Source: Eggerthellaceae bacterium (lineage in GTDB: Bacteria; Actinomycetota; Coriobacteriia; Coriobacteriales; Eggerthellaceae). From it: a stretch of DNA of 38,011 bases. Of the stretch, positions 1 to 38,011 are shown piece after piece. Within the stretch, counting starts at the first letter, position 1. Each line of letters starts with the position of its first letter. The notes below the pieces were generated by a model, which had not been told where the DNA came from, did no database searches, and saw nothing but the letters and a program-made list of their open reading frames with translations. Where the stretch lies: contig JALCHN010000017.1 of the NCBI GenBank assembly GCA_022644775.1, forward strand, positions 1-38,011. The letters are read 5' to 3'. A program made the translations under genes and the position numbers.

Positions 1-37
1 CACGGGGACGTGACAACATCACGCGCCCCCGTTGTCG

Positions 38-460
38 CTAGCTTTCGAGCAGGGCGATGGCGCGGCGGTATTTCTCCGTGCGCTCACGGTCGGCTTGCGT
101 CACTTCCGGCAGGCGACCGAGGTCGCTGTTGTGGGCGAGATCGGCGAGCTTCACCGCGCGGGCGAGCTCGTTGCGCTTCAGGTTGGCCACGTAGTCCAGG
201 TAGGGCACGCGCTTGTCGTGCGTGAGCAGCCGAAGGGCGGCAATCACGTCGTCGTCGATGCCGGCTGCGCGTAGGTCGTCGAAGGTGAGGGGCGTGTCTT
301 CCACGACGTCGTGCAGCCACGCCACCGCCTTGGCCGTATCGCCTTCCACCTGCGACGCCACGTGCGCCGGGTGTTCGATGTAGGGCGCTCCCGCTTTGTC
401 GGTCTGGCCTTCATGCGCTTTGTAGGCGATGGCGCAGGCGATCGTTTCTTGCGGTCCCAT
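38..460 (-). CDS. Small HD-domain phosphohydrolase (RelA/SpoT hydrolase-like)
   Basis: A 140-residue protein with the metal-binding pattern of the HD superfamily. H30 lies in IEHP, H50-D51 in WLHDVVEDTPLT, and a C-terminal aspartate in VKLADLAHNSDL. The order H, HD, D and the VVEDT loop resemble the ppGpp-hydrolase half of RelA/SpoT and stand-alone small HD hydrolases (Mesh1-like). No synthetase, TGS or ACT domain is present, so at most it hydrolyses (p)ppGpp or another nucleotide; that is inference. The ATG at 460 was chosen because AAAGGA lies 7-8 nt upstream and homology begins there. An in-frame extension upstream has no family-like sequence. It is a single gene convergent with nothing visible, and a weak GACAAC/GTTGTC inverted repeat (12-36) lies just beyond its stop. 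Confidence 0.82.
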   Translation of the reverse strand: MGPQETIACAIAYKAHEGQTDKAGAPYIEHPAHVASQVEGDTAKAVAWLHDVVEDTPLTFDDLRAAGIDDDVIAALRLLTHDKRVPYLDYVANLKRNELARAVKLADLAHNSDLGRLPEVTQADRERTEKYRRAIALLES

Positions 461-612
461 GTGGGGTCCTTTCTTTTGCGTGATGGTATTTGATTTTAAC
501 AGTGGCGGGTTCGGGCAGATGGGTTTCGTTGGCTGTGCTCGCTGTTGCTGCGGCCCGCGCGGGCACGGATAGTCGTTCCGACAGCAAGCGGGCGCCCGCA
601 TCCTGCTCTTTC

Positions 613-644
613 TGGCACAGATTGGCCGAAGTGCAGTAGATTTT
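613..644 (+). repeat. Degenerate 32-nt dispersed repeat, copy a
   Basis: Reads TGGCACAGATTGGCCGAAGT followed by GCAGTAGATTTT. It shares the skeleton TGGC-(A/T)-C-A-AT-GCCGAAGTGC-GT-GATTT with four other copies in the window (654, 806 minus, 14432, 14636 minus). Copy b follows 41 nt later in the same orientation. Confidence 0.55.
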
Positions 645-653
645 GCATGCCGT

Positions 654-686
654 TGGCAGAGATAGGCCGAAGTGTAGTATGGAAAC
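654..686 (+). repeat. Degenerate 32-nt dispersed repeat, copy b
   Basis: Reads TGGCAGAGATAGGCCGAAGT then GTAGTATGGAAAC. The first 24 positions match copy a with only a few changes, and the 3' part diverges. Confidence 0.5.
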
Positions 687-805
687 GACGCGAAGCGGCC
701 GAAAGCAGAGCCTGACACCTACAAAACCCCAGGTCGCGGGAATCGCGCGCGCCTGTGCGCCGATGCTGCATGCTGCATATCGGCGATTCTTTGCCAGCGC
801 GGCTC

Positions 806-837
806 GAAATCAACTACACATCGCGCGATCTCTGCCA
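806..837 (-). repeat. Degenerate 32-nt dispersed repeat, copy c (inverted)
   Basis: On the minus strand this reads TGGCAGAGATCGCGCGATGT then GTAGTTGATTTC. It is the same skeleton as copies a and b in the opposite orientation, so this end of the locus carries an inverted pair. Confidence 0.45.
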
Positions 838-957
838 CCCGCGTGCGCTCGTGCCGCCTCTGCCCGTTGGTGCGCGGCGATATTCGGGTGGGGTAGGCTT
901 TCCGCCGGCTTGCGGGCGAAAGCGGCGGGCTCGCCGGCTTGCGCCGCTCATCCCCGC

Positions 958-2523
958 CTACGATCGGTCCTCGTTGCGCAGTTCGTCGATCGTGGCTTCT
1001 ACCACTTGCAGAAGCTCCTGCTGTGAATGGACGTCCATCTTGCCGTAGATATTGCGGATGTGGGTCTTAGCGGTGGAAGGAGATAGCACGAGCGCATCGG
1101 CAATCGATTGCGCGGTGTGCCCGTGTGCCAGATGGCCGAGCACCTCGGTTTCGCGTGCGGTGAGATGGTAGGTGCTGGCCAGTTGCGTGCAGGCGCGAGC
1201 GAGCTTGTTGCCCTGCAGCTCGCGCGCAGCGGAAGAAGCGGCCACTGCGCCGGTCTCATTTTTGTTGGAAGACCCGGCGTTGGTGTGCGCAACCTCGGCG
1301 CTCACCTGGCTCGACGAAAGCTGGAACACGACGATGCACGCCAAAAGAACTGCGAGCGACACGATTGTGCAAATCGAAAACGCGAGCGGCGAGGGGTGCT
1401 CGAGCACCACCGAGCTGGCCGCGATACCGGCGTTGAAGCAAATATAGGCAACGCACCAGGGCATGAGCATATGCTCGTGGTCGATCAGCACGAAGGGCGC
1501 AATCATGATGAAGAAGAGCACGAGCTTGTGGGTGGCGTCGAGCAACATCAGGTAGAAGAAGGCCGAGCCCGCGCCCAGGTAGGCCGAAAGGTAAAGGGAC
1601 AAGATCACCAACGGCGGCAGCAGGAGGTTGACGAGCTCGATCGTATGGCGGCTCCATGCCGTCTGAATGAACAGCAGCAACAGTGCGCCCGCGCAGGCCG
1701 TGCCGGCGCCGGCGCCCAGCTGCACGATCAGCGACGTGGTCGACTGGTCCTGGATGATCGTCCACTGATAGTGCACCTGGCCGAACATGAGCGCATAGCA
1801 GAAGATGGGCACGCACAAGGTCGCGAGCGCCACGGCGTAGCGCTTGCCAGCGCCGCGCACCGCCAGCGCCACCGATTCGTCGATGCGGAAATCCATGTCG
1901 CCGTCGTCCACGGGAAAGCGCTTCGACGAAAGGTCGCGCCGAAACAGGCTGTACTCGCGGAAGTAGCCGAAGCAGCCCGCTGACACAAGCGGGGTCATGG
2001 CCACCACGCTCACGCCGGCCGGAACCTGCAGAAACGAAATCATCAGGTAGGTCACACCGGCGAACAACAGCCCCACCGAATAGATAACGGCCACGTGCTT
2101 GGCACCGAACGGCAGCAGGTATACCGTCCAGCCGAAGAGCAGCATGCCGCTACAGCAGTAGACCAGCACGTAGGCAACTTCGCGCACGGGCGCCACCGAC
2201 GGTACGATGCCCTGGTTGAGTGCGGCGAAAATCGATACCGAAAACAGGAGCGCATTCGTCCACATTAGGGGCATCGCGTGCGCATGGAAGGGTGCGGGAT
2301 TGCGCCGATAGAGCAGGGCGGCACCCACGAGCAACAGGGTCGCTGCGATAGCGGCGACGGCGTGGTAGTTGCCGCCGCTATCGACTACGCGCAGCGTCGA
2401 AAGACGCAGGCAGGCGGCGGCGATAATCGCGCAGTTCAGCCCGAAAGCCGCCACAAGGGCTCCGGGCACGTCGGCGCACGTTTGCAGCAACGCCGATTTC
2501 TTCGACGCAGTAGCGTTCTCCAT
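958..2523 (-). CDS. Membrane-embedded LuxR-family regulator 1
   Basis: A 521-residue protein with about 12 hydrophobic helices over residues 15-420 and a C-terminal LuxR/GerE helix-turn-helix in the last 75 residues (LTARETEVLGHLAHGHTAQS, then STAKTHIRNIYGKM). Fusion of a multi-pass membrane domain to a LuxR DNA-binding domain defines a family expanded in Eggerthellaceae. Members are reported to control neighbouring catechol dehydroxylase genes in response to substrate. Divergent placement next to the molybdoenzyme operon at 2802 suggests it is that operon's regulator (inference). The ATG at 2523 follows GGGAGGAA at good spacing; the longer in-frame start lacks a ribosome site and would add non-membrane sequence. 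A TATACT -10 candidate sits about 25 nt upstream (2548-2553, minus). The ligand is unknown. Confidence 0.85.
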   Translation of the reverse strand: MENATASKKSALLQTCADVPGALVAAFGLNCAIIAAACLRLSTLRVVDSGGNYHAVAAIAATLLLVGAALLYRRNPAPFHAHAMPLMWTNALLFSVSIFAALNQGIVPSVAPVREVAYVLVYCCSGMLLFGWTVYLLPFGAKHVAVIYSVGLLFAGVTYLMISFLQVPAGVSVVAMTPLVSAGCFGYFREYSLFRRDLSSKRFPVDDGDMDFRIDESVALAVRGAGKRYAVALATLCVPIFCYALMFGQVHYQWTIIQDQSTTSLIVQLGAGAGTACAGALLLLFIQTAWSRHTIELVNLLLPPLVILSLYLSAYLGAGSAFFYLMLLDATHKLVLFFIMIAPFVLIDHEHMLMPWCVAYICFNAGIAASSVVLEHPSPLAFSICTIVSLAVLLACIVVFQLSSSQVSAEVAHTNAGSSNKNETGAVAASSAARELQGNKLARACTQLASTYHLTARETEVLGHLAHGHTAQSIADALVLSPSTAKTHIRNIYGKMDVHSQQELLQVVEATIDELRNEDRS

Positions 2524-2801
2524 GATGCAGTTCCTCCCTCGTGCGTGAGTATAGCAGCGCTCGCGGCGCCTTACGGCGAGCTTTACGCCGACTAGAGAGA
2601 TGACCTGGGAAAACGCGACAAGATACCACCCAGAGTAGTAGGCGTCATCCCTCGTCTCGACCCTGATTTCCCGCTCGATTCCCATTGTCGGCGGTACGAC
2701 AGCGCCCCGCGCCCCGCCTAACGTTGAATGCGTCGCGCGGCGCCGGCCCCATCCGCCGCCGCGTATTCGTGAAGCGAGAAGGAAACATGAGGAGGAGAGA
2801 G
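2524..2801. promoter_or_regulatory. Divergent control region of cassette 1
   Basis: This 278-nt gap separates the regulator and molybdoenzyme starts. Visible elements are a minus-strand TATACT -10 candidate (2548-2553), a motif shared with cassette 2 and the MFS promoter (2602-2617), and an inverted repeat TGTCG-N6-CGACA (2686-2701). The ribosome site AGGAGG lies 6 nt before the ATG at 2802. A nearby in-frame ATG at 2787 has a weaker, closer AAGGA. No strong consensus sigma-70 promoter is visible for the rightward operon, as expected if it needs an activator. Confidence 0.5.
2602..2617 (+). promoter_or_regulatory. Candidate regulator box GACCTGGGAAAACGCG
   Basis: The core ACCTGGGAAAACGCG matches 14 of 15 positions of ACCTGGGAAAACACG on the minus strand at 9401-9415, upstream of the second cassette. 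GACCTGGGAAAACG also matches 13 of 14 positions at 27734-27747, upstream of the MFS gene. That the site binds a LuxR or other shared regulator is inference. Confidence 0.4.
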
Positions 2802-5717
2802 ATGCAGAAGAATTCGAGCCTGCTGGGCAAGACGCTCACGCGCCGTGCGTTCGCCAAGATTTCGGCAATCGCCGCCGGCGTCGCCGCGGTCGGGTCGAAC
2901 GTCGCTCCGCAGGCGCTTGCCGAAATCTCCGGCACCGACGTCGTGCAGGACCAGGGCGGCGTCAAGCGCGTCCGTTCCTGCTGCCGCGCATGCGGCAAGA
3001 TGGAATGCGGCGTGTGGGTTGTCGTGGAAAACGGCCGCGCCATCCGCACCGAAGGCGATGAAAGCGCCTTCCATTCCATGGGCAACCACTGCAGCAAGGG
3101 CCAAGCGTCCCTGCAGGCGGCCTACCATCCCGACCGTCTGTACCACCCGATGAAGCGCACGAACCCCAAGGGCGAAGACGACCCGGGTTGGGTGCGCATT
3201 TCCTGGGACGAAGCCATGGAAACGATTGCCGACAAGATGCAGGAATGCATCGACAAGTACGGCGGCGAAACGGTCTTCGGCATGAGCGGCACGAGCCGCA
3301 TCTGGGGCATGTTCGCCTACGGCGCCTTGGGCCAGCTGTCCGGTTCGCCCAACATGTGCATCCCCTGGGAAGTGTGCAAGGGCCCGCGTTTCTTCGCGAC
3401 GGCCATGAACTCCATGATGCAGGCCAGCTGGATGGAAACGGTCAGCCGCCCGCTCGTCTACACGGCGTGGGGCACAGGCCCGGAGATTTCCAACTACGAC
3501 GACAGCTGCCGCACCATCGTCGACGTGTGCACAAAGGCCGAAAAGCACATCGTCGTCGACCCGCGCCTCACCAACGAAGGCAAGGAAGCCGATCTCTGGC
3601 TCAACCTGCGTCCCGGAACCGACGGCGCCATGGTTTTGGGCTGGACCAAGTACGTGGTCGACCATGACCTCTACGACGACCTCTTCCTGAAGAAGTGGAC
3701 CGACGCCCCCTTCCTGGTGTGCAACGACATCGAGCCTGACGGCCCCCAGCGCTACCGCTTTACGTCGGGCACCTACCAGGTGAAGACGCGCCTTCTGAAG
3801 GAAAGCGACCTCAAAGAGGGCGGCAGCAAGGCACGCTTCATGGTGTGGGACAACCTTGCCAATCGTCTGACCTACTTCGATTCCGATACGGGTATGTGGG
3901 AAGGCGAGAACTGGACCAAGCCGACTGCCGGCAAGGAAGCCCAGCAGCACAATCTGGTTCCCGGCGTGTCCGAGGGCTTCGTGATCGACCCCACGCCCTT
4001 CGACCCGATGATCGACCCGGCCGTGACCGGCGAGTTCACCGTCACGCTGAAGGACGGCACCACGTCGACCGTGCGCCCCGTGTGGGATTACTACATGGAT
4101 CGTCTGGGGGACTACACGCTCGACAAGGTTTCCGATATCACCGGTGTGAAGGAAGAGACCATCGAAGAGGCCGTGAAGACGTGGGCGACCCGCATCGACC
4201 CGTCGACCGGCTACGGCAACGGCGGCATCCACTACCAGCTGGCCATCGAGCACAGCTGCAACGCCATCGCCTTCGTGCATGCCATGGACACGCTGATCGG
4301 CATCACCGGCAACTGGGACACCCCGGGCGGCCATCGCGGCGGCACGCAGGGTCCCTTCATCATGAAGGCCGGCCTGGGCGCCGTGGCGCCGGGCATCCCC
4401 AACATCACTTCCGACCAGTTCGACAAGATGGTCGGAGGCGACGACTACCCGCTGCTGAAGTGGTGGCAGGGTTGGGCCGACGACGCGTCGGTGTGGAAGG
4501 CCATCGAAACCGAGCAGCCTTATCCGTTGAAGTTCGGCTGGTGCTCCACCGGCGACTTCATGTGCATGTCGAACCCGTCGCAGAAGTGGAAGGCGTTCCC
4601 CAACGTCGATTTCTTCGTCTGCGAGGATTTGTGGAAGACCCCGACCGCCGGCATGGCCGACATCCTGCTGCCCGCCGAGCACTGGCTCGAATCGAGCTGC
4701 CCGCGCATGTCGCAGGGCCCGAGCGGCGCCATGGGCGCGACCGTGCGCGCGATCGACCCGCCTTCCGACGTGCTGCACGACGTTGAGATTTCCACGCGCA
4801 TCTACAAGCAGATGGGCAAGCAGTGGGGCCCCGACGACAATCCCTGGCCCACCTACGAGGAAAACCTCGACATCATGCTCAACACGGGCAATCCGAACCC
4901 CACCACCTGGCAGGAGTTCAAGGAGGACTTCGAGAAGAACGGCTGGAAGGACACCAAGGTCCTTTGTCCCGACACCTGGGGCACCTATCGCCGTTACGAG
5001 ACGGGCATGCTGCCCCTGAAATGCTTCGGCGACTCCGGCACGACGCCCATGACGCGCCCCGGTTTCGGCACGCCCACGCTGAAGATGGAAATCTGGTCCA
5101 CGATCATCGAGACCTGGTGCCCCGACATGGAATCCGACTTCCTGCCCGACTACCAGGAGCCGCCCCTGTCGCCGCGCGTGGCGCCTGAAATGAACGAGAA
5201 GTACCCCTTCACCGCCACTACCGGCCGCCGCATTCCGGTCTACTTCCACAGCGAACATCGCCAGCTGCCCTGGTGCCGCGAGCTGTGGCCCGCGCCGCGC
5301 GTGGAAATCAACCCCGACGACGCCCAGCGTCTTGGCATCGAGCAGGGCGATTGGGTCTGGATCGAAAACGACCAGGGCAAGATTCGCCAGACGGCCGACC
5401 TCTACTACGGTATCGCGCCCGGCGTGGTGAACCTTGAGCACCAGTGGTGGTTCCCCGAGCTCGACCAGGCAGACAAGGGCTTCGACCTGAGCACCTGCAA
5501 CTGTCTGGTGACCACGGGCAAGGGCTTCCAGGACCGTCTGTGCGGCTCGAGCTACCTGCGCGCCTACCCGGTCAACATCTACAAGGCCACGGCCGACAAC
5601 AGTCCCTTCGGCGACCCGGTTCCGTGCGACCACAACGGCAACGAGATCATCCACGACTCGAGCGACCCGCGCCTGAAGGCGTGGCTGCCCGACTACAGCG
5701 TGCGAGAGGAGGCATAG
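2802..5717 (+). CDS. Tat-exported molybdopterin oxidoreductase 1, catalytic subunit (catechol dehydroxylase-like)
   Basis: A 971-residue member of the DMSO reductase family. Residues 1-45 form a Tat signal (TLTRRAFAKISAIAAG, ending PQALAE). A [4Fe-4S] site follows at C61-x2-C64-x4-C69-x27-C97. The bis-MGD domains run on from YPDRL/HPMKRTNPKGEDDPGWVR-like sequence to the C-terminal cofactor-binding domain (TGRRIPVYFHSEHRQLPW). C192 in EVCKGPRF is a candidate Mo ligand, conserved in the paralog; this is inference. It should act outside the membrane, receiving electrons through the adjacent B and C subunits. Sequence type, operon and divergent LuxR regulator resemble Eggerthella and Gordonibacter catechol dehydroxylases; the substrate cannot be assigned. 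The ATG at 2802 was preferred to 2787 because AGGAGG lies 6 nt before it. The stop is 1 nt from the next ATG. Confidence 0.88.
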   Translation: MQKNSSLLGKTLTRRAFAKISAIAAGVAAVGSNVAPQALAEISGTDVVQDQGGVKRVRSCCRACGKMECGVWVVVENGRAIRTEGDESAFHSMGNHCSKGQASLQAAYHPDRLYHPMKRTNPKGEDDPGWVRISWDEAMETIADKMQECIDKYGGETVFGMSGTSRIWGMFAYGALGQLSGSPNMCIPWEVCKGPRFFATAMNSMMQASWMETVSRPLVYTAWGTGPEISNYDDSCRTIVDVCTKAEKHIVVDPRLTNEGKEADLWLNLRPGTDGAMVLGWTKYVVDHDLYDDLFLKKWTDAPFLVCNDIEPDGPQRYRFTSGTYQVKTRLLKESDLKEGGSKARFMVWDNLANRLTYFDSDTGMWEGENWTKPTAGKEAQQHNLVPGVSEGFVIDPTPFDPMIDPAVTGEFTVTLKDGTTSTVRPVWDYYMDRLGDYTLDKVSDITGVKEETIEEAVKTWATRIDPSTGYGNGGIHYQLAIEHSCNAIAFVHAMDTLIGITGNWDTPGGHRGGTQGPFIMKAGLGAVAPGIPNITSDQFDKMVGGDDYPLLKWWQGWADDASVWKAIETEQPYPLKFGWCSTGDFMCMSNPSQKWKAFPNVDFFVCEDLWKTPTAGMADILLPAEHWLESSCPRMSQGPSGAMGATVRAIDPPSDVLHDVEISTRIYKQMGKQWGPDDNPWPTYEENLDIMLNTGNPNPTTWQEFKEDFEKNGWKDTKVLCPDTWGTYRRYETGMLPLKCFGDSGTTPMTRPGFGTPTLKMEIWSTIIETWCPDMESDFLPDYQEPPLSPRVAPEMNEKYPFTATTGRRIPVYFHSEHRQLPWCRELWPAPRVEINPDDAQRLGIEQGDWVWIENDQGKIRQTADLYYGIAPGVVNLEHQWWFPELDQADKGFDLSTCNCLVTTGKGFQDRLCGSSYLRAYPVNIYKATADNSPFGDPVPCDHNGNEIIHDSSDPRLKAWLPDYSVREEA

Positions 5718-5718
5718 G

Positions 5719-6384
5719 ATGACCCAGTACGCGATCGTCACCGACGTGAACCGCTGCGTCGGCTGCCTGGCCTGCAGCGTGGCCTGCAAGGCATTGAACG
5801 GCGTGCCGGTGGGCAATTTCTGGAACAAGACCCTGCGCATCGGGCCCAACCCCAAGTACGAGGGAGCGCAATGGCCCGACGTGGACATGTACTTCCTTAC
5901 CGTGCAGTGCCAGCACTGCGAGGACCCCGAATGCGTGAAGGTGTGCCCCACGCAGGCCAGCCACAAGCTGGAAGACGGCACCGTGCAGATCGACAAGGCT
6001 AAATGCATCGGCTGCCAGTTCTGCGTCATGAGCTGCCCCTACGGCGTGCGCTACCTCAACGAGGAGGAGCGCGTGGTCGAAAAGTGCACCCTGTGCGAAC
6101 AGAAGATCTCGCAGGGCGAGCTGCCTGCCTGCGTGGCGCAGTGCGGCGGCCGTGCCCGCTTCTTCGGCGACCTTGAGCAGGGGATCGAGAACTTCGAAGC
6201 CCCCTACACGGTCGACATCACCGAAGGCGACCCCAGCTACGACAAGACCGTCAACAACCGCATCAAGCTGAAGGACATCGTGCGCGACTACAGCGACGAC
6301 CAGGTGCACATGCTCACCAACGTGGGCAACAACCCGAGCTTCCGCTACATCGTGCGCAAGCATATCTGGCGGGGGGAGGAGTAA
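5719..6384 (+). CDS. DmsB-like ferredoxin subunit 1 (four [4Fe-4S] clusters)
   Basis: A 221-residue electron-transfer subunit with the four cysteine groups of the DmsB/NrfC/PhsB family: CVGCLACSVACK near residue 14, CQHCEDPECVKVCP near 70, CIGCQFCVMSCP near 97, and CTLCEQ with a later CVAQC near 126-140. It should pass electrons between the membrane anchor and the catalytic subunit encoded just upstream. It has no signal peptide of its own, as is usual for subunits exported bound to a Tat substrate. The start is 1 nt after the upstream stop and is served by GAGGAGG inside the end of that gene, indicating translational coupling. It is nearly identical to the cassette 2 subunit up to about residue 155, and the C-terminal 65 residues diverge. 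Confidence 0.92.
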   Translation: MTQYAIVTDVNRCVGCLACSVACKALNGVPVGNFWNKTLRIGPNPKYEGAQWPDVDMYFLTVQCQHCEDPECVKVCPTQASHKLEDGTVQIDKAKCIGCQFCVMSCPYGVRYLNEEERVVEKCTLCEQKISQGELPACVAQCGGRARFFGDLEQGIENFEAPYTVDITEGDPSYDKTVNNRIKLKDIVRDYSDDQVHMLTNVGNNPSFRYIVRKHIWRGEE

Positions 6385-6386
6385 AC

Positions 6387-7256
6387 ATGGAACTGCAATG
6401 GCCTCTCATCCTGTTCACCACGTTTGTGGCGGCTTCGTGCGGCCTGTTTGCCGCCCAGGGCGTCTATGCGCTCAAAGGCGAGGCGAAGGAAGCGCAGATG
6501 CCGGCCTTGTGGACGTCGTTTGTCCTGCTCGTGGTTGGCGGCATCGCCGTGTTCTTCCACCTGCAGCATTGGGAGCGCATCTTCAACGGCTTCGGCCATA
6601 TCACCAGCGGCATCACCCAGGAGCTTATCGCCATCGTGGTGCTCGTGGTGGTCATGATCGTGTGCTTCGCGCAGCTGCGCCGCGAAAGTGAGATGACCAA
6701 GGGCGTCGCCTGGTGCGCGATTGTGTTTTCCGCTGTGCTCGTGATTGTGGCGGGGCACAGCTACATGATGCCGAGCCGTCCCACCTGGGATAGCTTCTTC
6801 GGCCCGCTGTCCCTGCTGGGTGCGGCCGCAGCGTTTGGCCCCGGCTTGTTCGCGGCGATTGCGAGCGCCAAGGGCGCCGAGCTGGGCGACGCGCTCACCG
6901 GCAAGGTCGCCCTGGTGGGGACCGCCGCGAACGCCGTGCTCACCTGCTGCTACGTGGCCGTCATGGCCGTGGCGGGCGGTTCGTTCACCCAGGTCGGCTA
7001 CAGTTTCGACCCCACGCATCCCAACAAGGCGCTGCAGGACGCGGCTGCCTACGGGCCCTTCGCGGGCGGCGCGGCCTGGTCGACGACGATCGCGATTGTG
7101 GCCGCTCTGGCGGCGCTTGCGGTGGCCATCGTGGCCCGCAAGAAGGGCAACTGGAAGGTGATGGGCGCTGCTATCGCGGTGCTCGCTTTCGCCGGCGCCA
7201 TCGCCCTGCGCGTGACCTTCTACCTCACCGGCGGCAGCGTGTTCATGTACTACTAG
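6387..7256 (+). CDS. DmsC-like membrane anchor subunit 1
   Basis: A 289-residue integral membrane protein with about eight hydrophobic helices, matching the DmsC anchor family in length and layout. Landmarks are the opening MELQWPLILFTTF, the conserved FHLQHWERIFNGFGH after the second helix, and GHSYMMPSRPTWD in the middle. It probably anchors the catalytic and iron-sulfur subunits to the outer face of the membrane and exchanges electrons with menaquinol (family knowledge). It starts 2 nt after the preceding stop with GGGGGGAGGAG as ribosome site, so the three genes form one operon. The first half is much closer to the paralog at 13165 than the second half. Confidence 0.9.
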   Translation: MELQWPLILFTTFVAASCGLFAAQGVYALKGEAKEAQMPALWTSFVLLVVGGIAVFFHLQHWERIFNGFGHITSGITQELIAIVVLVVVMIVCFAQLRRESEMTKGVAWCAIVFSAVLVIVAGHSYMMPSRPTWDSFFGPLSLLGAAAAFGPGLFAAIASAKGAELGDALTGKVALVGTAANAVLTCCYVAVMAVAGGSFTQVGYSFDPTHPNKALQDAAAYGPFAGGAAWSTTIAIVAALAALAVAIVARKKGNWKVMGAAIAVLAFAGAIALRVTFYLTGGSVFMYY

Positions 7257-7761
7257 CCGCCTAGCCTGCGGGCAGCGCGGACCTTCCGGTGCGCGTCTCG
7301 CAGGCGACGGGGCCGAGCAGGGCTCGGCCACTCTGGTTAAGCGCACGTCAAGTGCCCTTCAGCGACGGGGCCGGTCCCCCTTCCTCTTTTCCGGTCCCGT
7401 CGTGGTGCCGGGCTCCGGCTACCCTCCTTCGGCCGGAGCCCATGGCGCCCACGCAGGGCGCCAGGCGGGAAGCACGCCCGCCGACGAAGCCCCCAGCGGG
7501 CGCGACTCGAACCCCATACCCCCTTGCAAACACGAGTCGCGCGCGCCGGGGGCTTCGTGCGTGTTGCGGGAGGCGGCTGTCAGTGCGGGAACAACCGTTG
7601 ACAGCTCCGCCGGTCGGTCGGCGGAAGCGCAGACGCGGCGGGTCTATCTTCCGGTCTAGGCTTTGTCGTTGTGCTCGGCTGCCGCTTTGTATGTTCTGAG
7701 CGGTCTGTTTGAGGCACTATCCATACCCATTGCTGCCGTGTGCCTCTTGCTGCGCAGCCGC
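7257..7761. other. 505-nt intergenic region after cassette 1
   Basis: No gene is supported here. It holds a small hairpin GGCCGAGC/GCTCGGCC (7311-7329) downstream of the operon stop, the 72-nt conserved hairpin (7486-7557), and a further stretch up to about 7655 that is homologous to 14273-14370. The two operon tails share AGCTCCGCCGGTCGGTCGGC and flanking bases after the hairpin. Confidence 0.65.
7486..7557. repeat. 72-nt conserved hairpin downstream of operon 1
   Basis: Identical over all 72 positions to 14201-14272. The outer stem GAAGCCCCC (7486-7494) pairs with GGGGGCTTC (7548-7556). The inner stem GGCGCGACTCG (7499-7509) pairs with CGAGTCGCGC and GCC. A C-rich loop of about 23 nt remains. 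There is no U run, so it is not a classic terminator. It may stabilise the 3' end of the mRNA, bind a factor, or be a dispersed repeat; none is shown. Confidence 0.75.
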
Positions 7762-9291
7762 TTACTCCTCGTGCATGCTATCGACGATGGCGATGAGCTC
7801 CTGAATGGAATGAATACCCATCTTCTGGTAGATGTGCTGCCGATGCGTTGACACGGTGCTTTTAGAAAGGTGCAGCTCTTCCTGGATGTTGGCCAGCGTG
7901 TGTCCCTTGGCGAACAGGGTCATGACCTCGCCTTCGCGTGCAGATAATCCGTATTGGTCGATCACGCGTTGGCACTTCTCGCGGAATCGGTGGCGCGGAG
8001 CGATCGGCAGGATGTTGAGCGCCATGGTGAGATGCTCGTTGGTGAACACGAATGTGGGCACGCAGAGCAGGGCGACGATGCCCGCGATGCAGAAGGGGTA
8101 CACCGTCTGCAGGCTGAACGACCCGCTGAAATAGAGCATCTGACCGGCGACCTGGCCCACGAGCGTGCCGGCGGCCCATCCGGCGCGCGTAAACGCGAAC
8201 GCACGGATGCACGACTCGTAGTAGTGATGACAGAGGCCGCAGATGAGCACCCACACGAACATGCCGAAGCATTGGAAGGCGCCCAGGTTGAAGCTGGTAG
8301 CGAGATAGGTGGGGCCGTCGGGGTAGATGAGGACGCTCGGCGCCAGGGCGGCATCGAGAACCAGCAAGCCGATAACCAGGCTATAGCAGTAGCGCGCGCC
8401 CAACAGCCCCTTCGCGCGCTGCGACACCATAAGCAGACAGATGGCGATGGCGCCTGCCGCCATCAAGAGTCCGCCGGCGCCAACAGCTGTCATGTAGCTT
8501 TGCATGCCGCCGTTCGCAGCGACGACGTTTGCCTGGATGTGAATCGTGCGGATGGTGTAGTTGACGGCGCATGCAATCAACGGCGCAAGGGCAAACGCAA
8601 TGATAAGTTTGCGCAAACGTCGCGTCTGTGTCAGGTCGTAAGGATCGCGCTGGGGCGGGAGCAGAAGCGCATTGATTCCCAAATGCATCGTCTGAGTGCC
8701 GAAGGCGAGCATGAACGCTGAAGCGATAGGCAGCGATGCGCAGAACAGGACATAGGTATAGGTTTCAAACAGTTGGCCCATAAGGAAGAGAACCATGGCT
8801 GCGATATAGGCGATAGCTGCTGCGGCGGTAGCGCGGCGCGTGTCCAGGATGCTCAGCGTGATCCCGAAGCGCAGCAGGAACAACCCCGATGTGATTCCCG
8901 AAAGGACGCCTGCTGCGGTGAGCACCGCGAGCGATGATGCGCCTGGCGCTCCGAGCAGCAACGTGCACAGGTTGCTTACGCTCATGCCCAGCGGAAGCAG
9001 CGCATAGGAGAGGCGGCGTTCCATCAGCTGTCGGGCCTTTTCGGGCATAAGACCTGCCGCTGCGAGCGTAACGGTGATCGCGAGAGACGAAACGAAATAG
9101 ACGGTGTTGAGCATTTGCTCTCCGTCGGCGAATGCGGCGAACTGGCCCATGCTCTGGAACGACGACATCACCCAAGCCATGTTGAACGCGAGTGCGATAC
9201 CGAGCGAGACGACGGGCGCCGAGAAAAGGGTGTCGGGGACGACGGCGACTTGGCGCGCGTCGCGCGCATTCGCCGGGTTCGATTGGTTCAT
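7762..9291 (-). CDS. Membrane-embedded LuxR-family regulator 2
   Basis: A 509-residue paralog in architecture of the regulator at 958. About 12 hydrophobic helices cover residues 25-430, then comes a C-terminal LuxR helix-turn-helix (YGLSAREGEVMTLFAKGHTL, then STVSTHRQHIYQKMGIHS). It is transcribed away from the second molybdoenzyme operon, mirroring cassette 1, and is presumably its dedicated regulator. The N-terminal membrane domains of the two regulators are clearly different in sequence, unlike the nearly identical B subunits. Different inducers are therefore plausible (inference). The ATG at 9291 has AGGAGGA about 7 nt upstream, and longer in-frame starts lack this. A perfect TATAAT lies 22-27 nt before the start on the same strand. 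Confidence 0.86.
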   Translation of the reverse strand: MNQSNPANARDARQVAVVPDTLFSAPVVSLGIALAFNMAWVMSSFQSMGQFAAFADGEQMLNTVYFVSSLAITVTLAAAGLMPEKARQLMERRLSYALLPLGMSVSNLCTLLLGAPGASSLAVLTAAGVLSGITSGLFLLRFGITLSILDTRRATAAAAIAYIAAMVLFLMGQLFETYTYVLFCASLPIASAFMLAFGTQTMHLGINALLLPPQRDPYDLTQTRRLRKLIIAFALAPLIACAVNYTIRTIHIQANVVAANGGMQSYMTAVGAGGLLMAAGAIAICLLMVSQRAKGLLGARYCYSLVIGLLVLDAALAPSVLIYPDGPTYLATSFNLGAFQCFGMFVWVLICGLCHHYYESCIRAFAFTRAGWAAGTLVGQVAGQMLYFSGSFSLQTVYPFCIAGIVALLCVPTFVFTNEHLTMALNILPIAPRHRFREKCQRVIDQYGLSAREGEVMTLFAKGHTLANIQEELHLSKSTVSTHRQHIYQKMGIHSIQELIAIVDSMHEE

Positions 9292-9312
9292 GCAGCTTCC
9301 TCCTGGCGCTCC

Positions 9313-9332
9313 ATTATACCCAGTGTGTGGGT
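9313..9332 (-). promoter_or_regulatory. Promoter -10 and operator-like palindrome of regulator 2
   Basis: The minus strand carries TATAAT at 9318-9313, giving a leader of only about 15 nt before the AGGAGG-led ATG at 9291. Immediately upstream is the palindrome ACCCA-gtgtg-TGGGT (9318-9332), which overlaps the promoter spacer. No good -35 hexamer is seen at 16-18 nt, which suggests activator dependence or autoregulation. Confidence 0.5.
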
Positions 9333-9400
9333 TCGGCATCCTCGTTTGGGCGCGCATGCTCATACCTTGTTCTCTCGTGACGCAAAGCGTGCAATTGGTT

Positions 9401-9416
9401 CGTGTTTTCCCAGGTA
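9401..9416 (-). promoter_or_regulatory. Candidate regulator box, cassette 2
   Basis: The plus strand reads CGTGTTTTCCCAGGTA; the minus strand reads TACCTGGGAAAACACG. It matches 14 of 15 core positions of the box at 2603-2617 in the equivalent divergent region of cassette 1, but in the opposite orientation relative to the operon. Confidence 0.4.
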
Positions 9417-9482
9417 AATGGCATCGTGCTCTGAGCATGAGGGCGAAATTGTGTGCAAATCGTGGCGCTTGCTCGATGTGCG

Positions 9483-9510
9483 GGGTCCCTCGAAGCGGCA
9501 AGTTGGACCC
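9483..9510 (+). promoter_or_regulatory. Leader inverted repeat before operon 2
   Basis: GGGTCC (9483-9488) and GGACCC (9505-9510) are perfect inverted arms with a 16-nt loop, 14 nt before the AGGAGG ribosome site of the second catalytic subunit. It could be an operator or a leader hairpin affecting translation. It has no counterpart at the same place in cassette 1. Confidence 0.3.
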
Positions 9511-9536
9511 ACAGGCACATTCGAGAGGAGGAATGT

Positions 9537-12521
9537 ATGAGTCACTTCAATATGACCCGCCGCGCGTTCACGAAAACGGCAGCCGCCACATTGGCGGTGG
9601 GCGCTCTCGCAAGCGCGAGCGCGGGTTCTGCTCTTGCCGAATCGACAACGACGTCTAATTCGTCAAGCGGGGAAGTGAGGCGCGTTCGTTCCACCTGCCG
9701 CGGCTGCGGCAAGATGGAATGCGGCGTGTGGGTGTACGTGAAGGATGGGAAGGTCATCCGCAGCGAAGGCGACGAGGATGCCTTCCAGTCGATGGGCAAC
9801 CACTGCAGTAAGGGGCAGGCTTCGCTGCAGGCGGCCTATCATCCCGATCGCCTGCAGTACCCTATGAAGCGCACGAATCCCAAAGGCGACAGCGACCCGG
9901 GTTGGGTGCGCATCTCTTGGGACGAGGCCATGGATACAATTGGCCAGAAGTTTTCCGAACTGCAGTCGCGCTACGGCAATGAAACCTACTTCAGCATGGC
10001 GGGCACGAGCCGTATTTGGTCGATGGGCCCCTATGCCGCGTTGAAGCAGTGCTTCGTGTCGCCCAATGCCATCCAGGCAAACGAGATTTGCAAGGGTCCG
10101 CGCTTTTATGCCACCAAGCTTAACGACTACAACGCCTACAGCTGGATGGAAGTGGTCGGCAGGCCGAAGGTCTATGTGCAGTGGGGCGGCGCTTCCGAAC
10201 TGTCCAACTACGACGACAGTTGCCGCACCACCGTCGACGTGGCGACGCGCGCCGTCAAGCACATCGTGGTCGACCCGCGTCTTACCAACCTCGGCAAGGA
10301 GGCCGATATCTGGCTGCCGCTACGTCCCGGCACCGACGCCGCCATGGCGCTTGGTTGGATCAACGTCATTATCGACAAGGGCCTAATCGACGACCTCTAC
10401 GTCCGCAAATGGATGAACGCTCCAATGCTGGTAGTGGAGGACAGCGATTGGGAACCCACCGAAAGCGATTCCACTCATACGCACGGCACCACGAAAAACC
10501 ACCTGCTCAAGCAGTCCGACATCATGGAGGGCGGCTCGAACACGGCTTTCATGGTGCTCAATGAGGTCAACAATCAGCTCACCTACTACGAAGCCAACGG
10601 CGCAACAGCTGCCTCATCGGTGACGGGCGCGAGTTCGGCCGGGCTTTCGGGCGGCACGTCGGCGTCGGGCACCGTGCTGCCTCATTGGGAGGGCGAGGAC
10701 TGGAAGCCGGCAACCGCCGGCAAGCAGGCCAATCAGGCGGGCCTCGACCTCACCGGTCAGTCGCAGGGTTTCGTTATCGATCCGACCCCCTTCATCGACG
10801 GCCTCTATCCGGCGCTGTTCACGCCGGAAGGCGGCCTGGAAGTCACGTTGAAAGATGGCCGCACCGTGCACTGCCGCACCGTGTGGGAACATCTAATCGA
10901 CCGCGTGAAGGACTACACGCCCGAGCGCGTGGCCGAAATTACCGGCTGCGATGCCGACAAAATCGTCGAAGCCGCCGTCACGTACGCGACGCGCGTCGAC
11001 CCCGATAGCGGCTATGGCAACGGCGGTATCCAGTACATGCTGCCGTTGGAACACAGCTGCAATAGCCTGCAGACGAATCGCTGCATGGATATCCTCTGCG
11101 GCATCACCGGCAACATGGACATTCCGGGCGGTATGCGCGGCTCGACGGCCGGTTGGCCCTTCTTTGACCTGGCCATGACCCTTCCGTCCGCGTCTTCAGT
11201 GAAGGGCAGCCCCGACCAATCGAAGATCATCGGCAGCGACAAGTTCCCGCTGCTCGCCGACCCCAAGTGCAATCCCAGCTGGGCGGACGCCACGAGCATC
11301 TACGAGTGCATCGACACGGGGAAGCCTTATAAGCTTTCCTGCGGCATCGGCCAATCGGGCGACCACATGAACCAGTCCAATAGCCTTTATGCCTACGAGC
11401 AGCTGCAGAAGCTCGACTTCTGGGTGTCGATCGATATGTGGAAGACGCCCACGGTGGGCATGGCCGATATCGTGCTGCCGTGCGCCCATTGGATGGAACT
11501 CGACTGCATCCGTAAGAGCCAGGGCTCTTCGGGCTCGTTCGGCGCTACGTGCAAGGTTGTCGACCCGCCGGCGGAAGCCGAACCCGACCTGAAGATCGTC
11601 ATGCGGATTTTCAAGGCTATGGGTCAACCTTATTCCAAAGACCCCGACGACCCGTGGCCCATCGACAACGCCGAAGAGGTCTGCGGCAACATCAGCCTCG
11701 CCGGCTTCCGCATCCCCGATTGGAACGATTACAAGGAAGAGTTCCAGAAGAACGGCCCCTTCGATTCGAAGGTAGAAAAGCCCGAAGCTTGGGGCACCTA
11801 TCGTCGCTATGAAACCGGGTGGGCTACGACTTCCGACCAACCGGCGGCCTTGCAGAAGGTAATGGACCATCCGCAAGGGTGGGATACCACTACCGGCAAG
11901 CAGGAAATCTGGTCGACGGTGCTCGACAGCTATTATCCCGATGACGACGCCGCGATTCCCAACTTCCGTGAAGCGCCGCACGGCCCCGTAGCCGATCCCG
12001 ACCGCTACACGACCGACAACGACTTCCTGGCTACGACCGGGCGCCGCATCCCGGTCTACTTCCACAGCGAACATCGTCAGCTGCCGTGGTGCCGCGAGCT
12101 GTGGCCCGTGCCCCGCATCGAGATGAACCCGGCTGACGCCGACAAAATCGGCGTGACTCAGGGCGATTGGGTGTGGATCGAAACCGAATGGGGCAAGATT
12201 CGCGAAGTAGTCGACCTGTATTACGGCATCAACCAAGGTGTAGTGAACCTGGAGCACCAGTGGTGGTTCCCGGAGCTCGACCAGGCAGACAAGGGTTTCA
12301 AGCTCTGCGGCGCCAACTGCCTAATCGATAAAGATGCACAGGACCCCTTCATCGGCTCGTCGAACTTGCGCGCCTACGCCGTGCATGTCTACAAGGCTAC
12401 GGCTGACAACAGCCCGTTCGGCGACCCGGTGCCCTGCGGCGACGATGGCACCGAAATCATTCACGATTCGAGCGATCCGCGCCTGAAGGCATGGGCGCCC
12501 ACATACGAAGGGAGGGACTAG
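9537..12521 (+). CDS. Tat-exported molybdopterin oxidoreductase 2, catalytic subunit (catechol dehydroxylase-like)
   Basis: A 994-residue paralog of the enzyme at 2802. It has a Tat signal (NMTRRAFTKTAAATLAVGAL, ending SALAES), a [4Fe-4S] site C54-x2-C57-x4-C62-x27-C90, and candidate Mo-ligand C185 in EICKGPRF. The N-terminal and C-terminal thirds align almost gap-free with paralog 1. The middle differs more, including an added Ser/Gly/Ala/Thr-rich segment at about residues 355-379, absent from the paralog. Low-complexity insertions are unusual in this family, and this one probably forms a surface loop. Like its sister it should act outside the membrane on an organic electron acceptor; the substrate is unknown. 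The ATG at 9537 follows AGGAGG at 6 nt. An overlapping ATG at 9533 is out of frame. The stop is 1 nt before the next start. Confidence 0.88.
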   Translation: MSHFNMTRRAFTKTAAATLAVGALASASAGSALAESTTTSNSSSGEVRRVRSTCRGCGKMECGVWVYVKDGKVIRSEGDEDAFQSMGNHCSKGQASLQAAYHPDRLQYPMKRTNPKGDSDPGWVRISWDEAMDTIGQKFSELQSRYGNETYFSMAGTSRIWSMGPYAALKQCFVSPNAIQANEICKGPRFYATKLNDYNAYSWMEVVGRPKVYVQWGGASELSNYDDSCRTTVDVATRAVKHIVVDPRLTNLGKEADIWLPLRPGTDAAMALGWINVIIDKGLIDDLYVRKWMNAPMLVVEDSDWEPTESDSTHTHGTTKNHLLKQSDIMEGGSNTAFMVLNEVNNQLTYYEANGATAASSVTGASSAGLSGGTSASGTVLPHWEGEDWKPATAGKQANQAGLDLTGQSQGFVIDPTPFIDGLYPALFTPEGGLEVTLKDGRTVHCRTVWEHLIDRVKDYTPERVAEITGCDADKIVEAAVTYATRVDPDSGYGNGGIQYMLPLEHSCNSLQTNRCMDILCGITGNMDIPGGMRGSTAGWPFFDLAMTLPSASSVKGSPDQSKIIGSDKFPLLADPKCNPSWADATSIYECIDTGKPYKLSCGIGQSGDHMNQSNSLYAYEQLQKLDFWVSIDMWKTPTVGMADIVLPCAHWMELDCIRKSQGSSGSFGATCKVVDPPAEAEPDLKIVMRIFKAMGQPYSKDPDDPWPIDNAEEVCGNISLAGFRIPDWNDYKEEFQKNGPFDSKVEKPEAWGTYRRYETGWATTSDQPAALQKVMDHPQGWDTTTGKQEIWSTVLDSYYPDDDAAIPNFREAPHGPVADPDRYTTDNDFLATTGRRIPVYFHSEHRQLPWCRELWPVPRIEMNPADADKIGVTQGDWVWIETEWGKIREVVDLYYGINQGVVNLEHQWWFPELDQADKGFKLCGANCLIDKDAQDPFIGSSNLRAYAVHVYKATADNSPFGDPVPCGDDGTEIIHDSSDPRLKAWAPTYEGRD

Positions 12522-12522
12522 C

Positions 12523-13161
12523 ATGACCCAATATGCAATTGTGACCGACTTGAACAAGTGCGTCGGCTGCCTTGCGTGCAGTGTGGCTTGCAAGGCCATG
12601 AATGGTGTGCCCATTGGCAACTTCTGGAACAAGACCCTGCGCATCGGGCCCAATCCCAAGTACGAAGGCGCGCAGTTCCCCGATGTCGAGATGTACTTCC
12701 TCACTGTGCAGTGCCAGCACTGCGAGGACCCCGAGTGCGTGAAGGTCTGTCCCACGCAGGCCAGCCATAAGCTCGACGACGGCACCGTGCAGATCGACAA
12801 GAGCAAGTGCATCGGCTGCCAGTTCTGCGTCATGAGCTGCCCCTACGGCGTGCGCTATCTGAACGAGGACGAGCGCGTGGTCGAAAAGTGCACTCTGTGC
12901 GAGCAGCGCGTGGCTCAAGACGAGCTGCCCGCCTGCGTGGCCCAGTGCGGCGGGTTCGCCCGCTGGTTCGGCGACTTGGACGAAGGCATCGAAACCTTCC
13001 GCGGACCTTACGGCAAGCAGCTGGGCGAGTTGGTAGGGGATGGGTGCGACTATCCGGTGAAGCCGTTTTCCGATAGTGACGTGCATACGCTGCCCAACGT
13101 GGGCAACAACCCCAGCTTCCGCTATATCCTGCGCGACCGCACGTGGCAGGGGGAGGAGTAG
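12523..13161 (+). CDS. DmsB-like ferredoxin subunit 2 (four [4Fe-4S] clusters)
   Basis: A 212-residue paralog of the subunit at 5719 with all cluster cysteines kept (CVGCLACSVACK, CQHCEDPECVKVCP, CIGCQFCVMSCP, CTLCEQ...CVAQC). Residues 1-155 are close to identical to paralog 1. The tail (from about residue 160) is 9 residues shorter and diverged until it reconverges at NVGNNPSFRYI. That shows where the two complexes may differ in contacts with their own catalytic or anchor subunits (inference). It starts 1 nt after the preceding stop, with GGAGGGA as the ribosome site inside the upstream gene. Confidence 0.92.
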   Translation: MTQYAIVTDLNKCVGCLACSVACKAMNGVPIGNFWNKTLRIGPNPKYEGAQFPDVEMYFLTVQCQHCEDPECVKVCPTQASHKLDDGTVQIDKSKCIGCQFCVMSCPYGVRYLNEDERVVEKCTLCEQRVAQDELPACVAQCGGFARWFGDLDEGIETFRGPYGKQLGELVGDGCDYPVKPFSDSDVHTLPNVGNNPSFRYILRDRTWQGEE

Positions 13162-13164
13162 ATC

Positions 13165-14034
13165 ATGGAACTGCAATGGCCTCTCATCCTCTTCACAACG
13201 CTGCTCGCCTGGTCATGCGGGTTGTTCGGCGCCCAGGCGGCGGCCGCCCTCAAGGGCGAGGCCGAAAAGGCGCAGGTGCCCGCGCTCGCGTGCTCGGTCA
13301 TCCTGCTCGCCGCCAGCGGCATAGCCGTCTTCTTCCACCTGCAGCATTGGGAGCGCATCTTCAACGGTTTCGGCCACATCACGAGCGGCATCACGCAGGA
13401 GCTCATCTTCATCGTGGCGCTCGTGGTCGTCATGGTCGTCTACTTCGCCGACCTGCGCCGCAACGGCGCGCCCGGCAAGGCGGTCGCCTGGTGCGCAGTC
13501 GTCTTCTCAGCGGTTCTCGTGCTCGTGGCCGGTCACTCCTACATGATGCCCTCCCGCCCCGCGTGGGATACCTTCCTTGGACCGCTGTCGCTTCTGGGCG
13601 CCGCGCTCGGCGCCGGCCCCGCGACCTTTGAGCTGATCGCCTCCTTGAAGGGCGGCACGGCCGACCCCGACGGAGCTGGGGATCGCCTGGTCCTATGGGG
13701 GAGCGTCGCCAATGCCGCGCTCGTCGCCGTCTACGTTGCCGCGATGGCAGCCGCGGGATCGGCGTTCACGAGCGTGGGCTACAGCTTCGACCCGACGCAT
13801 CCTACCGAGGCGCTCGCGTCGGCGGCGGCCTACGGTCCCTTCGCATCGGGGACGGCGCCCTTCTCGGTGGGGGCGATCGTCTGCGCCGTCGCCGCCCTCG
13901 CGGTGGCCGCCGCCTTCCGGAAGAAGCCGCGCGCGGCCGTCTTCGCCGTCGTCGCGGCCCTGGCGGTGGCGAGCGCGCTGCTCCTGCGCGTGGCCTTCTA
14001 CCTCTGCGGCGGGGACGTGTTCATGCTCTACTAG
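13165..14034 (+). CDS. DmsC-like membrane anchor subunit 2
   Basis: A 289-residue anchor of the same length as paralog 1, with the same opening MELQWPLILFTT, FHLQHWERIFNGFGH and GHSYMMPSRP motifs and about eight membrane helices. The stop-to-start gap is 3 nt, and the ribosome site GGGGGAGGAG is within the upstream gene. The third-position GC here is noticeably higher than in paralog 1 (long runs of GCC, CTC and GTC). Base composition has therefore drifted or been acquired differently after duplication. The role inferred from the family is membrane attachment and menaquinol oxidation for the second complex. Confidence 0.9.
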   Translation: MELQWPLILFTTLLAWSCGLFGAQAAAALKGEAEKAQVPALACSVILLAASGIAVFFHLQHWERIFNGFGHITSGITQELIFIVALVVVMVVYFADLRRNGAPGKAVAWCAVVFSAVLVLVAGHSYMMPSRPAWDTFLGPLSLLGAALGAGPATFELIASLKGGTADPDGAGDRLVLWGSVANAALVAVYVAAMAAAGSAFTSVGYSFDPTHPTEALASAAAYGPFASGTAPFSVGAIVCAVAALAVAAAFRKKPRAAVFAVVAALAVASALLLRVAFYLCGGDVFMLY

Positions 14035-14200
14035 CCCCTCGCCGGCCGGCCCCTTCCCCGGACATCCCTCCCTCCCGCCGGGGGAGGGGTCGGCCCGGCG
14101 CCTTTCCCGGACGGACCCTCCGGAGGCGGCGGTTTCGCCGCTCCGGTCTCAGGCCGAGAAGCCTCGGGGGCGCGCGGCCCTTTCGCCGCCCCACGACATA

Positions 14201-14272
14201 GAAGCCCCCAGCGGGCGCGACTCGAACCCCATACCCCCTTGCAAACACGAGTCGCGCGCGCCGGGGGCTTCG
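14201..14272. repeat. 72-nt conserved hairpin downstream of operon 2
   Basis: All 72 positions equal 7486-7557, while the flanking DNA and the genes upstream have diverged. The outer GAAGCCCCC/GGGGGCTTC stem and the inner GCGCGACTCG/CGAGTCGCGC stem are both perfect. Position after the third operon gene is the same as in cassette 1. Confidence 0.75.
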
Positions 14273-14431
14273 CTCGTGTTACGGGAGGCGGCTGTTTGCA
14301 CGGGCTCGCCGGCGAGAGCTCCGCCGGTCGGTCGGCGGAAGCGCACCCGCGCCGGCCATCTGCCGTTTCGGGCGCCATCGTCGTGCGGCAGCCGCACGAC
14401 GATGGCTGCCGCCCCTGCCCTTAGCGCCGCC

Positions 14432-14500
14432 TGGCTCGAATGGGCGGAATTGCGGTCGATTTCCGGGCCCGCTGGCGCAGATGTCGAGAAATGTGGTCGC
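14432..14500 (+). repeat. Left arm of 69-nt imperfect inverted repeat (32-nt repeat copy d)
   Basis: Begins TGGCTCGAATGGGCGGAATT and contains GCGGTCGATTTCC and AAATGTGGTCGC. It matches the reverse complement of 14599-14667 at roughly four of five positions without gaps. Its first 32 nt belong to the same degenerate family as the copies at 613, 654 and 806. Confidence 0.6.
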
Positions 14501-14598
14501 CTCAGAATGTCTACATGTTCGAATCGGGAACGATGCGCCCGTCGTTCTCGGCAAATTCCCAGGTCACCGAGCCTCACTTCGCAAGCGGCCTTCGAGCT

Positions 14599-14667
14599 GC
14601 AACCACATTTCTGCCATTCTCAGCCGTCGAGCTCCGAAATCGACCGCACTTCGTCTGATTTGAGCCA
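14599..14667 (-). repeat. Right arm of 69-nt imperfect inverted repeat (32-nt repeat copy e)
   Basis: On the minus strand this reads TGGCTCAAATCAGACGAAGT, then GCGGTCGATTTCGG and AAATGTGGTTGC. The arms are about 100 nt apart, too long for a simple terminator. They look like two inverted copies of a small dispersed element. Confidence 0.6.
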
Positions 14668-14798
14668 GAGGGGAAGGCTTCTCTGCAGGGCGCAATCGCT
14701 CCCTTCCATATGCGGTAGCGGCGGTGTGTCGATTGACTCCTTTGGCATTTGCTCTATTCTGCGCATTGAACCACACAGTGTTCTATCGGATAACTCAT

Positions 14799-14820
14799 AT
14801 GTAGCTATAATGACGTACAT
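14799..14820 (+). promoter_or_regulatory. Promoter of the antitoxin gene with inverted repeat
   Basis: A perfect TATAAT (14806-14811) lies about 20 nt before the ribosome site of the antitoxin gene. It sits between the inverted arms ATGTA (14799-14803) and TACAT (14816-14820). RelB/DinJ antitoxins autorepress through such palindromes, so this is a likely operator. The -35 region at 17 nt upstream is weak. Confidence 0.5.
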
Positions 14821-14841
14821 ACGGTGACAAAAGGAGTGGGT

Positions 14842-15090
14842 ATGACGCAAACCGCAACGCTCAATGTACGTATGGATGCTGAAACAAAACGGGAGTTCAC
14901 GCAATTCTGTGACGAGCTTGGGCTTTCCGCTTCGTCGCTTATGAACGTTTTCGCAAAGACGGTCGTGCGCAATCAGGCGGTTCCGTTTCCGCTCACGTCC
15001 CAAGCTATTGCGCCTTCCGATCGTTACGCGCCTCTCGGGGTTTTACCGGACGCCGCGGCGAGACCTGCTCAAGAGCTTTCGTTTTTCTAA
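14842..15090 (+). CDS. RelB/DinJ-family antitoxin, apparently without its toxin
   Basis: An 82-residue protein whose first 45 residues fit the ribbon-helix-helix fold of DinJ/RelB antitoxins: a strand ATLNVRMDAETKREF, then the helices FCDELGLSASSLMNVFAKTV. Such proteins bind DNA through this fold and neutralise a RelE/YafQ RNase with their C-terminal tail. Here the tail (from about residue 50) does not look like the usual DinJ toxin-binding helix, and no RelE-like gene follows before the MGMT gene. The pair may have decayed, or the tail may be frameshifted. The ATG at 14842 was chosen for AAGGAG 7 nt upstream over a GTG at 14824. Identification rests on the N-terminal half only. Confidence 0.68.
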   Translation: MTQTATLNVRMDAETKREFTQFCDELGLSASSLMNVFAKTVVRNQAVPFPLTSQAIAPSDRYAPLGVLPDAAARPAQELSFF

Positions 15091-15181
15091 CAATCGGTAC
15101 GTCCGATCTGACAGAGCGGGTTTCTGGGATGCGAATGCGTATGCGAAGGGCATGCAAGCCCAAGTAGAAAGGCGGAAAGCC

Positions 15182-15526
15182 ATGGACGAAGGATTCTTCC
15201 AGCGGGTCTACGGCGTCGTGCAACAGATTCCGCGCGGGAGCGTGACGACGTACGGGCAGATTGCCCGCATGATCGGCGAGCCGCGCAAGGCCCGCTACGT
15301 GGGCTTCGCCATGCACGCGAGCCCGGGCGTAGCGGGCGGCGTGCCCTGCCATCGGGTCGTGTTCGCCGACGGCAGCCTGGCGCCCGGCTTCGCGTTCGGC
15401 GGGGCGGACGAGCAGCGCCGCATGCTTGAAGATGAGGGCGTCGCCTTCCTTCCAAGCGGCAAGGTCGACCTGCGTCGGTACGGATGGCCGCAGACGAATG
15501 ATCCGAAAGCCGGTGAGCGCCCATAA
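15182..15526 (+). CDS. MGMT-family DNA-binding protein (alkyltransferase-like)
   Basis: A 114-residue protein made only of the C-terminal DNA-binding domain of O6-methylguanine-DNA methyltransferases. The helix-turn-helix is VTTYGQIARMIGEPRKARYV and the active-site box is PCHRV with C56. Alkyltransferase-like proteins (ATL, YbaZ) usually have Trp in that place, so keeping Cys means alkyl transfer is possible. A single short domain means it might instead flag lesions for excision repair. The ATG at 15182 was chosen because homology begins there and a GGAAAG site precedes it; an upstream ATG at 15152 is possible. The stop codon lies inside a long hairpin. Confidence 0.82.
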   Translation: MDEGFFQRVYGVVQQIPRGSVTTYGQIARMIGEPRKARYVGFAMHASPGVAGGVPCHRVVFADGSLAPGFAFGGADEQRRMLEDEGVAFLPSGKVDLRRYGWPQTNDPKAGERP

Positions 15527-15581
15527 CGCGCGGCGCCCCGCTGCGAGCCCAGTTGCAGCGGGGCGCTGTCGCGTTATGGGC
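15519..15581. terminator. Long hairpin overlapping the MGMT stop codon
   Basis: CCCATAACGCG and GGCGCCCCGCTGC on the left pair with GCAGCGGGGCGC and CGCGTTATGGG on the right, about 23 paired bases with small bulges. The TAA at 15524-15526 is in the left arm. No U run follows on the plus strand, so termination would be factor-assisted. It may instead protect the mRNA 3' end. Confidence 0.55.
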
Positions 15582-15600
15582 GTTCGAAGGCTGGGCAACG

Positions 15601-15635
15601 AAAAGCGCCCGCAGCTCGATGGGCTGCGGGCGCTT
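15601..15635 (-). terminator. Intrinsic terminator of the nitroreductase gene
   Basis: The arms AGCGCCCGCAGC (15604-15615) and GCTGCGGGCGCT are perfect with a loop of about 7 nt. Read on the minus strand the stem ends in CTTTT. It lies 13 nt beyond the nitroreductase stop. Confidence 0.75.
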
Positions 15636-15647
15636 GGCGCATCATGA

Positions 15648-16229
15648 CTATACGAATTCGTAGCGGTTGATCTTGCGGCGTGGGGCTTTGCCCTCCTTCG
15701 CGGGGTAGCCGAAGGTGAGTAGCGAGCAGAACTGGCCGTTTTCGGGCGCGAAGGCGGTGCGCAGCTTTTCGCCCACGCCGGCGTCGAGCGGCGCGGTGAG
15801 CCAGCAGCTGCCGATGCCCTTGGCGCGTGCGGCCACGAGCATGTTCTCGATCGCGGCGCCGATCGAAAGGCTCAAGACCTTGGGGTCCTTGCCGTTGAAG
15901 TCGGGCTTCTGCCAGAAGACGAGCACGTAGACGGGCGCGCCGCCGAGCTGGCGGATGAACGAGCACGTCTCTTCAACGACTTCCGGATGGCCCTCGAAGG
16001 CCTGTTTGAGGTCGGGCTCCACGCTTTTGGCCACGACGCCCATGAGCTCGTCGACTTTGCGCTTGGCTTCCGGGCTGCGCACGACGACGAAGTGCCAGGG
16101 CTGCATGTTCGAGCAGGACGGGGCGTAGAGCCCGCATTCCAGGATGTCCTTGAGATCCTCGTCGCTGACGGGCTGGTCGGTGTAGGCGCGGATGCTGCGG
16201 CGGGTGAGGATGGCTTCCTGGGCTTCCAT
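15648..16229 (-). CDS. Nitroreductase-family FMN oxidoreductase
   Basis: A 193-residue protein of the nitroreductase (NfsB/FRP) superfamily, whose members bind FMN at a dimer interface and use NAD(P)H. Family landmarks are LTRRSIRAY at the start (phosphate-binding RRS), APSCSNMQPWHFVVV near residue 36, a central IGAAIENMLVAARAKGIGSC, and a late FGYPAKEGKAPRRK. The substrate could be nitroaromatics, quinones or flavins and is not readable from sequence. The ATG at 16229 follows AAAGGGA. It is a single-gene unit with its own terminator at 15601-15635 and is not in an obvious operon. Confidence 0.9.
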   Translation of the reverse strand: MEAQEAILTRRSIRAYTDQPVSDEDLKDILECGLYAPSCSNMQPWHFVVVRSPEAKRKVDELMGVVAKSVEPDLKQAFEGHPEVVEETCSFIRQLGGAPVYVLVFWQKPDFNGKDPKVLSLSIGAAIENMLVAARAKGIGSCWLTAPLDAGVGEKLRTAFAPENGQFCSLLTFGYPAKEGKAPRRKINRYEFV

Positions 16230-16311
16230 GGAATCCCTTTCGACGAATGATGCAGGTCGTTGCTTGGATTGTAGCAACGCGAGGAGGCGGAATTTCATTC
16301 AGGCTTGCGGC

Positions 16312-16350
16312 AAAAAGAAGTCCCTCGCATTGCGTGCGACAATGCGAGGG
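16312..16350 (-). terminator. Intrinsic terminator of the UvrD-like gene
   Basis: CCCTCGCATTG (16322-16332) and CAATGCGAGGG (16340-16350) are perfect 11-nt arms with a 7-nt loop. On the minus strand they are followed by ACTTCTTTTT. The gene ends 44 nt earlier, inside the neighbouring palindrome. Confidence 0.85.
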
Positions 16351-16362
16351 GCCAGCAGGTGT

Positions 16363-16399
16363 GAATGAGTCAAAGAGATGTGACCCCTTTGACTCATTC
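16363..16399. repeat. GAGTCAAAG palindromic element, copy 1
   Basis: The arms GAATGAGTCAAAG (16363-16375) and CTTTGACTCATTC (16387-16399) flank the loop AGATGTGACCC. The core recurs at 24851 and 35573. This copy supplies the TGA stop (16394-16396) of the UvrD-like gene on the minus strand. Confidence 0.8.
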
Positions 16400-18346
16400 G
16401 CCTTCGAGGGCGGCGAGGCCGAGGCTCGGCTCGAGGACGCAGGTGCGCACGCCGTCGACGAGCTTGACGCGCTTGACCTTCAGGTTGAGCCGCTCGGCGT
16501 CTTCCAAGGGCGCCTGTTCGAACGTGGAACAGGCGATTTCGTCGCGCGTGCATGCGGCGAGGGCGTAGAGCCCCTCGACAAACGATCGCCAGGTGCGTTC
16601 GCGCTCGGCGGGTTCCATCTGCGACAGGTCGAAGTAGGCCCGCGGCGGGGTGAAGCCGTTCATGAAGCCGCAGATAACCATGATGCGCGGGTCTTGACCG
16701 ACGACGGCCGTCCATGCGCCCACGCGCACGGCGCCCGGCGCGAATGCGGGGCAGTGGAGGGCGGCGTAGAGCCTTTGAGCAAGATCGCGGGCCGTGTCGG
16801 CCGCGCCCGCTGCGCCGATGAGCGCGCGCACGGTGCCGGGCACCTCGTCGAGCCCGACTTCCTTGATCAATGCCGCGAGCACGTCCTCGCCGGCACATCC
16901 CTTGCAGGCTTCCACCAGCGCTCGGCCTGCGCGGTAGCGCGCGCGGATGCCGGGCGCCCCCACTACGTGGGGCGCTTCGCCTGCATCGAGCGCTTCGAGC
17001 GCTTCGGGTAGGGAACGGCCCGCGTCGCCGGCCCAGACGCGCAGGTCGTGCATGCCGGCGGACGCGCCCAGATAGTCCCCGAATCCGCACCAGCAGCGCC
17101 AGACGCAGGCGTCGTTTGGGTCGGCGGCGAGGGCCAAGCCGCAGGCGAACTGCAGAGCGCGCGACGCGTCGAGGCTGCGCACGTCGCCGCGCAGGGCCTG
17201 GCGGGCGCCCACGTAACTCGCCGGCACGCCGTCCTGCTGCAAGGCGCGCGTGATGAAGCGCCCCCACGTCCGGTTGGGCACGGCGACGAACACGTCCTCG
17301 GGGCGCGTGCCGGACGCGATCTTGCCGGCGACGAAGCGCGCCGCTTGTGCGAATTCTTCGCGAGGGCCCGCTGCAACAAGACGCGTGCAGCAGGCGCCGT
17401 CTTCATCGCCCGCCCGCACGATGGGCAGGTCGTCGGCAGAAAGTGGTGCCCGATCCGTTTCCGACCGGTACGTAGCGCCCGCGTCTTCTGCGGTAGGGTC
17501 AATGCCCTCGCTGCGCATGCACGGTTGCGCGAGCAGGTGGCGCACGGCGCGCGCAACGCGCGGATTTTGCTTGGCGTCTTCGAAGCGCTGCACGTGCGCG
17601 TTGGGGTGAGCGGCGCGGAACTCATCGAACCCATCGGCGTAGGGGTAGGGGTCTTCGGCTTCGACCGATCCGTGAGGGTCGAAGCAGATGCCCAGCTCGT
17701 CGCGCGCGATCAGTTGGCAGAAGAACTGCGATGCGCGGTTGGCGGCCTCGTAGTGCGACACGAACACGTGGGCGGCACTTGCCTGGGCGCGCAGTTCGGG
17801 GTTCGCTTCGAGCACGGTCGCGGCGGCGTTCGACACCTCGACCGGGTGGATTGACCCCATGAAGCGCAGAACGTCCTGGGCGAAGGCGTGGGTTTCGCGC
17901 TCTTCGACCGTGATTAGCCAGTCCGGGTCACGGTCGGCGAGCTCGGTTATGCTGCGCGAGAAGAACTTGAGCATCTCCCGCAAACGGCGGGATTTGATGC
18001 CGGTGACCTTCATGTCTTCCAGGAAGAAGGTGCGTTCGAAATCGGCGAGCAGGTGGGTGCCGCGACCCAGCGCCTCGCGTGCGACGGGCGTGCCGAGCAC
18101 GGCGAGCTCTTCGGCGCGCGGGGTGGACACGCGCACGCCGCGGGCGGCATCGCCCAGGCGCTGCGTTAGCTTTGCGCGCATCGTCGCCACTGCACTCGCG
18201 CACGGCACCAAGACGAGCACGTCGCCGTCTTCGGCGCGCATGGCGCGGTCCACGGCGCCGAGGAGGGCTTCGTGCGCACCGCTGTGCGCGGGGCCCACCC
18301 AGGCGCTCGTGCGTGCGATGGCAGGGAAATCGAGTGCGTATGCCAT
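16394..18346 (-). CDS. UvrD/AddB-like superfamily 1 protein with degraded ATPase motifs
   Basis: A 650-residue protein that follows the UvrD/Rep plan. At the N-terminus GPAHSGAHEALL stands where GxxGSGKTxxLL is expected. Around residue 200, FVSHYEAANRASQFFCQLIA stands where VDEYQDTNxAQ is expected, followed by CFDPHGSVE in place of GDPDQSIY. In the second half, PREEFAQAARFVAGKIASG then VAVPNRTWGRFITRALQQDG resembles the C-terminal helicase domain (VLYRTN motif). Walker A lacks Lys and Thr and Walker B lacks Asp and Glu, so ATP hydrolysis is unlikely. A structural role, as the inactive helicase domain of AddB has in AddAB, is possible. No nuclease domain or AddA partner is in the window. The ATG at 18346 has AAGGAG upstream, and the stop comes from the GAGTCAAAG palindrome. 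Confidence 0.55.
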   Translation of the reverse strand: MAYALDFPAIARTSAWVGPAHSGAHEALLGAVDRAMRAEDGDVLVLVPCASAVATMRAKLTQRLGDAARGVRVSTPRAEELAVLGTPVAREALGRGTHLLADFERTFFLEDMKVTGIKSRRLREMLKFFSRSITELADRDPDWLITVEERETHAFAQDVLRFMGSIHPVEVSNAAATVLEANPELRAQASAAHVFVSHYEAANRASQFFCQLIARDELGICFDPHGSVEAEDPYPYADGFDEFRAAHPNAHVQRFEDAKQNPRVARAVRHLLAQPCMRSEGIDPTAEDAGATYRSETDRAPLSADDLPIVRAGDEDGACCTRLVAAGPREEFAQAARFVAGKIASGTRPEDVFVAVPNRTWGRFITRALQQDGVPASYVGARQALRGDVRSLDASRALQFACGLALAADPNDACVWRCWCGFGDYLGASAGMHDLRVWAGDAGRSLPEALEALDAGEAPHVVGAPGIRARYRAGRALVEACKGCAGEDVLAALIKEVGLDEVPGTVRALIGAAGAADTARDLAQRLYAALHCPAFAPGAVRVGAWTAVVGQDPRIMVICGFMNGFTPPRAYFDLSQMEPAERERTWRSFVEGLYALAACTRDEIACSTFEQAPLEDAERLNLKVKRVKLVDGVRTCVLEPSLGLAALEGE

Positions 18347-18470
18347 AGGGTCGCTCCTTGTTTCGGCGGCCGCGCGATGCGGCCGAACGTCGTCATTCCA
18401 ACATATATCAGCATGTCGCAGGCGGCTCGCCCCTAAACCCTTGCCGAGTCGCCTGCGGTATGCCGCCCTC

Positions 18471-18511
18471 CGAAAGCGAGCGCCGCGGGCGGGAGGGCTG
18501 GCCCGCGGCGC
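18471..18511 (-). terminator. Terminator of the NapH/NapG/TorD gene group
   Basis: GCGCCGCGGGC (18480-18490) and GCCCGCGGCGC (18501-18511) are perfect 11-nt arms with a 10-nt loop, 11 nt beyond the NapH-like stop. The minus-strand tail is TCGCTTTCG, a short T run. Confidence 0.65.
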
Positions 18512-18521
18512 ATGTCGTTCG

Positions 18522-19559
18522 CTATTGCGAATGCTGAAGCGTCTTCGCCTCCTCTTTGACGGCGATTGCGGGTGCAGGCCCTTCGTCCTGCGTGCGCGCG
18601 ATCAGCGGGAAGGTGATTGCGCCTGCCGGACAGGCGTCGGCGCAGGCACGGCAGCGGGTGCATTCGTTGGCGCGCGCGGCCCCCAGTTGCGGATGACGCG
18701 GGTCAATGCCCTCGTCGCAAGCGCGCCCGCAGGCGCCGCAGCGACGGCCCTTCGACGTTTCCAGGCACTTTTCGTTGTCGATCGTGGGCAGAACCGTGCG
18801 GTTGGCGCGGCCCAACAGCGACATGAGCGCGCCGAGCGGGCACAGGGTATGGCACCACTTGCGAAAGAAGACCACTTCGGCGAGCAACAGGGCGGGCACC
18901 ACGATCAACGACACCGTCACGTCGCCCACGCCGAAGGCCCGCATGACCAGCAGAATCGTGGCGAAGGTGAGTCCGATGGGGCAGACCAGGCAGAAGACGG
19001 GGAACCCGAAGATCGCCGCCGACCCCAGCGCGCCCGCAAGCACGGCGCCGCGCGAGTCGAACACGCGGGTTCCGTGCGAAGAGTGCGCCTCGTGGCAGGA
19101 CTGTGCGAGCAAGGCCTTCTCCTCATCGGTGAGGGGAGCGCCGGGGGCGAGCTTGGGCGTGCGTGCCGCCGCCTCTTCGGCGTCTTTCTTCGTGCGGCCG
19201 CCCTTGGCGAAGGCACGGCGCAGCTTCGCTACCGACGGCACCGGGCAGACCCATCCGCAGAAGGTGCGGCCCAGCAGCAGAATGAGCACCGCGACGATTG
19301 CGAGCGAGATGAGCGCCCGCGGCACGAGGAGCTTGCTCGCCAGCATGGTGCCCAGAGCGCCCAGCGGGCAGAGCACCGACACGTCCATCCAGCCGAAATC
19401 TGACAGGGTACCGAACCCCTTGTGCAGGCCGAAGCCCAAAGCAACCACGACCATGACGATCCAGGGCAGCACGCGGCGCAGCGTGGAGAGCCCGGGTTTG
19501 GCTCCCGATGCCTTGCCCTGGGCGCGCGCGGATTTCTTCTCTTCCGTATCTCTATTCAT
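18522..19559 (-). CDS. NapH-like membrane polyferredoxin (quinol dehydrogenase type)
   Basis: A 345-residue membrane protein of the NapH/NosR/CcoG type. Four to five helices carry the motifs CGWVCPVPS, CLVCPIG and CHTLCPLGA, which on the cytoplasmic side resemble the paired CxxxCP motifs of NapH. Two C-terminal [4Fe-4S] sites follow (CGACGRACDEGID and CTRCRACADACP). NapH works with NapG to draw electrons from menaquinol for a periplasmic reductase (family knowledge). The start follows GGGAGG. The NapG-like gene ends 12 nt upstream, so they are co-transcribed. An insert of charged sequence between helices (about residues 115-165) is longer than in Escherichia coli NapH. Confidence 0.82.
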   Translation of the reverse strand: MNRDTEEKKSARAQGKASGAKPGLSTLRRVLPWIVMVVVALGFGLHKGFGTLSDFGWMDVSVLCPLGALGTMLASKLLVPRALISLAIVAVLILLLGRTFCGWVCPVPSVAKLRRAFAKGGRTKKDAEEAAARTPKLAPGAPLTDEEKALLAQSCHEAHSSHGTRVFDSRGAVLAGALGSAAIFGFPVFCLVCPIGLTFATILLVMRAFGVGDVTVSLIVVPALLLAEVVFFRKWCHTLCPLGALMSLLGRANRTVLPTIDNEKCLETSKGRRCGACGRACDEGIDPRHPQLGAARANECTRCRACADACPAGAITFPLIARTQDEGPAPAIAVKEEAKTLQHSQ

Positions 19560-19571
19560 CTTGCGCCTCCC

Positions 19572-20231
19572 TTACGCTTGCGGTTCGACGACGATGGCGC
19601 GCTTGGTGGCGCCGCTGGAAATGGAGCCTTCCTTCAACGACACGCACACGCTCTCGCAGGCGCCACAGCCGTTGCACTTGTCGGCGATCACCACGGGGCG
19701 GTTGATCTCGTCGAGCTCGATGGCTTCGTAGGGGCAGGCGTCGTAGCAGAAGCGGCAACCGGTGAGGCGGTAGGCCAGGCAGGTGTCGGTGTCGATCGCC
19801 GCCTTGCCGATGATCGTCGATTGCGCCGTGGCGCCGGCAGGCAGCTCGAGCGCGCGGGTGGGGCACACCTCGACGCACAGCGGGACGCCGCCGTTCTCGT
19901 CGGCGCAGAAGTCGCACCAGCCGTTGTCGAAGTACATCTTGGGCGTGCGCGTCTGCAGGATGCCGTCTTCCACATGCACGGGCGCGATTACGCCGCGCGG
20001 GCAGGCCTCGTAGCACTTCTGGCAGCGTACGCAGGCTGACACGAGCCGGTCTTCGTCCTGTCCTCCGGGCGGGCGGACCACCGGCGTGCTGCCCACGTAC
20101 TTCAACCCGCCGAGCGCGACGAGCGCCGCCGCGCCGCCGATCCCCAGGCACATGCTGCGGCGCGAGATGTTCGGCCGCTTGGCCCGCAGGTCTTCTTCGG
20201 ACGTTTCGGTTGTCTGCTTCTCTTCCTCCAT
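19572..20231 (-). CDS. NapG-like Tat-exported ferredoxin
   Basis: A 219-residue MauM/NapG-type protein. Residues 15-50 form a Tat signal or anchor (NISRRSMCLGIGGAAALVAL). Four [4Fe-4S] groups follow: CVRCQKCYEACP, CDFCADENGG...CVEVCP, CRFCYDACP (with CLAYRLTGC before it), and CNGCGACESVCVSL. It should accept electrons from the NapH-like protein outside the membrane and pass them to a partner reductase. No NapA, NapB or other reductase gene is adjacent. One of the two molybdoenzymes in the window, or a reductase elsewhere, could be the client (inference). It lies between the TorD-like and NapH-like genes on one strand. Confidence 0.85.
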   Translation of the reverse strand: MEEEKQTTETSEEDLRAKRPNISRRSMCLGIGGAAALVALGGLKYVGSTPVVRPPGGQDEDRLVSACVRCQKCYEACPRGVIAPVHVEDGILQTRTPKMYFDNGWCDFCADENGGVPLCVEVCPTRALELPAGATAQSTIIGKAAIDTDTCLAYRLTGCRFCYDACPYEAIELDEINRPVVIADKCNGCGACESVCVSLKEGSISSGATKRAIVVEPQA

Positions 20232-20255
20232 GCTCGCTTCTCTCTTCGCTTCCGG

Positions 20256-20960
20256 TTACGCTTCGTCCAGCAGGTCGGCCAAAAACTCGTTGTCGGTCTT
20301 CAGGAAGCCGTCGGTCAGGTAGGCCAACCCCTGGTAGAGGCCGGTGCGCGCGAACTTCTTCAAATCGGCGGTCATCATGCCGGCCCAGGCGTAGAGGTGG
20401 TCATCGAGGAAATTGCGCTGGGTTTTGAAGGCGGTCATGGCCGCGTCTTCGTCGCCTGCTTCGAGGGCAACGGCTGCGCGCTCGCACATGATTTGCATGA
20501 ATTCGAGTTCGACGGCGATGTGGTCCTCGTTCTCCTTCCAGCTTGCCGCCTTGTCCAGGTGGCAGCTGCGGTAGATGGCGAGCACCTCGTCGCGCGCGTC
20601 CTGCATCATGAGGCGCTTTTCGCTCGTGTACACCGATTCGTAGGGGTAGGCGGCGCTGTAGGCGTTGTTGCCGTGCCCGATGAAGGCGCGCACGTAGTCA
20701 ACGGCCAGGTCGGTGAGGGTGTCGGCCCAGGTGTTGCTCATGAAGCGGGCGATCAGGTAGTAGCCGTGGTCGACGTCGTCGTTGCCGGTGCGTGCCGGGT
20801 AGCGGGTGGCGGCAAGCGAGTCGAGCAGGTCCTGGTCGACTTCTACGCGGTAAAGGCGGGCGATAAAGGCGTAGGTGGCGGCGCGCTGACGGGCGATCTG
20901 CGCCAGGTCTTCGGCGGAAAGGGCTTCGTCGGTGGCGGGTTCGGTTGCGGTCTGTTCCAT
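20256..20960 (-). CDS. TorD/DmsD-family molybdoenzyme chaperone
   Basis: A 234-residue all-helical protein of the TorD family, which binds Tat signals of molybdoenzymes and protects the apoenzyme until the cofactor is loaded. Supporting pieces are the early helix ARQRAATYAFIARLYR, the central DYVRAFIGHGNNAYSAAYPYESVYTS-type segment with its conserved tyrosine-rich loop, and FLDDHLYAWAGMMTADLKK, which corresponds to the family (E/D)PxDH region. Start choice: an ATG at 20981 is in frame, but AAGGAG sits just before the ATG at 20960, so the shorter form is annotated. Neither molybdoenzyme cassette carries its own chaperone gene, so this one may serve them (inference). Confidence 0.82.
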   Translation of the reverse strand: MEQTATEPATDEALSAEDLAQIARQRAATYAFIARLYRVEVDQDLLDSLAATRYPARTGNDDVDHGYYLIARFMSNTWADTLTDLAVDYVRAFIGHGNNAYSAAYPYESVYTSEKRLMMQDARDEVLAIYRSCHLDKAASWKENEDHIAVELEFMQIMCERAAVALEAGDEDAAMTAFKTQRNFLDDHLYAWAGMMTADLKKFARTGLYQGLAYLTDGFLKTDNEFLADLLDEA

Positions 20961-21005
20961 GGAATGCTCCTTGTGGTTCACATGCGGATGCGTGGGTGCG
21001 GTGCG

Positions 21006-21824
21006 TTAGGCTTCGGCGCGCGCGGCGAGCTCGTCGGCGCAGGCACGGCCCAGGTCGGTGATGCGCCAGGCGCCGTCCCAGACGAGGGCGCCGCATTCGG
21101 CGAGGTTGTTAAAGAAATAGGCTGCGTAGAGGCGCGGCTTCTGAAGGAGCTCGTCGTTGATGAGGGCGTCGTCCATGGCCTTGGCGGTGGCGCCTCCTTC
21201 GGCCGCGCACATCTGCAGGACCTGCAGGTAGATGCGCTCGTAGGCCGCGTCTTCGGCGAGCTTGGCGCGCAGGCGGTCTTCCGGCGCGTCGGCGTCGAGG
21301 TAGGCTTGGCCGGCTTCGGTGATCTGCCACTGTTCGGGCACGTGCTCGGTGGGCACCCAGTAGGCGCTTCCATCGTCTTCCTCGACCAGCTGGGGCTCGC
21401 TCACCTCGTCGGACCCGGTGCGTTCGAGTGCGCCGGCCCGTTCGAGCTGGCCGCAGAGGTTGGCGCCGTTGTAGACCGAGTAATCGTGCTTCTGCAGGCG
21501 CTCGACTTCGGCATCGACGTCGGCGATGCGCTGCGGGGTCTGGCAGAAGCGCAGGATGCCCAGAAAGACCTGGCGGCGCGGGCGCATGCGGTCGAAGAGA
21601 TCGGCGATGCGCTCGGCGGCCGGGCGTTCGTCGGGCGCGGGCGCGGCGGGCGCTTCGTCGGGGGAGCCCACGTAGGGAAGGAAGGCGTCGCCTTCTTCAG
21701 CGTTTGCGCCGGTTTCGGCGGCGTTGGGTTCGGCAGGTTCGGGATCGGTGGCAGCCAGCGGGTCGAATTCCTCGTCGAGGACAAGATCGTCGGCTGCTTC
21801 GGTAGCATGGGAGAGTTCGTTCAT
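21006..21824 (-). CDS. Unrecognised protein with two winged-helix-like repeats
   Basis: A 272-residue protein without a family I can name. Residues 1-75 are acidic, Pro/Ala-rich and probably disordered. Two similar all-helical segments follow: about 80-165 (RRQVFLGILRFCQTPQRIAD ... LCGQLERAGAL ... WQITEAGQAYL) and about 185-265 (YERIYLQVLQMCAAEGGATA ... FFNNLAECGALVWDGAW-RITDLGRA). Each ends in a short strand pair like the wing of a winged helix. A regulatory or adaptor role in the neighbouring TorD/NapGH module is inferred from position, 45 nt upstream of the chaperone gene on the same strand. The start at 21824 uses GAGGGG. Confidence 0.6.
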   Translation of the reverse strand: MNELSHATEAADDLVLDEEFDPLAATDPEPAEPNAAETGANAEEGDAFLPYVGSPDEAPAAPAPDERPAAERIADLFDRMRPRRQVFLGILRFCQTPQRIADVDAEVERLQKHDYSVYNGANLCGQLERAGALERTGSDEVSEPQLVEEDDGSAYWVPTEHVPEQWQITEAGQAYLDADAPEDRLRAKLAEDAAYERIYLQVLQMCAAEGGATAKAMDDALINDELLQKPRLYAAYFFNNLAECGALVWDGAWRITDLGRACADELAARAEA

Positions 21825-21852
21825 TTCCGCCCCTCGGACAATAGCTTGCAGG

Positions 21853-21911
21853 CTGCTTTTCGTGCCTGAATACACGAAAAGCAGGAGCCGCACCCCTGCG
21901 GTTCTGCTTTT
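21853..21911. promoter_or_regulatory. Mutually exclusive hairpins between divergent genes
   Basis: CTGCTTTTCGTG (21853-21864) and CACGAAAAGCAG (21873-21884) are perfect arms with an 8-nt loop. The second arm can instead pair with the downstream GCGGTTCTGCTTTT (21898-21911) through AAAAGCAGGAGCCGC, with one bulge. The two folds exclude each other, as in attenuators or antiterminators. The same palindromes could equally be binding sites for a repressor. Confidence 0.5.
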
Positions 21912-22041
21912 GCAAACTATGATCCGCGGCCCTTGCACGGCCGGCGGAATAACCCCGCGCCCAGCATAGTCACGCCTGCCAAAGGCTGTCAACACCGAAT
22001 TCTGCGCACTGTACTGCCGAGGGCGCGAGGCTCAGCGCGTC

Positions 22042-22070
22042 TTGCGCGTCGCCGTGCGCGCTGCTAATCT
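22042..22070 (+). promoter_or_regulatory. Promoter candidate for the 22113 gene group
   Basis: TTGCGC (22042-22047) and TAATCT (22065-22070) are separated by exactly 17 nt. The ATG at 22113 has AAAGGA upstream, giving a leader of about 35 nt. The two hexamers match the consensus at 4 of 6 and 4 of 6 positions. Confidence 0.45.
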
Positions 22071-22112
22071 TTCAGGCGGGTATGGGGTTGAAGACGTTGA
22101 AAGGAAGCCGTT

Positions 22113-22865
22113 ATGGCAATGATTCGCCCGTCTTTGATCCTTCGCATGCATGTGGCCGAAAGCTTGGCGACCGACGAGGTGAAGTCGAGCTTCAACAGGG
22201 CGTATTCCTACATCGCCCCTTCGATGATGGAGCCCTCGCAGCCTCCGTATGCAGGCGAGAACACAATGGAAATGCTCGTGCGCATCCATCGTGCGTATTG
22301 GGACAGCGCGGCCGAAGGCGCCAACGGCGTCTGGGACGACATCATGGTGCCGTGGCTGTCGAACATGTTCTACAAGCTGTCCAACAACATGGTGCAGTGT
22401 GTGCGCCGCGCGCCCGGTAACGGGGATACCGCCGTTCTGTTCGATTGGCTCGACATCGAATTCGAGGGCCTGCACGTGGCGATAAAACTCGGTGACGATT
22501 CGTCGATTCCCGAAGGCGCCCTCGACATGGTCAAACAGGTGCGCGCCAAGGCGAACGCCGGCGAGCTGGGCGAAGGCGCCGTACGCGTGCGCATTCCGAG
22601 CCGTGCCAGCTGGGAGGCCCAGAAGGCTGCGGCCCTCGCCGCCGAAGAGGCCGCGAAGCAGGGCGATGCCGAAGGGGCTGCCGATTCCGCTGCCGCAGTG
22701 CCCGCCGATGACGATGGCGCTTCCGCGTCTGCCGCATCCGACGAAGCCGCCGCTGCACCCGCAGACGCTTCCGCAGCTCCTAGCGTGCCGTCTTCGTTCA
22801 CGGTCGATTACACCACCTGGGGCATCGAATGCGCCGACGGTACCGTGCGCGAAATCGAAGCCTAA
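22113..22865 (+). CDS. Unrecognised protein with Ala-rich linker
   Basis: A 250-residue soluble protein I cannot assign. Residues 1-165 look folded and mixed (start MAMIRPSLILRMHVAES; a Trp/Met-rich middle with NGVWDDIMVPWLSNMFYKL). Residues 168-230 are almost only Ala, Glu, Asp, Ser and Pro, probably a flexible tether. The last 20 residues (FTVDYTTWGIECADGTVREI) look like a beta hairpin. It lies 67 nt upstream of the iron-sulfur protein at 22933 on the same strand and is divergent from the TorD-module genes. It may be a conserved accessory of that module (inference). The start follows AAAGGA. Confidence 0.6.
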   Translation: MAMIRPSLILRMHVAESLATDEVKSSFNRAYSYIAPSMMEPSQPPYAGENTMEMLVRIHRAYWDSAAEGANGVWDDIMVPWLSNMFYKLSNNMVQCVRRAPGNGDTAVLFDWLDIEFEGLHVAIKLGDDSSIPEGALDMVKQVRAKANAGELGEGAVRVRIPSRASWEAQKAAALAAEEAAKQGDAEGAADSAAAVPADDDGASASAASDEAAAAPADASAAPSVPSSFTVDYTTWGIECADGTVREIEA

Positions 22866-22932
22866 CCTGCAACCTATAGAGCTGCCGTGCAGCACCCCGT
22901 GCCAGGCGCGGCAGATGAAGGAGCCATAAGCC

Positions 22933-24138
22933 ATGCCCAGCATCGCCGATACCGTCGACCTCATCCAGACGCTCGAAAGCGCCGACATCACCGTCTCGCC
23001 CGAGCGGTGCGTGGTCGTGCGCAACCGCAATGCGCCTTGCCGCGCCTGCGCCGAGGCGTGCACGTCGCAGGCAATCGTGCTCGATCCAGCGTCGAACGCG
23101 CTTTCGGTGGACGCCGCGGCCTGCATCGGGTGCGGGTCGTGCGCGACGGCGTGCCCCACGGGCGCGCTCGAGGCGAAGAAGCCCACCGACGCCGAGCTGC
23201 TCGCCTCGTGCTTAGCGGCTCTCAAGGCGAACAAGGGTGAAGTCGTCATCGCCTGCAAGCAGATGTGCGATGCCGCAAAAGGCCTCATCGACCAGGGGAA
23301 AGTGGTGAGCGTTGCGTGCCTGGGCCGCGTGGATGAAAGCCTGCTCTCGATTCTTGCCTTGCGCGGGGCCGAAAAGATTCGCCTAGTGCGCCGCGCCTGC
23401 GACGATTGCCCGCACGCGGCGGGCGGGCGTCTGGCCGAGCGCGTGGCGGAAACCGAGCGTGTGCTGCTCGGTACCTGGGGGCGAGCGACGCAGGTGAAGC
23501 TTTCCGACAAGCTGCCCAAGAGCGTGCACAAGGCCGAGGGCGACGCTTACGACCGCGATCGCCGCGCCTTCTTCCACAACCTGAAAGACGACGCGAAGGA
23601 AGCCGCCGTGAAGACGACCGATTTTGCGCTCGAAAGCGAGTTGGGCCTGAAGCAGAAGGCCTCGCGCGACGACGTGATGCAGGAGCTGCATGTGGGCGGC
23701 GACGGCACGATGCCGCATTTCCTGCCCGCTAAGCGCGGCCGCCTGCTCGACGCGTTGAGCAAGATGGGCGAGCCCACCGACGAGCTGATCGATACGCGCC
23801 TGTTCGGGCACGTGATCATCGACGCCGGCGCCTGCCAAAGCTGCAAGATGTGCGCGGTCTTCTGTCCTACGGGTGCGCTTGCGAAGTGCACTGCGAGCGA
23901 CGGCCAGGCGGGCCTTTCGCACTATCCGGGCGCCTGCGTGCAGTGCCATACCTGCGAGGCCGTCTGCCCGCGCCAGTGTCTCACGCTTTCGGAAGAGGTC
24001 TTCGCCCGCGACGTGGCGACCGGCAGGCGGGAGTTCTATCCCATGGAAAGCGACGCCGACATCAAAGAGCGCAACCGCCATGGGATTCTGAACGCGATGC
24101 GCAAGATTACTGGCGGCACCCAGATCTACGAGCGCTAG
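22933..24138 (+). CDS. Multi-cluster iron-sulfur protein with MvhD-like middle
   Basis: A 401-residue soluble protein with two ferredoxin-like pairs. The N-terminal pair uses C26, C36, C39, C43 and C64-x2-C67-x2-C70-x3-C74. The C-terminal pair (about 295-345) has CQSCKMCAVFCP and CVQCHTCEAVCP. Between them, residues 103-165 (VVIACKQMC, then VACLGRVDESLLSILALRGA, then CDDCPHAAGG) resemble the MvhD/HdrA-linked hydrogenase delta domain, whose cysteines hold a [2Fe-2S] cluster. This suggests an electron bridge between soluble partners. No signal peptide is visible, so it is cytoplasmic. The start ATG at 22933 has GAAGGAG about 10 nt upstream. The functional partner is unknown. Confidence 0.75.
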   Translation: MPSIADTVDLIQTLESADITVSPERCVVVRNRNAPCRACAEACTSQAIVLDPASNALSVDAAACIGCGSCATACPTGALEAKKPTDAELLASCLAALKANKGEVVIACKQMCDAAKGLIDQGKVVSVACLGRVDESLLSILALRGAEKIRLVRRACDDCPHAAGGRLAERVAETERVLLGTWGRATQVKLSDKLPKSVHKAEGDAYDRDRRAFFHNLKDDAKEAAVKTTDFALESELGLKQKASRDDVMQELHVGGDGTMPHFLPAKRGRLLDALSKMGEPTDELIDTRLFGHVIIDAGACQSCKMCAVFCPTGALAKCTASDGQAGLSHYPGACVQCHTCEAVCPRQCLTLSEEVFARDVATGRREFYPMESDADIKERNRHGILNAMRKITGGTQIYER

Positions 24139-24284
24139 CCTGCTGTGCCAGGGGATGGTTCTCTTGGCGCATCCCGTAGCTCAACTGTCGGTCTGCTCGA
24201 AATGCAGGGATATTGCAGGCCGAACGGGAAATGGGTCTCTGGAAACTCGTTTTGCAGAGTTGTTGCACGCAAAATCTGATACGA

Positions 24285-24404
24285 CCCTGCGAAACGAGCG
24301 GAATCGTGCAACGACCGTGCGAAACGAGCGGGGGAGTGCAGTGAGCGTGCAGAACGAGCGTGCAGAGCGAGCGCTCCGCCTGCACGAACCGTGCGAAACG
24401 AGCG
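24285..24404 (+). repeat. Tandem copies of CCGTGCGAAACGAGCG at 30-nt spacing
   Basis: Copies start at 24285, 24315 and 24345, exactly 30 nt apart, with another at 24389. A shortened one (TGCAGAGCGAGCG) starts at 24361. The intervening 14 nt vary (GAATCGTGCAACGA, GGGGAGTGCAGTGA) but also share GTGCA. Function is unknown. Confidence 0.65.
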
Positions 24405-24434
24405 GGGCGCCGTACGCGACGTGCGGCGCCCCGC
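24402..24434 (-). terminator. Terminator hairpin of the CxCxxC gene
   Basis: GCGGGGCGCCG (24402-24412) and CGGCGCCCCGC (24424-24434) are perfect 11-nt arms with an 11-nt loop, 9 nt after the stop on the minus strand. The tail TCGTTTCG is only weakly U-rich. Confidence 0.6.
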
Positions 24435-24443
24435 CTTCTGCAC

Positions 24444-24806
24444 CTACTCTTCGCGGCCGAACTTGCGCAGCAGCTCGTGGGTCGCGGTGCAGGCCGGGCA
24501 GTCGCACCACTTGGCGCCCTGCGCGATGCGCTCGCGCTGGTGGGCAGCCAGCTGAGCGGCGGCTTCCTCGCCCAAAAACTGCTTGCCCTCGTCGCTTTCG
24601 GCGAAGGCGAGCGTGCCTTCCGCGGTAGCGTGATGCTTGTCGATCGCGTCGAGCAGCTTTTCGGTGGCCGCATCGGCGGCGCCGGTATCGGCGGCAACGG
24701 CGTCCTTCCACGCTTGGGCCGCGGCGATGGTCTCGGTGGAGCTCGACGAAGCGTTCAGAAGGTCTTCGACTTTCTGCTGGGTGAATGCGAACAGATCCTG
24801 TTCCAT
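24444..24806 (-). CDS. Small conserved helical protein with C-terminal CDCPAC motif
   Basis: A 120-residue acidic, Ala-rich protein. Its first 100 residues are predicted helices (FTQQKVEDLLNASSSSTETI, AAQAWKDAVAADTG). The end carries WCDCPACTATHELLRKFG, with three cysteines (CxCxxC) that could bind zinc or form a disulfide. Similar proteins occur in Coriobacteria and Clostridia and are sometimes labelled Hsp90-like, a name I do not find supported by the sequence. The function is unknown. The ATG at 24806 follows AAGGAGG. It is convergent with the iron-sulfur gene and divergent from the transporter at 24983. Confidence 0.75.
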   Translation of the reverse strand: MEQDLFAFTQQKVEDLLNASSSSTETIAAAQAWKDAVAADTGAADAATEKLLDAIDKHHATAEGTLAFAESDEGKQFLGEEAAAQLAAHQRERIAQGAKWCDCPACTATHELLRKFGREE

Positions 24807-24850
24807 GAATCCTCCTTATGCGGTACGGCGAACATGGTTCAAGTGTACCC

Positions 24851-24890
24851 GCGAATGAGTCAAAGGGGTCACATCTCTTTGACTCACGCG
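24851..24890. repeat. GAGTCAAAG palindromic element, copy 2
   Basis: It reads CGAATGAGTCAAAG, loop GGGTCACATCT, CTTTGACTCACGCG. The core is identical to the reverse complement of copy 1. This copy lies between divergent genes, 45 nt upstream of the small CxCxxC gene start and next to the transporter promoter. Confidence 0.78.
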
Positions 24891-24903
24891 ATGGCACACC
24901 CCC

Positions 24904-24942
24904 TTTACGAATATCACTATCGTGCTACACTCTGCGATAGTG
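24904..24942 (+). promoter_or_regulatory. Promoter and operator of the YkvI transporter gene
   Basis: TTTACG (24904-24909) and TACACT (24926-24931) are 16 nt apart. The inverted repeat CACTATCG (24915-24922) / CGATAGTG (24935-24942) straddles the -10, a placement typical of repressor sites. The regulator is not identified. Confidence 0.55.
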
Positions 24943-24982
24943 CACCCGCCTTGCGCGGGCTATGAAAGTAAGGAGCATCGAC

Positions 24983-26146
24983 ATGTCCAACGACGTACAA
25001 GCGCCCGCAGACGCGGGCCAACCTAAGCAGCCTATGAGCGCCGCGCGCATCACCCAGATCGGCGGTGCGGTCATGGGGTCCATCGTGGGCTCCGGCTTCG
25101 CATCGGGCCAGGAGGTCCTGCAGTTCTTCACTTCCTACGGCATCCCGGGCATCTGGGGCGCCATCCTCACCACGGCGCTGTTCGCCTTCATGTGCGCCGG
25201 CGTGACCTATTACGGCTACAAGTTCGCCGCCTCCAAGCACTTCAGCGCCTTCCGCCACTACTGCGGGAAGTACTTCGGCATGTTCCTCGACGTGTTCTGC
25301 GTCCTGTTCTGCTTCAGCGTGGCCATCGTCATGACCTCGGGTGCAGGCGCCATGATGGAACAGCAGTTCGGCCTGCCCACCTACGTGGGGTCGATCGGCA
25401 TGGCGCTGCTCGCCCTGTTGTCTGCCATGCTCGACATGGACAAGCTCACGCGCCTGCTCGGCAGCCTGGCGCCGGTCTGCATCGTCTACATCATCGTGGT
25501 GTCGGTGATTACGGCCGCCGCCAACTGGGGCAACCTGGGCAACGCCGACGCGATGGTGGCCGCCGCCGACGCCAACGGCGAGGTCCTGCGCGCGGTGGGC
25601 TCGGCCGGCGTCGGGTTCGCCATGCTGTCGGCCTTCAACTACGTGGCCCACAACGTGCTCGCGGTGACGCCCTTCATTTCCAAGGTGGGCTCCACGGCCC
25701 ATTCGCAGAAGGAAGCCGTGTGGGGAGGCATCGTCGGCGGCATCATGCTGGGCCTGTGCGGCCTGGCGCTCAACATCGCCATGCTCACCACCTACGACAC
25801 GGTGCACACGGCCCAGCTGCCCGGTCTCGCCTTCGCCCAGGCGCTCTCGCCCGTGGCCGGCGGCATCTTCGTCATCGTGCTCGTGATCATGATTTACAAC
25901 ACGATCGTTCCCATGATGCTCAACGTCACCAACCTCTTCGTGAAGCGCGAAGAGGACCCGGTGAAATACCGCATCTTCATGATCGCTCTCGCCGTGGTCG
26001 TGCTATTGGGCGGGCAGTTCCAGTTCTCCCAGCTCATCAACGTGATTTACCCGTTCGTGGGCTACTTCGGCATCGCCTTCCTCGTCATCATGGCCGTCCA
26101 GCTCATCCGCTGGAAGTGCGCCGGCAAGCCCGAGCCGCGGGATTAG
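24983..26146 (+). CDS. YkvI-family membrane transporter
   Basis: A 387-residue membrane protein with 10-11 helices of the YkvI family (COG3949), distant relatives of amino-acid and Na+-coupled transporters. The family hallmark GSIVGSGFASGQEVLQFF lies in the first helix (about residues 30-50), and VGFAMLSAFNYVAHNV in the middle matches the second broken helix. The substrate is unknown; the aminotransferase gene 63 nt downstream suggests an amino acid or amine (inference). The ATG at 24983 follows AAGGAG; an in-frame ATG at 24962 lacks one. A repressor-type operator overlaps its promoter. Confidence 0.85.
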   Translation: MSNDVQAPADAGQPKQPMSAARITQIGGAVMGSIVGSGFASGQEVLQFFTSYGIPGIWGAILTTALFAFMCAGVTYYGYKFAASKHFSAFRHYCGKYFGMFLDVFCVLFCFSVAIVMTSGAGAMMEQQFGLPTYVGSIGMALLALLSAMLDMDKLTRLLGSLAPVCIVYIIVVSVITAAANWGNLGNADAMVAAADANGEVLRAVGSAGVGFAMLSAFNYVAHNVLAVTPFISKVGSTAHSQKEAVWGGIVGGIMLGLCGLALNIAMLTTYDTVHTAQLPGLAFAQALSPVAGGIFVIVLVIMIYNTIVPMMLNVTNLFVKREEDPVKYRIFMIALAVVVLLGGQFQFSQLINVIYPFVGYFGIAFLVIMAVQLIRWKCAGKPEPRD

Positions 26147-26166
26147 CGCTACGATGGGGGCATACG

Positions 26167-26191
26167 GGGCGCCCGCAGCCGGGCGCCCTTT
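26167..26191 (+). terminator. Attenuating hairpin between transporter and aminotransferase
   Basis: GGGCGCCCG (26167-26175) and CGGGCGCCC (26180-26188) are perfect arms with a 4-nt loop and are followed by TTTC. It lies 20 nt after the transporter stop and 19 nt before the next ATG. It probably lowers, rather than stops, read-through to the aminotransferase gene. Confidence 0.6.
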
Positions 26192-26209
26192 CAGAGAGGG
26201 TGGAGCTTC

Positions 26210-27565
26210 ATGACGAAAGCCAATAACGAACGTTCGCGCGCGCTGGTGGAAGTGGAGAGCGCCTACATGGCGCCCACCGCGCGCATTCCCTACTACGACA
26301 TGGTGGTCGACCACGGCTGCGGCGCCAAGATCTACGACGTCGACGGCAACGAGTACATCGATCTCATTTCGAGCGCTTCGGCCACCAACGTGGGCCACTG
26401 CCATCCGCGCGTGGTGAAGGCCGTGTGCGACCAGGCGCAGAAGCTCTTGCTCTATTCTCCGGCCTACATGTACCAAGAGCCCGAAATCAAGCTCGTGGAA
26501 AAGCTCTGCCAGATTGCGCCGGGCGACACGCCGAAGAAGGCCGTTTTTGGCACGTCGGGCTCCGACGCCAACGACGCCGTGATGAAGTTCGCGCGCGCCT
26601 ACACGGGCCGCCCCTACATGATCACCTTCCAGGGGTCCTACCACGGGTCCACTTACGGCAGCATGTCGCTTTCGGGCTTGTCGCTGAACATGGTGCGGAA
26701 GATGGGGCCCCTGGTGCCGGGCATCTACCATATCCCGTACCCCGACAGCTTCCATCAGGGCGTCGACCATCTTTCCGAAGAAGAGCAGGTCGAATACTTC
26801 ATGCGCCCCTTGCTCGACATGACGAGCATGTACCTGCCGCCCGACGAGGTGGCCTGCGTGCTTATGGAGCCCATCGCCGGCGACATGGGCATCATCCCCG
26901 CGCCGCCCGCCTACATGCGCGCCCTCTATGCCTGGTGCCAAGAGCACGGGATCCTTTTCGCCGTGGACGAGATCAACCAGGGCATGGGCCGGTCGGGCAC
27001 CTGGTGGTCGATCGAGCACTACGGCATCGAGCCCGATCTCATGAGCGTGGGCAAGTCGATTGCCTCGGGCCTGCCCCTGTCGGCGATCGTGGGCAAGGCC
27101 GACATCATGGACGCGCTTTCGTTCCCGGCGCACATCTTCACCACGTCGGGCAACCCGGTGTGCTGCGCGGCGGCGCTCGCCACGATCGGCGTGATCGAAG
27201 ACGAGCACCTGCTCGAGCGCGGCACCGAGCTGGGGGAGTATGCTCGGGCGCGGTTCCAGAAGATGGTCGACGAGCACCCTATCGCGGCCGCCGTGCACGG
27301 CAGCGGTCTCAACCTGGGCGTGGACATCATGGAACCGGGCACGCGCACCAAGAGTGCGAAGATGGCGCTCAAGATCGTCTACCGCGCCTTCGAGCTGGGC
27401 GTGGTCATCATCACGTACGCCGATTCGGTCTTGCGCTTCCAGCCGCCTCTCGTGATCGAGCACGACGAGCTTGACCGTGCCCTCGACGTGATCGACCAGT
27501 GCATCGGCGAAGTCGAGCGAGGGGAAGTGCCCGACGACCTGGTCCCTGCGGGGAAGGGCTGGTAG
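26210..27565 (+). CDS. Class III PLP-dependent aminotransferase
   Basis: A 451-residue member of aminotransferase class III (GABA, ornithine and beta-alanine transaminase type). PLP is expected on K282 in SVGKSIASGLPLSAI. FGTSGSDANDAVMKFARAYT (about 113-132) is the phosphate-binding G-S motif. D253-E254 in FAVDEINQGMGRSG align with the usual DEVQTG, where the Asp contacts the PLP ring. The change from QTG to NQG is uncommon. The amino donor is unknown. It is likely co-transcribed with the transporter upstream through the weak hairpin at 26167-26191; GGTGGAG serves as ribosome site. Confidence 0.9.
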   Translation: MTKANNERSRALVEVESAYMAPTARIPYYDMVVDHGCGAKIYDVDGNEYIDLISSASATNVGHCHPRVVKAVCDQAQKLLLYSPAYMYQEPEIKLVEKLCQIAPGDTPKKAVFGTSGSDANDAVMKFARAYTGRPYMITFQGSYHGSTYGSMSLSGLSLNMVRKMGPLVPGIYHIPYPDSFHQGVDHLSEEEQVEYFMRPLLDMTSMYLPPDEVACVLMEPIAGDMGIIPAPPAYMRALYAWCQEHGILFAVDEINQGMGRSGTWWSIEHYGIEPDLMSVGKSIASGLPLSAIVGKADIMDALSFPAHIFTTSGNPVCCAAALATIGVIEDEHLLERGTELGEYARARFQKMVDEHPIAAAVHGSGLNLGVDIMEPGTRTKSAKMALKIVYRAFELGVVIITYADSVLRFQPPLVIEHDELDRALDVIDQCIGEVERGEVPDDLVPAGKGW

Positions 27566-27568
27566 GCG

Positions 27569-27587
27569 AAGGGGCACAAGGCCCCTT
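27569..27587 (+). terminator. Weak hairpin after the aminotransferase gene
   Basis: AAGGGGC and GCCCCTT form a 7-bp stem with a 5-nt loop, 4 nt past the stop codon. No U tract follows, so termination is uncertain. Confidence 0.35.
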
Positions 27588-27728
27588 GCGTGATAACGCC
27601 GTGCCCCGAGCGGGCGCATCTGCTAAAAGACCCGAGCGCGTGCGCTCGAAACTGCAAGCGGATGCGCCCGCGTTCTATTCATAGGCGCTGCTTATGAATC
27701 GCCTTTCTCCAATCGAATCATAGAATAG

Positions 27729-27776
27729 GTTTTGACCTGGTAAAACGTTTCTTTCATCGGCTCTGGGGCCTACAAT
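27729..27776 (+). promoter_or_regulatory. MFS promoter with upstream GACCTGGTAAAACG box
   Basis: TACAAT (27771-27776) has TTTCTT 17 nt upstream (27748-27753). Directly before the -35 is GTTTTGACCTGGTAAAAC (27730-27746), nearly palindromic. The part GACCTGGTAAAACG (27734-27747) matches 13 of 14 positions of 2602-2615 in cassette 1. Centred about 42 nt before the expected start, it is where a class II activator would bind. Confidence 0.45.
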
Positions 27777-27871
27777 CTCCTTGAGTCTGTTGCAGGTGCG
27801 CTCTCGCGAGCGGCCTCCTTTGGCGTGCGCCGAACGAAGCCGCGTTGCGACCCTTGATCGAGGAGAATCAC

Positions 27872-29134
27872 ATGGGAGAAAACGCTACCTACACGACGAA
27901 GATGAGCATTCGCCACATCCTCATTATCGTTACGGGCATCATGATTACCGTGGGCTGTTCGGCCCTCGTCTTTTCCACTTGGTCGGCATTCCAGGCGGTC
28001 GTGCCGGAAATCCTGGGCGTCGAAAAAGCGACCTGGGCCTTCTACGTCACCATCCTCTATTTGGCGTCGGCATTTTCGGCGCCCTTCATCGGCAAGCTGT
28101 TGGCCAATAACGACATGCGCGTGATTCTGAGCGCGTCGGTTCTGCTCGTGGGCCTGGGCTTTCTGCTCATCAGCTTCGCCAAGGCCCTGTGGGCCTTCTA
28201 CGTGGCCGGCGTCATGATGGGCCTCGGTGCCGTGAGCATCCTCTGGCTCGCGATCCCGACCCTGTGCAACAACTGGTTCAACCAGAAATCGGGCACGATC
28301 ATCGGCCTATGCATGGCCTTCACCGGCATCGGCGGCGCCTTCTGGCTACAGGTTTTCAACGCGCTCTACGCGGGCGGTCAGGGCATGGACGTCTGGTCGA
28401 TCTATATGATCTGGGGCATCTGCGCCCTTGTCACCTCGCTGCCGTTCACGATCTTCTGCGTGCGTCGCACCCCGCAGGAGTGCGGCCAGCTGCCCTACGG
28501 CAAGCCGGTGAGCGCATCCGGCAAGCCCGCCGGCATCGACGCTTCCAAGGCCATGAAGACCACGGTCTTCTACGTCTGCTTCCTGTTCTCGGGCATCATC
28601 AACTTGCTCACGATGGTCGCCCAGCAGTTCCCCAGCTACGCGAAATCCCTTACCGGCGTGCCCTTCGACGCCCTCGCCGTCGGCGTCATGATGGCCACCG
28701 TGATGATGGTCTCCCAGGCCATCTCGAAGCTCGTCTTCGGCGTGGCGGCCGATAAGAACGTCCGCGCCACCTTCGTCGTGGCCATCGCGTCGGGCATCGT
28801 GGGCGTTGCGCTCGTGTGGTTCGGCACGAGCTCCGAATTCACGCTGTACGCGGGCGCTGCGATCTACGGCTTCTTCTTCGCCTCCTGCATGGTGCTCATT
28901 CCCGTGATCGTGCGCCAGATTTTCGGCCAGCGCGAATACCCGGAAATCTATTCCCGCATCTCGCTGTTCCTGAACATCATGGGCGCCGTGGGCCCGGTCT
29001 TCTGGGCCTTTCTGGGCCAGTACGGCTACTCGATCGTGTTCGCGGTGGCTATGGTCCTGCTCGTGATCACCTTCTTCTTGGGTACCTACTGCTTCGTGAA
29101 CGCCAAGAAGATCCAAGCGCAATGGACTGAATAA
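27872..29134 (+). CDS. MFS transporter (oxalate/formate antiporter-like)
   Basis: A 420-residue major facilitator protein with 12 predicted helices and a central cytoplasmic loop (TPQECGQLPYGKPVSASGKP). The GLCMAFTGIGGAFWLQVFNAL segment in helix 5 resembles OxlT-type organic-anion carriers. In Eggerthellaceae many such carriers sit beside catabolic genes for aromatic or organic acids. The LysR gene just downstream and the CoA-activation genes beyond it make an organic acid a plausible substrate (inference). The ATG at 27872 follows GAGGAG; an in-frame ATG 27 nt upstream has no such site. Confidence 0.86.
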   Translation: MGENATYTTKMSIRHILIIVTGIMITVGCSALVFSTWSAFQAVVPEILGVEKATWAFYVTILYLASAFSAPFIGKLLANNDMRVILSASVLLVGLGFLLISFAKALWAFYVAGVMMGLGAVSILWLAIPTLCNNWFNQKSGTIIGLCMAFTGIGGAFWLQVFNALYAGGQGMDVWSIYMIWGICALVTSLPFTIFCVRRTPQECGQLPYGKPVSASGKPAGIDASKAMKTTVFYVCFLFSGIINLLTMVAQQFPSYAKSLTGVPFDALAVGVMMATVMMVSQAISKLVFGVAADKNVRATFVVAIASGIVGVALVWFGTSSEFTLYAGAAIYGFFFASCMVLIPVIVRQIFGQREYPEIYSRISLFLNIMGAVGPVFWAFLGQYGYSIVFAVAMVLLVITFFLGTYCFVNAKKIQAQWTE

Positions 29135-29161
29135 ACGGTTTGCGCAGAATGCGCTTCGTGA

Positions 29162-29198
29162 GGGGAACGGTTGTCGAAAGGCTCCGTTCCCCCTTCTT
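29162..29198 (+). terminator. Intrinsic terminator of the MFS gene
   Basis: GGGGAACGG (29162-29170) and CCGTTCCCC (29184-29192) are perfect 9-nt arms with a 13-nt loop and are followed by CCTTCTTAT. It lies 27 nt after the MFS stop, so the LysR gene probably has its own promoter. Confidence 0.75.
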
Positions 29199-29316
29199 AT
29201 GCGTGCGTGTAGAATCGAGCAGTGTGCCACATGAGGGGCGGGCCGTAGAAGCGTTTCCTCGTGGCGCCTGCTGCGGAAGGACAGCCTTCCACAGGGCAAG
29301 AAGGAAGAGGGATTCG

Positions 29317-30228
29317 ATGAACCTATCGCAGCTGTATTATTTCAAAAAGCTTGCGGAACTCGAGCATTACACGCAGGCGGCCAAGGAGCTCTACATTTCC
29401 CAGCCAGCGCTTTCCGATGCCATCCATTCGCTCGAAAACGAGCTGGGTGTGCCCTTGTTTCAGCGTGTGGGGCGCAACGTGCGTCTCACCAAGTACGGTG
29501 CCGAATTCAACGAATACGTGAAGGCGGGCCTGCAGGAAATCGACAACGGGGTGGCGAAGGCGAAGTCCTATACGGCGGGCACGCAGGGCAACCTCAACTT
29601 GGGCGCCGTCTTTCCCGTGCAGGGCGACTACCTGCCGGCGCTGCTCAATTCCTTCAACGAATGCGTGTCGGACAAGGTCACCTTCAAGCTCTTCCAGGGC
29701 TTTTCGCTGCCTTTGATCGACGGGCTGCGCCGCGGCGAGTACGATGCGGTCTTCGCTGCCAGGCCCGCCGATGCCGGCGATTTGGATTGCATTCCCGTCG
29801 TCTCGCACGAGTTGGTGGCCGTGGTGAACCGCAAGAACGAGCTTGCGCGCCGTCGCACGGTCGCACTTGGCGATTTGACGGGGCGTACGGTGATCACCTA
29901 TCGGTCGGGGACGCCGATCGGCAACGACGTGAGCGCTCTCCTCGCAGATTGCGAGGTTGCCGCCGACCAGGTCTATGAAGACGAGATCTCCATCGGCGGG
30001 GCGATTGCGGCCGACGAGCGCTCGGTGGGCCTCTGCACGTACACAATCGGCCTCGCGCCCTACAAGAACGTGAAGCCCCTTATCTTGGAAGGCGTGCCCA
30101 AGGAGTTCCATCGCATCTATCTCATTACGCTTAAGGACGACTTCCATCCCTTCCTGCTTCAGGAATTCATGCGCTACACGGCCTCCTTCGAGCCGCCCGA
30201 AGGTGCCGTGCCCCATCTGGTCGCATAG
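29317..30228 (+). CDS. LysR-family transcriptional regulator
   Basis: A 303-residue LysR-type regulator. The N-terminal winged helix-turn-helix reads MNLSQLYYFKKLAELEHYTQ, then AAKELYISQPALSDAI and the recognition helix. The remainder is the two-lobed periplasmic-binding-like effector domain. The effector is unknown. It sits between the MFS gene and the convergent CoA-transferase gene, so either unit could be a target; LysR proteins usually control a divergent neighbour, which is not the arrangement here. The ATG at 29317 follows AAGGAAGAGGG. An upstream in-frame start would add 59 residues not found in the family. Confidence 0.93.
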   Translation: MNLSQLYYFKKLAELEHYTQAAKELYISQPALSDAIHSLENELGVPLFQRVGRNVRLTKYGAEFNEYVKAGLQEIDNGVAKAKSYTAGTQGNLNLGAVFPVQGDYLPALLNSFNECVSDKVTFKLFQGFSLPLIDGLRRGEYDAVFAARPADAGDLDCIPVVSHELVAVVNRKNELARRRTVALGDLTGRTVITYRSGTPIGNDVSALLADCEVAADQVYEDEISIGGAIAADERSVGLCTYTIGLAPYKNVKPLILEGVPKEFHRIYLITLKDDFHPFLLQEFMRYTASFEPPEGAVPHLVA

Positions 30229-30256
30229 CGCATTCCGTATTCCGCTTCCGCCCCAA

Positions 30257-30298
30257 CGAAAAATGCCGCCGCTCCCGAAGGATGCGGCGGCGTTTCGT
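30257..30298. terminator. Bidirectional terminator between LysR and CoA-transferase genes
   Basis: GCCGCCGC and GCGGCGGC form an 8-bp stem with an 11-nt loop. Flanking CGAAAAAT on the left and GTTTCG on the right give U runs in both directions. The minus-strand side (ATTTTTCG) is stronger, so it mainly ends the CoA-transferase transcript. Confidence 0.8.
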
Positions 30299-30314
30299 GC
30301 TCTGCTCTATGCCA

Positions 30315-31550
30315 TTAGGCGAAGATCGAGGTGTCGCCGCGGACGTCGCCGCGGTCCTCGGCCGCCTTGATGTCGGCGTCGCTGTAGCCCAGGTCGCGCA
30401 TGATCTCTTCGGTCTGCGCGCCCATGTTGCCGTAGTTCTTGTACTCTGGCGCGCCGGGCATGCTGTCGAAGTGCACCGGGCCCGTGGGCATGATCTTGTC
30501 GCCCGAGGGGTAGGGGATCTTCACAAGCATGTCGTTGTCCCAGCAGTTCTGGTCCTCGTAGATGTCGAGCGGGGTCGAAGCCGGCTCGCAGGGCATGTCC
30601 TGTTCCTTGAGCATCTTGAGCACCTCGGCCTGCGTGAACTTGGCGAAGGCCTCGTCGAGGATGTCGACCACCTGCGTGTTGAGGCTCTTCTCGTTCACCT
30701 TCGCGCAGATGTTAATCTCCGGGTCGATCGCGAACATCTTGCTCGTGTCGATGCCGAGCGTGCTCGTAAGCTTGTCGAAGTCACGGTCGTATTCGGGCAG
30801 GCACACGCACACCCATTTGCCGTCGCTGCAGCAGTACATGTTGTTGAAGGGGTTGGGGACCTCTTTGCGGTTCTTGGGGTACTGGTTGCCGTACTGGGCC
30901 GAAATGATGCCCGTCGACAGCGTGTAGAGGCCCGCATGCTGCAGCGGCACCGACACGCGGTCGCCCTCGCCGGTGCGCGTGCGGTTGAACAGCGCCGCGG
31001 CGATGCCCGACGCCAGGAAGATCGACACGCTGAAGTCGCCCAGGCCGTTGGTGGGGATGAGCGGGGCGTCGCCGCGGTTGACGGTGGTGCCGAACACGCC
31101 GCCGCGCGCCATGTAGCAGGTCACGTCGAAGCCCGCCGCGTCCTTTTCGGCGCCCTTGTCGCCGTAGCCGGTCACCTGCGCGTACACGAGCTTGGGGAGC
31201 TTGGCGTGCAGGGTCTCGTAGTCGAGCCCCATCTTCTTCAGGCTCTTCGTGCGGTTGGACGTGAGGAAGACGTCGGCTTCCTCGAGCAGCTTCATCATGA
31301 CTTCCAGGCCGGTGTCGCTCTTCAGGTTGAGCGTGACGAACTTCTTGCCGAAGTTGGCGTAGTCGAAGGCCAGGTTCTCATCGTCGGACATGGGCATGTT
31401 GAACACGCCGGCCTGGCGACGGGCCGGGTCGCCCTTGAAGCTTTCGACCTTGATGATGTCGGCACCCCATTCGGCGAGCAGGCGGCCGGTGGTGGGGGCG
31501 GCAAGGTAGCTGGTCAGGTCGACGATCTTTACACCCTCGAGTGGTTTCAT
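30315..31550 (-). CDS. CaiB/BaiF-family CoA-transferase (class III)
   Basis: A 411-residue class III CoA-transferase, moving CoA between carboxylic acids through mixed anhydride and thioester intermediates. The opening PLEGVKIVDLTSYLAAPTTG and WGADIIKVESFKGDPAR are family hallmarks. The catalytic aspartate should be D142 in GFDVTCYMARGG, as in FldA, CaiB and formyl-CoA transferase. Members act on carnitine, cinnamate, bile acids and oxalate, among others. The acyl-CoA dehydrogenase gene upstream on the same strand suggests a CaiA/CaiB-like or Fld-like pair, where the acid is loaded with CoA, reduced, and the CoA recycled (inference). The ATG at 31550 follows AAAGGA. A hairpin lies between this gene and the dehydrogenase. 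Confidence 0.92.
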   Translation of the reverse strand: MKPLEGVKIVDLTSYLAAPTTGRLLAEWGADIIKVESFKGDPARRQAGVFNMPMSDDENLAFDYANFGKKFVTLNLKSDTGLEVMMKLLEEADVFLTSNRTKSLKKMGLDYETLHAKLPKLVYAQVTGYGDKGAEKDAAGFDVTCYMARGGVFGTTVNRGDAPLIPTNGLGDFSVSIFLASGIAAALFNRTRTGEGDRVSVPLQHAGLYTLSTGIISAQYGNQYPKNRKEVPNPFNNMYCCSDGKWVCVCLPEYDRDFDKLTSTLGIDTSKMFAIDPEINICAKVNEKSLNTQVVDILDEAFAKFTQAEVLKMLKEQDMPCEPASTPLDIYEDQNCWDNDMLVKIPYPSGDKIMPTGPVHFDSMPGAPEYKNYGNMGAQTEEIMRDLGYSDADIKAAEDRGDVRGDTSIFA

Positions 31551-31588
31551 ATGCGTTCCTTTGAACGAAGCGGATGCTATGCAGAAAT

Positions 31589-31620
31589 AAGGCCTGCCCG
31601 CAGGTTGCGTGGCAGGCCTT
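31589..31620 (-). terminator. Hairpin between acyl-CoA dehydrogenase and CoA-transferase genes
   Basis: AAGGCCTGCC (31589-31598) and GGCAGGCCTT (31611-31620) are perfect 10-nt arms with a 12-nt loop. The minus-strand tail is ATTTC. It probably reduces the amount of CoA-transferase message relative to the dehydrogenase rather than separating them fully. Confidence 0.65.
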
Positions 31621-31684
31621 TTCAATTCCAAATCGCGTCTTATGGGTGAGTCTGTTGAAGATGCGATAAGTGGTTAGCAGTGAA

Positions 31685-32872
31685 TTAGTCGTCGTATTCC
31701 ACGACGCCGCCGAACTTCTGGCAGTTGCGGGCGATGGTGATGCGCTGCACGTTGGGAGCGCCTTCCTCGAGCCACATGGCGCGCGCGTCGCGATAGAGGC
31801 GCTCGGTGGGGCCGTAGGGGCTGTCCTCGAAGTAGCCGTCGCCGCCGAAGATCTCCAGCATGCCGTCGGAAACGATGCGGGTGCAGTAGATCGAGAAGAG
31901 CTTCGCCATGGCGGCCTTTTCCTCGATGTATTTGCCGTTCGGGTCGGTGTCATAGGCCTTGCCGAAGTCACGCACCATGCAACGCAGGGCGTGCGTGTAG
32001 GTCTGCATTTCGGCGATTTCGCGCTTGATCATCTGGCGCTTGCCGATCGGCTTGCCGAAGGTCACGCGGTCGTTGGCGCGCTTCAGCGACATTTCCAGCA
32101 TGCGCTGGCACATGCCCAGGTTGGAAGCGGCGATGTGGGCGCGGGAGACGGACAGCGAGTGAATCGCGATCTCCATGCCCTGGCCTTCCTTGCCGAGCAG
32201 GTACTTCTTGTCGAGCTTCATGTTGGTGAACTTCAGGCCCGTGTGAGCGGCGCCGCGGCAGCCCATCATGTGGGGCATCGGGGTCACTTCGTAGCCCGGG
32301 GTGTCGACCGGCACGAAGAACGCGGACAGGCGGGAGTCCTTCGGGTCATCGGGGTCGGTGACGGCGATGACGTAAGCGAACTGGCAGCAGTCCGTGTGGG
32401 AGATGAGCCACTTCTCGCCGTTGAGGATGTAGTCGCCGTTCTCGTCCTTGATGGCCGTGGTGTGGATGTCGGCGCCCGTGCCACCGGTCTGCTCGGTCAG
32501 AGCGAAGCAGGTGAAGATGGTCTTGTCCTGGAACTTGTCCATGTACTGGGCCTTGAGCTCATCCGAACCGTAGTCGTCGAGGATGCGCCAGTTCAGGTCG
32601 GCCGCGTAGTGCAGGTGCATGCGCATGCCGCCCGGGCCGCGAGAGAACTCTTCCTGAACCTGCAGAATCTGCTGCTCGGTCAGGCCCCAGCCGCCGTACT
32701 GCTCCGGAAGAGCGAAACGGTAGAGGTCGTTCTGCTTTGCGAGTTCGTAGAACTCGTCGGGGAAGACGTTGGTAACCTCGATCTGAGGCTGCATTTCCTC
32801 GAACGGTCCCTCAGCCAGTTCGCGGATCTGGAGCAGATACTTCTGGAACTGCTCCTCGCTGATCTTCGCCAT
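31685..32872 (-). CDS. Acyl-CoA dehydrogenase family protein (CaiA/FldC-like enoyl-CoA reductase candidate)
   Basis: A 395-residue acyl-CoA dehydrogenase with the usual N-terminal helices, FAD-binding middle (FALTEQTGGTGADIHTTAIK, then GEKWLISHTD) and C-terminal helical domain. The catalytic base is likely E370 in LEEGAPNVQR, in the place of the YEG glutamate of short-chain enzymes. In anaerobes such proteins often run as enoyl-CoA reductases with electron-transferring flavoprotein; no Etf genes are in the window. The CoA-transferase follows downstream, and a ligase unit lies behind it on the same strand. Substrates such as crotonobetainyl-CoA or cinnamoyl-CoA are possible but not shown. The ATG at 32872 follows AAAGGAGGA. 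Confidence 0.92.
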   Translation of the reverse strand: MAKISEEQFQKYLLQIRELAEGPFEEMQPQIEVTNVFPDEFYELAKQNDLYRFALPEQYGGWGLTEQQILQVQEEFSRGPGGMRMHLHYAADLNWRILDDYGSDELKAQYMDKFQDKTIFTCFALTEQTGGTGADIHTTAIKDENGDYILNGEKWLISHTDCCQFAYVIAVTDPDDPKDSRLSAFFVPVDTPGYEVTPMPHMMGCRGAAHTGLKFTNMKLDKKYLLGKEGQGMEIAIHSLSVSRAHIAASNLGMCQRMLEMSLKRANDRVTFGKPIGKRQMIKREIAEMQTYTHALRCMVRDFGKAYDTDPNGKYIEEKAAMAKLFSIYCTRIVSDGMLEIFGGDGYFEDSPYGPTERLYRDARAMWLEEGAPNVQRITIARNCQKFGGVVEYDD

Positions 32873-32921
32873 TGAATCCTCCTTTGTAGTGGATGTCCCA
32901 ACCTCTCGTGTTGGTACTTTG

Positions 32922-32950
32922 ATTATGGAAAACCCCAGGTGGGAAGTCTA
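32922..32950 (-). promoter_or_regulatory. Promoter candidate of the dehydrogenase/CoA-transferase unit
   Basis: The minus strand has TAGACT (32950-32945), a 17-nt spacer and CATAAT (32927-32922). A CCAAC/GTTGG inverted pair (32899-32915) lies just downstream in the leader. AAAACCCCAGGT (32929-32940) inside the spacer also occurs at 723-734. Confidence 0.5.
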
Positions 32951-33048
32951 ATCGTTGGTTCCGAAGGGCTGTGGTGGATCGATAGCGGCAGCTTATGGAT
33001 GCAGGTCGGACGGGCGGGCGACAATCGGATATTCGGCCGAAAATATGC

Positions 33049-33077
33049 AAAAAAGCCCGGGGCCGAAGCCTCGGGGC
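33049..33077 (-). terminator. Intrinsic terminator of the ligase/Cys-rich gene unit
   Basis: On the minus strand GCCCCGAGG, a short loop and CCCCGGGC are followed by six T residues (33054-33049). It lies 31 nt after the stop of the Cys-rich gene. Confidence 0.75.
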
Positions 33078-33107
33078 GCGATGGAACGGTGCTGTCCGAT
33101 GCGTCGC

Positions 33108-33725
33108 TCACGGCAGTTCGTGAAGCTGGCGCAACACCGCGGCATCCTCTTTGATGCGGTCGAAACTGGCGCGCACAAGGCCCAGCCCGGCCACGTAGCA
33201 GTAGGCGCACATGCCCGATTTGCAGCGGAAGGTGCACTCTTTGCAGGGGTCGCTGTTGCAGTAGCAGTAGGCGTCTTCGTCGGCGAAGGCGAAGGTGAGC
33301 GGGGAATACTTCTTTTCGTGGACGTATTTCAGCTGCGTGCCGGTGAAGGTCTTCAGCAGAACCCATTCCAGCTGGTAGGCACGCCTGTCGGCGATGCGCC
33401 ACGACACCTTCACGCAGTTGTTGTTGAAGCCCCCGCGGAACTGGAAGTCGATCTGCACGTCTTCGGGCGCGTCGGCGACGTCGATGGGCTCAAGGCGCTC
33501 CATGGGCGCGCCGCAGGCGGCGCATATGGGCGCGGACAGGTTCTGGTAGGGTGGCTGGCCCAAAAGCGTGCGCCCGCCGCCGGTGTAGTGCAGACGGGTC
33601 CCGTTCGATATGCCCGCGTAGACGTTTCCGCAGGTGGGGCACCGGAAGACGGGCACGTCGTCGGCAGCGATGCGGGGCTTCCAAGTGGCGTGGGTGCGGG
33701 TGGGACTGTATTTCTGTTCGATCAT
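33108..33725 (-). CDS. Unrecognised cysteine-rich metalloprotein
   Basis: A 205-residue protein I cannot assign. An N-terminal zinc-ribbon-like module uses C29-x2-C32 and C68-x2-C71. A central domain (about 85-150; DFQFRGGFNNNCVKVSWRI, LEWVLLKTFTGTQLKYVHEK) looks beta-rich. The tail has seven cysteines in 23 residues (C154, C156, C161, C164, C168, C173, C176), enough for an iron-sulfur or zinc cluster. It follows the CoA ligase gene by only 12 nt on the same strand, so the two are co-expressed. The ribosome site (GAGAACG) is weak, suggesting translational coupling. A redox or CoA-pathway accessory role is inference only. Confidence 0.65.
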   Translation of the reverse strand: MIEQKYSPTRTHATWKPRIAADDVPVFRCPTCGNVYAGISNGTRLHYTGGGRTLLGQPPYQNLSAPICAACGAPMERLEPIDVADAPEDVQIDFQFRGGFNNNCVKVSWRIADRRAYQLEWVLLKTFTGTQLKYVHEKKYSPLTFAFADEDAYCYCNSDPCKECTFRCKSGMCAYCYVAGLGLVRASFDRIKEDAAVLRQLHELP

Positions 33726-33737
33726 GGCGTTCTCGTT

Positions 33738-35378
33738 CTACTCGCTGGCGGGCGCGGCGGCGGCCATGCGGCGCTCGAGCTCCGCGGCGAGCTTGAAGCG
33801 CTGCACTTTGCCGGTGGCGGTGTGGGGGATGGCGTCGATCGTCTCGATGCGCTCGGGCCAGATGCGCTTGGGCACGCCGCGGCCGGCAAGCCAGGCGGTC
33901 ACGCTGGCAACGGTGGGCGCGGTCTCGCCTGCGGGTACCGTGGTAAACAGGCAGATGCGCTCGCCCAGGCGCTCGTCGGGCACGCCGACCGTCGCGTGGT
34001 CGCCCACGCCTGGGGCTCCCGTCACGGCTTCGTCCACCTCGCGGGCCGAAATGTTCTCGCCCCCGCGGATGATGATCTCCTTCATGCGGCCGTTGATGCG
34101 GATGCGGCCTTTCGCGTCCATCGTGCACAGGTCGCCGCTGTAGAACCAGCCGTCCTCATCGAGGGCGCGTGCGGTGCGCTCTGGCTCGTTCAGATAACCC
34201 ACGAACACGTTGGGCCCGCGGCTCGCTTCCTCGCCCTGCACGCCTGCGGGCACGGGGTTGTGATCGGCATCGACCACGCGCACCTCGATGCCCTCGTAGG
34301 GGATGCCCGAAAAGCGCCCGTTCCATTCGAGCACCTCGTCGAGCGGCACGTAGGCGTGCGGGCAGCTCTCGGTCGACCCGTAGGATTCCGAAAGCAGGAT
34401 CTTGTAGCGCCAGGCGTGCGCGATCAGACTCGGCGGCACCGGGGCCCCGCCGCAGATGTAGAAGCGCAGGCTGGGAAGCGCGCCGCCCGTCTCGTCGAGG
34501 GTGCGCAGCAAATCGAAGATGAAGGGCGTGGCGCCATGGGACCAGGTGCAGCCTTCGCGGTTGATGAGCTTGACGGCGGCAGCGGGGCTATAGCGCTCCT
34601 GCAGGACCGTGGTGCCGCCCAACAGGACGGCGGCGATAAGGCCGTGGAAGAGCCCGGTGGCATGGTGCAGGGGGCTCGGCATCCACATGACGTCGTTGGG
34701 CGAGAGGTCGAGCACCGAAAGGTAGGATCTCTCGCTGAACAGGATGTTGTTGTGGGTGAAGAGCGCCTGTTTGGGCGTGCCGGTCGACCCCGACGTGGAA
34801 AGGATGCAGGCGATGTCGTCCGCATGCGACGGGGCGGGCGCGGCGAGGGGCTCGGCGCTGGCGAGCACGGTGGAAAGCGCGCGGGCGGCGTCGTGGGCCG
34901 CGGACTCGCGGTCGACGAAGAGCCGGGCGCGCAGACCGGGCACGTCGCGCAGGGCGGCGGCTTCGGCTTCGTAATCGCGCCCATGGTAGCAGGTGGGGGC
35001 CAGGTAGGCCGCACTGTCGCTCGCGCGCAGGGCTTCCGCCACGCGCGCGCCCTGCACGTGCACGTCGAGCGGGTGCATTACGGCGCCCACCTTCATGCAG
35101 GCGATGACGCAGACGGCGCATTCGGTCCATTTGGGCATCTGGAAGGTCACGACGTCGCCGTTGCCCACGCCCTGGGCGGAAAGCCAACCGGCCAGGCGGG
35201 CGGCGTCTCGGTCGATGTCGCGGAAGGTCCGGCCCGAGCGCTCGTCTTTCACGAAGGTGCGGTCGGGGGTTGCGGCCACGCGGGCGTTCCATACGTCGGC
35301 GATCGTGTCGGTACCCCACCAACCCTTGCGGTAGTAGAGGCGCTTGCGCGTCTCGCTCGTGGCGTTCTGCTCGATCAT
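33738..35378 (-). CDS. AMP-forming acyl-CoA ligase (FadK/CaiC-like)
   Basis: A 546-residue member of the ANL (acyl-CoA synthetase) superfamily, which activates a carboxylic acid to acyl-AMP and then acyl-CoA. The phosphate-binding loop is STSGSTGTPKQ (194-204). ESYGSTES, GWFYSGDL and GRMKEIIIRGGENIS are the A5, A7 and A8 motifs. The catalytic lysine sits in HTATGKVQRFK near residue 525. The acid is unknown; CaiC (carnitine), FadK (fatty acids) and aryl-acid ligases are the nearest plan. It probably supplies the first CoA thioester for the dehydrogenase and CoA-transferase encoded just downstream. The ATG at 35378 was chosen for GGAGGAGGG upstream over in-frame ATGs further out. Confidence 0.9.
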   Translation of the reverse strand: MIEQNATSETRKRLYYRKGWWGTDTIADVWNARVAATPDRTFVKDERSGRTFRDIDRDAARLAGWLSAQGVGNGDVVTFQMPKWTECAVCVIACMKVGAVMHPLDVHVQGARVAEALRASDSAAYLAPTCYHGRDYEAEAAALRDVPGLRARLFVDRESAAHDAARALSTVLASAEPLAAPAPSHADDIACILSTSGSTGTPKQALFTHNNILFSERSYLSVLDLSPNDVMWMPSPLHHATGLFHGLIAAVLLGGTTVLQERYSPAAAVKLINREGCTWSHGATPFIFDLLRTLDETGGALPSLRFYICGGAPVPPSLIAHAWRYKILLSESYGSTESCPHAYVPLDEVLEWNGRFSGIPYEGIEVRVVDADHNPVPAGVQGEEASRGPNVFVGYLNEPERTARALDEDGWFYSGDLCTMDAKGRIRINGRMKEIIIRGGENISAREVDEAVTGAPGVGDHATVGVPDERLGERICLFTTVPAGETAPTVASVTAWLAGRGVPKRIWPERIETIDAIPHTATGKVQRFKLAAELERRMAAAAPASE

Positions 35379-35572
35379 GGCACCCTCCTCCTGCAAGCGC
35401 ATCTCCCTGTGCGCGTGTGTGGAAACATGATGGTTCACCTGGGCATATATGCAATTCGATGGATATACGGAGGTGTGATTCGAGTATAGGGGGCGAAGCG
35501 CGCGAGGATTTATCCGAAGTGCTGGGGCCAAAGCGCCGAACCCATCGGTCCAGCCGATTGATGTGACAACGG

Positions 35573-35613
35573 GGCCGTGAGTCAAAGAGATGTGGCCCCT
35601 TTGACTCACGGCC
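35573..35613. repeat. GAGTCAAAG palindromic element, copy 3
   Basis: GGCCGTGAGTCAAAG (35573-35587) and CTTTGACTCACGGCC (35599-35613) are perfect 15-nt arms with loop AGATGTGGCCC. The core equals copies 1 and 2, while the outer four bases differ but still pair, which points to a kept hairpin. It lies between the flavoprotein stop and the ligase start. Confidence 0.82.
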
Positions 35614-35687
35614 GTGACAGGGGGACGAAGGCCCCGCCGCCGACGCATTCGTTCAGCAGCGGGGCATTCGGCGGGTGTGCGGCGCTC

Positions 35688-37040
35688 TTACAGCGGCAGC
35701 AGGGGCGTCAGCAGGTTGAGCATGGCCTGCGAGGCGGTGGGGAAGGTGAAGATCATCTGGGACAGGTCGCGCCCGGTGAGCTTCTGGTTGATCACGATCG
35801 CGGCGAGGTCTGCCCACACGCCGGCGTCCTGGCCGTAGAAGGCCGCGCCTTCGAGCAGCCCCGTCTCCTGCGAGAAGACGAAGGCGAATTCGGCATCGCT
35901 TTCGTTCTTCGCCTCAAAGAGCAGGCGCTTGCCGAAGTCGACGGTCTCGATGCGCCAACGGCCGGGATCGGCTTCCGCTTCGGCCAAGGTGACGCCCGCC
36001 TGCGCGATGCGCGGCAGCGTGAAGACGAGGTTGGGAATGGCGGGGTAGGAGATGGGCTCGCTGGAAAGCCCCAGAATCTGCTGGGCGATGTAGTTCGATT
36101 CGAAGGTCGCGGTGGGCGTGAGCTTGGGGATGCGCTTGGCCACGCAGTCGCCCGACGCGAAGACGTTGGGCACGGCGGTGCGCATATGGTCGTCGACTTC
36201 GATGCCGCGGCTCGAGGCGGCGATGCCGAGCGCTTCGAGCCCCAGGTTCTCGACGTTGGCGACGCGGCCCGTGGCGCCGAGCACGTAATCGCAGGCCAGA
36301 GTCGATCCGTCGGTGAAGGTGACGACGGTGTCGCCGCCGTCCTGCGCGACCGAAGAGAGCTCGTGATTCAGCAGGAAGGTGACGCCCTGGGCCTTCAGCT
36401 TGTCGACCACGCGCGACACGTAGCGGGCGGGGTACATCGAAAGGATGCGCTCGCTGTGGTGGATGACGGTGACTTCCGAACCCATGAGCGCGGCGATCGA
36501 CGCGAATTCCATCGAGATGATGCCCGCGCCCACGAAGGCGATGCGCTTGGGGAAGACGTCGACGTCGAGGAAATCGCGGCTGTCGTGGATGAGCTCGTCG
36601 CCGGGGATGCCCAAGCGGCGCGGGCGCTCGCCGGTGCCGAGCACGATGTAGTCGGCCGTGATGCGCTTTCCGCCGGCCTCGACGGTGTGCGCGTCGACCA
36701 GCGTGCCATGGCCGCGGAAGACGGGCATGCCCATCTGGGCGAACATGCCTTCGAGCACCGTGTGCACGGGGGAGATGACCTGCTTTTTGTAGGCCATTAG
36801 AGCGCTCCAGTCGACGACGGGCGTTTCGTCGACGCCGATGCCTCGGTAGCGACTGAGGCCGTCGACCAGCTCGAAGGGGGAATCGAGCAGGATCTTGGCG
36901 TTGCATCCCCAGTTGGTGCAGGTGCCGGCGACGGTGTCCTCTTCGACGAAGGCCACCTTCTTCTGCGCCTTCGCGAGCATGAGCGCCGCATGCCAGCATG
37001 CATGTCCGGATCCAATGAACACCACGTCGTAATCGTACAT
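35688..37040 (-). CDS. Pyridine nucleotide-disulfide oxidoreductase-like flavoprotein lacking the His-Glu base
   Basis: A 450-residue protein of the lipoamide dehydrogenase / mercuric reductase group. The FAD site is VVFIGSGHACWHAALML. The redox disulfide C41-x4-C46 lies in GTCTNWGCNAK (usually GGTCLNVGCIPSK). The NAD(P) site is IAFVGAGIISMEFASIAALM. FASGDC and the C-terminal dimer domain follow. At the end, FPTASQ replaces the invariant HPTxSE: F433 for the catalytic His, Q438 for the Glu. Proton transfer to a dithiol is therefore unlikely to work in the usual way, and the enzyme may reduce something else. It is the first gene of the leftward group after the palindrome, with a strong promoter at 37100-37128. 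GAGGAGG precedes the ATG at 37040. Confidence 0.85.
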   Translation of the reverse strand: MYDYDVVFIGSGHACWHAALMLAKAQKKVAFVEEDTVAGTCTNWGCNAKILLDSPFELVDGLSRYRGIGVDETPVVDWSALMAYKKQVISPVHTVLEGMFAQMGMPVFRGHGTLVDAHTVEAGGKRITADYIVLGTGERPRRLGIPGDELIHDSRDFLDVDVFPKRIAFVGAGIISMEFASIAALMGSEVTVIHHSERILSMYPARYVSRVVDKLKAQGVTFLLNHELSSVAQDGGDTVVTFTDGSTLACDYVLGATGRVANVENLGLEALGIAASSRGIEVDDHMRTAVPNVFASGDCVAKRIPKLTPTATFESNYIAQQILGLSSEPISYPAIPNLVFTLPRIAQAGVTLAEAEADPGRWRIETVDFGKRLLFEAKNESDAEFAFVFSQETGLLEGAAFYGQDAGVWADLAAIVINQKLTGRDLSQMIFTFPTASQAMLNLLTPLLPL

Positions 37041-37099
37041 AGTTGCCTCCTCGACTTCGCGGTCAGTACCTGCTGGCCTTATGTATTGAACTACAAACA

Positions 37100-37128
37100 A
37101 TTGTGCACAATCAAATAGAGCACGTCAA
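37100..37128 (-). promoter_or_regulatory. Promoter of the flavoprotein gene with ATTGTGCACAAT operator
   Basis: The minus strand has TTGACG (37128-37123), 17 nt, then CACAAT (37105-37100), one of the best consensus promoters in the window. The perfect 12-nt palindrome ATTGTGCACAAT (37100-37111) covers the -10, so a repressor would block RNA polymerase. Confidence 0.65.
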
Positions 37129-37374
37129 GTATGCGACGGAAATTTTCTAGGGGGGGTGCGGAGCTGGACGAGGGCGCGGCGAGCCCGGGGTAAGGGCCGC
37201 ATGTGTCCCTTCGTGCGTGGCGAGGCTCCATCCTCCCTCGCCTGCCTCCCGCAGGGCCCACTCTCGCGCCCAATGCGGGCGAAGCCCTACCAATTCTGCG
37301 CCGGTACTCTATGATGTAGGGCGTAAGGGAAAGCGGGCGGCGCGCATCGCCGCAAGGCTCGAGCGGAGCGGCAT

Positions 37375-37884
37375 ATGAAGACCACTGAAACTCTGAAAAG
37401 CGACAAGCGCGGGTTCACCTTGGTGGAGCTCATCGTCGTCCTCGTGATCTTGGCGGTTCTGGCCGCCATTCTCGTGCCCACGCTGATCGGCTACATCAAC
37501 CAGGCGGGCTCGCAGAAGGACTACGCGGCGGCCCAGTCGCTGCGCGAAGCCGCCCAAGCCGAAATCGACGAGCACTATGCCGAAGTGCCTTCCGAACAGA
37601 ACTACCAGGTCATCTACTACGCAGGCGGTAACTCGGGCAGACCGAAGCCCTATAACACCGACGCCATTGCTCTGGCGGGGCTCGATCAAAGCCACGTGTG
37701 CTATGTCTTCTACGTGGACGCCCAGACGCACCAGGTCGAAGAAGGCTGCGTGGCGTTTGCGGGCAAGCACGCCTATTACCTTACGTCTGACAACCAGTGG
37801 ACCACGACCAAGCCCACCACCACCGAATATAAGACGGATGCGGCTCTGTCGATGTACGACTACATCCTCGACAAAGTGCAGTAA
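37375..37884 (+). CDS. Type IV pilin-like / pseudopilin protein
   Basis: A 169-residue prepilin. A short charged leader ends KRG, followed by FTLVELIVVLVILAVLAAIL. Cleavage is expected after G13, giving F14 as first mature residue and E18 as the conserved fifth-position glutamate. The helix is followed by a globular domain with Cys near 115 and 124 (HVCYVFYV ... EEGCVAFAG), possibly a disulfide loop as in minor pilins. No peptidase, ATPase or platform gene lies in the window, so it may belong to a split or partly lost pilus or competence system. The ATG follows GGAG at 7 nt. An IS3-family element begins 17 nt after the stop. Confidence 0.88.
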   Translation: MKTTETLKSDKRGFTLVELIVVLVILAVLAAILVPTLIGYINQAGSQKDYAAAQSLREAAQAEIDEHYAEVPSEQNYQVIYYAGGNSGRPKPYNTDAIALAGLDQSHVCYVFYVDAQTHQVEEGCVAFAGKHAYYLTSDNQWTTTKPTTTEYKTDAALSMYDYILDKVQ

Positions 37885-37900
37885 CGTTTGAACCTAGTTG

Positions 37901-38011
37901 TGTCAGGGGGGACGGGGACGTGCGGACAATTTCCGATACACCCTACCGCGTCGCCGTCGTCGCCCGCCTGTACTGCATCGGGCTCATCCAGCCCAGAGAC
38001 TCCTTCGGCCT
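37901..38011 (-). mobile_element. IS3-family insertion sequence, right end (truncated by window)
   Basis: The element is recognised from the transposase tail at 37943-38011. Its outer end appears to be near 37901, where TGTCAGGGGGGACGGGGACG starts with TG as IS3-family ends do. ACGGGGACGTG (37912-37922) also occurs at 2-12, at the opposite edge of the window. Confidence 0.6.
37943..38011 (-). CDS. C-terminal fragment of IS3-family transposase (OrfB)
   Basis: The last 22 codons (RPKESLGWMSPMQYRRATTA, then TR and a stop) are read on the minus strand from the window edge. The N-x-RPKxSLGWMSPxQYR ending is the hallmark of the DDE integrase-like transposase of IS3/IS150 elements. The rest of the gene lies beyond the window, so intactness cannot be judged. 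Confidence 0.75.
   Translation of the reverse strand, partial: RPKESLGWMSPMQYRRATTATR

Follow-up and report, generated by a model that had tools for sequence, protein, structure and literature searches.

The closest described counterpart of the present locus is the hypervariable cluster of Eggerthella lenta, in which five cassettes (Vadh, (+)-Eddh, Cadh, (-)-Eldh1, and eCadh) each consist of an ABC operon with a divergent regulator and share accessory genes (PMC11887054). Such accessory genes are required by Eggerthella-type catechol dehydroxylases, molybdenum-dependent enzymes that remove hydroxyl groups from catechols of plant and host origin; Gordonibacter-type enzymes have two subunits and are cytoplasmic (PMC11887054). 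The dopamine dehydroxylase Dadh, which is accompanied by DadR, is likewise a three-subunit enzyme with a TM-LuxR regulator, but it uses separate accessory genes and a distinct kind of anchor (C subunit 42–44% identical to the anchors of the cluster). The regulators form a class (TM-LuxR) with 10–12 N-terminal transmembrane helices and a C-terminal LuxR HTH domain that switches on the neighboring enzyme operon in response to its substrate (PMC9734109). The nearest relative reported for the catechol dehydroxylases is acetylene hydratase (PMC7028382). The substrates of more than 100 catechol dehydroxylase clusters are not known, and the similarity of neighboring regulators has been used to guess them, as for Gp Hcdh through HcdR (PMC11585353). 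The published identity cut-off for isofunctional clusters is 72% (PMC11585353).

The window (the whole stretch of 38,011 nucleotides analyzed here; Eggerthellaceae bacterium, a gut bacterium, assembly GCA_022644775.1, contig JALCHN010000017.1) contains two complete, intact cassettes with corrected starts at positions 958–14034, and a block of six accessory genes at 16.4–24.1 kb in the gene order of E. lenta. The features are as follows.

958–2523, minus strand: R1, membrane-bound LuxR regulator, CadR-type (GerE domain; clade with CadR)
2624–2640, no strand: predicted R1 operator TACCAC-CCAGA-GTAGTA (motif match upstream of A1)
2802–5717, plus strand: A1, bis-MGD catalytic subunit with Tat signal (alternative start 2787)
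4278–4280, plus strand: codon CAT for A1 His493, equivalent to Dadh position 506 (alignment)
5719–6384, plus strand: B1, 4Fe-4S ferredoxin subunit (Pfam)
6387–7256, plus strand: C1, DmsC-like membrane anchor (Pfam)
7762–9291, minus strand: R2, membrane-bound LuxR regulator, eCadR-type (domain; eCadR-type clade)
9423–9441, no strand: predicted R2 operator ATCGTGC-TCTGA-GCATGAG (motif match upstream of A2)
9537–12521, plus strand: A2, bis-MGD catalytic subunit, eCadh clade (identity and tree)
12523–13161, plus strand: B2, 4Fe-4S ferredoxin subunit (Pfam)
13165–14034, plus strand: C2, membrane anchor (67% identity to C1)
16394–18346, minus strand: DadhD-like (helicase-like) accessory protein (37% over 571 aa to an E. 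lenta cadh-cluster protein; no Pfam match)
18522–19559, minus strand: NapH-like membrane ferredoxin accessory protein (57% over 300 aa; Fer4 domains)
19572–20231, minus strand: NapG-like ferredoxin accessory protein (72% over 196 aa; domains)
20256–20981, minus strand: TorD-like chaperone accessory protein (65% over 217 aa; PF02613)
21006–21995, minus strand: DadhE-like accessory protein (50% over 197 aa)
22933–24138, plus strand: DadhI-like ferredoxin accessory protein (47% over 401 aa; domains)

Each cassette (unit 1: R1, A1, B1, and C1; unit 2: R2, A2, B2, and C2) comprises a divergent membrane-bound LuxR regulator, a molybdoenzyme with a twin-arginine signal (an RRAF motif and a signal-like start, read by eye), a ferredoxin, and an anchor. 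The intact frames and the Pfam domains (LuxR HTH in R1 and R2, molybdopterin oxidoreductase domains in A1 and A2, 4Fe-4S domains in the B subunits, and DmsC, clear in C1 and just under the gathering score in C2) bear out the claim of an earlier note that two complete units stand side by side. The three-subunit make-up of bis-MGD catalytic, Fe-S, and membrane anchor proteins is present in both, and the identities between the units are 56% for A, 80% for B, 67% for C, and 27% for R. The locus shares with the E. lenta hypervariable cluster the ABC operons with divergent regulators and the accessory genes in the same order, with enzymes at 42–65% identity. It differs in having two cassettes instead of five, in that its accessory block lies downstream of the cassettes and not upstream, and in the presence of a CadR-type regulator before a non-Cadh enzyme.

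In a catalytic-subunit tree, built without (-)-Eldh2 of E. lenta A2 and without Gordonibacter-type enzymes, A1 and A2 nest among Dadh, Cadh, eCadh, Vadh, (+)-Eddh, and (-)-Eldh1. The named reference enzymes were drawn from the E. lenta genome and agree with published data (Dadh has Ser506, the spacing of the genes is compatible with Elen_0497/0501/0511/0515, and the identities are 51% for Cadh–Dadh and 52% for eCadh–Cadh). Tree, architecture, and accessory-block synteny thus place A1 and A2 with the Eggerthella-type catechol dehydroxylases, a kind already known, and we infer that their substrates are catechols. The assignment to this family in the earlier note is supported; its comparison of the layout holds for Eggerthella-type loci but not for the two-subunit, cytoplasmic Gordonibacter-type enzymes. 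Both A1 and A2 are below 72% identity to every characterized enzyme in the tree.

We propose, with reasonable confidence, that the locus is an Eggerthella-type catechol dehydroxylase island of two cassettes, the first of which stands behind a CadR-type sensor. Each regulator would combine a transporter-like (MFS-fold) sensor for a catechol-type ligand with a LuxR DNA-binding domain and would switch on the divergent ABC operon via its own inverted-repeat site. Electrons would reach the exported A subunit (Mo, bis-MGD) via ferredoxin B, anchor C, and NapGH-like accessory proteins, and A would strip a hydroxyl group from the catechol as the terminal electron acceptor. Both cassettes would use one common set of assembly and electron-transfer genes. 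Cassette 2 would consist of an eCadh-type enzyme and an eCadR-type sensor, while cassette 1 would hold a different, uncharacterized ancient enzyme now placed behind a CadR-type sensor and operator, possibly through a deletion within an ancestral array (for example, [CadR-Cadh][eCadR-A1]). A broader proposition, to which we give slightly less than an even chance, is that TM-LuxR regulators are transporter-fold receptors with private palindromic operators, that sensor and operator form a swappable module, and that a (+)-catechin-type CadR sensor now controls A1, whose orthologs are under an epicatechin-type eCadR sensor or a LysR, and which alone has His at the Dadh-506 position.

The Dadh-506 column contains Arg in 116 of 118 relatives, Ser in Dadh of E. 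lenta DSM 2243, and His only in A1 (His493); an independent alignment that includes Hcdh gave the same residue assignment. Arg at this position is near-invariant here but is not a published membership criterion; A1 departs from it, and A2 conforms (Arg at residue 515). His493, which lies in a confidently modeled helix (residues 488–501), is the sole departure of A1 among 142 near-invariant columns and rests on one draft assembly. Since Arg506 determines Dadh activity and Arg506Ser nearly abolishes dopamine conversion (PMC9734109), unit 1 might be decaying or crippled, with an enzyme of low activity and a regulator no longer under matching selection. We regard this as unlikely, because the frames of A1, B1, C1, and R1 are all intact, and A1 retains its other near-invariant residues and the predicted metal ligand Cys192, which aligns with that of acetylene hydratase (2e7z). 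Moreover, His is a milder replacement than Ser and may reflect strain variation or an assembly error.

Cassette 1 as a unit with an exchanged sensor must also be weighed against the simpler reading that it is the Cadh cassette of this species, with a CadR regulator and a diverged Cadh enzyme. R1 groups with E. lenta CadR (support 100/100), although the identity is 37% in the membrane part, 63% in the DNA-binding part, and only 40% over the whole protein, and its cassette has a CadR-type site; A1 is 54% identical to Cadh. However, A1 belongs to an uncharacterized clade with seven orthologs, shared by other genera (orthologs there are 76–77% identical to A1), grouping with Cadh ((+)-catechin; CadR/Cadh, Elen_0506/0507) was rejected (p = 2e-6), and a search for a breakpoint within A1 found none, A1 following its own clade over the full length. 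In addition, the Parvibacter array [CadR-Cadh][eCadR-A1] contains Cadh and an A1 ortholog as neighbors. The Cadh-cassette reading is therefore improbable. The other A1 orthologs are accompanied by eCadR-type regulators, except for one that has a LysR, and grouping of R1 with the eCadR-type regulators of A1 orthologs was rejected (p = 0.0004). The sensor of cassette 1 and its DNA site have thus apparently been exchanged for those of a different enzyme.

Both regulators show the features of the TM-LuxR class, with 12 and 11 membrane segments by hydropathy and a C-terminal LuxR HTH (PF00196). In an AF2 model of R1 (pLDDT 82), residues ~14–408 model as an MFS-transporter fold, with matches to SLC37A4 (Z = 23.9) and OxlT (Z = 23.7), which hints at how a catechol might be read. 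No operator or MFS link for 10–12-TM LuxR regulators was found in the literature searched, and the candidate operators described below are the first concrete targets that we found for the mode of action of this large regulator family.

The candidate CadR-type motif TACCAC-N5-GTRGTA matches the R1 site at 12 of 12 positions and is common to E. lenta cadR-cadh and three Cadh orthologs; among 26 non-CadR-type cassettes, the best match is 9 of 12. It occurs once in the E. lenta genome, preceding cadh, and among 138 family genomes its extended form is exact only at the promoters of A1 and three Cadh orthologs. The candidate eCadR-type motif ATCRTGY-N5-RCAYGAT matches at 12–14 of 14 positions in all 16 eCadR-type cassettes examined and stands before A2 but not before A1. 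The R2 site matches at 13 of 14 positions with one mismatch, a score reached by 2 of 200 shuffles, and a reversed-pattern control had no occurrence in the genome that carries this locus. The motifs were partly derived from the very sequences on which they are displayed; independent support comes from the fact that they are missing in the other regulator class and rare across whole genomes. The promoter motifs track the type of regulator rather than the type of enzyme, and we infer their operator function. No 12-base word is common to all CadR-type promoters because two of the seven (L071 and L077) carry another palindrome; the site emerged by pairwise comparison. The more general pattern ATCRT-N9-AYGAT has 11 sites in E. 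lenta, of which four lie no more than 150 bp from the start of a TM-LuxR gene, and was therefore dropped as a universal site of these regulators.

On sequence grounds, unit 2 is consistent with an enzyme of the eCadh type paired with a sensor of the eCadR type. A2 and R2 fall in the same clades and have the same motif as eCadh ((-)-epicatechin dehydroxylase, Elen_0515) and its regulator. A2 (clade support 100) is 65% identical to E. lenta eCadh (68% over aligned columns), below the isofunctional cut-off of at least 72%, and 83% identical to its Senegalimassilia ortholog. R2 lies within an eCadR-type clade of 16 rows (support 100/99) and is 38–39% identical overall to the E. lenta eCadh regulator (36% in the membrane part and 60% in the DNA-binding part). 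A test of A2's own lineage against A1's lineage as the origin of R2 gave p = 0.10, and R2 may stem from either. The earlier suggestion that enzyme and sensor diverged together finds no support in unit 1. The evolution of a sensor need not be tied to that of its enzyme, and the presence of three regulator kinds beside orthologous A1 enzymes suggests that a regulator-based substrate guess can mislead. If the module-swap reading is true, inducer and substrate would be separable in evolution, against the rule of thumb that a substrate can be predicted from the similarity of the regulator.

The earlier note had envisaged a tandem duplication, taken here as recent, after which the enzyme acquired a new substrate in step with its sensor. 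The cassettes adjoin, B1/B2 and C1/C2 are alike, and the A1 and A2 lineages, both usually with eCadR-type regulators, may be deep neighbors, although the deep tree is weakly resolved (support 13 for the A1 clade plus the A2 clade). However, both catalytic subunits are closer to orthologs in other genera than to each other, A1 and A2 as sisters were rejected (p = 9e-7), and R1 is not of the type carried by A1 orthologs. Recent duplication is accordingly very improbable, and the cassettes are old lineages. The ferredoxins, described as almost identical for 155 residues, do share 138 of these (89%) before a divergent tail. However, ferredoxin paralogs show the same pattern in most of the other genomes used for comparison (77–85% identity over residues 1–150 and 43–59% in the tail), so that the contrast by itself does not point to a recent duplication. 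Where the residue is conserved, the third codon positions of B1 and B2 are only 72% identical, so any gene conversion of B was not recent. C1 and C2 are more alike than either is to any anchor outside this genome; in many species anchors, unlike catalytic subunits, cluster by genome, and this likeness can be ascribed to anchors evolving in concert within a genome, which bears on how arrays grow and diversify, a question raised in PMC11887054.

Enzymes of another DMSO reductase branch (DMSO, polysulfide/thiosulfate, selenate, or formate) are hardly credible here, since the top NCBIfam matches (PhsA, Fdh, DmsA, and type II reductases) are all far below the curated cut-offs, A1 and A2 nest with catechol dehydroxylases and have the matching accessory genes, and the solved structure closest to them in both sequence and fold is that of acetylene hydratase (2e7z; fold Z = 37.4), a single soluble hydratase in contrast to the exported multi-subunit enzymes of this locus.

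The region at 958-14034, on contig 17 of a 1.96 Mb draft genome assigned to the Eggerthellaceae from its relatives, comprises two adjoining units, in each of which a minus-strand regulator gene diverges from a plus-strand operon for a catalytic subunit (A), a ferredoxin (B), and a membrane anchor (C). The features are as follows, with the starts of R1, A1, R2, and A2 set by ribosome-binding sites:
958-2523 (-), R1, membrane-bound LuxR (TM-LuxR) regulator of cassette 1
2624-2640, candidate operator before A1, 12/12 match to TACCAC-N5-GTRGTA
2802-5717 (+), A1, catalytic subunit of cassette 1
4278-4280 (+), codon CAT of A1 His493, aligned to position 506 of the dehydroxylase Dadh
7762-9291 (-), R2, TM-LuxR regulator of cassette 2
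9423-9441, candidate operator before A2, 13/14 match to ATCRTGY-N5-RCAYGAT
9537-12521 (+), A2, catalytic subunit of cassette 2
16.4-24.1 kb, accessory genes: helicase-like, NapH-like, NapG-like, TorD-like, DadhE-like, and DadhI-like

A1 and A2 combine a twin-arginine motif with molybdopterin oxidoreductase domains, B1 and B2 have 4Fe-4S domains, and C1 and C2 are DmsC-like. Identity between the cassettes is 56% for A1/A2, 80% for B1/B2, 67% for C1/C2, and 27% for R1/R2. The best solved relative of A1 and A2 by sequence is acetylene hydratase, which has also been reported as the closest relative of the catechol dehydroxylases (PMC7028382). It ranked top in a fold comparison of the A1 model (Z 37.4, 2.4 Å over 687 residues), followed by polysulfide reductase (Z 34.9), and the NCBIfam models for formate dehydrogenase, thiosulfate, and DMSO reductases matched the catalytic subunits far under their cut-offs. 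The earlier note had correctly recognized a system of the catechol dehydroxylase type.

Reference enzymes of Eggerthella lenta DSM 2243 were taken from genome G054, which we take to be that strain, partly from checks of published facts on Dadh, gene counts, and identities. Its Dadh has Ser at residue 506, matching the published state for DSM 2243, and the gene adjoins TM-LuxR and LysR genes. Gene counting along the cluster fits Elen_0497 as Vadh, 0501 as (+)-Eddh, 0511 as (-)-Eldh1, and 0515 as eCadh, and Elen_0507 was assigned to Cadh by elimination. Cadh-Dadh and eCadh-Cadh identities are 51.1% and 52%, respectively (published, 50.9% and 52%; PMC7028382, PMC11887054). A 1205-residue E. lenta enzyme at 3.52 Mb is most likely Hcdh, because it is 34.6% identical to Dadh, and the published value for Hcdh is 35.3% (same sources). 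The window's genome encodes a third relative (L129; contig 23, 3102-6905; 1267 aa), which is 82% identical over aligned residues to this likely Hcdh. It comes with B, C, and accessory genes of its own, and no TM-LuxR adjoins it.

Catalytic subunits were placed in a tree of 118 relatives and in a second, mixture-model tree of 46 rows, with the deep branching not resolved. A2 falls in one clade with eCadh (support 100 in the larger tree) and has an 83% identical orthologue in Senegalimassilia. A1 belongs to a separate clade of eight, including Senegalimassilia, Parvibacter, and Candidatus Aveggerthella, with no characterized member and with 76-77% identity to A1 for most orthologues. A sister grouping of A1 and A2 was rejected (p=9e-7), so the tandem duplication of cassettes proposed previously is not a recent one.

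Sensor and enzyme had also been proposed to diverge together, and for cassette 1 this is not supported. R1 groups with the E. lenta Cadh regulator CadR (support 100/100), and R2 joins the regulator of eCadh (100/99); both placements apply to the membrane part as well as the DNA-binding part. The remaining A1-clade enzymes have eCadR-type regulators, except one (G097) with a divergent LysR instead. Grouping R1 with A1-clade regulators (p=0.0004) and grouping A1 with Cadh (p=2e-6) were both rejected, and A1 is of the A1-clade kind over its full length. Because of this combination, the regulator-enzyme pairing of cassette 1 appears to have changed. In Parvibacter, [CadR-Cadh] and [eCadR-A1] adjoin; loss of the middle of such an array would give the order of cassette 1. 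The locus thus reads as a known kind of system with a history other than that proposed, one cassette having its sensor, candidate operator, and enzyme re-paired. Across 118 cassettes, the regulator is TM-LuxR in 68, a divergent LysR in 28 (e.g., L119:5698-6759, and likewise before E. lenta (-)-Eldh1), and neither found or sequence cut in 22. At the promoters L071:4300 and L077:8902, the palindrome beside the CadR-type regulator is a different one (TCATACTCGAGTATGA) and the enzyme comes from another clade, which may represent a second re-pairing.

The two inverted repeats, whose fit is partly by construction because they were derived from the same sequences, follow the regulator class. ATCRTGY-N5-RCAYGAT matches at 12-14 of 14 positions in 16/16 eCadR-type cassettes, with A2-clade or A1-clade enzymes alike, and at ≤10 in CadR-type cassettes. 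TACCAC-N5-GTRGTA matches 12/12 in E. lenta cadR-cadh, three Cadh orthologues, and the site before A1, and ≤9/12 in 26 non-CadR-type cassettes. It occurs once in the E. lenta genome, in front of cadh; across eight genomes there are 9 sites, and 7 of these precede a Cadh orthologue or A1 (two, in G053 and G056, assigned by position beside Cadh copies). Exact copies of the extended form were limited to four loci across 138 family genomes, namely A1 and three Cadh orthologues. This rarity, and the tracking of regulator rather than enzyme, support both as candidate operators. Term searches of the main text of PMC9734109, which describes TM-LuxR regulators of the R1/R2 class, found no named operator for them. 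An ATCAT-N9-ATGAT palindrome (G054 C1:562790-562808) lies ~145 bp before the start of another E. lenta TM-LuxR, which adjoins a different molybdoenzyme.

In the R1 model (pLDDT 82), residues 14-408 match MFS transporters, also in the Foldseek list, and SLC37A4 aligns with Z 23.9 (4.0 Å over 352 residues), although fold likeness alone shows neither transport nor ligand. The model suggests a sensor that may work as a transporter-like receptor for its ligand.

The alignment position matching Dadh Arg506 is Arg in 116/118 relatives, Ser in E. lenta DSM 2243 Dadh, and His in A1. This is the only one of 142 near-invariant columns at which A1 departs, as a second alignment with Hcdh-type enzymes confirmed for this column, and His493 sits in a confidently modelled helix. 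The Ser506 form of Dadh converted <2% of dopamine (PMC9734109). A1 may be impaired, altered, or mis-assembled at that codon.

The anchor tree groups its members by genome, the catalytic tree by orthology. When the catalytic subunits of two cassettes are <60% identical, their anchors have a median identity of 94% within a genome versus 47% between genomes; anchors of orthologous cassettes in different genomes are 60% identical. The five E. lenta cluster anchors are 93-100% alike and their catalytic subunits 46-55%. The E. lenta Dadh anchor works with a different accessory set and shares 42-44% identity with them, and the Hcdh-orthologue anchor in the window's genome is likewise set apart (37-40%). 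The pattern indicates concerted evolution of anchors within the shared-accessory island, and a common anchor would suit a common electron donor. It is weakly present in the ferredoxins, whose conserved 150 residues and free tail are the pattern of the whole family.

The six accessory genes match the E. lenta cadh-cluster block with relative order and orientation kept (37-72% identity), but lie downstream of the cassettes, rather than upstream as in E. lenta. Cadh needs the E. lenta accessory genes to be active in a foreign host, and Dadh needs most of them individually (PMC11887054). A nitroreductase/BluB-like flavoprotein gene (15648-16298, -) separates the cassettes from this block. Past the accessory block come genes for an aminotransferase, an MFS transporter of the lactate/bile-salt type, and a LysR regulator (26210-30228, +), followed by consecutive genes for a CoA-transferase III, an acyl-CoA dehydrogenase, an AMP-binding CoA ligase, and a pyridine-nucleotide disulphide oxidoreductase (30315-37100, -), which may form a pathway that reduces an enoyl-CoA of the phenylacrylate or carnitine type.

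Follow-up and report, generated by a model that had tools for sequence, protein, structure and literature searches.

The window (the whole stretch of DNA analysed, 38,011 nucleotides) carries on its minus strand an open reading frame, 33108-33725, that begins with ATG and encodes a 205-residue protein, referred to here as T. Its gene is embedded in a cluster for an AMP-forming acyl-CoA ligase, an acyl-CoA dehydrogenase (AcdA), and a family III CoA-transferase (Table 1). The sequence-only reading had counted twelve cysteines in T, and these are present at residues 29, 32, 68, 71, 104, 154, 156, 161, 164, 168, 173, and 176; the seven assigned to the C-terminus lie exactly where they had been placed, but span the last 52 rather than 50 residues. 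The proposed spacing of 12 nt between the ligase stop codon and the start of T (AACGAGAACGCC) was likewise confirmed, as was the poor ribosome site, with only a weak GAGA-like site preceding the start. Among five close orthologue pairs, T is under purifying selection (dN/dS approximately 0.03-0.29, the values for the pairs L042/L044 and L037/L094 being rough because dS exceeds 1 and synonymous sites are saturated), and family comparison indicates that its core is kept as far as Lactobacillaceae and Sporomusa. Together, these observations indicate that T is not a chance open reading frame. A plus-strand open reading frame (32955-35489) overlapping both T and the ligase gene was taken to be a GC-rich artefact. 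The same genome (G000) encodes a second T (L032, G000:C9:13311-13880) that is 57% identical to the first and lies within a second ligase-T-AcdA-CoA-transferase cluster. Elsewhere in the window are a prepilin-like protein whose N-terminus carries a methylation motif (37375-37884, plus strand; PF07963), a 401-residue protein with ferredoxin-type 4Fe-4S motifs near its N-terminus and a second Cys-rich region near its C-terminus (22933-24138, plus strand), and two long proteins with C-terminal LuxR-type HTH domains (958-2685 and 7762-9501, both minus strand; PF00196); LuxR-type proteins like the latter are encoded directly before T in other genera.

Table 1. Genes of the T cluster in the window and sequence features of T, with positions in the window.
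Feature	Position	Strand	Basis
T, SOR-derived protein with a Cys4 hairpin, 205 aa	33108..33725	minus	ORF list, family alignment, predicted fold
AMP-forming acyl-CoA ligase, 546 aa, upstream neighbour of T	33738..35378	minus	Pfam/NCBIfam
AcdA, from a distinct subfamily of acyl-CoA dehydrogenases; the gene that co-occurs best with T	31685..32872	minus	Pfam/NCBIfam, genome survey
Family III (CaiB/BaiF-type) CoA-transferase, downstream of T	30315..31631	minus	Pfam/NCBIfam
FAD-dependent pyridine-nucleotide-disulphide-type oxidoreductase, upstream of ligase	35688-37100		Pfam/NCBIfam
N-terminal arm TRTHATWKP, residues 9-17 of T, conserved	33675..33701	minus	Alignment; low pLDDT
Desulforedoxin-like domain, residues 26-80 of T, with C29xxC32 and C68xxC71	33486..33650	minus	Structural alignment to 2Fe-SOR
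SOR-like beta-sandwich, residues 88-190 of T	33156..33464	minus	Sequence and structure comparison
Invariant Cys4 hairpin C156-x4-C161-x2-C164-x3-C168-K of T, inserted relative to SOR	33222..33260	minus	Alignments

No Pfam or NCBIfam model scored above its cut-off against the window protein, and none from Pfam did so against the 27 relatives that make up the alignment and profile termed A1; the gathering score of PF01880, the superoxide reductase (SOR) model, was reached by none of these proteins. Proteins of this type are currently annotated as hypothetical (e.g., WP_144353121.1). A first indication of their origin came from a phmmer search of PDB sequences with the window protein, which returned 1y07, 'desulfoferrodoxin (rbo)', at an E-value of 0.003. 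With the A1 profile the same entry alone stood out (E 1.8e-5), followed by antibody light chains from 0.087. When 396 genomes of the class were searched with this profile, two well-separated groups of matches emerged: T-type proteins in 37 genomes (E 2.1e-27 or better) and weak matches (1.8e-8 to 1e-3) that mostly covered profile positions 69-157. All 12 of the weak matches that were inspected read as ordinary two-domain SORs comprising a desulforedoxin and an SOR domain (Dx-SORs), and all four that were put to Pfam matched PF01880. Moreover, hhalign comparison of A1 with 11 SORs of the Coriobacteriia gave a probability of 99.1% (E 9.4e-19).

Predicted structures agree with this assignment. 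The AlphaFold2 model of the window protein (mean pLDDT 85.1, pTM 0.82) retrieved SOR or desulfoferrodoxin entries in the first nine rows of a Foldseek search of the PDB (E 9.4e-5 to 1.5e-3), with unrelated rows beginning at 0.06. VIA-align placed five 2Fe-SOR entries first (Z 9.9-10.7, both domains covered), led by 1y07 (Z 10.7, 2.7 A over 120 residues), and one-domain SORs followed at Z 7.5 and below. A model of a T from Lactobacillaceae that does not have the desulforedoxin cysteines (L030; pLDDT 78.2, pTM 0.77) matched SOR in Foldseek (E 3.8e-7), and its residues 23-167 aligned with residues 2-128 of 1y07 at Z 11.3 (118 residues at 2.6 A). In both models an SOR beta-sandwich is preceded by a desulforedoxin domain, and the similar predicted fold of L030 suggests that the desulforedoxin scaffold is retained where its metal site has gone. 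Immunoglobulin light chains and FnIII domains were considered as relatives and rejected, since in the PDB profile search, Foldseek, and VIA-align they appear as common beta-sandwich rows far below those of SOR. T is thus a diverged two-domain desulfoferrodoxin (2Fe-SOR) that shares common descent with SOR, and the claim that it belongs to no known family does not hold. Nor is its N-terminal part zinc-ribbon-like, as had been thought; it is a desulforedoxin (rubredoxin-like) domain, and most members of the family do not have its four cysteines. ChsH2 and other DUF35-type zinc-ribbon proteins are small Cys4 accessories that are also encoded with acyl-CoA enzymes, but T differs from them in having an SOR fold, and neither PF12172 nor PF01796 (DUF35) matched the window protein, the former appearing in just 1 of the 27 A1 members (E 0.036). 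A literature search by title and abstract opening found no publication on such an SOR-derived protein, which does not imply its absence from print.

The metal sites of SOR have fared differently within the family. At centre I, C29xxC32...C68xxC71 of the window protein is a variant of the Fe(Cys)4 motif CxxC-x15-CC of SOR. All four desulforedoxin cysteines were detected by pattern in 19 of 46 full-length T proteins, or in 20 when the Sporomusa protein L117, missed by the pattern due to a spacing under 20, is counted by eye. At centre II, the complete Fe(His)4(Cys) ligand set was present in only 1 of 48 full-length members (L134). In the window protein these ligands are absent from residues 88-190, with H136 being the sole histidine there, and V178 and L181 occupy the positions of the Cys and His of the last SOR strand. 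Judged by its ligands, the SOR iron site has therefore been lost in all but one of the full-length members aligned. On the other hand, a motif C-x4-C-x2-C-x3-C-[KR] is found in 47 of 47 distinct T proteins (one being the 64-residue fragment L051), and, with two Bacillota relatives added, all 48 full-length members have the corresponding cysteines C156, C161, C164, and C168. C173 and C176 lack such conservation and are dispensable. The invariant residues of the A1 alignment are mainly these four cysteines. The hairpin that they form probably binds a single metal centre, either an Fe-S cluster or else Zn. Plant-type [2Fe-2S] ferredoxins have a C-x4-C-x2-C loop with the same spacing as the first three hairpin cysteines of T, but their fold is different and their fourth cysteine follows approximately 29 residues later, rather than after 3.

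These differences bear on whether T could act in oxygen defence. That T serves the pathway's flavoenzymes as a sensor of, or protector against, redox change, oxygen, or superoxide would be in keeping with descent from SOR and with the complete SOR site that L134 retains within an operon of this kind. Such a role is nonetheless improbable given that 47 of the 48 full-length members do not have that site and that the genome of the window encodes a separate Dx-SOR with all SOR ligands (L082). For the same reason, superoxide reductase activity would not be expected of the window protein. Compared with Dx-SOR (PF06397 + PF01880), T shares the two-domain fold across almost its entire length, the N-terminal CxxC...C(xx)C motif in many members, and the full active site in L134, but differs in the missing iron ligands of the window protein, in the invariant Cys4 hairpin, an insertion that precedes the last iron-binding strand, in an N-terminal TRTxATWKP arm, and in the placement of its gene in acyl-CoA clusters. 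Methanoferrodoxin, a class IV SOR, is described as an SOR domain combined with a further iron-sulphur domain (PMC3116461), and it keeps active site II. By that description, the window protein falls outside this class because the ligands of centre II are absent.

How the hairpin relates to the SOR active site is indicated by L134 (L134:8557-9069, from genome G1025). This protein has the desulforedoxin CxxC...CC, ETHLP, LHPMEEEHFIEWI, and a terminal YCNQHGLW, which together make up a full set of SOR ligands, and its Cys4 hairpin stands directly before YCNQHGLW, the iron-binding strand. It scores 50.6 bits against PF01880 (cut-off 22.2), the only T protein above the cut-off among those scanned, and in BLASTP it is 36% identical to the window protein (E 2e-36) and 34% identical to a true SOR (E 1e-28), the latter alignment having an 18-residue gap at the hairpin. 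A first joint alignment had suggested that C156 is the iron cysteine of SOR; as the SORs do not have the insertion, MAFFT sets their cysteine on the first hairpin cysteine, and ligand counts were consequently read from the columns of L134. The occurrence of both the SOR strand and the hairpin in one chain, along with the BLASTP gap, indicates at the sequence level that the hairpin was inserted into the SOR framework and that C156 does not correspond to the iron-binding cysteine of SOR. In a tree built from 48 T and 12 SOR sequences, the two groups are split by one branch (support 100/99), and L134 adjoins the SOR side together with the long-branched L133, the placement of which is unsure. By its residues and position L134 is the missing link between SOR and T, although as a single sequence. 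At its locus the order is acdA-cai-acd2-etfB-etfA-ligase-LysR-T, with T directly behind the LysR gene. T was found in 1 of 38 genomes from the order to which G1025 belongs and in 3 of 388 from the phylum that includes the Agrilactobacillus genome.

The distribution of T points to AcdA as its closest associate. A total of 80 Eggerthellaceae genomes were compared: 36 of the 37 T-positive genomes (G109, from another family, was excluded) and 44 T-negative genomes, drawn from those among the matches listed in the class-wide A1 search (G013 was excluded). AcdA, called present at E 1e-100 or better, was encoded in 36 of 36 T-positive but only 4 of 44 T-negative genomes (Fisher p 2.5e-18), and the ligase in 34 of 36 versus 4 of 44 (p 9.6e-16); both p values overstate independence because the genomes are related. 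Within Eggerthellaceae, T thus co-occurs near-perfectly with AcdA. The earlier expectation that T would be linked to the ligase in relatives is borne out, yet the ligase is not its main partner, since AcdA tracks T best. Choosing a partner by distance correlation, as a measure of co-evolution, was abandoned as not discriminating, with values of 0.71 for AcdA, 0.71 for the ligase, and 0.68 for the CoA-transferase. Among 251 Lactobacillaceae genomes, T occurs in 3 and AcdA in 6, and every genome that has T also has AcdA. No T was found in the stretches examined around AcdA and the ligase in the four T-negative Eggerthellaceae genomes with AcdA (G011, G054, G055, and G298); these and the three Lactobacillaceae genomes with AcdA alone indicate that T is not an absolute requirement. 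A counter-example to the linkage is G754, one of the genomes in which the surveys beyond these two families found T. There, a diverged T (L133:8623-9153, 110 bits) is flanked by a TPP enzyme and by amino-acid permeases and lies close to CoA-transferase subunits and a class III aminotransferase, and no AcdA orthologue was found in the genome (best 170 bits). AcdA itself scores 222 bits against the nearest NCBIfam model, AcrC (cut-off 640), and 170 bits against its best PDB match; to judge by these scores it belongs to an uncharacterised subfamily of acyl-CoA dehydrogenases.

Gene order was compared at 45 T loci (L029, L111, L127, and the fragment L051 were left aside). AcdA is encoded on the examined stretch at 34 of these loci, in 29 cases no more than 5 kb from T; that it is not near T at every locus counts against reading T as an accessory of AcdA. 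A ligase gene on the same strand lies within 150 nt of T at 20 loci at least (gaps of 2-122 nt), a lower bound because a few T starts are over-long. The window and its kin have the order ligase-T-AcdA-CoA-transferase, and AcdA-CoA-transferase-ligase-T is another typical order. In Lactobacillaceae, the order is AcdA-CoA-transferase-ACD-EtfB-EtfA-ligase-T-FAD-linked oxidase, and in Eggerthella, T follows fix-like genes and a LysR gene. On plasmid pSPTER of Sporomusa termitida, the gene immediately before T ('hypothetical protein') encodes an AcdA (648 bits), and the surrounding region holds CoA-transferase, UbiD, ETF, and fadK genes. Elsewhere T is preceded by AcdA or by regulator genes, and where it follows neither ligase nor AcdA it can stand directly behind LuxR (4 loci), TetR (4 loci), or LysR genes (4 loci and L134). 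This might be taken to mean that T is a partner of transcription regulators, but three unrelated regulator families are involved, the ligase is the near neighbour at 20 or more of the 45 loci, and control of the pathway explains the regulators better; we consider such a partnership very unlikely. In three Lactobacillaceae operons without T, the slot behind the ligase is filled by a protein of 146-148 residues (L128:5030-5476, L129:5147-5587, and L130:5339-5779) that by eye resembles a hotdog thioesterase. Displacement of T by a thioesterase was considered and rejected, as a protein of the same kind is also encoded close to T in L030 and L126. That T is itself an acyl-CoA thioesterase, or another enzyme of the pathway, is hardly credible on the same grounds and in view of invariant residues that are mainly four cysteines.

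Taken together, these data would be consistent with a desulfoferrodoxin that has become a metal-binding accessory dedicated to an AcdA-type acyl-CoA reductase/dehydrogenase pathway, composed of ligase, family III CoA-transferase, and AcdA, often with EtfAB. T may dock on AcdA or on an AcdA/ligase module, possibly through the TRTHATWKP arm as a partner-binding peptide, and would most likely pass or gate electrons beside the flavoenzyme. Electron delivery as the first function of the hairpin would fit its place beside the redox iron site of L134, and methanoferrodoxin provides a precedent for an SOR that has gained an iron-sulphur domain. A stronger version would make T an electron carrier of a new class that serves AcdA as its dedicated redox partner; an inserted Cys4 Fe-S cluster would have taken the place of the catalytic iron, and L134, with ligands for all three metal sites, would be a living intermediate. 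This version is entertained only tentatively: a pure carrier is disfavoured by the seven genomes, from two families, that have AcdA but no T, and by the loss of both older iron centres in many members. These points led us to the more cautious reading of T as a metal-binding accessory of AcdA, probably redox, on a repurposed SOR scaffold, which we regard as having an even chance of being correct. Its main rival, which we consider rather unlikely, is a non-redox scaffold or regulatory subunit with a structural zinc in the hairpin that assembles or controls the ligase, CoA-transferase, and AcdA. Such a subunit would accommodate the loss of the desulforedoxin metal site in many members and of the SOR site in nearly all while the fold and Cys4 are kept, the occurrence of AcdA without T, and the conserved N-terminal arm, which is predicted at low confidence like flexible docking peptides; the complete redox iron site that accompanies the Cys4 insertion in L134 speaks against it, and complex formation is a candidate only. 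The original proposal of an accessory of metal-binding type in CoA-linked acid metabolism is supported.

If the AcdA-accessory reading is correct, T would illustrate a stress-defence metalloenzyme changing its job, with the old iron site lost and a new cysteine site inserted and then frozen, and L134 would provide an intermediate for testing the order of these events. In Eggerthellaceae, Lactobacillaceae, and Sporomusaceae alike, the gene accompanies an anaerobic acyl-CoA pathway. The work gives hypothetical proteins of this type an origin and a testable site and points to an uncharacterised acyl-CoA dehydrogenase subfamily of gut bacteria. The substrate of the pathway is not settled by the neighbouring genes (MFS, CoA-transferase, ETF, and crotonase, with UbiD in Sporomusa). 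Many T loci, and also the AcdA loci without T, have a conserved gene of the crotonase family nearby (in most of L027, L031, L038, L040, L041, L044-L050, L103-L109, and L112-L115). In Loigolactobacillus rennini (L029:1682-2900), AcdA is in two pieces with an internal stop, and T is intact.
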